From positions 1 to 36,168 of the forward strand of contig NZ_JAUYUS010000082.1 in NCBI RefSeq assembly GCF_030694575.1: a stretch of DNA of 36,168 bases. Direction: 5' to 3'. Shown one piece after another: positions 1 to 36,168 of this stretch; positions within the stretch are counted from its first letter, which is position 1; the number at the start of each line of letters is the position of its first letter. The DNA comes from Parvibaculum sp. (GTDB lineage: Bacteria; Pseudomonadota; Alphaproteobacteria; Parvibaculales; Parvibaculaceae). A model generated the notes under the pieces. It ran no database searches and was not told the DNA's origin. It saw nothing but the letters and a program-made list of their open reading frames with translations. The position numbers and the translations under genes were made by a program.

Positions 1-821
1 CCGGCGCTCAACACATCCCGCCAGCGCCCGTTCGTGCCCTTGTTGATGAAGGTCGTGGCGCCGCCTTCCCAGAGCAGGCCGCCAAGCGGTGCGCTCTTGT
101 CCGCGTGTTTCTTCATATAGTCGAAGGTGCAATGTTCGACGATCGCCGGCCAGCGCGCTTCGTCAACCTCGATGTCCAGAAACGCCGCGAGGCGGCGGAT
201 CTCGCCTTCCATGTCGTGTTTCATCGCGTCGAAATGCATGAAATGGATGTTCGGGAGGTGGCGGATGGCCCACCAGCTCGAAACATTCTCCCAGAAAGAC
301 CAGAAGGGATAACCGTCGCGCGCGACCCAGTCGTTGAAATAGGTGCGGACGTCGCTGGTGACGCGGCCGATCTTTTCGCCGACGAGGCCGGGCGTTTCGT
401 TCAACGCCTCGTAGAAGGCGTCGTTTGCATTGGCGTGGTGGTTGTACATGGACCAGAGAACGTCGCGTCCGTCGCGGCCGATATAAATGTATTTCGCCTT
501 CGGCGAGTAGACGAGGGCGTCGACCGGCAAATGCGTCTTCACGAAACGGCGGTGGGTCTGCGCTTCGAGCGCTTCAAGCTTCACCTCTGCCGGCGGCACG
601 CGCAGGTCGAGCCAGTGCGAGAGTTCGTTCACCGGCACATCCTCGGCGCCGTTGAAGATCAGTTGACCGACAATCTGCTGCGTCCATGTGGTGCCCGCCT
701 TGCCATAGGTCGAGATCACGATATCGCCGTCGCGAAACCTGAAGTCGTTCCACACGGTCGATTCGAAATGATTGCTGTGCAGCTCGCGCGTCTTTTGCGG
801 CCACGCAATATCCGTCGCCAT
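1..821 (-). CDS. Sulfotransferase family protein (3' end beyond the window)
   Basis: Only the first 273 codons lie in the window; the C-terminus is off the left edge. It is a PAPS-dependent sulfotransferase of the cytosolic/aryl type, moving a sulfuryl group from 3'-phosphoadenylyl sulfate to an acceptor that cannot be predicted. Seen directly: the 5'-phosphosulfate-binding loop YGKAGTTW (about residues 39-46), KTHLP (95-99), the 3'-phosphate-binding segment RDGRDVLWSMYNHH (116-129), and a C-terminal KGTNGRW motif that completes the PAPS site. The start is the ATG at 821, behind a purine-rich GGGGGACAGGA. It reads in the same direction as trxB but is separated from it by a strong terminator, so it is probably its own unit. 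The family assignment is secure; the substrate is unknown. Confidence 0.9.
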   Translation of the reverse strand, partial: MATDIAWPQKTRELHSNHFESTVWNDFRFRDGDIVISTYGKAGTTWTQQIVGQLIFNGAEDVPVNELSHWLDLRVPPAEVKLEALEAQTHRRFVKTHLPVDALVYSPKAKYIYIGRDGRDVLWSMYNHHANANDAFYEALNETPGLVGEKIGRVTSDVRTYFNDWVARDGYPFWSFWENVSSWWAIRHLPNIHFMHFDAMKHDMEGEIRRLAAFLDIEVDEARWPAIVEHCTFDYMKKHADKSAPLGGLLWEGGATTFINKGTNGRWRDVLSA

Positions 822-890
822 TCCTGTCCCCCCGCTACGATTCGTTTGTCCGTGGAGAGACTATCGGCCGTCGCCGGCGTGTGGAAGGGA

Positions 891-922
891 CAAAAAAACC
901 GCCCGGAGCGGGCTCCGGGCGG
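891..922 (-). terminator. Rho-independent terminator after trxB
   Basis: Perfect 11-bp GC-rich stem (899-909 with 912-922, 2-nt loop) followed on the minus strand by seven T (892-898). It lies 25 bases past the trxB stop and ends the ahpC-trxB transcript before the sulfotransferase gene. Confidence 0.9.
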
Positions 923-946
923 CGTGTTTCGGCGCTACTTTGCCGG

Positions 947-1951
947 TCAGGCCGTCGCGGCCTCGCGCGAGCGCTCGAGGGGGCCGGGGCCCTTGCCGGC
1001 TTTCTCCGCCTCCTGGCCAGCGAGCCAGCGTTCCGTTTCGAGGGCGGCCATGCAGCCCATGCCCGCCGCCGTGACGGCCTGGCGGTAGATGTCGTCCGTC
1101 ACGTCGCCCGCCGCGAAGACGCCGGGGATGCTGGTCGCGGTCGAATCCGGCGCGGTCACGAGATAGCCGCCGGTCTTGGTCTTCAACTGGTCCTTGAAGA
1201 GTTCGGTCGCCGGCGAGTGGCCGATCGCCATGAAGACGCCGTCGGCCTTCAACTCGCGCGTCTCGCCCGTCTTCACGTTGCGGATGCGCGCGCCGGTGAC
1301 GCCGGGCGGGTTTTCGGTGCCGAGGATTTCGTCGATCGCCGAATCCCAGATCACTTCGATCTTCGGATGATTGAAGAGGCGCTCCTGCATGACCTTTTCG
1401 GCGCGGAACGTGTCGCGGCGATGGATCACCGTCACCTTGGTGGCGAAATTGGTGAGGAAGAGCGCTTCCTCGACGGCGGAATTGCCGCCGCCGACGACCA
1501 GCACTTCCTTGCCGCGATAGAAGAAGCCGTCGCAGGTGGCGCAGGCCGAGACGCCGAAGCCCTGGAATTTTTCCTCAGAGGGAATGCCGAGCCACTTCGC
1601 CTGCGCGCCCGTCGCGATGATGAGTGCGTCGGCGGTGTAAAGCGTGCCGCTGTCGCCCTTGAGTTCGAAGGGGTGCTTCGAAAGGTCGGCGGAGACGATC
1701 GTGTCGGCCACCATCTCGGTGCCCATGTGGCGCGCCTGCGCCTCCATCTGCTCCATCAGCCAGGGGCCCTGAACGGCCTCGGCGAAGCCCGGATAGTTTT
1801 CGACTTCGGTCGTGATGGTGAGCTGGCCGCCCGGCTGGATGCCCTGCACGAGCACCGGCTGCAGCATGGCGCGCGCGGCGTAGATCGCAGCCGTGTAGCC
1901 GGCGGCGCCGCCGCCGACGATGAGGACTTTCGAGTGTTTCTTTTCCGACAT
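947..1951 (-). CDS. trxB: Thioredoxin reductase (NADPH)
   Basis: A 334-aa FAD/NADPH-dependent thioredoxin reductase that reduces thioredoxin in the cytoplasm. Seen: an N-terminal FAD Rossmann motif GGGAAG (13-18), the redox-active ACATCDG motif with C137 and C140, a second NADPH-binding GGGNSAVEEA motif after it, and a C-terminal FAD signature FAAGDV. Length is normal for the low-molecular-weight bacterial family. The open frame runs 28 codons further upstream, but I chose the ATG at 1951 (MSEKKHSKVL) because it has a GGAAG ribosome site and the upstream part is proline/arginine-rich and includes the intergenic hairpin. It lies downstream of the peroxiredoxin gene on the same strand, so the pair probably supplies a thiol-peroxidase pathway with its reducing power. 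Confidence 0.95.
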   Translation of the reverse strand: MSEKKHSKVLIVGGGAAGYTAAIYAARAMLQPVLVQGIQPGGQLTITTEVENYPGFAEAVQGPWLMEQMEAQARHMGTEMVADTIVSADLSKHPFELKGDSGTLYTADALIIATGAQAKWLGIPSEEKFQGFGVSACATCDGFFYRGKEVLVVGGGNSAVEEALFLTNFATKVTVIHRRDTFRAEKVMQERLFNHPKIEVIWDSAIDEILGTENPPGVTGARIRNVKTGETRELKADGVFMAIGHSPATELFKDQLKTKTGGYLVTAPDSTATSIPGVFAAGDVTDDIYRQAVTAAGMGCMAALETERWLAGQEAEKAGKGPGPLERSREAATA

Positions 1952-1989
1952 GATGCTTCCGTTCGGCTTGCGCTTCGGGCGGGTAGGGC

Positions 1990-2033
1990 GGCGGGCCCTC
2001 CGGTCCACTATATAGGGACCGGGAGGGCCCGCC
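1990..2033 (-). other. Long GC-rich inverted repeat between peroxiredoxin gene and trxB
   Basis: Arms 1990-2006 and 2016-2033 are complementary over about 17 bp with one bulged base, around a TATATA-containing loop. There is no T-run after the stem on the minus strand, so it is not a standard terminator. It could lower read-through from the peroxiredoxin gene into trxB or stabilise the upstream message. Confidence 0.55.
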
Positions 2034-2043
2034 AAAAGGCGGT

Positions 2044-2649
2044 TTAGAGTGCCTCTGCGTGCACGCCCAGATATTTGGCGACGCCGGCGGCGTCCGCCTT
2101 CATGCCTTCCTGGCCCTTCTGCCAGCCAGCCGGGCAGACTTCGCCGTGCTCTTCGTGGAACTGCAGCGCGTCGACCATGCGCAGCGCCTCGTCGGCATTG
2201 CGGCCGAGCGGCAGGTCGTTGACGAGCTGGTGGCGGACGACGCCCGCGCGGTCGATCAGGAAGGTGCCGCGCAGTGCCACGCCGTCCTTTTCGATCAGCA
2301 CGTCATAGTCGCGCGCGATCTGCTTGGTCATGTCGGCCACCATCGGGAACTTGACCGGGCCGAGTCCGCCGTCGTTCGGGGCGGTGTTGCGCCAGGCGGC
2401 ATGCGTGAACTGGCTGTCGACGCTGACCGCGATCACCTTCACGTTCATCGCCTCGAATTTCGGCACGCGGTTGGAGTAAGCGAGGATTTCCGAGGGGCAG
2501 ACGAAGGTGAAGTCGAGCGGGTAGAAGAACACCAGCCCGTAAGAGCCGTTGAGGTATGAGCGGAGATTGAAGTCCTCGACGATCTCGCCATCCGGCAGGA
2601 CGGCGGCGGCGGTGAAATCGGGGGCCTGTTTGCCTACGAGAACGGCCAT
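2044..2649 (-). CDS. ahpC: Typical 2-Cys peroxiredoxin (AhpC/Prx1 type)
   Basis: A 201-aa cytoplasmic thiol peroxidase reducing hydrogen peroxide, organic peroxides or peroxynitrite. The peroxidatic cysteine is C51 in FFYPLDFTFVCPSE and the resolving cysteine is C172 in GEVCPAGW, both in full context, so it is a typical 2-Cys enzyme of the AhpC/Prx1 subfamily. The start ATG at 2649 has an AAAGGAG ribosome site. No ahpF is present; trxB lies 92 bases downstream on the same strand, which suggests electrons come from thioredoxin/thioredoxin reductase (inference). A near-perfect Irr-type iron box lies about 50 bases upstream of the start. The symbol ahpC is used for the subfamily; prx would also be acceptable. 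Confidence 0.9.
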   Translation of the reverse strand: MAVLVGKQAPDFTAAAVLPDGEIVEDFNLRSYLNGSYGLVFFYPLDFTFVCPSEILAYSNRVPKFEAMNVKVIAVSVDSQFTHAAWRNTAPNDGGLGPVKFPMVADMTKQIARDYDVLIEKDGVALRGTFLIDRAGVVRHQLVNDLPLGRNADEALRMVDALQFHEEHGEVCPAGWQKGQEGMKADAAGVAKYLGVHAEAL

Positions 2650-2995
2650 TTACGGAAACTCCTTTGAACTGAATGGGTTAGTCTTGAGTGTTTCCAGCTA
2701 TTTAGACGCATTCTAAAGCATATTCAAGGAAATTTGCTGCACTGCGACAAAATATCTGGGTAATAAAATGGGGTGTGGCGGTTCCGGGAACCTGCGGGAT
2801 TCAGGGGAGATTCGGATGCGGCCGCCAGATGGGTGAAGACTCTTTTTGGCCTGCCGCCGCACGCCGCTGCCCCGGCTTTGACCGGGACACCTTTTCATTT
2901 GACCGTTCCGCCGTTTCCTCCCGTTTGCTTTTGTACGCTTGATCGGCCTTGAGTAGGTTCCGGCGCGCATCATCCGGACAAAAAGGGGAATCACC
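2650..2995. other. Divergent intergenic region, peroxiredoxin / TPR protein
   Basis: 346 bases with no credible gene. The left part is AT-rich and holds the Irr-type dyad and presumably the promoter of the peroxiredoxin gene. The right part is GC-rich and should contain the promoter of the TPR gene, but I could not identify -35/-10 boxes with confidence. Confidence 0.5.
2701..2717. promoter_or_regulatory. Putative Irr box / iron control element
   Basis: TTTAGACGCATTCTAAA matches the alphaproteobacterial iron control element as I recall it, TTTAGAA-N3-TTCTAAA, at every defined position except one (C instead of A at position 7). It is a 17-bp imperfect dyad in an AT-rich stretch 51 bases upstream of the peroxiredoxin start and about 280 bases upstream of the rightward TPR gene. 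The position fits Irr control of the peroxiredoxin-trxB unit. The sequence match is direct; regulation is inferred. Confidence 0.6.
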
Positions 2996-4792
2996 ATGGC
3001 CAGATCGCCGTTCCTGCTCGCCATCGGCGCTTCAGCCGTTGCAGGCGCCGCCTTGTTCGCGAGCGTTCCGCCGCAGGAGGCGAAGCCCTCGCAAGCCGAA
3101 CTTGAAATACTGCTCGATCCGCGGCTGGTCGCGCAGAACCAGTGCGGGCGCGGCGGCAGGGAGCGTGCGGCCTTCTTCAAACCCTCTTTTCAGCTCGCAT
3201 TGGCGGCCTCGGCGCAAGCCGCGACGAACGCCGCCGACGAGAAGCTGCCGCTCTGGCCCGGCCTCGGCGACCGCACGGTTCGGATCACGACAGCGAGCGA
3301 CGAGGCGCAGGTCTATTTCGACCAGGGCTTTGCGCTGCTCTACGGCTTCAATCACTGGGAAGCGATCCGTGCCTTTCAGGAGGCGCAGCGGATCGATCCC
3401 GGTTGCGCCATGTGCTACTGGGGCGAAGCGAAGGCGCGCGGGCCCAACATCAATGCACCGATGGATGCGGGTGAGGAAGATCCGGCGCTCATCGCGATCG
3501 GCAAGGCTGTGGCGCTTGCAGGCAACGCATCCGCGAAAGAGCGGGCGCTGATCGAGGCGCTGGCGCTGCGCTACGTGGCGGACGGAGAGATGGCGCGCGC
3601 GGAACTCGACAAGCGTTATGCCGAGGCGATGGAGAAAATCCACACGCGCTATCCCGGCGATCAGGACATCGCGGTCCTTTACGCCGAGGCACAGATGGAT
3701 CTTTCGCCGTGGAATTACTGGGAGCGGGATCAGCGGACGCCGAGGCCGCATATTGCCGGCGCGATCAAGGCCGTGGAGAGGGTTCTCGCCGCGAACCCGA
3801 ACCATGCGGGTGCCATCCATCTCCAGATTCATCTGATGGAAGCCTCCGCGATGCCGGAGCGTGCGGAGAAAGGCGCGGGCCGTCTTGCCGATTTGATGCC
3901 CGGTGCCGGCCATCTCGTCCATATGCCGGGGCACATCTATTTCCGCGTCGGCCGCTATCTCGACTCGCTCGAGACGAATGTGCGCGCGGTCGCGGTGGAC
4001 GAAGCCTATCTGGCGAAAACGGAAGGGTCGCCCATCTATCGCTACGGCTATTACCCGCACAACGTCCATTTCGTTCTGGTCTCGGCGCAGATGGCGGGCG
4101 ATGCGAAGACGGCGCTCGACTATGCACGGAAACTCGACGGGCTCATTCCCTTCGACGCCGTGACATCCGCCGCCATCGTCCAGCCGGTCAAGGTGGCGCC
4201 TTACTATGCCTATCTCGAATTCGGAACGGCGGACGACATCGCCAACATGCCCGAGCCGCCGGACGGCCTTCCTTTCGTCAAGGGAATATGGCGATACGTG
4301 CAGGGCGTGGCGGCCGCGCGCGCGGGCGATCTCGCGGCGGCGCGGGCCGAGGCCGACGCCATCGCCGCGCTTCGGGGCGACGAGGCCCTGACGCCGCTCG
4401 CCGCTACGAATGTGCCGGCGGGGGATATCCTGCTTCTCTCCGAAACGGTGCTGCGCGCCCGCATCGATCAGCGCGAGGGCAAGCTCGACGCCGCACGCGC
4501 GAAGCTCGAACAGGCCCTCGTCCTTCAGGACGGTCTCATCTATTCGGAGCCACCTTACTGGTACTATCCGGTCGAGCAGACGCTCGCCGCGGTGTTGCTC
4601 GAAGCGGGCGATGCGGATGCGGCGGTCGCACGGTTCCGGGCCGCGCTGGTCCGTCACCCCAACAATGCATGGTCGCTTTACGGGTTGATGAAAGCGCAGG
4701 AGGCGGCGGGCGACGCGGCGGCGAGCTATACGGCGGAACTGTTGCGCAAGGCCGCGTTCGATCCGGGCGCGATCACGCTCGACCGGCTGTAG
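2996..4792 (+). CDS. Secreted TPR-repeat protein of unknown function
   Basis: A 598-aa protein with an N-terminal hydrophobic signal-like segment (about residues 5-23, ending near ASVPPQ), so probably periplasmic or envelope-attached. Seen: TPR-like units such as QVYFDQGFALLYGFNHWEAI (about 105-125), a second group with NPNHAGAIHLQIHLMEAS, and an alanine-rich C-terminal run of helices including NNAWSLYGLMKAQE. The central HLVHMPGHIYFRVGRY block and WNYWERD recur in a family of bacterial TPR proteins of unknown role; the histidines there are not assigned a function. The start ATG follows AAAAGGGGAATCACC. It is monocistronic: divergent from the peroxiredoxin gene and ended by a strong terminator. 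The fold and export are well supported; the role is unknown. Confidence 0.85.
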   Translation: MARSPFLLAIGASAVAGAALFASVPPQEAKPSQAELEILLDPRLVAQNQCGRGGRERAAFFKPSFQLALAASAQAATNAADEKLPLWPGLGDRTVRITTASDEAQVYFDQGFALLYGFNHWEAIRAFQEAQRIDPGCAMCYWGEAKARGPNINAPMDAGEEDPALIAIGKAVALAGNASAKERALIEALALRYVADGEMARAELDKRYAEAMEKIHTRYPGDQDIAVLYAEAQMDLSPWNYWERDQRTPRPHIAGAIKAVERVLAANPNHAGAIHLQIHLMEASAMPERAEKGAGRLADLMPGAGHLVHMPGHIYFRVGRYLDSLETNVRAVAVDEAYLAKTEGSPIYRYGYYPHNVHFVLVSAQMAGDAKTALDYARKLDGLIPFDAVTSAAIVQPVKVAPYYAYLEFGTADDIANMPEPPDGLPFVKGIWRYVQGVAAARAGDLAAARAEADAIAALRGDEALTPLAATNVPAGDILLLSETVLRARIDQREGKLDAARAKLEQALVLQDGLIYSEPPYWYYPVEQTLAAVLLEAGDADAAVARFRAALVRHPNNAWSLYGLMKAQEAAGDAAASYTAELLRKAAFDPGAITLDRL

Positions 4793-4796
4793 AAAG

Positions 4797-4833
4797 ACAA
4801 AAGCCACCGCATAGCGATTGCGGTGGCTTTTTT
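4797..4833. terminator. Bidirectional rho-independent terminator
   Basis: Perfect 10-bp stem (4802-4811 with 4819-4828, 7-nt loop), preceded by AAAA and followed by TTTTTT. It lies between the convergent TPR gene and the 659-aa gene and can serve both. Confidence 0.9.
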
Positions 4834-4838
4834 ATCTC

Positions 4839-6818
4839 TCAGAACCCGAACATGTGATCGAGGCAGAAGCTCTTGTCGCCGTTGATCATGCCGTGGAAGC
4901 CGAAGAGGCGGCAGGTGGTGTCGCGAATGATGACATAGCCTGCACCGCCCATGCGTTCGCGTTCTTCGCGGCTGAACATTTCCGACAGGCGCCAGTGGAG
5001 CGAGCCGCCGCAGGCGATTTCCACTTTCGTTTCCGCGACCGGCTTGCCTTCCGCGTCATGCAGGATGAGCAGGGTCGAGCTTTTCTCGTGCCAGGGCGTC
5101 GAGGCTGGATAGATCAGGTGGCAGAGCGTGTCGAGCGCGCCGTTCTCGAGCGCGGGGCCCGCCACGCGCAGGAAGAGCCGCGTCGTCAGCCCCGGCGGCT
5201 TGTTGGTGTAGCTCTGCGGTTCGTCCTTGTAGATGACGGCGGTGTTGTAGATATGCGCCCCGAAGATCGTCTCGGCGCGGTGGCCGCTCGATTTCTGTTC
5301 GAAGCGGCCGAGCGCGTGGAGCCAGCCGTTGCCGTCGCCGCCCTCGCGGAAATCGTAGAGGAATTCGACATGGCCGTAGCCCGAGGGAAGCTTCAGCGCT
5401 TCCTCCTTCATCCATGCCTCGATATCGACTTCGACGCTTTCGCGGCGTGGGATGCGGCCGAGATATTTCGTGGCGACGGTCTTGCCCGTCGCGTCGATCA
5501 TTTCCGCGCGAAGCGGCATTTCATGCTCGTCGCGCGCCATCGGCGTCGGCAGCATCACGGTTTCGAACTTGTCGCGCGGCAGGATCGGCAGGGGCATGAT
5601 GTAGCCCTTGCCCATGTGCTTTTCGAGCCTGGCGATTTCGGGGTTCGGTTTCAGGTCCGTGCGTTCGACATTGGCATGGGCGATGCGGCGCTGGCCGCCG
5701 TCGCGCTTCACCTCGTAGCGCGGGCGCACGAAATAACGCCCCGCCACCACTTCGATCTGGTCCGGCCATTTCGCATGCGGCAGCAGGCTTTCCACCGGAA
5801 TGCCGCGCGTGCCGAAGGGCGGGATTTCGTCCTCGTACCATGAGACGTCCTGCGCCCCCATGATGTTGAGGCCGACCGTGCGCGGCGGGATCGGCATCGG
5901 GTGCGAATTCTGGACGAAGAGCGTCACGCGCTCGTCCGCGTCGCCCGCCGGCATGCCGGCATAGTAATCCGCCGGCCAGGCATTCGCGTCGTGGCTGCAG
6001 GAGAGCGCCAGTCCGTTCTCGCCATACATGTCGAGCGCGTATTTGACGACGTCGTGGCCCTTGATGCGGACCGCATGGATGAAAAGCGAGCCGGTGAAGT
6101 CCTCGAGGCCGAAGCGTTCGCGCACTTCAGCGCTGTCGATGGTGAAAGGCGCCCCCGCGACGGGCAGCGTCTCGCGCCATTCGGCGAGCTGTTCGCCCTT
6201 TTCGCCGAAGAGGCAGAGCCAGAGTTCCGGGCTGTCCGCGCCGTGCAGGCCCCAGTAGTTGGCGCTGGCGACGCGCGTGTGGATGCCGTCGGCGCCGTTC
6301 GCGCCCTTCTTTTCGCGCAGCAGTGCGAAGTTGGTCGCGAAGTTCAGCGGGTCGAGATAGTTCGCCTTGTTGGTCAGCATGTCGTCGGGCAGGCGGATGT
6401 CGTCGAGTGTCGCGATGCGCGCGCCGTCCGGGAAAACGTGAGCGATGGAGGGCAGCGTCTTCTGCGCGTCGAAGGCGAGCACGAGCACCGCTTTCGCGCG
6501 GCTGTTCTTCATCGCGTTCACAGGCTCGGCGTCGTGGCCGAGGAAAGCGCCGCCGAGGTCTTCGACGCGCTGGACGAAATAGCCGGCCACGTCGAGACGC
6601 GAGAGGTCGTAATAGGCGTGGAAATTGCCGATGGTGCCGGAGGGATCGTAGATCGCGACCGGGCCGGCCTTTGCGAGGTCTTCGATCAGTGCATGGCCCT
6701 TCGGCGCGGTCAGCGGGTGGCCGAGCGCCTTGAAGAGCGTCGCGCCGCCGGCATTGTTGCCGGGCCGCCAGCCATGCGAAAGATCGGCATTCTTGAACGT
6801 CTCGATTTGCAGCGTCAT
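4839..6818 (-). CDS. Conserved hypothetical protein, 659 aa
   Basis: I do not recognise a named family. The open frame codes 659 aa with normal high-GC codon use and no signal peptide or membrane segment. The N-terminal third (MTLQIETFKNADLSHGWRPGNNAGG, then a segment with AIYDPSGTIGNFHAYYDL) looks like a compact alpha/beta domain. The rest is beta-rich (FGEKGEQLAEW, SLFIHAVRIKG, ATKYLGRIPRRESVEVD), suggesting tandem beta-sandwich units. The start ATG at 6818 follows AAGGT. It lies 20 bases downstream of the oxygenase gene on the same strand, so the two are probably co-transcribed and may act together, for example as enzyme and substrate or as two steps of one pathway (inference). A shared terminator follows. 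Confidence 0.8.
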   Translation of the reverse strand: MTLQIETFKNADLSHGWRPGNNAGGATLFKALGHPLTAPKGHALIEDLAKAGPVAIYDPSGTIGNFHAYYDLSRLDVAGYFVQRVEDLGGAFLGHDAEPVNAMKNSRAKAVLVLAFDAQKTLPSIAHVFPDGARIATLDDIRLPDDMLTNKANYLDPLNFATNFALLREKKGANGADGIHTRVASANYWGLHGADSPELWLCLFGEKGEQLAEWRETLPVAGAPFTIDSAEVRERFGLEDFTGSLFIHAVRIKGHDVVKYALDMYGENGLALSCSHDANAWPADYYAGMPAGDADERVTLFVQNSHPMPIPPRTVGLNIMGAQDVSWYEDEIPPFGTRGIPVESLLPHAKWPDQIEVVAGRYFVRPRYEVKRDGGQRRIAHANVERTDLKPNPEIARLEKHMGKGYIMPLPILPRDKFETVMLPTPMARDEHEMPLRAEMIDATGKTVATKYLGRIPRRESVEVDIEAWMKEEALKLPSGYGHVEFLYDFREGGDGNGWLHALGRFEQKSSGHRAETIFGAHIYNTAVIYKDEPQSYTNKPPGLTTRLFLRVAGPALENGALDTLCHLIYPASTPWHEKSSTLLILHDAEGKPVAETKVEIACGGSLHWRLSEMFSREERERMGGAGYVIIRDTTCRLFGFHGMINGDKSFCLDHMFGF

Positions 6819-6838
6819 GCTTTTACCTTGCGCGTCTC

Positions 6839-7498
6839 TCAGTAGGTTTCAGGCGAGACTTCGCGCGTGGCACGCGAACCGAACGGGTTGAGGCGTTTCA
6901 GCGCCGCCGTGAAGCGATGGCGCCGCTGCTCGTGGCTCACCACGTCCTCGTCGCGCACCCAGTTCATCTGGATGGCGCGGCGCTGGCCCTCGAAGGGCTC
7001 GTGGCCGTGCCATGAATTGTCGGAGCGCTTGAAGATGAGGAGCGTGCCGCCATTGGGCGAGACTTCCTCGACCGCGTCGTTGAGGTCGGTGCCCGAGCGC
7101 AGGATGCGGAGCCGGCCGCCGCCCGCTTCCCAATCCTGGTTGAGATAGAGCAGCACGGTGATGATCTTCGACGGCGTGTCGGTGTGGATCTTGCCGTTGG
7201 TGCGGCTGCAAAAGCCGCGGATTGTGAACATGGTCGGGCGGTCGGACAGATCGATGCCGAACTTCTCCTCGATCGCGTCCCGGAATTCCGGTCCGTTCAT
7301 CTCGGCGAGCAATTGTTCGAAGCTGCCATAGATGTCGAGTTCGCTGGGCGGGATCGACCCTGTGGAATCCATGGGAGGAAAATCCGCGATCACGCTGTCG
7401 AGCGCCTTGCCGGTCACGAAGGCGGGAACGACGAGATATTCGTAAGGATCGGTCTTCAGCGGTGTCGCGCGCAGCGCGTCGATGTCGAGCAAGCTCAT
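6839..7498 (-). CDS. 2-oxoglutarate/Fe(II)-dependent oxygenase
   Basis: A 219-aa member of the prolyl-4-hydroxylase-like 2OG-Fe(II) oxygenase superfamily, which uses Fe(II), O2 and 2-oxoglutarate to hydroxylate a substrate. Seen: the iron-binding H105-T-D107 in GKIHTDTPSK, the distal histidine in SWHGHEPF (164 or 166), and the 2OG-binding arginine in QRRAIQMNW (173 or 174), all in double-stranded beta-helix order with YLNQDW and GGGRLRIL between. The frame is open 12 codons further, but I chose the ATG at 7498 (MSLLDIDALR). The ribosome site is weak there, so the start is less certain. It is the first gene of a probable two-gene unit with the 659-aa protein. Fold and cofactor residues are secure; the substrate is unknown. 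Confidence 0.88.
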   Translation of the reverse strand: MSLLDIDALRATPLKTDPYEYLVVPAFVTGKALDSVIADFPPMDSTGSIPPSELDIYGSFEQLLAEMNGPEFRDAIEEKFGIDLSDRPTMFTIRGFCSRTNGKIHTDTPSKIITVLLYLNQDWEAGGGRLRILRSGTDLNDAVEEVSPNGGTLLIFKRSDNSWHGHEPFEGQRRAIQMNWVRDEDVVSHEQRRHRFTAALKRLNPFGSRATREVSPETY

Positions 7499-7621
7499 GA
7501 TGCCGTCTGCCTTGTTGTCGCGCCCGTTTCGCATCCGGGCGTTTTCTGTTGGCGATCTTGCGGAAGCGGCGGGGCCTCTGGCAACGATCCAAATGTCGCG
7601 GCTGCCAATTGCCGCACCGGA

Positions 7622-8629
7622 TTAACCCTTTTCGGCGTGTGCCTTGTGCTTCTCAAGCCGCGCCGCGATGGCGCGCGCAATCTCATCGGTAGCATTTAAT
7701 GGCTCGTACTCCCAGCTTTCAAGCTGGCCGGCAAAGGGCCGCGCCGCCCCGGTGGCGTAGATCGCATCGAGAAAGCGGCGGAATTTCGCCGAGCCGCCCT
7801 CGAGTTCGATCACATATACGGGCTTTCCGGTAAACGCCGCCTCACCGGCCATGTTGACCGAGTCGCAGGTGACGACCACGGCGTCCGCGAGGCCGAGAAA
7901 GCCGAAATAGGGGTTGTCGCCGGTGCCGTCCCACATGACGGCGGGCTTGTTCTTCAGGGCGTCCCGGATGATGCGCGCCTGCGCTTCGCCCGTGCGGCGC
8001 GACGGCGTCACCATCAGCCCTGCGCCGTAATGTTCCGCGAGCCCGGCGAGTTGTGCGCCGATCCGCGCCGCCACTTCCTCGCTCATGCGGTACACGGAAT
8101 TTGTGCCGCCGAGCAGCACGGCAACGCGCGGGCGGGGCAGGTGGGCGACACCGGGCGCGAATTTCGCCGCTTCCGCCGCAAGCCGCTCGCGCGTCAGCCG
8201 GTGGGGCGAGACCACGGTCGACAACACATTCGGGCCTTCGAGGCGGTCATGCGCAGGTGCCCAGACGAAGTCGAAATTCGATGGCGCGATGCGCGGGTCC
8301 TGCAGGATCGCGGTGAAGGTTTTGCCGCCCGACTTCCGGCGGATCATCCGCGCATAGGGAATGGACTGGCGGCCGGAGGCGATCAGCAGGTCGGGCCAGG
8401 GCGGGGCGATTTCGCCATTGGGCTCGGCGGGGCCCCAGGGCGCCAGCCAGCGCCAGGGCTTGCCGGGCGTCACGCGCTTCATCACCGGGGCCGCGCCCAG
8501 CGCCTCGGCGATGCCGAGGCCCTGCGTTTCGAAGCCGGCCATGCCATTGGTCAGCACCCAGACGCTCAAGGATGCCGCGGCGTGGCGGAAACGGCTGTCG
8601 GCGTCGCCTTTGGGGCTGTTTTCGGTCAT
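7622..8629 (-). CDS. Mitochondrial fission ELM1 family protein (DUF1022)
   Basis: A 335-aa protein of the ELM1/DUF1022 family, common in alphaproteobacteria and named after a plant mitochondrial fission factor. The fold resembles glycosyltransferase-B enzymes. Seen: VWVLTNGMAGFETQGLGIAEALG at the N-terminus, LLIASGRQSIPYAR, LQDPRIAPSNFDFVWAPAHDRLEGPNV in the middle, VLLGGTNSVYRMS opening the second Rossmann-like half, and VVVTCDSVNMAGEAAFTGKPVYVIEL near the end, which is the most diagnostic stretch. The protein looks full length. The start ATG at 8629 has no strong ribosome site. It is divergent from the Lrp-type regulator, with 118 bases between. The bacterial function is not established. 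Confidence 0.88.
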   Translation of the reverse strand: MTENSPKGDADSRFRHAAASLSVWVLTNGMAGFETQGLGIAEALGAAPVMKRVTPGKPWRWLAPWGPAEPNGEIAPPWPDLLIASGRQSIPYARMIRRKSGGKTFTAILQDPRIAPSNFDFVWAPAHDRLEGPNVLSTVVSPHRLTRERLAAEAAKFAPGVAHLPRPRVAVLLGGTNSVYRMSEEVAARIGAQLAGLAEHYGAGLMVTPSRRTGEAQARIIRDALKNKPAVMWDGTGDNPYFGFLGLADAVVVTCDSVNMAGEAAFTGKPVYVIELEGGSAKFRRFLDAIYATGAARPFAGQLESWEYEPLNATDEIARAIAARLEKHKAHAEKG

Positions 8630-8709
8630 AATCGTGCGCTATCGGGTAATTTTATTGCTGAATCGGGTCGGCATTCAGAGTAAGTAAAACGCCGCCATTC
8701 ACAAGTCAC

Positions 8710-8728
8710 GCCGGAACTATTCTCCGGC
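8710..8728. promoter_or_regulatory. Inverted repeat ahead of the Lrp-type gene
   Basis: GCCGGA (8710-8715) and TCCGGC (8723-8728) form a 6-bp dyad with a 7-base centre, 20-38 bases upstream of the regulator's start. It could be an operator for autoregulation; no other support. Confidence 0.25.
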
Positions 8729-8747
8729 AACCCCGGGGGACAGGGCC

Positions 8748-9233
8748 ATGAAACGGGCCAAGCTCGATCATATCGACCTGCAGATCCTCTCCGAGCTGCA
8801 AGCCGATGGGCGCATCACCAATGTCGATCTCGCTTCGCGCGTCGGCATTTCCGCGCCGCCTTGCCTGCGCCGCGTTCGGGCGCTCGAAAATGCGGGGTTG
8901 ATCCGCGGCTATCATGCCGATCTCAACGGCCGCGCGCTCGGCTTCGAGGTGACGGTCTTCGCGATGGTCGGGCTTCATAGCCAGGCGGAAGCCGATCTGA
9001 AGGCGTTCGAGGCGGAAGTCGCGACATGGCCGCTGGTCCGCGAATGCCACATGCTCAACGGCGAAATCGACTTCATATTGAAATGCGTCGCGCCCGACCT
9101 TTCCACCTTCCAGAGCTTCCTCACCGAAAAGCTCACGCCCGCGTCCAATGTCGCGAGCGTGCGCACCTCGCTCACCATCCGGCAGTCGAAGCACCTGCCC
9201 GGTGTGCCGCTGGAAGCGCTGGAAGAAGAGTAG
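8748..9233 (+). CDS. Lrp/AsnC family transcriptional regulator
   Basis: A 161-aa DNA-binding regulator. The N-terminal AsnC-type helix-turn-helix is plain: KLDHIDLQILSELQADGRITNVDLASRVGISAPPCLRRVRALENAGLIRGYHA (about residues 4-56). The C-terminal RAM domain follows (FEVTVFAMVGL to VRTSLTIRQSKHLPGVPL) and typically binds an amino acid and forms the octamer. The start ATG lies behind GGGGGACAGGG. Family members often autoregulate and control the divergent gene, here the ELM1-family gene, but the target is not shown by sequence. It converges on greA with only six bases between stops and no visible terminator, so antisense overlap of the two transcripts is likely. Confidence 0.95.
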   Translation: MKRAKLDHIDLQILSELQADGRITNVDLASRVGISAPPCLRRVRALENAGLIRGYHADLNGRALGFEVTVFAMVGLHSQAEADLKAFEAEVATWPLVRECHMLNGEIDFILKCVAPDLSTFQSFLTEKLTPASNVASVRTSLTIRQSKHLPGVPLEALEEE

Positions 9234-9239
9234 AGACGC

Positions 9240-9713
9240 CTAGCCGAAGCTGATCTTCAGGATTTCATAGCTCTTGCCGCCGCCGGGCGTCACGACTTCG
9301 ACGCTGTCGCCGACCGATTTGCCGATCAGGGCACGCGCCAGCGGCGAGGTGATGGAGATACGGCCCTTCTTCACATCGGCTTCAAGCTCGCCGACGATCT
9401 GGTAGGTTGATTCCTCGTCATTGTCCTCGTCGACCAGCGTGACGGTCACGCCGAACATGACGGTGTCGCCGGAGAGTTTCGTCACGTCGATGACGTCGGC
9501 GCGGGACATCTTGTCCTCAAGCTCGGCCACACGGCTTTCGTTCAGGCCCTGCTGTTCCTTCGCCGCGTGATATTCCGCGTTTTCGCTGAGATCGCCATGC
9601 GCGCGGGCTTCCGCGATCGCCTTGATGATACGCGGCCGCTCCACGGACTTCAGAAACCTGATCTCCTCTTCCAGGGACCTGTAGCCCTCGGAAGTCATTG
9701 GAACCTTTTCCAT
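9240..9713 (-). CDS. greA: Transcription elongation factor GreA
   Basis: A 157-aa GreA, the usual length. It binds in the RNA polymerase secondary channel and stimulates cleavage of backtracked RNA. Seen: the N-terminal coiled-coil ([56 protein letters not shown]) with the acidic tip residues in DLSENAEY (about 41-48), and the C-terminal FKBP-like domain ending in [35 protein letters not shown]. It lies downstream of carB on the same strand but is separated by the carB terminator, so it probably has its own promoter in 9714-9785. Confidence 0.97.
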
Positions 9714-9787
9714 TTCTCTCGACGATCTCTCTTGGGTTTACCGTGCCCTTGGCGGCTCCCGCCGGGCTTTCAGTCTCGTATCTTTTG

Positions 9788-9829
9788 TGAAAATCCCGCC
9801 GGGCTCCTTTCGGAGCCCCGAAGGCGGGA
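9788..9829 (-). terminator. Terminator of the car operon
   Basis: Two-part stem: 9794-9800 pairs with 9823-9829 and 9802-9807 pairs with 9812-9817, with a 4-base loop and an internal bulge. On the minus strand it is followed by ATTTTCA. It lies about 80 bases past the carB stop. Confidence 0.8.
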
Positions 9830-9910
9830 CAACCATCCGATTGTGGGGAGCGCGACGGGGCAGGTCAAATGCGATTTGCGTTGCCCGCCCGAACCCGGGC
9901 CCGCCTGTCT

Positions 9911-12900
9911 CTAAATATAGGACTGGAGAGAGGCGACTTCCAGTTGGCCCTTGCGGATGGCGTCGATGCCTTCCACGGCCGCGCGGGCGCCCGCCACGGT
10001 CGTATAGTAAGGCACCTTCATCATCAGCGCCGAGCGGCGCAGCGACATCGAATCGGAGAGCGCCTGCGCGCCTTCCGTGGTGTTGAAGACGAGGGCGACC
10101 TCGCCGTTCTTGATCGCATCCACGATATGGGGCCGGCCTTCCAGCACCTTGTTGATGGTGCCGACCTCGATGCCCTGTTCGGCGAGGTAGCGCCGCGTAC
10201 CGCCCGTCGCGATCAGCGTAAAGCCCATGTCGAGGAGCTTTTTCGCGGGCGCCACGATCTTCGCCTTGTCGCTGTCCTTCACCGACACGAAGACCGTGCC
10301 CGTCACCGGCACCTTGGTGCCGCCGCCAAGCTGGCTCTTCGCGAAGGCGACGGCGAAGCTCCTGTCGAGGCCCATCACTTCGCCGGTCGAGCGCATTTCC
10401 GGCCCGAGAATGGTGTCGACGCCGGGGAAGCGCGCGAAGGGGAAGACCGCTTCCTTCACCGCGACGCGGCCATGCGCGTTCGGCTTCAGGTCGAAGCTTG
10501 CGAGGCTTTCGCCCGCCATGACCTTGGCCGCAATCTTCGCCACCGGCTCGCCGATCACCTTTGCGACGAAGGGCACGGTGCGGGAGGCGCGCGGGTTCAC
10601 TTCGAGCACATAGATCGTGCCGTCCTGGATCGCGTATTGCACGTTCATCAGCCCGCCGACATTCAGCGCCAGCGCCATGTCGCGCGTCTGGCGTTCGATC
10701 TCGGCAATGGTTTCCGCCTTCAGCGAGTAAGGCGGCAGCGAACAGGCGCTGTCGCCGGAATGGACGCCTGCTTCCTCGATATGTTCCATGATGCCGCAGA
10801 TGACGACGTCCTTGCCGTCGCACAGCGCATCGACGTCCACTTCGATGGCGTCGCGCAGGTAATAGTCGATCAGCACCGGGCTCTTGCCGGACACGATCAC
10901 CGCCTCGGTGATGTAGCGGTCGAGATGCGCCGCGTCGCGCACGATCTCCATGCCGCGGCCGCCAAGCACGTAAGAGGGGCGGATGACGACAGGGTAGCCG
11001 ATGCGTTCGGCAATCGCCTTCGCTTCGGCGGCGGACCGCGCGATGCCGTTCGGCGGCTGCTTGAGGCCGAGCTTTCCGAGCAGCACGGAGAAGCGGTCGC
11101 GGTCTTCGGCGAGGTCGATGGCGTCGGGCGAGGTGCCGAGGATCGGCACTTTCGCGCGTTCGAGGTCGTTCGCGAGTTTCAGCGGCGTCTGGCCGCCGAA
11201 CTGCACGATGACGCCGAGAAGCGTTCCCTTCGACATTTCGAGGTCGATCAGTTCCAGCACGTCTTCGGCGGTCAGCGGTTCGAAATAGAGCCGGTCGGAC
11301 GTGTCGTAGTCGGTCGACACGGTTTCCGGGTTGCAGTTCACCATGATGCTTTCGATGCCGATTTCGTCGAGCGCGAAAGCGGCGTGGCAGCAGCAATAGT
11401 CGAATTCGATGCCCTGGCCGATGCGGTTCGGTCCGCCGCCGAGGATGATCGCCTTCTTGCGGTCCGACGGGTCTGCCTCGCAATCGGCCTTGCCGTCGAA
11501 ATCGGTCTCGTAGGTCGAATACATGTAGGGCGTCAGGCTTTCGAACTCGGCCGCGCAGGTGTCGATGCGCTTGTAGACCGGGCGCACGCCCATCTCGCGC
11601 CGTGCCTTGCGCACGGCTTCCTCTTCGGAGCCCGCGAGTTCCGCCAGCCGCGCATCGGAAAAGCCCATCGCCTTCAGCCGGCGCATTTCCGCTTTCGTCT
11701 GCGGCAGGCCTTTGCCACGCACTTCCGCTTCCGCGTCGACGAGACCCTGAAGCTGTTCGATGAACCAGGGATCGTAGGAGCAGGAGGCCTGTATCTGGTC
11801 GTGGCTCATGCCCTCGCGCAGCGCCTGCGCGATCACGAGCAGGCGGTCCGGCGTCGGGCGGCCGAGCGCGGCGCGAATGGCGTTCTTGTCGTCGCCTTCG
11901 CCCATGCCGGGCACGGTCACTTCGTTGAGGCCGGTGAGGCCCGTCTCCATCGAGCGCAGCGCCTTCTGCAGGCTCTCCTGGAAAGTGCGGCCGATGGCCA
12001 TGGCCTCGCCGACGGATTTCATCGCCGTGCCGAGCAGCTTTTCGGCGCCCGCGAATTTCTCGAAGGCGAAGCGGGGGATTTTCGTGACGACATAATCGAT
12101 GGTCGGCTCGAAGCTCGCGGGCGTGACCTTGGTGATGTCGTTCCTGAGTTCGTCCAGCGTGTAGCCGACGGCAAGCCTTGCGGCGACCTTCGCGATCGGA
12201 AAGCCCGTCGCCTTGGAGGCGAGCGCGGAGGAGCGCGAGACGCGCGGGTTCATTTCGATGACGACGAGGCGGCCGTCCTTCGGGTTGACGGCGAACTGCA
12301 CGTTGGAGCCGCCGGTCTCGACGCCGATCTCGCGCAGCACGGCGATGCTGGCGTTCCGCATCACCTGGTATTCCTTGTCGGTGAGCGTCAGCGCGGGTGC
12401 GACGGTGATGCTGTCGCCGGTGTGGACGCCCATCGGGTCGATATTCTCGATGGAGCAGATGATGATGCAGTTGTCCGCCTTGTCGCGGACGACTTCCATC
12501 TCGTATTCCTTCCAGCCGAGCACGCTTTCCTCGACCAGCACCTCGTTGACGGGGCTCGCGTCGAGGCCGCTTTCGATGATGTCGGCGAATTCCTGGCGGT
12601 TATAGGCGATGCCGCCGCCCGTGCCGCCCATGGTGAAAGAGGGGCGGATGATCGCGGGCAGGCCGACGAGTTCAAGCGCCGCAAGTGCTTCTTCCATATT
12701 GTGGGCGACGCGCGAGCGCGGGCTTTCGAGGCCGATGCGGTCCATCGCGTCGCGGAAGAGCTGGCGGTCTTCGGCCATCTCGATCGCTTCGCGCTTCGCG
12801 CCGATCATCTCGACGCCGAATTTTTCCAGCACGCCCATGTCGGCGAGCGCCAGCGCCGTGTTGAGCGCGGTCTGCCCGCCCATTGTCGGCAGCAGCGCGT

Positions 12901-13150
12901 CCGGCCGTTCCTTCTCGATGATCTTCGCGACGATTTCCGGCGTGATCGGCTCGATGTAAGTCGCGTCCGCGAGTTCCGGGTCCGTCATGATCGTGGCGGG
13001 GTTCGAGTTCACCAGGATGATCCGGTAGCCCTCGTCCTTCAGCGCCTTGCAGGCCTGCGTGCCGGAGTAGTCGAACTCGCACGCCTGCCCGATAATGATC
13101 GGCCCCGCGCCGATGATCATGATGCTTTTGATGTCTGTACGTTTGGGCAT
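9911..13150 (-). CDS. carB: Carbamoyl-phosphate synthase large subunit
   Basis: A 1079-aa subunit making carbamoyl phosphate from bicarbonate, two ATP and the ammonia delivered by CarA, for pyrimidine and arginine synthesis. Two homologous ATP-grasp halves are visible. The first opens with [23 protein letters not shown] and contains [15 protein letters not shown]; the second opens with [23 protein letters not shown] and contains [13 protein letters not shown]. An oligomerisation segment lies between them and a methylglyoxal-synthase-like allosteric domain forms the C-terminus (about 940-1079). Length is standard. The start ATG at 13150 lies 19 bases after the stop of an unrelated small gene that separates it from carA, which is unusual. 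Confidence 0.98.
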
Positions 13151-13169
13151 GAGTGCTTGTCAGTCTCAG

Positions 13170-13763
13170 CTATCTGAAGAAGTCCAGAATCTTCTGGACA
13201 GATTCAGCGATTTCCGGAATTTCTTTGATCCACAAAAGGATTTCGCGAAGCAGTGAGAGCTTCGGCGTTGGAAGGTCGAGGATATTGTCGCAAATTTTCA
13301 GAAGACCTTGAACTTGCGCCCGGTCTTGTTGGGATAGGTTCGCGACTGCAATTAGTTGGATGCATTCGCCAAGTAGCCCTTTAATTTGGTCGATGGATGA
13401 ATACGACAATCGGGTGGTCGCTTTCGATTCGTCCCGCCACGTATCGGCGCCGATTTCGAAAATTTCGCTGTCGAGGTGCAAACCTTTTTCTGTCGACAGA
13501 CGTTCTCCTAATACTAAGCCGGCAATTGTGGGAGAGATGCTGCCCGAAGCGTGCGAATTTCCAATTTGGGTGAGCAATTCTTTGCTAACGAGGTCAGCGA
13601 TGGCCACGTCAATGATTGCCCGCGGAGCATCTAGATTCAGCGTTTTGCGGATTGTTCCAACCGCAAGCGCGCTGGTTCGATCTTCCAATACGATGCGGCG
13701 GTAGAAAGCGGAAAGAATCGCCCCCCTCACCTGATTGATGGTGTCTTGAAGTGCCTCTGCCAT
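13170..13763 (-). CDS. Hypothetical protein inserted between carA and carB
   Basis: A 197-aa protein I do not recognise. The start ATG at 13763 shares one base with the carA stop (TGATG), so it is translationally coupled to carA, and its stop is 19 bases before carB. The N-terminal 90 residues (ILSAFYRRIVLEDRTSALAVGTIRKTLNLD, AIIDVAIADLVSKELLTQIG, SPTIAGLVLGE) look like a winged-helix or similar small helical domain. The C-terminal half is helical, with a final amphipathic stretch LREILLWIKEIPEIAESVQKILDFF that could be a coiled-coil or interaction segment. There is no signal peptide. Base composition is clearly more AT-rich than the car genes on both sides, suggesting recent acquisition. A longer reading start inside carA is rejected because that part is out-of-frame carA sequence. 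Confidence 0.8.
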   Translation of the reverse strand: MAEALQDTINQVRGAILSAFYRRIVLEDRTSALAVGTIRKTLNLDAPRAIIDVAIADLVSKELLTQIGNSHASGSISPTIAGLVLGERLSTEKGLHLDSEIFEIGADTWRDESKATTRLSYSSIDQIKGLLGECIQLIAVANLSQQDRAQVQGLLKICDNILDLPTPKLSLLREILLWIKEIPEIAESVQKILDFFR

Positions 13764-14971
13764 CACTTCCCCTCCTCGATCAGCTTCACGAAGCGCTCGA
13801 AGAGGTAATGGGAGTCCATCGGGCCGGGAGAGGCTTCCGGGTGGTACTGGACGGAGAAGACGGGGCGGTCCTTCAGGCGGATGCCGCAATTCGAGCCGTC
13901 GAAGAGCGACACATGCGTTTCCTCGACCGTCTCCGGCAAGCTCTCGCGCGAGACGGCGAAGCCGTGGTTCATCGAGGTGATCTCCACCTTGCCGGTGGTG
14001 TAGTCCTTCACGGGATGGTTCGCGCCGTGATGGCCCTGATGCATCTTTTCCGTCTTGGCTCCGAGCGCCAGCGCCAGCATCTGGTGGCCGAGGCAGATGC
14101 CGAAGACGGGCTTGCCGCTCGCGACGAGCTTTTTGATTTCCGGCACCGCATATTCGCCGGTCGCGGCCGGATCGCCCGGGCCGTTCGACAGGAACACGCC
14201 GTCGGGGTTCATCGCCAATATGTCTTCGGCCTTGGTCTCGGCCGGAACCACCGTCACCTCGCAGCCGGTGCTCGTCAGGCAGCGCAGGATGTTGCGTTTG
14301 ATGCCGTAGTCGATGGCGACGACGCGGTGTTTCATCTCATGCCCCGGCTCGTAGCCGCAGCCCCATTTCCAGCGCGCCTCGTTCCAGGTGTAGCTCTGGC
14401 CGCAGGTCACGTCCTTCACGAGGTCGAGGCCGACCATGCCGGGCCATTCGCGCGCCTTCGCGATCAGGGCCGGAATGTCGAACTTGCCGGAGGGATCATG
14501 CGCGATCAGCCCGTCGATCGAACCCTTCTCGCGGATGCGCCGCGTCAGCGCGCGCGTGTCGAGGCCGGACAGGCCGATGATGCCGCGCGTCTTCAGCCAT
14601 TGGTCGAGATGTTTCGCCGAGCGGTAGTTGGAGGGGCTCGTGATGTCGGCCCGGATCACCATGCCGCGCACGCCGGACAGCGAGGCGAGATTGGAGGTCT
14701 CGATATCCTCGTCATTGGTGCCGACATTGCCGATATGCGGGAAGGTGAAGGTGATGATCTGGCCGGCATAGGAGGGGTCGGTCAGGATTTCCTGATAGCC
14801 CGTGATCGCCGTGTTGAAGCAGACCTCGCCGACCGCGTCGCCCACCGCGCCGACGCCGCGTCCCGGAAGCACCGTGCCGTCCTTCAGAACGAGGAGGGCG
14901 GTCGGCGTCTCGGTCGCGGTCATGGGGCTACTCGTCGCGTTGATCGGTTTGTCGGAAGAAGGCGCACTCAT
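13763..14971 (-). CDS. carA: Carbamoyl-phosphate synthase small subunit
   Basis: A 402-aa glutamine amidotransferase subunit that hydrolyses glutamine and passes ammonia to CarB. Seen: the N-terminal CarA domain (ALLVLKDGTVLPGRGVGA, GEVCFNTAITGYQEILTDPSY) and the C-terminal class-I amidotransferase domain with the nucleophile in VFGICLGHQMLAL and the His/Glu pair in VQYHPEASPGP. The frame is open far upstream, but the ATG at 14971 (MSAPSSDKPI) has a strong GGGGAGGA site and gives a normal length; an internal Met at about residue 17 is an alternative. It is the first gene of the unit carA - small unknown gene - carB, and is divergent from yqeY. Confidence 0.96.
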   Translation of the reverse strand: MSAPSSDKPINATSSPMTATETPTALLVLKDGTVLPGRGVGAVGDAVGEVCFNTAITGYQEILTDPSYAGQIITFTFPHIGNVGTNDEDIETSNLASLSGVRGMVIRADITSPSNYRSAKHLDQWLKTRGIIGLSGLDTRALTRRIREKGSIDGLIAHDPSGKFDIPALIAKAREWPGMVGLDLVKDVTCGQSYTWNEARWKWGCGYEPGHEMKHRVVAIDYGIKRNILRCLTSTGCEVTVVPAETKAEDILAMNPDGVFLSNGPGDPAATGEYAVPEIKKLVASGKPVFGICLGHQMLALALGAKTEKMHQGHHGANHPVKDYTTGKVEITSMNHGFAVSRESLPETVEETHVSLFDGSNCGIRLKDRPVFSVQYHPEASPGPMDSHYLFERFVKLIEEGK

Positions 14972-15330
14972 GCCGATTCCTCCCCGGAACATTGCGGGCC
15001 CTTGGGCGCGCGCCGTTCCGTGGCGGCTTTCGTCGACACCTTCATACTGGCAACTCCAGGGGAGGAAGCGTCCGCCATGACTTGGCGCGGGGCAAGAAAT
15101 CCCGCGCTGCAGACTCAGTTTCCCGTTGAATTTCGCGGACACTAAGGGATCGACCGATTTCCGTCAAGCTTGGCGCGCATCAAAATTAATCAATGATTTC
15201 AATGCTTTGTACTCTATGCGGCAATGCGGTCGCGGATTGCGCGGGCGCGGCCTTTGGTTTAGCGTGTGGCGCGTTTTCCGGGGGTGTGCGGCTTCGGGCC
15301 GCCGTTCCCATTCGCGTTGGAGATTGAGCG
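14972..15330. other. Intergenic region between carA and yqeY (divergent)
   Basis: 359 bases with no gene I can support. It should hold both promoters; the AT-rich patch at 15178-15225 is the likeliest promoter zone. I see no clear pyrimidine attenuator (no stem plus T-run on the carA strand). Confidence 0.4.
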
Positions 15331-15795
15331 ATGAGCCAAAGCCTGCGGGACAGCATCAAGCAAGGGCTCACGGACGCCACCAAGGCCCAGGACAAGCGCC
15401 GCATGTCGACGCTGCGCCTCATCCAGGCCGCCCTCAAGGACCGCGACATCGCGGGCCGCACCGACGGCCGCGACGCGGGCGTGAGCGATGCCGAAATCCT
15501 CGAAGTCCTCTCCAAGATGGTGAAGCAGCGCCGCGAATCGGTCGGCATGTACGAATCCGCCGGCCGCATGGAGCTTGCCCAGCAGGAGAAGGAAGAAATC
15601 GAGATCATCGAGAGCTTCCTGCCGAAGCAGCTCTCCGAGAGCGAGACGGAAGCCGCCGTCGCCGCCGTGATCGCCGAAACCGGCGCCGCCGGCATCAAGG
15701 ACATGGGCCGCGTGATGGGCGAACTGAAAAAGCGCCATGCCGGCCAGATGGACTTCGCCAAGGCCGGCGCCATCGTGAAGGCGAAGCTGACCTGA
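15331..15795 (+). CDS. GatB/YqeY domain protein
   Basis: A 154-aa YqeY-type protein related to the tail domain of the GatB amidotransferase subunit. Seen: SLRDSIKQGLTDATKAQDKRRMSTLRLIQAALKDRDI at the N-terminus, EILEVLSKMVKQRRESVGMYESAGR in the middle, EIIESFLPKQLSE, and the C-terminal GIKDMGRVMGELKKRHAGQMDFAKAGAIVKAKL, which is the family signature. The role of free-standing YqeY is not settled; tRNA-related functions are proposed. It is the first of the conserved yqeY-dnaG-rpoD series, 75 bases ahead of dnaG. The start follows TTGGAGATTGAGCG. Confidence 0.93.
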   Translation: MSQSLRDSIKQGLTDATKAQDKRRMSTLRLIQAALKDRDIAGRTDGRDAGVSDAEILEVLSKMVKQRRESVGMYESAGRMELAQQEKEEIEIIESFLPKQLSESETEAAVAAVIAETGAAGIKDMGRVMGELKKRHAGQMDFAKAGAIVKAKLT

Positions 15796-15870
15796 GCCGT
15801 CCGACTCGCTAAGGCCGGGGCCGGGTGGCACAATGGCCCCCCGATCCCCGAGCTTTGAGCATTTTATTCC

Positions 15871-17772
15871 ATGTCCTTTCCCAAAGGCTTCCTCGACGAA
15901 TTGAAGGGGCGCATCCGCGTCTCGGATGTCGTCGGCCGAAAGGTGAAGCTTCGGCGCCAGGGCAGGGAGTTCATCGGCCTTTCGCCCTTCTCCAACGAGA
16001 AGAGCCCGAGCTTCACCGTCAATGACGACAAGCAGTTCTTCCACTGCTTCTCGTCGGGTGAGCATGGCGACGTCATCAAGTTCCTCGAAAAGACCGAGAA
16101 CCTCTCCTTCATCGAGGCGGTGGAGCGGCTCGCCGCCGAGGCCGGCATGGAAATGCCGGAACGCGATCCCTTCGTGGCCGAGCGCGAAAAGGAGGCCGCC
16201 ACCCTCATCGATGTGATGGAAATGGCGGCGCAGTTCTTCCGCCAGAAATTGCAGGAGGGCGCCGGCGCGGAAGCGCGCGCCTATCTCGAGCGGCGCGGCA
16301 TGAAGGCGAAGACGCTGGACGATTTCGGCGTCGGCTATGCGCCGGGCGACGAGCGGGCCGACCGCACCGCGCTGATGCGCTACCTCAAGTCGCGCGATGT
16401 AACGATGGAGCAGATGGCGGAGGCGGGCCTCATCATCTCCGGCCCCGACATCCGCGAACCGCATGACCGCTTCCGCAACCGCGTAATGTTTCCGATCGCG
16501 GATGCCCGCGGCCGCGTCATCGCCTTTGGCGGCCGCGCGCTCGCCTCGGATGCCAAGGCCAAATATCTCAACTCGCCGGACACGCCGCTCTTCCACAAGG
16601 GCCGCGTCCTCTACAATCTCAACCGCGCCCGCAAGCCCGCCTATGACGAAGGCACGGTGATCGCCGTCGAAGGCTATATGGATGTGATCGGGCTTTCGCA
16701 GGGCGGCATCGACAATGCCGTCGCGCCGCTCGGCACCGCGCTCACCGAGGACCAGATCGCGCTCCTCTGGCGCATGGCGCCCGAGCCCATCCTCTGTTTC
16801 GACGGCGACAAGGCGGGGCTCCGCGCCGCCTACCGGGCGGTCGAGCGCGTGCTGCCGCTGCTGAAGCCCGGCCATTCGCTCCGCTTCGCGCTGCTGCCGG
16901 AGGGGAAAGACCCGGACGATCTCGTGCGCGAGGAAGGCGGCCAGGCGGTGCGCGACATCCTGGCGAAGGCCCGGCCGCTCGCCGAGATGGTCTGGGAAAA
17001 GGAAATTTCCGCCGGCCAATGGGACACGCCGGAGCGCCGCGCCAAGCTCGAAGCCGATCTGGAAGCCGCCGTCGCCACCATCGCGGATCCGAAAGTGCGC
17101 GGGCACTACAGCGACAATCTGCGGGCGAAGGTCCAGCAGTTCTTCGGCGGCAGCGCGCGGGGCGGGCAGCGGGGCGGGTTCGGCCAGAACCGTTTCTCGC
17201 GCGGCCAGCCCGGCCGGCCCTTCAGGAAAGGCACCTTCAACCGGGACCGGGACTACATTCCCCCCGTCACGCCCGAATTGCGCCGTTCGGCGCTGGCGAG
17301 CGGCGGTGGGGGCGAGCGCAGCCGGGAGGGTTTGCTGCTGCTGACCCTCCTTAACCACCCGGAACTCTTGGAGAATTACGCCGAGGAGGTTTCGCGGGTC
17401 GAGATCGGCACCCCGGCGCTTGACAGATTACGCAATGAAATCATAGATATAGCCGCCCTCCATGCGCCTCTTGAAAGAGAAGCGCTGAGGAACCACTTGC
17501 TGAGCAGGGATTTGGCGGAAATCGCGCGGCGTCTGGAGGCCGGTCAGGCCTTCAAAAGCGATCCTTTTGCCTGGCCCGATGCGGCGCCGGACGAAGCGGA
17601 GGCCGGTTTCCTGCACACGCTTGCGCGTCACCGCCGGGTGATCGTGCTGGAGGCGGAATTGAAGGCCGCCGAGCGCGCTCTGGCGGAAGAGATGACGGAA
17701 GAGAATTTCGCCCGCCTGCAAGCCATCCATGCGCAACTCGAGCGCTCGGAACTGGCGGACGGGTTGGGTTAG
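15871..17772 (+). CDS. dnaG: DNA primase
   Basis: A 633-aa primase that makes RNA primers at the replication fork. Order: N-terminal CHC2-type zinc-ribbon region (1-97), RNA-polymerase core with TOPRIM motifs EGYMD (E267, D271) and DGDKAG (D311, D313), a Gly/Arg-rich linker (about 430-455, GGSARGGQRGGFGQ), and a C-terminal helicase-binding domain. The zinc site is degenerate: the four positions equivalent to Cys-x2-His-x17-Cys-x2-Cys are S38, S41, C59 and S62, so only one ligand remains, though the surrounding fold (SPFSNEKSPSFTVNDDKQFFHCF) is kept. The ribosome site is weak. Context is the standard yqeY-dnaG-rpoD order. Confidence 0.97.
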   Translation: MSFPKGFLDELKGRIRVSDVVGRKVKLRRQGREFIGLSPFSNEKSPSFTVNDDKQFFHCFSSGEHGDVIKFLEKTENLSFIEAVERLAAEAGMEMPERDPFVAEREKEAATLIDVMEMAAQFFRQKLQEGAGAEARAYLERRGMKAKTLDDFGVGYAPGDERADRTALMRYLKSRDVTMEQMAEAGLIISGPDIREPHDRFRNRVMFPIADARGRVIAFGGRALASDAKAKYLNSPDTPLFHKGRVLYNLNRARKPAYDEGTVIAVEGYMDVIGLSQGGIDNAVAPLGTALTEDQIALLWRMAPEPILCFDGDKAGLRAAYRAVERVLPLLKPGHSLRFALLPEGKDPDDLVREEGGQAVRDILAKARPLAEMVWEKEISAGQWDTPERRAKLEADLEAAVATIADPKVRGHYSDNLRAKVQQFFGGSARGGQRGGFGQNRFSRGQPGRPFRKGTFNRDRDYIPPVTPELRRSALASGGGGERSREGLLLLTLLNHPELLENYAEEVSRVEIGTPALDRLRNEIIDIAALHAPLEREALRNHLLSRDLAEIARRLEAGQAFKSDPFAWPDAAPDEAEAGFLHTLARHRRVIVLEAELKAAERALAEEMTEENFARLQAIHAQLERSELADGLG

Positions 17773-18086
17773 GATGAATAATCGGGGTCGGTCAACCAGC
17801 GGGATTTGAGGGCAGAACAGCTTCGGCGCGGGAACGGGCAACCGTTCAGGGGACCGCCGGGCACCCAGACGGCAGGATCGGAAAGAGGTGAGGGCAAGGC
17901 AACCGGGATAAGCGCCGGATGTCCGCTCTCCTCTTGTATTTTCGATCCCTTTTGCTGCGGCAAAAGCGTCGGCGGGTTTCTGCACTCTGGTCACGCGGGA
18001 ATAAAGGCCTACCTCACTGTCGGTATTGGGCCTGTCCGGCGCATGTGTCATGTGCGCGCCGGCCGGGAAAAGGCGGAGACTATTGA
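17773..18086 (+). promoter_or_regulatory. Intergenic region upstream of rpoD
   Basis: 314 bases between dnaG and rpoD with no convincing gene (one open frame that runs into rpoD lacks protein-like composition). A perfect 7-bp inverted repeat CTTTTGC-TGCG-GCAAAAG lies at 17949-17966, without a following T-run, so it may be an operator or RNA processing hairpin. The region probably contains rpoD's own promoter; I could not place its boxes. Confidence 0.4.
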
Positions 18087-20057
<1,971 letters not shown>

Positions 20058-20110
20058 TCCTACAGAGCGTCATAGCCGATTTATTCGGCCATCCACGTTT
20101 TCAAACAACA

Positions 20111-20139
20111 AAGCCCGGATCGAAAGATCCGGGCTTTTT
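20111..20139 (+). terminator. Rho-independent terminator of rpoD
   Basis: Perfect 11-bp stem (20111-20121 with 20126-20136), GAAA tetraloop, then five T. The accessory AT-rich islet starts just to the right. Confidence 0.92.
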
Positions 20140-20264
20140 GGCTTTTTATACGCTGAACTGCAGTTGTGAGAGAAGCGAAGCAACCTAGAAGCAGCTCCTT
20201 ATTGCCTTTGCGTCGCAGCTGATGTTACTTGCGCTGACGTGATGCGCTCTGGGCTGTCGATGCG

Positions 20265-20570
20265 CTATGTTGCTTCTGCCAATTTGATGAAGCCAACCTT
20301 TAGTTTAAAGTTCATAGCTTCGATTTTTCTTGCTTCATCTCTTAGAGTGAGGCGGCTGAAAAATGGGATGCGGAAGGATCCGTCTTTACGCGGAAAGTCT
20401 GCGATTCGAAATTCCACGGTCCACTTTTTTGTCAGCGCTTGTTCGAACGCTTGTCCCTTTTCCGCTCCGAAATGTTCCATCACCTTTTCGATGGCAGCCT
20501 GTTTAAAAGGCTCATAGCTCTTCATCATCTGGGCTGAATTGCCGCCCTGCTTAAAAAAATGACTCAACAC
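20265..20570 (-). pseudogene. C-terminal piece of the interrupted DUF6119/TIGR04141 gene
   Basis: The last 101 codons of the gene whose first part is at 20577-21914. It is in the same frame and separated only by the ochre codon at 20577-20579 and two further sense codons (Ser-Ser). The text ...FIHIKKSSR-stop-SSVLSHFFKQGGNSAQMM... reads as one continuous family C-terminus: in this family, as I recall it, the IHVK segment is directly followed by LSHLF-QG. A separate GTG start at 20570 is possible but has no ribosome site. The whole span would be about 549 codons, close to the family's usual size. It is a nonsense mutant or, less likely, a read-through gene. Confidence 0.7.
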
Positions 20571-20576
20571 ACTAGA

Positions 20577-21914
20577 TTACCGACTACTCTTTTTGATGTG
20601 AATAAACCTGCACCCAGCAATATCCAACAGATCGCATAGTTCAATTCCGGGACCCGGAACCTCGTCAATCTGAATTAGTTTTTTGTCCATAAGGAGATAG
20701 TCAGTTTCTCGGGATATCTCTGCATTATAAGACTCTTCCGACTGATAGCTTATTTTGACCTTCTTTCCCTTCTCTTTAGGTTCGGCAATTTTCTTCAGTG
20801 TGCGAAGTTTTTTGTCAAAATCAGTTTTTAACTCTTGAAATTTTTTGTCGGCTGCATTTCTAAGGGTTTTGCTTATTCGATACCAGCTCCCTTCGTTTAA
20901 TGCATATCTCTCGCCTCTAAAAAGCAAAGATCCAATTAGTGCTTCGTGCACAGTCCAGTAATCGAAAGGTCTTCCGTCATTGAGGCTGTATGCTGCCACG
21001 GTGTGATGCTTGAGCGCGTCTACTGTCAGGCTCTCTAATTCTTCATCAAGGCCTTCTCTGTAAAGCGACAGGGACAGGTCCGCGTGAAAATCATGAAATC
21101 CGGCGTGTTCGAAACGGAATGTGCCGACAGCCTCTGGAAGGATGGCTGGAATTGATATCTCGAATTCTCCGCGGTCTTGAATGATTGAAGTCACCAATTC
21201 TTCGTTGAGATTCTCTTCAATCTCAGGGTCCAAAACGGGAGAGAGAAAATCTATAATCCTAAAAGCTGTTTTTTTGTATGCGGTGGACTTAAAGAATTTT
21301 ACGGCATTCGTAGCCGCCTGTGGAATGTCAGCGAGCTCTATTTTCTTTGTGAATCTCAGTGCTCGTGATCCGGTGACCATCTCAGCAAAGTCGCTTTGAG
21401 AAGCTCGTCCGCTTACTTTTCGAATTAGATCCAATGCATCATCGAATCCAAAAGAACGGAGATCGCGTTGCCCTGCCGCTTGAGCAAAATCGCGAATAGC
21501 TGCCCCGATATTTGATCTTTCTACGCTACGAAGTTTTTCATCACTGATTGCATTAATTGCAATTTTCAATCCGAAGTCAGCCTCAGTTTTTGAATCGTCA
21601 AGATAGACGTGTGCATATGAGAAAGTTACCGCGAATATTGAATCTCCTTCTTTGAAGGCGACGAGAGCGCTGGGAGATTGTGAAAGCAAGTTTACCGGCA
21701 ATCGGAACGATTTTTCGATTAACTGCACCCATTTGGGAGGATACGTTCTGCCCGGGAAAACATAGAGTTTAGCCCCTTCCCCAAAATCCTTTGATGGAAC
21801 TATGTGAGCATGACCTGATCTGACCATGCTTTTGGCCTTTTCCGTGAGTAGGTCGTCAAAATTCGTCGTTGTGGATTTCGCTAGGTAGAGCGAGAAGGTG
21901 TTTGAAGTTGCCAT
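20577..21914 (-). CDS. DUF6119/TIGR04141 family protein, truncated by an in-frame stop
   Basis: A 445-aa product recognisable as the sporadically distributed TIGR04141 (DUF6119) family: N-terminal FSLYLAKSTTTNFDDLL, central KLYVFPGRTYPPKWVQLIE, and C-terminal KLIQIDEVPGPGIELCDLLDIAGCRFIHIKKSSR. The biochemical role of the family is unknown; its patchy distribution resembles that of defence genes. The gene stops at a TAA where homologues continue, with the continuation present downstream in frame. Base composition is far more AT-rich than the flanking core genes, a sign of transfer. The start ATG at 21914 has no obvious ribosome site. It sits back-to-back with a higA antitoxin gene, and the remnant of higB lies between them. 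Confidence 0.75.
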   Translation of the reverse strand: MATSNTFSLYLAKSTTTNFDDLLTEKAKSMVRSGHAHIVPSKDFGEGAKLYVFPGRTYPPKWVQLIEKSFRLPVNLLSQSPSALVAFKEGDSIFAVTFSYAHVYLDDSKTEADFGLKIAINAISDEKLRSVERSNIGAAIRDFAQAAGQRDLRSFGFDDALDLIRKVSGRASQSDFAEMVTGSRALRFTKKIELADIPQAATNAVKFFKSTAYKKTAFRIIDFLSPVLDPEIEENLNEELVTSIIQDRGEFEISIPAILPEAVGTFRFEHAGFHDFHADLSLSLYREGLDEELESLTVDALKHHTVAAYSLNDGRPFDYWTVHEALIGSLLFRGERYALNEGSWYRISKTLRNAADKKFQELKTDFDKKLRTLKKIAEPKEKGKKVKISYQSEESYNAEISRETDYLLMDKKLIQIDEVPGPGIELCDLLDIAGCRFIHIKKSSR

Positions 21915-21973
21915 TTGGCTCTAATGCCGCAAAAGAGGGATGGACATTTCACGCTATTCTAAGCAACTACTCA

Positions 21974-22037
21974 GTGTACATATCATAAAATTCTAGAGGT
22001 TTGTACGAGGAAGATCGACGCGGAGACAGTCACATGA
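21974..22037 (+). pseudogene. higB: Remnant of the 3' end of a higB toxin gene
   Basis: Reading toward higA, the last codons spell ...RKIDAETVT-stop, matching the usual HigB C-terminus (YDKIDAETV in typical proteins as I recall them). The stop TGA overlaps the higA ATG in the ATGA fashion typical of higBA operons. Further left, GTGTACATA at 21974-21982 fits the preceding VYIR strand codons, but indels break the frame and nothing of the remaining roughly 80 codons is present. The 5' part was evidently lost when the neighbouring islet arrived. Confidence 0.6.
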
Positions 22038-22438
22038 AGGATATTCGGCCGATCCGGTCCGACAAGGATTACGAGTGGGCGCTCGGCGAAGTCGCGCGCT
22101 ACTTCGAGCGCGAGCCGAAGCGCGGGACGCCGCAAGGCGATCGGTTCGAGGTTCTGCTCGGGTTGATCGAGGCTTACGAGGCGAAGCACTGGGCTATCTC
22201 CGCGCCCGATCCCGTCGAGGCGATCAAGGCGCAGATGGAACAGACCGGGCGTACGCAGGCGGACCTTGCGGCGCTTGTCGGCTCGCGCCCGCGCGCCAGC
22301 GAAATCCTGAAGCGCCAACGCGGCCTCACCATGTCGATGATCCGCAAGCTGAGCGCCGAGTGGCGCATTCCCGCCGAAGTTCTGATCCAGCCCTATCGTC
22401 TTGCGACGGAGAAGGTCGAGAAGCGCAAGCGCGTTTGA
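22034..22438 (+). CDS. higA: HigA-type antitoxin / HTH regulator (orphan)
   Basis: A 134-aa antitoxin of the HigA type (COG5499-like): an N-terminal toxin-binding part (MKDIRPIRSDKDYEWALGEVARYFE, GDRFEVLLGLIEAYEAKH) followed by a Cro/C1-type helix-turn-helix (QADLAALVGSRPRASEILKRQRGLTMSMIRKLSAEWRIPAEVLI, about 75-120). The start ATG at 22034 follows GCGGAGACAGTCAC. A TTG further up in the same frame is less likely because that stretch is the old higB tail in another frame. No intact higB lies upstream, so the antitoxin is orphaned; it could still repress its own promoter or neutralise toxins elsewhere. Composition is GC-rich, like the core genome. Confidence 0.85.
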   Translation: MKDIRPIRSDKDYEWALGEVARYFEREPKRGTPQGDRFEVLLGLIEAYEAKHWAISAPDPVEAIKAQMEQTGRTQADLAALVGSRPRASEILKRQRGLTMSMIRKLSAEWRIPAEVLIQPYRLATEKVEKRKRV

Positions 22439-22797
22439 GGCACCGGTAATCCGCTGCGTCCCGCTCCCCAAATAAACTAATCCCCACCCGCCAACGCACC
22501 CCCATATTCATCCGTACCCGCTCCTGCGAAGGGCGTGTCCGGATTGTCCGAATGCGGGGAGGGGGTGTCGCGGTTCCTGCGGTTCATGGCTCATGCCATG
22601 CGCTCACGGAATGCGGCGCGCGGGGCGCTTGCGCGAGCGATGCCGTCCCACATGTAACATGCACATGTCACATGTACCCACATGCACATGTGCGGCCGCG
22701 TTCGACAAGCGTCCCGCGCATCCTTCGCGCCTGAAGGTTCGCCGGTTGCCTGCCGCACCTCCGCAAGCCGATGCTTCGCGGGGCTATCCGTGCGCCG
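22439..22797. other. Convergent intergenic region higA / arsM
   Basis: 359 bases holding no supportable gene. Its main content is the ACATG cluster described separately; the rest is GC-rich and featureless to the eye. Short open frames here are overlaps with the arsM antisense strand. Confidence 0.4.
22650..22691. repeat. Cluster of six ACATG(T/C) units
   Basis: ACATGT or ACATGC occurs at 22650, 22657, 22663, 22670, 22680 and 22686, that is six times in 42 bases with spacings 7, 6, 7, 10, 6. ACATGT is self-complementary, so the array can bind a protein in both orientations or fold on itself. It lies downstream of both flanking genes, so it is not an obvious promoter operator. Confidence 0.7.
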
Positions 22798-23847
22798 TCA
22801 GCAGCAGGGCGTTCCCGCCGCCTCTGCGCCGCCCGCCCCGAACGGCATCTGCGTGCCGCAGCCGTCGAAAATGCCGTAATGCTGGGAGAAGTCGCCGATG
22901 AAGTCAAAATGCGGCGCGAAGCGGGTGGCTTTCAGCATGTGCCACGTATTGCCGCAAACCGGGAAGACGCGGCCCTTCTCGATGCGGTGATGCGCGTCGA
23001 GCGCGAAGGCATCTTCCGCATGCGGAATACCGCCCTTGTAGATCACGGCCTGGCCGTAATCCTCGCAAGCGGGCTCCAGCCCGTCGAGCTTGAAGAGCCG
23101 GTAGGTCGCGGAGAAGAAGCGCGCGTTCCCCAGCGTCCGGCGGATCGAGGGTTCGCGCACCTCGAGCGGGCGGTCGGTGACGAGGCGCGGATCGGCGAAG
23201 CCTGCCTGCTTCGAGAGGGTCAGGAAATCGTTCCAGTAAAGCGCGCCGCCGAGGCATTCGCCGAGCAATACGGGGTCGTCGCGCAGTGAAGGGTCGAGGC
23301 GGCGGTCGGCATAGACGTCGGCGAAATAGAATTCGCCGCCCGGCTTCAGCAACCGCCTCGCGCCTTCCAGCACGGCGCGCTTGTCCGGCGAGAGGTTGAT
23401 GACGCAGTTCGAGACGATGATGTCGAAGCTTTCCGGCTCGAGGCCGAGTTCATCCAGCCGTTCAATATAGCCTTCGCGGAAATCGACATTGGTCCGCCGG
23501 TAGCCGAAGCGTTCCATGTGCCAGCCGACATGGGCGCGGGCGACGGTGAGCTGCTCCGCCGTCATGTCCACGCCCGTCACCGAGCCCGTCTCGCCCACCA
23601 GCCGCGCCAGCGCATAGGCGTCGCGCCCCGCGCCGCAGCCGAGGTCGAGCACGCGCATCCCCTCCACCTTGTCGGGGATCACGAGGCCGCAGCCGTAATA
23701 GCGCGTCAGCACGTCGTCATGAATGTCGGAAAGGGCGGCGCGGATGTGGGGCGGCGTCGCGCCGGGGTCGCAGCAGGCATCGGTCTTGAGGTCGGCGGAG
23801 CCTTTCAGCGTCTGCCCGTAATATTCCTTCACCGACTCGACCGACAT
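22798..23847 (-). CDS. arsM: Arsenite methyltransferase (AS3MT/ArsM type)
   Basis: A 349-aa SAM-dependent methyltransferase of the AS3MT/ArsM family, which methylates As(III). Seen: a SAM motif VLDLGCGAGRD (66-76), VTGVDMT (90-96), and SNCVINLSPDK (147-156), a signature of the family. The four cysteines used by this enzyme class to bind arsenite are all in place: C25 or C26, C53 (YYGCG), C148 (SNC) and C198 (GECLGG). The C-terminal domain (CEDYGQAVIYKG, CGNTWHML, FIGDFSQHYGIFDGCG) resembles the eukaryote-type C-terminal domain and the protein ends in Cys-Cys. No arsR or other ars gene is adjacent. The start ATG at 23847 follows GGGAGACGGTCC. Confidence 0.92.
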   Translation of the reverse strand: MSVESVKEYYGQTLKGSADLKTDACCDPGATPPHIRAALSDIHDDVLTRYYGCGLVIPDKVEGMRVLDLGCGAGRDAYALARLVGETGSVTGVDMTAEQLTVARAHVGWHMERFGYRRTNVDFREGYIERLDELGLEPESFDIIVSNCVINLSPDKRAVLEGARRLLKPGGEFYFADVYADRRLDPSLRDDPVLLGECLGGALYWNDFLTLSKQAGFADPRLVTDRPLEVREPSIRRTLGNARFFSATYRLFKLDGLEPACEDYGQAVIYKGGIPHAEDAFALDAHHRIEKGRVFPVCGNTWHMLKATRFAPHFDFIGDFSQHYGIFDGCGTQMPFGAGGAEAAGTPCC

Positions 23848-23925
23848 GGACCGTCTCCCGTTGCGTGCGATGGCGTCACCCTGACGGGCGGCGGCATCAC
23901 GGTCCAGTCACAAGTTGGGGAGGGG

Positions 23926-24156
23926 TCAGACGGCCTTTTTCGCCGTCTTCTTTTTCGGCGCGGCTTCCTTCTCGGCAGCCTCGGCCGCTTCCCTTTCGAG
24001 CCGCAGCGCCCTCAGCTTTTCGGTCTTGGCCGCATGGGCGCGGGCATTCGCCTCGTTGATGGCGCGGGCGGCCTCGGTCGTCTGGTCGGCCTTGGCGAGG
24101 CGAACGTCGGATGCCTTCGGCTTGAAGGCGGCGGCGGTCTTGGCGGACGTGGCCAT
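23926..24156 (-). CDS. Small Ala/Lys/Glu-rich hypothetical protein
   Basis: A 76-aa highly charged, alanine-rich protein (MATSAKTAAAFKPKASDVRLAKAD, then EAARAINEANARAHAAKTEKLRALRLEREAAEAAEKEAAPKKKTAKKAV). It is predicted to be one long helix with a basic KKK tail reminiscent of histone-H1-like or nucleoid-binding tails, but I claim no function. I chose the ATG at 24156 because AAAGGAGA lies eight bases before it and a terminator lies just upstream; the frame is open further but that part crosses the terminator. A monocistronic transcript is likely. Confidence 0.75.
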   Translation of the reverse strand: MATSAKTAAAFKPKASDVRLAKADQTTEAARAINEANARAHAAKTEKLRALRLEREAAEAAEKEAAPKKKTAKKAV

Positions 24157-24184
24157 ATCGGTTCTCCTTTCGGGCGTATAAACG

Positions 24185-24210
24185 AAAAAAGGCCGGGTTT
24201 TCCCGGCCTT
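24185..24210 (-). terminator. Rho-independent terminator upstream of the small basic protein gene
   Basis: 9-bp stem (24189-24197 with 24202-24210), TTTT loop, followed on the minus strand by TTTTTT. It probably ends the DJ-1/PfpI transcript coming from the right. Confidence 0.82.
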
Positions 24211-24368
24211 TCCCACCCATCCCGGCGCCATGCCATTACATCCGTGGTCAAGGCTCTGAGATGAAGACTTGTCCGGCAGCCCCGCTGCATCGAAATGCGC
24301 GAGGCGCCCGCGACAAGTATCGCTTTCATCCATATGGGGCGCCCCGGCGGGAAAACAAGGGCAGGGGA

Positions 24369-25487
24369 TCAATTCCGGGGATATTCGAGCTGTGTGGCCA
24401 CGAATCCGGCCGTTCCCTCGCCCAGATCCCCGGCAATGAAGGCGAGGAAGTCCTCCCGCAGCGTCGCCGGGTCGGCAAGCGTCACCGCCGCCTCGCCCTG
24501 GCTCTCCGCCCCCGGCAGCCGCACCAGCGAGGCGCCGCGCGGCGCGTCGCCCGTCACATCCGCGATCACGGTGAGGCCGTGGCGGGTACGGATTTCCGCC
24601 TTCGGCGCGATGGTGCCGGACGAGCCGCGCCAGGTGCGCGCCGCGAAGTCGAGCGGGAAGGCCATGTTGACCTCGTCGACGCCCTCGCTCACCTCGATCA
24701 GATAATGCCTGCGCGGCCAGCCGAGGATCATGTTCTTCAGCGCGGTCGCGATTTCGCTGCTGCCGATCGCGAAGGCTTCGCTGTCATGGCCGGGGCCGTA
24801 GTCGCCGGCGCCGTACTGCGCGGCGAGTTCCTTCGCGCGCGCCGGGCCCGCAATCCGTTCGGTCAGCATCAGCGATATGGGCAGCGATGCGCTGACGCCC
24901 GCGGAGGAGATCACGCCCTCGTCCTCGACATAGCGGCGGTTGCGCTGCCAGTCGACCGCGCCGTAGCGCTCCACGCGATTTTCATGTTCGTAGAAATGCC
25001 CGGTGGCGCGCTTGCCGTCGAGAATGCCCGCCGCCGCCATCACGCTCGCGCCCTCGCAGATCGACACCATCAGCGCGCCCTTTGCCTGCTGCGCCCGCAG
25101 CCACTCGAGCATGGCCGGGTCTTCGGGATCGTGCATGGCGGGCACGATCACGATGTCGGCGCCGGCGGGAAATTTCGCATCGAAGCCCGCGAAGTCGGCA
25201 TCGGGCCGCGCCGAACTCGACGGCCAGAAGGCGACGGGGTCCATTGTCGGCGCGACCGCCAGCACGTCCGCGCCCGCCTGGTTGAGGATGCCGTAGGGCA
25301 CGAGAAAATCCGTCACCTCCGTGCCCGCGTTCAGCACCGCGACGGCGACGACCACGCGCTCATGGCCGGGCTTCGGTTCGATGGGCGCGGCGGCAAGCGG
25401 ATTTTCTGCATCCGCCGCCGTCGCGACGATCATGACGCCGAGTAGCAGAAAGAAAAAGAAGGGAATGGCGATGTTGGGTCTACGCAT
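24369..25487 (-). CDS. Secreted DJ-1/PfpI family protein
   Basis: A 372-aa protein with an N-terminal signal segment (IAIPFFFFLLLGVMIVATAADA, about 6-27), so exported. The DJ-1/PfpI glutamine-amidotransferase-like domain follows (VVVAVAVLNAGTEVTDFLVPYGIL to about residue 230) with the nucleophile elbow in SICEGASVMAAAGILDGKRATGHFYE (C144). The C-terminal 130 residues form a second domain (SEIATALKNMILGWPRRHYLIEVSEGVDEVNMAFPLDF) I do not recognise. The arrangement resembles the amidotransferase-like sensor domains of AraC regulators, but no DNA-binding domain is present and the protein is exported. The ATG at 25487 is preceded by GGAGAG; an open frame further up is not used. Function unknown. 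Confidence 0.85.
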   Translation of the reverse strand: MRRPNIAIPFFFFLLLGVMIVATAADAENPLAAAPIEPKPGHERVVVAVAVLNAGTEVTDFLVPYGILNQAGADVLAVAPTMDPVAFWPSSSARPDADFAGFDAKFPAGADIVIVPAMHDPEDPAMLEWLRAQQAKGALMVSICEGASVMAAAGILDGKRATGHFYEHENRVERYGAVDWQRNRRYVEDEGVISSAGVSASLPISLMLTERIAGPARAKELAAQYGAGDYGPGHDSEAFAIGSSEIATALKNMILGWPRRHYLIEVSEGVDEVNMAFPLDFAARTWRGSSGTIAPKAEIRTRHGLTVIADVTGDAPRGASLVRLPGAESQGEAAVTLADPATLREDFLAFIAGDLGEGTAGFVATQLEYPRN

Positions 25488-25608
25488 GAGCAGCTCTCCG
25501 CCAACGTCGTTCGAGACGATGCCTGATGCTGACGCAGACGAATTCAGGCGGAAAGGACAATGAACATGCATTTCCCGCCAGATGTTTCCGTTGTGAAGCC
25601 GTAGTATG

Positions 25609-26100
25609 TTAGCCCAATGCTCTAGGATTGATCTCGACAGGCTCAATTCTTAGCGATGAAAGAAAGTGCCGAACAAATGGTGCGATCAACTGAAACTGAT
25701 CATCGTCAACAAGTACGAGTGATAAGCCAAACCGAGAAAACCCTTTTAACTGCCCCAGTTTGCGCATGTCTATATCGCGGCCTTGAAGGTCGCGACCCTT
25801 CTTCAGGTCAAGAGCGATATATGAAAAATCGAAGTAAGCTATTTTGTTTTGGATGAAAAATCGTGAAGTTCTACGCGAGTTGAAGCGAGGAGGACGAAAC
25901 GCGGGTAATAGCCGCATATCCACCACAGCACTTACATTCCAGATTTTGACAATATTTTCGAAATGCGTTTGTTCAAGATCATTGCCTTTGACTATTGCAA
26001 ATGCCCCTGAGTACCTTTTTGAGTGACTGAACAGGTTTCCTTCAACCTGGTTATTGACAGGTCTCGACTTTAGTCGAAGTTCAATCACGTTATCGCTCAT
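25609..26100 (-). CDS. Companion protein of the dCTP deaminase, 163 aa, unknown
   Basis: A 163-aa cytoplasmic protein with AT-rich codon use like its upstream neighbour. The ATG at 26100 is 15 bases after the deaminase stop, with AGAGG before it, so both are almost surely one operon. The middle (VSAVVDMRLLPAFRPPRFNSRRTSRFFIQNKIAYFDFSYI) resembles the beta-strand plus R-x-x-P pattern of DUF488-type proteins, and SLVLVDDDQFQLIAPFVRHFLSSL a following Rossmann-like strand and helix; I rate that resemblance as weak. It could be a regulator, nucleotide sensor or effector of the deaminase. It ends the AT-rich islet on the left. Confidence 0.75.
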   Translation of the reverse strand: MSDNVIELRLKSRPVNNQVEGNLFSHSKRYSGAFAIVKGNDLEQTHFENIVKIWNVSAVVDMRLLPAFRPPRFNSRRTSRFFIQNKIAYFDFSYIALDLKKGRDLQGRDIDMRKLGQLKGFSRFGLSLVLVDDDQFQLIAPFVRHFLSSLRIEPVEINPRALG

Positions 26101-26115
26101 TGTATCGCCTCTGAG

Positions 26116-27777
26116 TCAATTTACGAGGTCAGCGGCTGTTTTCTCTACTCGCTCCAAATCTATAAGTCTAACGCCATTTATGGCTTCGCCGGCTTCCAGC
26201 GGGCGATACTCTCCCGTAAAGGAGTCCTTGATCTCGCTTCGTTTTGTAAAGTGGTGTTCATACATTCTCGGCCCCGCCCCGGAGAAGGGCACAACAACCA
26301 TCTTATCTTGCAGGGTTGGGTCTTTCACCCAACTAGCCGGGACCTCGGTGATGATCGAATCACTATGCAGTTCGACCGCAAGGCTCTTAGTGTAGGGCTC
26401 GATGTAGCAGACCTTGGAGATTCCGGCTGCAACCAGATGACGAGCGCAATTATGACACGGAAAAGTAGTGCATAAAAGGATGCAACCGTTTGTGCTCTCA
26501 CCACCCCGCGCGGCGTTGAGAATCGCATTCATCTCAGCATGAATTGATCTTGAGTATTCAATGAGGTCATTCACCCCTGGGAGTTTCTCAAATAACTCCT
26601 CATTGGCAATGAGTGCTTTTTTGATTTTCGCGCTTGTGGTCTGAAGCAAGGTTTCATCGATCCTTGGAAGTGCTCCTTCTTTCGGTGGCATCACTGCCTC
26701 GGCCAGTTTTTCCGCGATATTCTCTGCGAACCACTTTGCTGCTTTTTTCTTGAACTCGTTCTTTTTGCGGGTGTTGTGACATCCTATAAACGGCGAACCG
26801 TCCTGCTGCTCGAACTTCCACAGGTAGCAACGATGGTCATTTTCATCGCCTTCTCCATATACGCCGCCCCCAAATTTTGGTGCCTCATTCGAGCCGGTAG
26901 CAATGATCCTTCCATCGTGCGTAAGCACAGACGCTCCCACTTGTCTAGAGAGGCAGGCTGACTGTAGAGATGCGGAGAATGCGTGATACATCGCTCGCTC
27001 TAGGGACGTCGGCCTCACGATACCGTTGCCCGTGATAAGACTTATCAATCTAGCCAGATCATTGTTTAGATGCGGAAGGTCGGGTAACCCATCGGGATTA
27101 TTGTCTAGAAAATAATCAGATAGATAAAACGTATCGCGGACGCCCTGCCCGAATTTTCGCTCATTATCTTTTTCATCTCGGTCAAGGAATTTTTTGAGTT
27201 CGTCCCTCGGGACCCCAGAAAACTTACGCTGTGTTAGACCTTTTTCTCCACCCAACCTTCCCTCGCGTTGCGATCGGTCACAGTGAACACCAATGAGGTG
27301 AAAAGACTCTCCGTATACAGTTCTTAGGAGATGGACTTCATCGGCGTGCTTCAAGGAATCTATTATGTAAGCAATCTTGTCGGTCCCAGGCTTCTTGTCG
27401 CCGCGTCGGCGTATAATTTCTTTCACAGAAAGGCTGGCCACAGCCGCGGTGTGTTGCTCCCTAAGCTCATCGCCCAAGTCCTGGAATACTTGTACACGTG
27501 CCATACGGGACTTGCCGTCCTGTTTTTCTGAAGACGACGGGATTCTCTCTGGGAACTGGTCGGCAATTAAGCTGCTCATCTTAATCACGTGGCATTCGAA
27601 ATCGATGGCCTCCAATAAATCGCTAAGCTTCGTTGAAACTTGGGAGCATCCGGAGCCCGCATAGCCGACCACTCCGAGAACTATCTCTCGCGACTTTGGG
27701 GATATTGGTTGTTCCTTCGGAACGGACGTTTTGTCGATCTGAGCGTTTTGGTTGATTGCGGCGGCAGGCTTCGTCAC
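26116..27777 (-). CDS. Anti-phage dCTP deaminase (AvcD/DCD type)
   Basis: A two-domain enzyme of the antiphage deoxycytidylate deaminase family (AvcD, DCD), which depletes dCTP/dCMP during phage infection. Numbering from the GTG at 27777 (553 aa): an N-terminal P-loop-like domain begins with REIVLGVVGYAGSGCSQVS (about 30-48), where the Walker lysine is replaced by Cys (C44). The C-terminal zinc deaminase domain has S-I-H413-A-E415 and P-C441-H-N-C444, the full catalytic set, with an additional segment (GSPFIGCHNTRKKNEF) before it. The GTG has GGAG six bases ahead; an ATG at 27846 and a TTG at 27864 are possible starts without a ribosome site. AT-rich composition marks it as acquired. It is co-transcribed with the 163-aa gene. 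Confidence 0.88.
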   Translation of the reverse strand: MTKPAAAINQNAQIDKTSVPKEQPISPKSREIVLGVVGYAGSGCSQVSTKLSDLLEAIDFECHVIKMSSLIADQFPERIPSSSEKQDGKSRMARVQVFQDLGDELREQHTAAVASLSVKEIIRRRGDKKPGTDKIAYIIDSLKHADEVHLLRTVYGESFHLIGVHCDRSQREGRLGGEKGLTQRKFSGVPRDELKKFLDRDEKDNERKFGQGVRDTFYLSDYFLDNNPDGLPDLPHLNNDLARLISLITGNGIVRPTSLERAMYHAFSASLQSACLSRQVGASVLTHDGRIIATGSNEAPKFGGGVYGEGDENDHRCYLWKFEQQDGSPFIGCHNTRKKNEFKKKAAKWFAENIAEKLAEAVMPPKEGALPRIDETLLQTTSAKIKKALIANEELFEKLPGVNDLIEYSRSIHAEMNAILNAARGGESTNGCILLCTTFPCHNCARHLVAAGISKVCYIEPYTKSLAVELHSDSIITEVPASWVKDPTLQDKMVVVPFSGAGPRMYEHHFTKRSEIKDSFTGEYRPLEAGEAINGVRLIDLERVEKTAADLVN

Positions 27778-27835
27778 AGCTATCTCCGTCAGTTCTGCGT
27801 TCCTGCTGCAATAGTAACGGTTATTTAAGATTAAG

Positions 27836-27845
27836 TGACGCGTCA
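27836..27845. promoter_or_regulatory. Perfect palindrome upstream of the deaminase gene
   Basis: TGACGCGTCA, a 10-bp perfect palindrome next to an AT-rich stretch (TTAATCTTAAATAAC on the minus strand), 59-68 bases upstream of the preferred GTG start. It could be an operator overlapping the promoter; it would lie in the coding region if the upstream ATG or TTG were used. Confidence 0.35.
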
Positions 27846-28100
27846 TTTCTTGAGGCGAGTTCAATTAGTCATTTCGGCACAAGAATGAAATTGGCTTCCG
27901 CAATGCGGCCGGGCTGCCGGATAACGGCCTTGCTTACCCCTCGCAACCTCGATCAGCGCACGGACGGCTTAGTGTTGTACTTTGCTGATCCCTTTCTCGA
28001 AACGTATCCTCTCTCCGTTAGGCCCCACTACAATGAAGCCCATCCAGTGGACGCGGGGCGATATGAACGCGTCGTGCCGATAGCCGGGGCCTTCATCGGC
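27846..28100. other. Intergenic region upstream of the dCTP deaminase
   Basis: About 255 bases between the deaminase promoter and the SIMPL-gene terminator, with no credible protein gene. In Vibrio avcID systems a short inhibitory RNA is encoded next to avcD; a similar RNA could lie here, but I see no sequence proof. Confidence 0.3.
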
Positions 28101-28142
28101 CCAAAAGAAAAAGGCGGAACCATTTTTCAGGTTCCGCCCTTT
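28101..28142 (-). terminator. Rho-independent terminator of the SIMPL-domain gene
   Basis: 9-bp stem (28113-28121 with 28130-28138, 8-base loop) followed on the minus strand by a T-rich run (TTTTTCTTTT at 28103-28112). It lies about 40 bases after the SIMPL gene stop. Confidence 0.85.
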
Positions 28143-28180
28143 GCCAAGCTTGGGGGGCCAGTTCTCGGCTGAAGTCCCCT

Positions 28181-28930
28181 TCAGTCGATCTTGATGACGA
28201 GGTTCACGCTCGCCGTAATCGTCTGTTCGCCGGCCGCGACCGGAACGGATGAGGCTTCGGCGCGCATCATCATGTCCTTCGCGTAATAGGGCTGCGGCAT
28301 GCCGCTGCCGTTCTCGGAGATCGACACGATCTGTCCGAGCGAGACGCCCGCCGCGCCGGCATATAGCTTGGCCTTGCGGAGTGCGTCCTTCACGGCGTCC
28401 TTGCGCGCCTCGTCGAGCAGCGGTTCGGGCTTGTCGATCGAGAAGTTGATGCCGTTCATCTGGTTCGAACCGAGCGAGACCACCTTGTCGAGAATGCCGC
28501 CCAGTGCCGCGAGGTCGCGCACGGTTACCGTCAACTGGTTCTGCACGCGGTAGCCGCCGATCTTCGGCGTCTGCGGCTGCCGCTGCGGCTCCTGCTGTTC
28601 ATATACGGGGTAGACGGAGAATTGCGAGGTCTGCATGTCCTTCTCCGCGATCCCGGCATCCTTCAGCCCGGCGAAGACTTCGGCCATCGCCTTGGTGTTC
28701 GCGGCGAGCGCTTCGGCGGCGGTCTTGCCCTCGGTCACGACGCCGGTCGAAATATAGGCGATGTCGGGCGCGGCCGTGGCCTTGCCTTCGCCGGTAATGG
28801 TGATGATGCGGGGCTCGTCCCTCTCCTGCGCATGCGCGGGCGTGGCGAGCGCCGCGCCCAGGAAGAGCGCCATTGCGGCGATGAGCGCGAGGGGAGCGGC
28901 GGCGAGAGCTGTGGTCCGGTTTTTCGGCAT
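28181..28930 (-). CDS. SIMPL domain (DUF541) periplasmic protein
   Basis: A 249-aa exported protein with a clear signal peptide (LAAAPLALIAAMALFLGAALATPAHAQE, cut near residue 34). The remainder is one SIMPL/DUF541 domain: PRIITITGEGKATAAPDIAYISTGVVTEGKTAAEALAANTKAMAEVFAGLKDAGIAEKDMQTSQFSVYPVYE, then GYRVQNQLTVTVRDLAALGGILDKVVSLGSNQMNGINFSIDKPE and a C-terminal VAAGEQTITASVNLVIKI strand. The protein has the usual length for the family (about 230-250 aa). Family members form ring-like oligomers in the envelope and are linked to stress resistance; the exact role is unclear. The start ATG follows AAGGAGGCACAGGAC. Monocistronic, with its own terminator. Confidence 0.92.
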   Translation of the reverse strand: MPKNRTTALAAAPLALIAAMALFLGAALATPAHAQERDEPRIITITGEGKATAAPDIAYISTGVVTEGKTAAEALAANTKAMAEVFAGLKDAGIAEKDMQTSQFSVYPVYEQQEPQRQPQTPKIGGYRVQNQLTVTVRDLAALGGILDKVVSLGSNQMNGINFSIDKPEPLLDEARKDAVKDALRKAKLYAGAAGVSLGQIVSISENGSGMPQPYYAKDMMMRAEASSVPVAAGEQTITASVNLVIKID

Positions 28931-29052
28931 GTCCTGTGCCTCCTTTTAGGCTGGCGGGAGCTTCGAACCGGATTGGGACAAAATTGCGGCGGGGCCGCGG
29001 ACGCGGCTTGGCGGCGCTTGCCGCTTGCTGCTATATGGCGGGAGGCGATTGG

Positions 29053-29129
29053 GGGCCTGTAGCTCAGTTGGTTAGAGCGGACCGCTCATAACGGTTTGGT
29101 CGCAGGTTCGAGTCCTGCCGGGCCCACCA
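29053..29129 (+). tRNA. tRNA-Ile2 (anticodon CAU, lysidine-modified)
   Basis: A 77-nt gene with complete cloverleaf: acceptor 29053-29059 with 29119-29125, D-stem 29062-29065 with 29075-29078, anticodon stem 29080-29084 with 29092-29096, anticodon CAT at 29087-29089, T-stem 29102-29106 with 29114-29118, CCA encoded at 29127-29129. CAT could be Met or Ile2. A paired 1-72 position excludes the initiator. C4-G69 and C5-G68, the identity pairs for lysidine synthetase, and the TTGGTCGC variable region resembling E. coli ileX favour Ile2, which reads AUA codons. It marks the left side of the accessory region that follows. Confidence 0.88.
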
Positions 29130-29550
29130 CATCCCGCCTATCGCCACGACTTCAAAGTGACTCAAATCCAAGCTGAAATGACTCAATTTTAGAGCGGGTC
29201 AAATCGGCCGCTCACGTTTGAGGACGCTTGTGGAGCATTAAGTACTTGAAAAATAAAGGAAAAATTTTCAGTCTTTTGCGGGGGATAAATCTGCCGCTTG
29301 GCGCAGAGCATCAGGGCGTTCCTAGCCAGCTGCGCCGTCGGGCGCTTCTGCGTCCATGGAATCGTGATAATTGGCACCAAAAAACGGCGTCTAACGAATT
29401 GTTTCACCGGTTCAGCCTGATTCATTTGCCAAGCGATCCGAATGGCATCAGCGCAGAAACGAAAGTGATCTCTCGATATATTGAGACCGCGCTTTCGAAA
29501 ATTGCCGACATCTCTCAGAATGCATTTTTCTATTTTCGGATTGGGAAGGT
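29130..29550. other. Region between tRNA-Ile2 and the TetR gene
   Basis: 421 bases without a supported gene; long opposing open frames overlap each other and look random. Near the tRNA there is a duplicated TGACTCAA (29158 and 29179) in an AT-rich patch, which may be the trace of an element end. No copy of the tRNA 3' end is visible within the window. Confidence 0.35.
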
Positions 29551-30105
29551 ATGCCCCGGCGGAGCGCGATCTACGCACCAGAACCGCGCCCTCGCGTTCG
29601 CAAATGGAATCGCGAGGCAAGGGAAGAACGTCTGAAAAGCGCGGTCTTTGCTGCCATGACGGAGAGCCGTGCCAATCCTCTCAGCCCTTCCGACATTGCA
29701 AGGCATGCGCAGGTATCGAAAGCTCTCATTTACAAGCACTTCGGTTCCTTGGATGCGCTGGTCGACGATGCGATCCGTTCCCGCCTTCAACTTCTGGAGC
29801 TTGGCCCTCAGGCGGACCACGAAGCCGAAGTCGAAGTTTTGGGGCGCGTATTGAGGGTTGCGTCGAAGCTGCGAGAGGACGTTCAAAATCAACCTGAGCT
29901 GATCGACCTCATCGGCTGGAGCTTCGGAAATCCCGATCCGCGGGCAGTGAATGTAACGGAGGCGGTTCAGAGGTTCTGTAAGGAGTTAGCCGCAAGAGCT
30001 GGCGCCGGCGCTGAAGCGGCAACTTTCTTTTTAGGGGTGATCACGAGTGCCATATGCGACCGGCGAAAAGGTACATTCGAGGAAACTCAGAAGGATAGAT
30101 CGTGA
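29551..30105 (+). CDS. TetR/AcrR family transcriptional regulator
   Basis: A 184-aa regulator with an N-terminal TetR helix-turn-helix (REERLKSAVFAAMTESRANPLSPSDIARHAQVSKALIYKHFGSLDALVDDAI, about 23-75) containing the diagnostic SKALIYKHFGS. The C-terminal helical ligand-binding half (LLELGPQADHEAEVEVLGRVLRVASKLREDV, PELIDLIGWSFGNPDPRAVNVTEAVQRFCKELAAR) is not typed. The ATG at 29551 is poorly placed relative to GGGAAGGT just before it, so the start is uncertain. There is no divergent or downstream partner that would show its target: the next gene is 212 bases away on the other strand. Confidence 0.82.
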   Translation: MPRRSAIYAPEPRPRVRKWNREAREERLKSAVFAAMTESRANPLSPSDIARHAQVSKALIYKHFGSLDALVDDAIRSRLQLLELGPQADHEAEVEVLGRVLRVASKLREDVQNQPELIDLIGWSFGNPDPRAVNVTEAVQRFCKELAARAGAGAEAATFFLGVITSAICDRRKGTFEETQKDRS

Positions 30106-30317
30106 AGCCGGCTCAGACGCAGCCTCCAACCCAGCAACACGATCAACAGAATGATGGCTAACTCAGCGCACAGGAGTGTGCGGGACAATCATGTCTGCTT
30201 CGCGCCAGAAGCGGACGTTGCGATGACGATTGCCAAATGACATTTCGGGGCTTGAAGCGGAATGGCCCATTGGGACATGGATTATGGGCTCAGCGGGTAG
30301 ATAACGGCCCCTGCGTT

Positions 30318-31085
30318 CTATTCCAATGCTTCGTCGGGGAGGACGAGTAGCGTCAGCAGCTCGTCGTTCGGCAAACGGAATGACTGTTCCTGAATCTCAA
30401 ACCGATCGACCCCCCGAAACTCGAACCATGCATCTGCACCAATCTTGCGCGGAAAGGCGCTTTCATTGGCATCGCCGAACAACATCTCGAAGGCGAAGCT
30501 TTCATGATCGAGCTCTTGCCGTGGAAACCACCAGCCCGGAATCATCGGCGCGCGCCGAAACCAGCGCCGACGCTCCTTATTGTGGCACACCGCCAGGATC
30601 GGAAAGTGATCGAGATCGATGATCTTGAGCAGCGTCGCGGTGTCGCTCACGTCGAATTCGTCGGCAATTTCCCGGACGGCCGCAAGGGTCGGCCGCTTCA
30701 TTTTGATCATCCGCGGCTGGACCATGAAGCTCGGCAGGATCAGGTCGGAGGCGAACTGGTCCGCCTGTTTCTCCGGGTTAAGCGCATCATCCGCCGGATT
30801 TCCGATATCGTGCGCCCCGCAGAACAAGATACGTCCCCGGTGGTGGTGCCAGTGGCCGATTTCATGCGCGATTGAAAACCGCCGCCGGGTCGGAATGGCT
30901 TTACTGTTCACCGTGATGAGCGCGCGGCGCTCTCCGCCGACGATCATGGCCTCACACTTGTCCAGCGGTCGGTACTTCACCGCCGCGCCGAGCGTCCAGG
31001 CGATTGCCTCAAGGTCGATGTCCTGCGGGCACTCGATCCCAAGTTCCTGCAATATGCGCTCGGCAGGCCGAAGGCGATCATTCAT
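30318..31085 (-). CDS. ImmA/IrrE family metallo-endopeptidase
   Basis: A 255-aa zinc peptidase of the ImmA/IrrE (DUF955) family. Members cut phage-type repressors (ImmA) or DdrO (IrrE) to release a response. Seen: the zinc motif HEIGH (74-78, inside RRFSIAHEIGHWHHHRG), then EKQADQFASDLILPSFMV, where the usual third ligand and helix lie. A C-terminal extension of about 100 residues (HFPILAVCHNKERRRWFRRAPMIPGWWFPRQELDHESFAFEMLFGD) is not part of the core and could be a sensor domain. The ATG at 31085 overlaps the end of the preceding gene by eight bases; a longer open frame is probably unused. It is the last gene of a three-gene overlapping operon divergent from the ubiquitin-like operon. Confidence 0.85.
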   Translation of the reverse strand: MNDRLRPAERILQELGIECPQDIDLEAIAWTLGAAVKYRPLDKCEAMIVGGERRALITVNSKAIPTRRRFSIAHEIGHWHHHRGRILFCGAHDIGNPADDALNPEKQADQFASDLILPSFMVQPRMIKMKRPTLAAVREIADEFDVSDTATLLKIIDLDHFPILAVCHNKERRRWFRRAPMIPGWWFPRQELDHESFAFEMLFGDANESAFPRKIGADAWFEFRGVDRFEIQEQSFRLPNDELLTLLVLPDEALE

Positions 31086-31512
31086 CCTCTTTCTTGCCTT
31101 CAAGCTCATCAAGCGCCGCAATATCTTCGAGCAAACCTTCCATATCGCTGTCCGACAACCCTTCGCCCTTACGCGCAGCCAGCATCAATCGTTGCTTCAG
31201 GCCCTGATCGCCCGAGCGTAGCTGCTCGAATTTTGCGCGCGCGGCATCGAGCGCTGTAACGTTCGCCTTTGGCTCACGCTTGCGCCAGTCCGCCACTTCG
31301 GTGCGGGCTTGCTTAAGGCGCTCGCGCGCGCGTTCGGCTTTCGCCACTGCGATCGTCGCATCCACTTCGGCAATGCAGGAATCCGGATCGAGTCCGGCAG
31401 CGGTCAACTCTTCGCGCAGCGCATCGCCCGAAGCAATTAGGATGCTCTCCACAAGCGCGTCTTCGATGCGCTCCAGTTCTTCACGTGCGGTTGGCTTCTT
31501 GGATTTTCTCAT
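31078..31512 (-). CDS. Coiled-coil hypothetical protein, 144 aa
   Basis: A 144-aa charged, largely helical protein (REELERIEDALVESILIASGDALREELTAAG, then AVAKAERARERLKQARTEVADWRKREPKANVTALDAARAKFEQLRSGDQGLKQRLMLAARKGEGLSDSDMEGLLEDIAALDELEGKKEDE), with a heptad-like coiled coil in the middle. The ATG at 31512 overlaps the preceding stop (ATGA); the stop in turn overlaps the metallopeptidase start. I do not recognise the family. Given that ImmA/IrrE enzymes usually act on a dedicated regulator encoded beside them, this protein or the sigma-like one upstream is the obvious candidate substrate or partner (inference). Confidence 0.78.
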   Translation of the reverse strand: MRKSKKPTAREELERIEDALVESILIASGDALREELTAAGLDPDSCIAEVDATIAVAKAERARERLKQARTEVADWRKREPKANVTALDAARAKFEQLRSGDQGLKQRLMLAARKGEGLSDSDMEGLLEDIAALDELEGKKEDE

Positions 31513-32108
31513 GTCGTCCACCCGTCGGGGTAGAGTTTTCTTGCGACAGCCCTGATCCGCTTGGCGGCGTAGTCGAGTCCGACCTGGTCGAGGCCGGTTG
31601 CCTCGCGCAGCGCCTGCCCGCGCAGTCCTTCGTCCCAGCCCATCAGAACCAGCATCGCTTCCTCGTCATTTTCCAGATAAGCGCGAATGTCCCGCAGCAT
31701 TGATGCCGCGACCCCCTCATCTTCCGGACTCGGCACCGTTGATTCAGTCGCATCGGCGCTCCCCGGTTCGGGCGGATCAGCGACGAAGACCACACGCTTG
31801 GTCTGTTCGCGGGCGTGCGAGGCGATGCTTTTCATCGTCATAGCGAGGAATGCCATGAACAGCACGTCACGTGGGCACTTGCGCTCGCCGTCCAGCGCGC
31901 GGCACAGCGCTTCGCGCAGCAGCTCACCCTTTTCGAAGGCCGTTCCGCGGCGCCGGATCGCCTCGATGGCGTATAGCTTCAGCTTGTCGTCGTGGGACAA
32001 GCCGTCGAACGCGGGGCCGATCTCATCGGCCCGCAAACATTCGCGTGCTGGCGCGTTCCGGATCGCGGTCACTTCGGCCATCGGGTCCTGCGGATCAGGT
32101 TCGTTCAT
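31509..32108 (-). CDS. Sigma-70-like protein
   Basis: A 199-aa protein resembling small sigma-70/ECF-type factors found in alphaproteobacterial accessory regions. The N-terminal part (LSHDDKLKLYAIEAIRRRGTAFEKGELLREALCRALDGERKCPRDVLFMAFLAMTMKSIASHAREQ) fits a sigma region-2-like helical domain. An acidic linker follows (ADPPEPGSADATESTVPSPEDEG). The C-terminus (AMLVLMGWDEGLRGQALREATGLDQVGLDYAAKRIRAVARKL) has the shape of region 4 with a helix-turn-helix. The start ATG at 32108 is 176 bases from the divergent ubiquitin-like gene, so it could control both promoters. It is the first gene of the trio. The family assignment is likely, not certain; promoter specificity is unknown. Confidence 0.65.
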   Translation of the reverse strand: MNEPDPQDPMAEVTAIRNAPARECLRADEIGPAFDGLSHDDKLKLYAIEAIRRRGTAFEKGELLREALCRALDGERKCPRDVLFMAFLAMTMKSIASHAREQTKRVVFVADPPEPGSADATESTVPSPEDEGVAASMLRDIRAYLENDEEAMLVLMGWDEGLRGQALREATGLDQVGLDYAAKRIRAVARKLYPDGWTT

Positions 32109-32284
32109 CTATATATGCCGTCCTGCACCGCGTTTCAGAAATCGGGCCGCGATTTTTCCGAAACCGCTCCCCCGGCGGCATAGAAGGGCAGAACGGTTCC
32201 CTTGGCTGGCTCCCCCCATCGAGTGCAGCGCGGCTGGATCCGACGAACCCGGCGCACGCGCGCCATGCAGAAATGGAGGCTAAC

Positions 32285-32533
32285 ATGCCTGCTGAAGAAG
32301 TGACACTTGAAGTCGGCACCCCGAAAGGGCTGTTCACCGGTACTTTTCCGAAGACCGCCAAGGTCGAAGACGTGATTGCCGCGGCGGTGGACAGCCTTGG
32401 TCTCGATCGCGGCGACACGCTGGAGCTGGTCTATAACGGTCAACCTCTCACGCCGGTCAACCGTCCTCTGGTCAGCTTCGGACTCGCCGGGACGGTGCAG
32501 CTCGAACTCGTGGCCACCGGCGACGGCGTCTAA
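32285..32533 (+). CDS. Ubiquitin-like protein (single beta-grasp domain)
   Basis: An 82-aa protein with one ubiquitin-like domain: TLEVGTPKGLFTGTFPKTAKVEDVIAAAVDSLGL gives the beta-hairpin and central helix, LELVYNGQPLTPVNRPLVSFGLAGTVQLELVATGDGV the later strands (compare ubiquitin's I-F-A-G-K-Q-L...L-x-D-Y...V-L-x-L). It ends ...ATGDGV, not Gly-Gly, so either Gly81 becomes the conjugated end after removal of Val82 or the terminus is used as is. The start ATG at 32285 follows ATGGAGGCTAAC. It is the first of four rightward genes and is the predicted modifier of the conjugation system. By position it corresponds to BilA, which however has two such domains. Confidence 0.8.
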   Translation: MPAEEVTLEVGTPKGLFTGTFPKTAKVEDVIAAAVDSLGLDRGDTLELVYNGQPLTPVNRPLVSFGLAGTVQLELVATGDGV

Positions 32534-32535
32534 CT

Positions 32536-32997
32536 TTGGCGACCGTCACCGATCTCGTATTTGCCGAGCAGTTCGACCATCTCCGCGAGGTGGCCGAGCA
32601 GCGCGGCTGGCCGCTCAAGCAGTTCGAGGGGCCGGGTTTCGAACTCGTATTGCCCGCCCGCGACGGCTCGCAGTTCGGCCTCCATGTCATGTGCGACGGC
32701 TATCCCGGCACGCCGCCGGCCTGGCGGTGGTGCAACCCGGAGAGCGGCGTCTTCGATCAGCCCGCCGACACCCCACGCGGTAGCGGTGGATATTTCAACG
32801 CGAACGGACGCATCTGCGCGCCCTGGAACCGGCTCTCCTACAGGCAGATCGATTCCAAGGGGGCACATGCCGACTGGCACCTCAGCACCTGGTTAACTAA
32901 TCCCAAGACCGGTAGCTGTACGACGGTCGCGGCCATGGCGCTGCGCATGGCGGTCGAACTGCAGAGCGAGCGCTATCAGGGGCGGAAGGGCAAGTAA
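32536..32997 (+). CDS. E2-like ubiquitin-conjugating protein
   Basis: A 153-aa E2-fold protein. Beta-sheet part: GPGFELVLPARDGSQFGLHVMCDGYPGTPPAWRWCNPES (about 32-70, matching the E2 core up to the YPxxPP-like turn). The catalytic region is YFNANGRICAPWNRLSYRQ, where C94 in G-R-I-C sits as the active cysteine does in E2 enzymes (G-x-I-C-L). WHLSTWLTNPK follows, as the conserved Trp/Leu-helix does. It should take the modifier from the E1-like protein and transfer it. The start is a TTG at 32536, three bases after the upstream stop, with no better candidate. The stop overlaps the next start (TAATG). Confidence 0.78.
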   Translation: MATVTDLVFAEQFDHLREVAEQRGWPLKQFEGPGFELVLPARDGSQFGLHVMCDGYPGTPPAWRWCNPESGVFDQPADTPRGSGGYFNANGRICAPWNRLSYRQIDSKGAHADWHLSTWLTNPKTGSCTTVAAMALRMAVELQSERYQGRKGK

Positions 32998-33518
32998 TGT
33001 GGAAGCACCTTAGCCAGTTGTTCGGCCGCAAACCCGCCTACAGGCCGGGCCCGTCGCCACGCCCGCGTCTCATCCTCACCCAGCCCTGCTTGCAGGCGCT
33101 TTGCGTCTGCCTCGAGCCCGAAATCCGCCGCAGCCATGAGGGCGTTGCCTATCTGCTCGGACAGACCGACGGCACGGTTACGCTTGCCGTCGCCGCCGTC
33201 CGCCCGGAGGCCGTCACGTCGCCCGGCAGCTTTGCCGTGAGCGCCCCGGCAATGGCGAAGGTAGTGCGCACCGCTACCAGGGCCGGGCTACAGGTCGTGG
33301 CCCAGGTCCATACCCATCCCGGCGGGGCGTATCATAGCGACGGCGACGTCGAAGGCGCGCGGATCGTCTATCGTGGATTCGTCTCTGCCGTATTCCCCGA
33401 CTACGGTCGGCGCCTTCCAGCGCTGGACGGCGCAGCCATCTACATGTTTCGGAGCGAGGGCGGATTCGTCGAGGTCTCGCCCGAGCGCGCCAGTGTTGTG
33501 CCGGGGAGGCTGACATGA
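32997..33518 (+). CDS. JAB/MPN (JAMM) metalloprotease, predicted deubiquitinase
   Basis: A 173-aa JAMM-type zinc protease. The motif residues are E48 (HEGVAYLLG), H105 and H107 (QVHTHPGG), S114 and D117 (YHSDGD). The second His and Ser are separated by six residues rather than the usual seven. The enzyme is predicted to process the modifier's C-terminus and/or remove it from substrates. The ATG at 32997 overlaps the E2 stop by one base and its own stop overlaps the next ATG. A short basic, proline-rich N-terminal extension (GRKPAYRPGPSPRPR) precedes the domain. This is the third gene of the four-gene operon. Confidence 0.85.
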   Translation: MWKHLSQLFGRKPAYRPGPSPRPRLILTQPCLQALCVCLEPEIRRSHEGVAYLLGQTDGTVTLAVAAVRPEAVTSPGSFAVSAPAMAKVVRTATRAGLQVVAQVHTHPGGAYHSDGDVEGARIVYRGFVSAVFPDYGRRLPALDGAAIYMFRSEGGFVEVSPERASVVPGRLT

Positions 33519-34825
33519 ACGAAGCCGAGTGGCGCGCTGCGCGCAACAGCCGCTCTCTGCGCTACGCCGGGCGCGTGCTCGATCCGGACAAACGGGTGCA
33601 TCTGCGTGCCGATCCGGCTTACGCCGCCCGCTATGACGGGCAGGTCGCGATTCTGGTTGCGGCCAACCTCTTCGGCCGCATGACTCCGGCGCTTGCACTC
33701 GATATTCCATCGGTGCCGGTCGTCGCGCCGCTCCCGTGGGCAGGGGTGGATTTGCGAGAATACGTGCTAAAGCAGCTCTACGCTGCCGATCCGTTCGGCA
33801 AGTTCGCGCAATGCAACGCCAGCGACGGCGACTATATCATCCATCTCGGCCGCGCGGGCGCCTCGGCTGTCGTGCACGGATCAGGCTGGAATCTCTATGC
33901 CGGACCTGCGCCGTCGCCGCTTGCGGATGATGAAACCGCCAACCCGGTCGGGCCGGCTATGGCGGCGATCCTCGCCGGTGCGGAAGCGTTCAGGAGCGCG
34001 CTGTCTCACCCAGCCGCCTTTCAGCTCAACGCGCTCACTTGGCACGCCGGCATGGCGACTGCCGCGGATGCACCGCTGCCCACCGCGTTGTCTCCCGGCG
34101 CTCTGTGGTTCGTCGGCCTGGGCTCCGTCGGAACCGCCGTCCTCTACTTCCTGACGCTTGCTACGCGCGATTTCTCGGCGCGGCTCTTCGACATGGACAA
34201 GGTCAAAATCCACAATCTCGATCGCTCGCCGCTCTTCATGGACCGGCATGTCCGTTGGCAGAAAGTCGATGCGGCTGCGGAATATCTTCGCGGCCTCGGG
34301 ATCACCGCCGTGGAACCCGAGCCTTTCGCGCTCGATGAATCGCCCGCCTGGACTGGACGCCCGCTGGGCGTTCCCGACGTTCTGATATCGGCAGCGAACG
34401 AACGCAATGTCCGCGCTGTGATCGAGAGCAACTTCCCGCCCTTGCAGATTTACGCCACCACGGGTCGGAACTGGCAGGCGGCGGTCATCCGCCACGCACC
34501 GTTCGAAGATCCCTGCTCGTGCTGCCTGTTCCCCGAAACGGCTCACGCACCCACGACCTGTGCCACCGGTTCATTGCCCCAAGCCAGCAACGGCGAGCAG
34601 ATGGACGCGGCGCTTCCGTTCCTTTCCTTTGCTGCCGGGGTAATGGCGGCTGCCGAAATTCTCAAACGTGGCCTACCGGGCTATCCGTTCGTCTCGAACC
34701 GCGTGGTCCTCAACACCAGCCCGCGCATTCGCACTGTGCCAGCCGCCTTGTCCCTGCGCTCCAGCTGCATCTGCCAGAAGCGAAGCAGTACAGTGCACCG
34801 CCAAATGCTGGATCTGCCAGTCTGA
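33515..34825 (+). CDS. E1-like ThiF/MoeB adenylyltransferase
   Basis: A 436-aa E1-type protein. The ThiF/MoeB core starts near residue 195: nucleotide-binding FVGLGSVGTAVL (G201, G203, G206), FDMDKVKIHNLDRSPLF (D226, D228, N234, R237) and VDVLISAANERNVR-like DVLISAANERNVR (288-300). Cysteines C334, C336, C337 and C349 are a possible zinc or thioester site and C418/C420 (SSCICQK) lie at the C-terminus. The roughly 190-residue N-terminal part (LFGRMTPALALDIPSVPVVAPLPWAG) is not a ThiF core and may be a partner-binding domain. The ATG at 33515 overlaps the JAB stop (ATGA). It should activate the modifier. It is the last gene of the operon. Confidence 0.87.
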   Translation: MNEAEWRAARNSRSLRYAGRVLDPDKRVHLRADPAYAARYDGQVAILVAANLFGRMTPALALDIPSVPVVAPLPWAGVDLREYVLKQLYAADPFGKFAQCNASDGDYIIHLGRAGASAVVHGSGWNLYAGPAPSPLADDETANPVGPAMAAILAGAEAFRSALSHPAAFQLNALTWHAGMATAADAPLPTALSPGALWFVGLGSVGTAVLYFLTLATRDFSARLFDMDKVKIHNLDRSPLFMDRHVRWQKVDAAAEYLRGLGITAVEPEPFALDESPAWTGRPLGVPDVLISAANERNVRAVIESNFPPLQIYATTGRNWQAAVIRHAPFEDPCSCCLFPETAHAPTTCATGSLPQASNGEQMDAALPFLSFAAGVMAAAEILKRGLPGYPFVSNRVVLNTSPRIRTVPAALSLRSSCICQKRSSTVHRQMLDLPV

Positions 34826-35287
34826 GAGGTTCCGCTTGCCAACTACAGCTGGCGGTGACGACTCGTCGCCGCGCACACCGCGTCCACGGGCGCGGCTCGC
34901 GCAAGCTTCTAATCCGCTTAATGATATCCGCTGCCTGGGACGTTTCGACCAAGATGTGATGCGTTAGCCGGGTGCTGATCGGCTTCATCGCGTGTTGGTC
35001 GCGGAGCAGCCAGAGAAAGCACCTATTCTAATCAATGTCCGCTATCGGAAAGCGGCGCTGATGCTCGGAATGACCGCAACTGGCGCGAAGCGGACGACGG
35101 GTCTCTGCCTTCTCAGAAATGTTTCTCTGAACAGCTTCAGGCGGAGAGGGCGGCGAGACAAGGCTGATAATCTGATTATTGAAGCGCCAGTTGAGACAGG
35201 CTGCCTGCCCTGCAAGGTTGGTCTCGCAGACTGCCGCTGAGGCGATGAGGCCGACGGCAGCGTCATCCGATTTCTCATAAATACTAA
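34826..35287. other. Region downstream of the ubiquitin-like operon
   Basis: 462 bases with no gene I can support and no clear terminator after the E1-like gene. One short stretch near 35071-35093 is an imperfect reverse copy (about 18 of 22) of a stretch at 30194-30215, a possible degenerate intergenic repeat. Confidence 0.3.
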
Positions 35288-35566
35288 GAACCTTCTCGGT
35301 AGCGTTGAAATCGACGGTGCGGCGGAAGACGCCACATCTCAACCGCACCGTCTTTGCCGAAGTCGTGTCGAAGAAGCCGCTTCGCGGCATCATGGAGGTG
35401 ACGGGGCTTTCGTCGGCCGCCGTGTATGACAAGCTCGACTTCCACTACCGCCAGTGCCGCGGCTTCGCCGGCGACGCGAGGGCCGTGTCCATCGCATCGA
35501 AAGAAAGCACGTGCGGCTCTGCGTCGACCGGCCGGACTTCGAGGGCGAAGAAATGACGGTGGACGA
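35288..35566 (+). mobile_element. Decayed transposase / insertion element fragment
   Basis: Two reading frames together spell a transposase-like piece: first LNRTVFAEVVSKKPLRGIMEVTGLSSAAVYDKLDFHYRQCRGFAGD (35340-35475 or so), then in another frame RVHRIERKHVRLCVDRPDF (35483-35540). This matches the order K-x-P-L-R-x-I-x-E-x-x-x-L-S-x-x-x-L-Y-x-K-L-D-F-x-x-R-Q-C, then L-Y-L-S-V-D-R-Q-D of insertion-element proteins common in Rhizobiales, as I recall them. The frameshift and missing ends show that it is inactive. I cannot assign an IS family or find its terminal repeats. Confidence 0.5.
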
Positions 35567-35719
35567 ACTAATTGCCGCGAAGAGCCGGCGCCGTTCCAAT
35601 GATGAGTCTGGAAAAGCGCCAGGTCGTTTCCTATATGGCAAAAGAAGCCATAATGGGAAAAATTGACAAATATGGCTATTTTGGTTAGAATTCTCGCGTC
35701 GATCTCAATGGAGTGGAAG

Positions 35720-36070
35720 ATGCCCGCCGATATCATCCCCAGTCTGAAAACACTGCCGCAGCGGAGCGCAACGCAGGTGAAGAACAGATGGGCCGACGTG
35801 GTGCGCGAGGTGCGCAAGCTCGGCAGCGTCGCTATCACGCAGCACAATCAGGTTGAAATGGTGGTGATGAGCGCCGAGAGCTACCAGAAGATATCCGCCC
35901 ATGCCGAGGAAGCCCGGGCCCGCGGCGAAGCGGGGCTTGCCACTCTTTCAGATGACTTCGACCGGCGCCTCGCCTCGTTCAAGACCGAGGGGATCCGCGA
36001 TCGGGTCGAGGGCGTGATGTCCGCGCGCGGCCGCATCAAACGTCCTGCGAAGGCTGGCGCCACTTACTGA
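35720..36070 (+). CDS. Phd/YefM-type antitoxin
   Basis: A 116-aa antitoxin of the Phd/YefM class: the N-terminal DNA-binding half contains SATQVKNRWADVVREVRKLGSVAITQHNQVEMVVMSAESYQKI, the usual Phd fold. The C-terminal half (EEARARGEAGLATLSDDFDRRLASFKTEGIRDRVEGVMSARGRIKRPAKAG) is the part expected to bind the toxin. The ATG at 35720 follows GGAGTGGAAG. The stop TGA shares its last base with the ATG of the next gene. It is probably autoregulated with its partner. It reads in the same direction as the ubiquitin-like operon but is far from it and probably independent. Confidence 0.85.
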   Translation: MPADIIPSLKTLPQRSATQVKNRWADVVREVRKLGSVAITQHNQVEMVVMSAESYQKISAHAEEARARGEAGLATLSDDFDRRLASFKTEGIRDRVEGVMSARGRIKRPAKAGATY

Positions 36071-36168
36071 TGCCCGCAAAACCGGCTCGTCCCGTCATTT
36101 TCGTGCTGGCCGGCGTCAATGGTGCCGGCAAAAGCTCGGTGGGCGGCGCGCTCCTCAAGGAATATGGC
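36070..36168 (+). CDS. Zeta-toxin-like P-loop protein (3' end beyond window)
   Basis: Only 33 codons are present. MPAKPARPVIFVLAGVNGAGKSSVGGALLKEYG has a Walker A motif (AGVNGAGKSS) right at the N-terminus, the form seen in zeta-type toxin kinases (which phosphorylate UDP-N-acetylglucosamine in known members). The one-base overlap with a Phd-type antitoxin gene supports a toxin role. The rest is beyond the right edge, so the catalytic residues cannot be checked. Confidence 0.7.
   Translation, partial: MPAKPARPVIFVLAGVNGAGKSSVGGALLKEYG

Follow-up and report, generated by a model that had tools for sequence, protein, structure and literature searches.

A probable Bil-like ubiquitin conjugation operon in Parvibaculum, proposed as a third Bil lineage alongside types I and II

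The window analyzed here, a stretch of 36,168 nucleotides from Parvibaculum sp., carries a four-gene operon for a ubiquitin-like protein (Ubl), an E2-like protein, a JAMM protease, and an E1, flanked by a divergent set of putative regulatory genes (Table 1). Open reading frame coordinates and translations confirmed the tight packing described in the first-pass annotation: the TTG start of the E2 gene lies two bases downstream of the Ubl stop codon, the E2 and JAMM genes overlap by 1 nt (TAATG), and the JAMM and E1 genes overlap by 4 nt (ATGA). The TTG start is backed by an aligned start in the nearest relative found, locus L010, which shares 66 to 82% identity across the four operon proteins. 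Between these two loci, pN/pS for the four proteins is 0.19 to 0.29, indicating purifying selection. The likeness of gene content and order to Bil systems, also proposed at first pass, was borne out by the A-B-C-D order, which is general to Bil, and by matches to the PADLOC models for BilB (3.3e-6), BilC (9.4e-16), and BilD (8.6e-18). A genome search found one E2 locus of this kind in the Parvibaculum genome, and a gene for an anti-phage dCTP deaminase lies 4.4 kb from the operon.

Table 1. Positions of the operon, its genes, and its divergent neighbors in the window
Feature	Position	Strand	Basis and details
M78 (ImmA/IrrE) protease, CapP-type, divergent	30318..31121	-	PADLOC capP 1.9e-66 (222 bits); Pfam Peptidase_M78 4.4e-13
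147-aa protein adjoining the protease gene, CapH position	31078..31521	-	PADLOC capH E 0.0046; 57% identical in L010
199-aa protein, encoded first in the divergent regulator operon	31509..32108	-	Pfam Prok-TraM 0.0041, below cut-off; 55% identical in L010
Divergent intergenic region, two palindromes TTTCNGAAA at 32133 and 32155	32109..32284	.	Palindromes and other blocks conserved in L010
Four-gene Ubl-E2-JAMM-E1 operon	32285..34825	+	Open reading frames and translations
Ubl gene (BilA position)	32285..32533	+	ATG start, 82 aa, ends ...ATGDGV
E2 gene (BilB position)	32536..32997	+	TTG start, 153 aa
JAMM/JAB gene (BilC position)	32997..33518	+	ATG start, 173 aa
E1 gene (BilD position)	33515..34825	+	ATG start, 436 aa

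The Ubl is a single beta-grasp protein with the tail ...ELVATGDGV. Gly81, invariant in the alignment of 20/20 Ubls, is predicted to be the conjugation glycine, and Val82 is predicted to be a one-residue C-terminal cap. The unusual C terminus remarked on earlier is real and conserved: 21/23 Ubls end in Gly-Val-COOH (20/22 before locus L051 was added), and the terminal Val is absent from 2/23. The Ubl passes the cut-off in none of the four profile libraries searched; the PADLOC BilA model does not match it, nor does any other PADLOC family, while the control, a type I BilA from locus L040, scores 3.5e-54. The Ubl profile (A7, which omits L005 and L009 as well as L011, L021, and L029, where no Ubl was found) matches ubiquilin UBL domains, with ubiquilin-2 at 3.8e-6 over one stretch, and polyubiquitin by summed repeats only. 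Against two type II BilA proteins, the same profile gave an hhalign probability of 9.9 and an E value of 0.0032, which is a weak test. The single beta-grasp domain had also been listed as a difference from Bil, a novelty that we reject, as one is also present in type II (the BilA of the type II pNGR234a operon, 98 aa, carries a DUF2604 annotation).

The JAMM gene product is, by its sequence, a deubiquitinase-like protease. It matches Pfam Prok-JAB at 8.2e-8 and, in the PDB, the BilC of 8tyx at 9.2e-8, and its residues E48, H105, H107, S114, and D117 are invariant in 6/6 sequences.

For the E2, the AF2 model has a pLDDT of 95.7, and its top three Foldseek matches in the PDB (8tz0_C, 8tz0_D, and 8tyz_C; TMq 0.58 to 0.62) are all E2 chains from the solved structures of the Bil complex (bacterial E1, E2, and Ubl). 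The E values are modest (0.009 to 0.08, none below 0.001); by sequence, the E2 profile matched no E2 in the PDB, and the profile libraries match the protein weakly, as BilB and as DUF7665. The E2s share the motif C-x4-R-x2-Y...H-x2-W, in which C94, R99, Y102, H111, and W114 are invariant in 21/21 sequences, and L051 has Phe at Y102. Cys94, singled out as a candidate at first pass, is predicted to be the catalytic cysteine. The underlying profile (A5) omits L005 and L009, together with L021 and L029, in which no E2 was found. Homology to type I BilB extends over the length of the E2 (hhalign E 1.1e-11), with C94 aligned to a tyrosine.

The E1 combines a BilD-like N-terminal part (about residues 1 to 190) with a ThiF-type adenylation domain. 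Its AF2 model (pLDDT 87.7, below 50 at residues 342 to 363) matches best 8tz0_B, 8tyz_A, and 8tz0_A, again from the Bil complex, at TMq 0.74 to 0.75. Likewise, the E1 profile (A6, which omits L005, L009, L019 [masked stretch], L021, L027 [late start], and L029 [fragment]) finds BilD as its best match, at 5.1e-30 and over both parts. At the catalytic-cysteine (CYS) domain of type II BilD, this alignment sets 26 profile positions against 88 residues, from which we conclude that the E1 has no such domain. All E1s (26/26) have a CxxC pair and a crossover-loop cysteine, the latter 12 to 21 residues from the DAALPF motif in 25/25. In the Parvibaculum protein, C334/C337 and C418/C420 are predicted to be zinc cysteines, and Cys349, in a short crossover loop, is predicted to be the catalytic cysteine.

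Because this loop and the zinc site are ThiF/MoeB-like, and because ThiF and MoeB are the best single-sequence PDB matches of the E1, the operon could be read as a sulfur-carrier or metabolite pathway, in which a ThiS/MoaD-like Ubl is served by a ThiF/MoeB-like E1, a JAMM protease for release, and an E2-like acceptor or scaffold. We regard this as very improbable. The E1 scores 32 bits against the NCBIfam ThiF model, whose cut-off is 275, and its N-terminal part is BilD-like; the E2 fold comes with conserved Cys, Arg, His, and Trp residues; and there are no biosynthetic genes among the annotated neighbors examined. Moreover, in a tree of adenylation domains (which omits L029 and L051), the E1 groups with type II BilD at 98/98, and E. 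coli MoeB and ThiF together with this genome's MoeB-like protein (root) split off at 98.1/98. A clade of five type I BilD proteins (100/100) excludes the Parvibaculum E1. The first-pass annotation had named a failed E2 fold prediction, or an E1 clustering firmly with biosynthetic ThiF/MoeB proteins, as grounds for abandoning a conjugation pathway; with the E2 and E1 models both best matched by the solved Bil complex, neither outcome occurred.

Relatives of the operon are widely scattered. The searches added 25 loci, spread over seven bacterial phyla, Halobacteria, and Thermoplasmata; records that appeared twice were counted once (L018, L020, and L024 are the same as L007, L008, and L006). All four genes are present in 23/26 loci, the Parvibaculum locus included; L011 is without a Ubl, and L021 and L029 are E1 only, at a contig edge. 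As judged by in-house profiles, the order Ubl-E2-JAMM-E1 recurs in 22/25 loci, plus L051, an arrangement beyond chance. Occurrence is sporadic (1/40 genomes of the order and 1/385 of the class), and some loci are plasmid borne, including all copies from Halomarina, Haloferacaceae, and Natrinema. A search of 50,697 phage records returned no match. L051 was the sole relative from a scan of viral contigs with one peptide pattern, and the viral nature of its contig is putative; a serine-recombinase-like open reading frame was recognized by eye on that contig. The record of L013 bears the name Mycobacterium sp. KBS0706, yet in the tree its E1 groups with those of Mesorhizobium and Bradyrhizobium (100/100), which may reflect either transfer or mislabeling. 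Two sequences from the phylum search, G524 and G667, match 27 to 351 of the profile, lie in frames of 520 aa, and resemble type II BilD. In actinobacterial L022, neither the E1 nor the E2 matches any PADLOC Bil model. Since the Ubl also falls below the cut-offs and the E2 is weakly matched, profile-based defense finders may miss such operons or call them incomplete.

The neighboring regulator/protease module reported at first pass also recurs, with an M78 protease gene in 18/26 loci (10 of these 18 genes were seeds of the M78 profile, and 16 were also found by Pfam) and in none of the four archaeal loci. The CapP-type protease of Parvibaculum is predicted to be part of a switch controlling the operon. 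No CapH partner was identifiable in the window. The 147-aa protein at the CapH position has no helix-turn-helix domain detectable by Pfam and no similarity to the helix-turn-helix proteins of three relatives (hhalign probability 0.5), and with a capH E value of 0.0046, we consider a CapH identity unsupported. For the 199-aa protein, the order sigma-70, small protein, M78 in L051 and L023 suggested a sigma factor; hhalign found no match (probability 0.6), and we therefore do not claim this identity. The number of palindromes in the intergenic region is insignificant (two found, 0.78 expected, two reached in 18/100 shuffles), and the region upstream of the operon yielded no sigma-70-like promoter.

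We propose, with a probability of roughly 80%, that the operon encodes a complete Bil-like pathway for attaching and removing the Ubl and represents a third Bil lineage in addition to types I and II. This proposal draws on the genes and their order, predicted folds, conserved residues, the absence of a CYS domain, and the recurrent M78 neighbor. Conjugation is likely; its chemical steps, target, trigger, and defense role are inferred. Upon damage or infection, the operon would be turned on via the CapP-type M78 protease. The JAMM protease would then cut off the C-terminal Val of the Ubl and expose Gly81. The E1 would adenylate Gly81 and hold it as a thioester on Cys349; as in ATG7, this cysteine would act from a crossover loop, here a short one, with no separate cysteine domain. 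The Ubl would next be handed over to the E2, at Cys94, and finally to target lysines. The JAMM protease may also reverse conjugation. By analogy with described systems, the targets may be phage structural proteins.

The pathway probably serves defense against phages or stress, and an anti-phage function would agree with the sporadic occurrence, plasmid carriage, and nearby defense gene, all of them usual for defense systems. The same chemistry could instead modify host or stress targets in a regulated way, an alternative that concerns purpose only and is compatible with the proposed steps. A damage-type regulator fits either role, and given the three traits just listed, we think the alternative rather unlikely.

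If the third lineage is right, complete Ubl-E2-DUB-E1 systems exceed the two described Bil types in both variety and spread. Going further, and a little short of an even bet, we tentatively suggest a third Bil type of Bacteria and Archaea in which, owing to an almost invariant one-residue Val cap, activation of the Ubl would need the operon's own JAMM protease. The E1 of this type, which retains a ThiF/MoeB-style crossover-loop cysteine but already has a BilD-like body in two parts and an E2 of its own, would be a living intermediate between sulfur-carrier and canonical ubiquitin activation. Such an E1 would be an extant, purifiable enzyme that bridges MoeB/ThiF and the E1s with a cysteine domain, and a rare lineage with a simpler activating enzyme may help explain the origin of ubiquitin tagging. 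The SAMP system of haloarchaea is not known to use an E2, so the Halomarina, Haloferacaceae, and Natrinema copies would then be an E2-based ubiquitin system beside it. A search of one open-access library, outside of which lie Chambers 2024, Hor 2024, Gong 2025, and Ye 2026, returned no description of the lineage.

In comparison with known systems (background in part from PMC11354881, PMC13373217, and PMC12687455), the Parvibaculum operon would work like Bil yet fits neither described type. It has the general E1 of Bil, a BilD-type N-terminal part plus an adenylation domain. It shares with type II (the pNGR234a operon is row 6c of Iyer 2006, PMC1779556) the gene order, single-domain Ubl, JAMM protease, and BilD N-terminal part, and type II supplies, in 8tyz/8tz0, the best structural matches of its E1 and E2. 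However, as described in PMC11354881, type II BilD bears its catalytic cysteine in a CYS-domain insertion, and type II E2s have a CEHH motif (Cys, +6 Glu, +8 His, +13 His). Two type II operons have a 514- to 519-aa BilD with the insertion and a 205-aa BilB, against 436 and 153 aa in Parvibaculum; CEHH occurs in 0/21 E2s of the lineage, in which position +8 is Tyr in 21/21, and the GxGV tail of the Ubl is a further difference. With type I (L040, L041, L043, and L048), the operon has in common the order, E2 size, JAMM protease, and E2 motif P-[CW]-[DNE]-R...H-x2-W. Nevertheless, type I is marked by a two-domain BilA that matches the PADLOC model (154 to 163 aa in 4/5 operons; 105 aa in L042), unlike the 82-aa Ubl, and type I BilD has no CxxC pair and a candidate cysteine in a longer insertion.

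These differences bear on whether the operon is simply a drifted member of Bil type I or type II. The PADLOC matches, the homology to type I BilB, and the position of the E1 beside type II BilD, from which the lineage is separated at 3/30 only, all speak for drift. We nonetheless judge it improbable, because the lineage keeps its own combination of features in all seven bacterial phyla and both archaeal classes. The earlier suggestion of a distinct subtype therefore stands on the E1 loop, E2 motif, and Ubl tail, and not on the single beta-grasp domain or the tree; a separate lineage rests on architecture.

Beyond Bil, ATG7 carries its cysteine on the crossover loop (PMC12355090), and it, other crossover-loop E1s, and ThiF/MoeB likewise have no cysteine domain; unlike them, the Parvibaculum E1 has a BilD-like N-terminal part, and the fold search ranks BilD first. 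Type II CBASS Cap2/Cap3 likewise provides E1, E2, and JAMM activities, but Cap2 is an E1-E2 fusion beside a CD-NTase, whereas here E1 and E2 are separate genes accompanied by their own Ubl, and no nucleotidyltransferase was found among the nine proteins scanned with Pfam. The PADLOC E1-E2 (CBASS) models match Parvibaculum proteins at 2.8e-6 at best. As a side observation, a search of 190 class members with a Cap2-type E1-E2 model found none, but 0/14 controls were detected, so this negative carries no weight. For Bub, the E1 profile gives a partial match to BubCD, at 24 bits and over 225 to 310 only. A likeness to Bub lies in regulation: CapH plus CapP, or CapW, is reported to control 219/544 Bub operons (PMC13373217), and a CapP-type M78 gene stands beside the Parvibaculum operon.

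The first-pass annotation described a ubiquitin-like conjugation operon with the content and order of the bacterial Bil systems, and both parts of that description are upheld. Gene coordinates confirm four packed rightward genes across 32285-34825, with a TTG start and overlapping junctions (table). PADLOC assigns the E2 to BilB (3.3e-6), the JAB (JAMM) protease to BilC (9.4e-16), and the E1 to BilD (8.6e-18), and fold matches to the Bil complex point the same way; the BilA model had no PADLOC match in the window operon. In Pfam, the JAB protein and the E1 pass the cut-offs of Prok-JAB (8.2e-8) and ThiF (1.9e-11), respectively, and the ubiquitin-like protein (Ubl) and the E2 have weak matches alone (TUG-UBL1, 0.0091, and a single match to DUF7665, 0.00073). 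Neither of the latter two matches an NCBIfam entry, and the E1 scores far under the cut-offs of the NCBIfam ThiF/MoeB models.

Coordinates of features in the window and in compared loci
Locus	Feature	Coordinates	Strand	Remarks
Window	Ubl	32285-32533	+	gene 1/4
Window	E2	32536-32997	+	gene 2/4; TTG start; two-base gap after Ubl
Window	JAB	32997-33518	+	gene 3/4; 1-nt overlap with E2
Window	E1	33515-34825	+	gene 4/4; 4-nt overlap with JAB
Window	199-aa protein, 147-aa protein, M78 protease		opposite	upstream of operon
Window	two TTTCNGAAA palindromes	32133-32163		divergent promoter region
Window	anti-phage dCTP deaminase	26116-27864	-	NCBIfam NF041025, 444 bits (cut-off 400)
Window	Phd/YefM antitoxin and start of the next frame	35663-36168	+	antitoxin: Pfam 2.2e-8
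L011	transposase-like ORF (by eye)	3943-4899	+	5' of E2, at expected Ubl place
L023	sigma-70-type protein, small protein, M78 protease	3933-4544, 3526-3936, 2672-3688	-	
L051	sigma-70-type protein, small protein, M78 protease	3814-4437, 3419-3796, 2530-3519	-	
L026	two genes in place of M78	3066-4518	-	one matches phrog_3364 (1.8e-23), without Pfam match
L042	type I-like BilB	4666-5151	-	
L043	type I-like BilB	3436-3918	+	
L046	TIR-domain and caspase-family genes	6724-8082	+	Rhizobium sophoriradicis; after type II Bil operon
L047	Bil variant with divergent M78, HTH, and CopG genes	712-5847		Bradyrhizobium barranii plasmid

The most interesting feature, which goes beyond what the first-pass annotation observed, is that a complete pathway with its own E2, shared with archaea, uses an E1 of the crossover-loop kind. 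E1 residues C334, C337, C349, and C418 are invariant (19/19). A CxxC-x10-13-C pattern occurs in 25/25 lineage E1s, and in the IMG/VR contig L051, and is missing from L047, a type II-like variant; 12 to 21 residues separate the loop cysteine from DAALPF in 25/25 E1s. The E1 structure model has a mean pLDDT of 87.7, falling below 50 in the crossover loop that contains C349 (342-363). BilD chains take the first three places among its PDB matches (TMq, 0.74 to 0.75; E, 1.9e-23 to 7.8e-23); eukaryotic E1s, ThiF, and MoeB rank next. The E1 profile aligns with BilD 8tyz_A (5.1e-30) in two stretches, 27-351 against BilD 32-351 and 377-431 against BilD 439-496, between which 26 profile positions face 88 BilD residues. 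The cysteine domain of type II BilD is absent from the lineage E1. In the E1 alignment, PTTCATG of the window faces LTCVEAG of MoeB and RNCRTAG of ThiF, whereas the type II E1 carries a long insertion at that place.

Structure prediction, proposed earlier as a check on the E2 fold, held: the three best PDB matches of the E2 model (mean pLDDT, 95.7) are 8tz0_C, 8tz0_D, and 8tyz_C, the E2 chains of a bacterial E1-E2-Ubl complex (TMq, 0.58 to 0.62; E, 0.009 to 0.08, none below 0.001). The E2 sequence profile found no E2 in the PDB. P60, P61, C94, R99, Y102, H111, W114, and W119 are invariant in 21/21 E2s, and the L051 E2 has Phe at the Y102 position; E48, H105, H107, S114, and D117 are invariant in 6/6 JAB proteins. 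The Ubl profile matches ubiquilin-2 in one stretch (3.8e-6), outscored by polyubiquitin entries only through summed repeats. A tail glycine is invariant in 20/20 aligned Ubls, and Gly-Val forms the C-terminal end in 21 of 23; the other two, both haloarchaeal, end in GAGR and GASE. By homology to Bil, the JAMM protease would cut the Ubl back to Gly81, and the trimmed Ubl would be adenylated by the E1 and then loaded on C349, after which C94 of the E2 would take it and join it to lysines. With the conserved terminal Val still attached, free Ubl would be inactive.

At 1e-10, an E1 search hit the window genome alone, both among 40 genomes from the order and among 385 drawn from the class. Among 398 genomes drawn from the phylum, three pass 1e-25 with the E1 profile, namely, the window genome and two others with 520-aa frames that resemble type II BilD. 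Relatives occur in 5 of 72,556 plasmid records (Mesorhizobium huakuii, Halomarina, Haloferacaceae XH8, Natrinema zhouii, and Mycolicibacterium chubuense), in 22 loci of a genome collection (3 identical to haloarchaeal plasmid records), and in one IMG/VR contig, the last two scans not being exhaustive because each used one peptide pattern. This gives 25 loci besides the window; apart from the IMG/VR contig, their record titles and taxonomy place them in Pseudomonadota, Nitrospirota, Acidobacteriota, Chloroflexota, Actinomycetota, Planctomycetota, and Balneolota (seven bacterial phyla), together with the archaeal Halobacteria and Thermoplasmata. All four genes are present in 23/26 loci, window included; L021 and L029 show E1 alone, and L011 lacks the Ubl, a transposase-like frame standing where it was expected. 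Three haloarchaeal plasmids (L006, L007, and L008) carry the full Ubl-E2-JAB-E1 operon; the cited part of a 2010 survey reports no E2 found in archaea (PMC2948915). The E1 of L013, titled Mycobacterium sp. KBS0706, groups with Mesorhizobium and Bradyrhizobium (100/100), possibly through recent transfer or a wrong record label.

The window M78 (ImmA/IrrE-type) protease matches PADLOC capP (1.9e-66). An in-house profile places M78 genes in 18/26 loci, 10 of which had served as its seeds, always on the opposite strand and 3' of the E1 in L021 and L030; it found none in the 4 archaeal loci or in L011, L026, L027, and L029. Pfam detects M78 in each of the 16 of these 18 loci on which it was run, with L021 and L023 resting on the in-house profile. 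Beside M78 stands an HTH protein or fused HTH domain in 10/18 (L005, L009, L012-L016, L019, L025, and L028). In L023 and L051 its companion is sigma-70-like, and the trio that replaces HTH plus M78 there is a possible sigma/anti-sigma/protease switch. In the window and in the nearest relative found, L010, the M78 partner matched no identifiable family in Pfam, PADLOC, or hhalign. Blocks TTTCAGAAA and TTCCGAAA of the divergent intergenic region are conserved in L010; the two TTTCNGAAA palindromes, the only ones in the whole window, are partly kept there. Because the genes replacing M78 in L026 look STAS-like by eye, they are perhaps CapK/CapS-like.

An anti-phage function is plausible from context: such operons occur sporadically, some are carried on plasmids, an M78 protease putatively controls them, and the anti-phage dCTP deaminase gene nearby suggests a defense neighborhood. 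The cited portion of PMC13373217 describes CapP as an ssDNA-activated protease that cuts CapH. However, it also describes phage protection by Bub operons, which can have similar control, as undemonstrated. At the window end, the Phd/YefM antitoxin is followed by the start of a frame with a P-loop, zeta-type toxin-like by eye.

Several compared Bil loci have peculiarities of their own. In L042 and L043, YRPW replaces the cysteine-containing stretch of other type I BilB, making cysteine use there doubtful from sequence; the L042 BilA is 105 aa long. The BilA-position protein of L047 has a coiled-coil N terminus by eye.

A tree of 36 adenylation domains (230 columns; SH-aLRT/UFBoot) was rooted on MoeB, ThiF, and the window genome's own MoeB-like protein. 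Clustering with biosynthetic ThiF/MoeB, raised earlier as an outcome that would speak against conjugation, did not occur, the root group standing apart at 98.1/98. The lineage, two type II BilD proteins, and the B. barranii variant group at 98/98, and type I BilD is separate (100/100); monophyly of the lineage relative to type II has support of 3/30. The lineage E2 is nearer to type I BilB, which hhalign matches over almost the whole length (1.1e-11), than to type II BilB, matched in the N-terminal part alone (6.4e-7). The lineage combines traits of type I and type II Bil, and it is termed a third lineage because of its architecture rather than its support in the tree.
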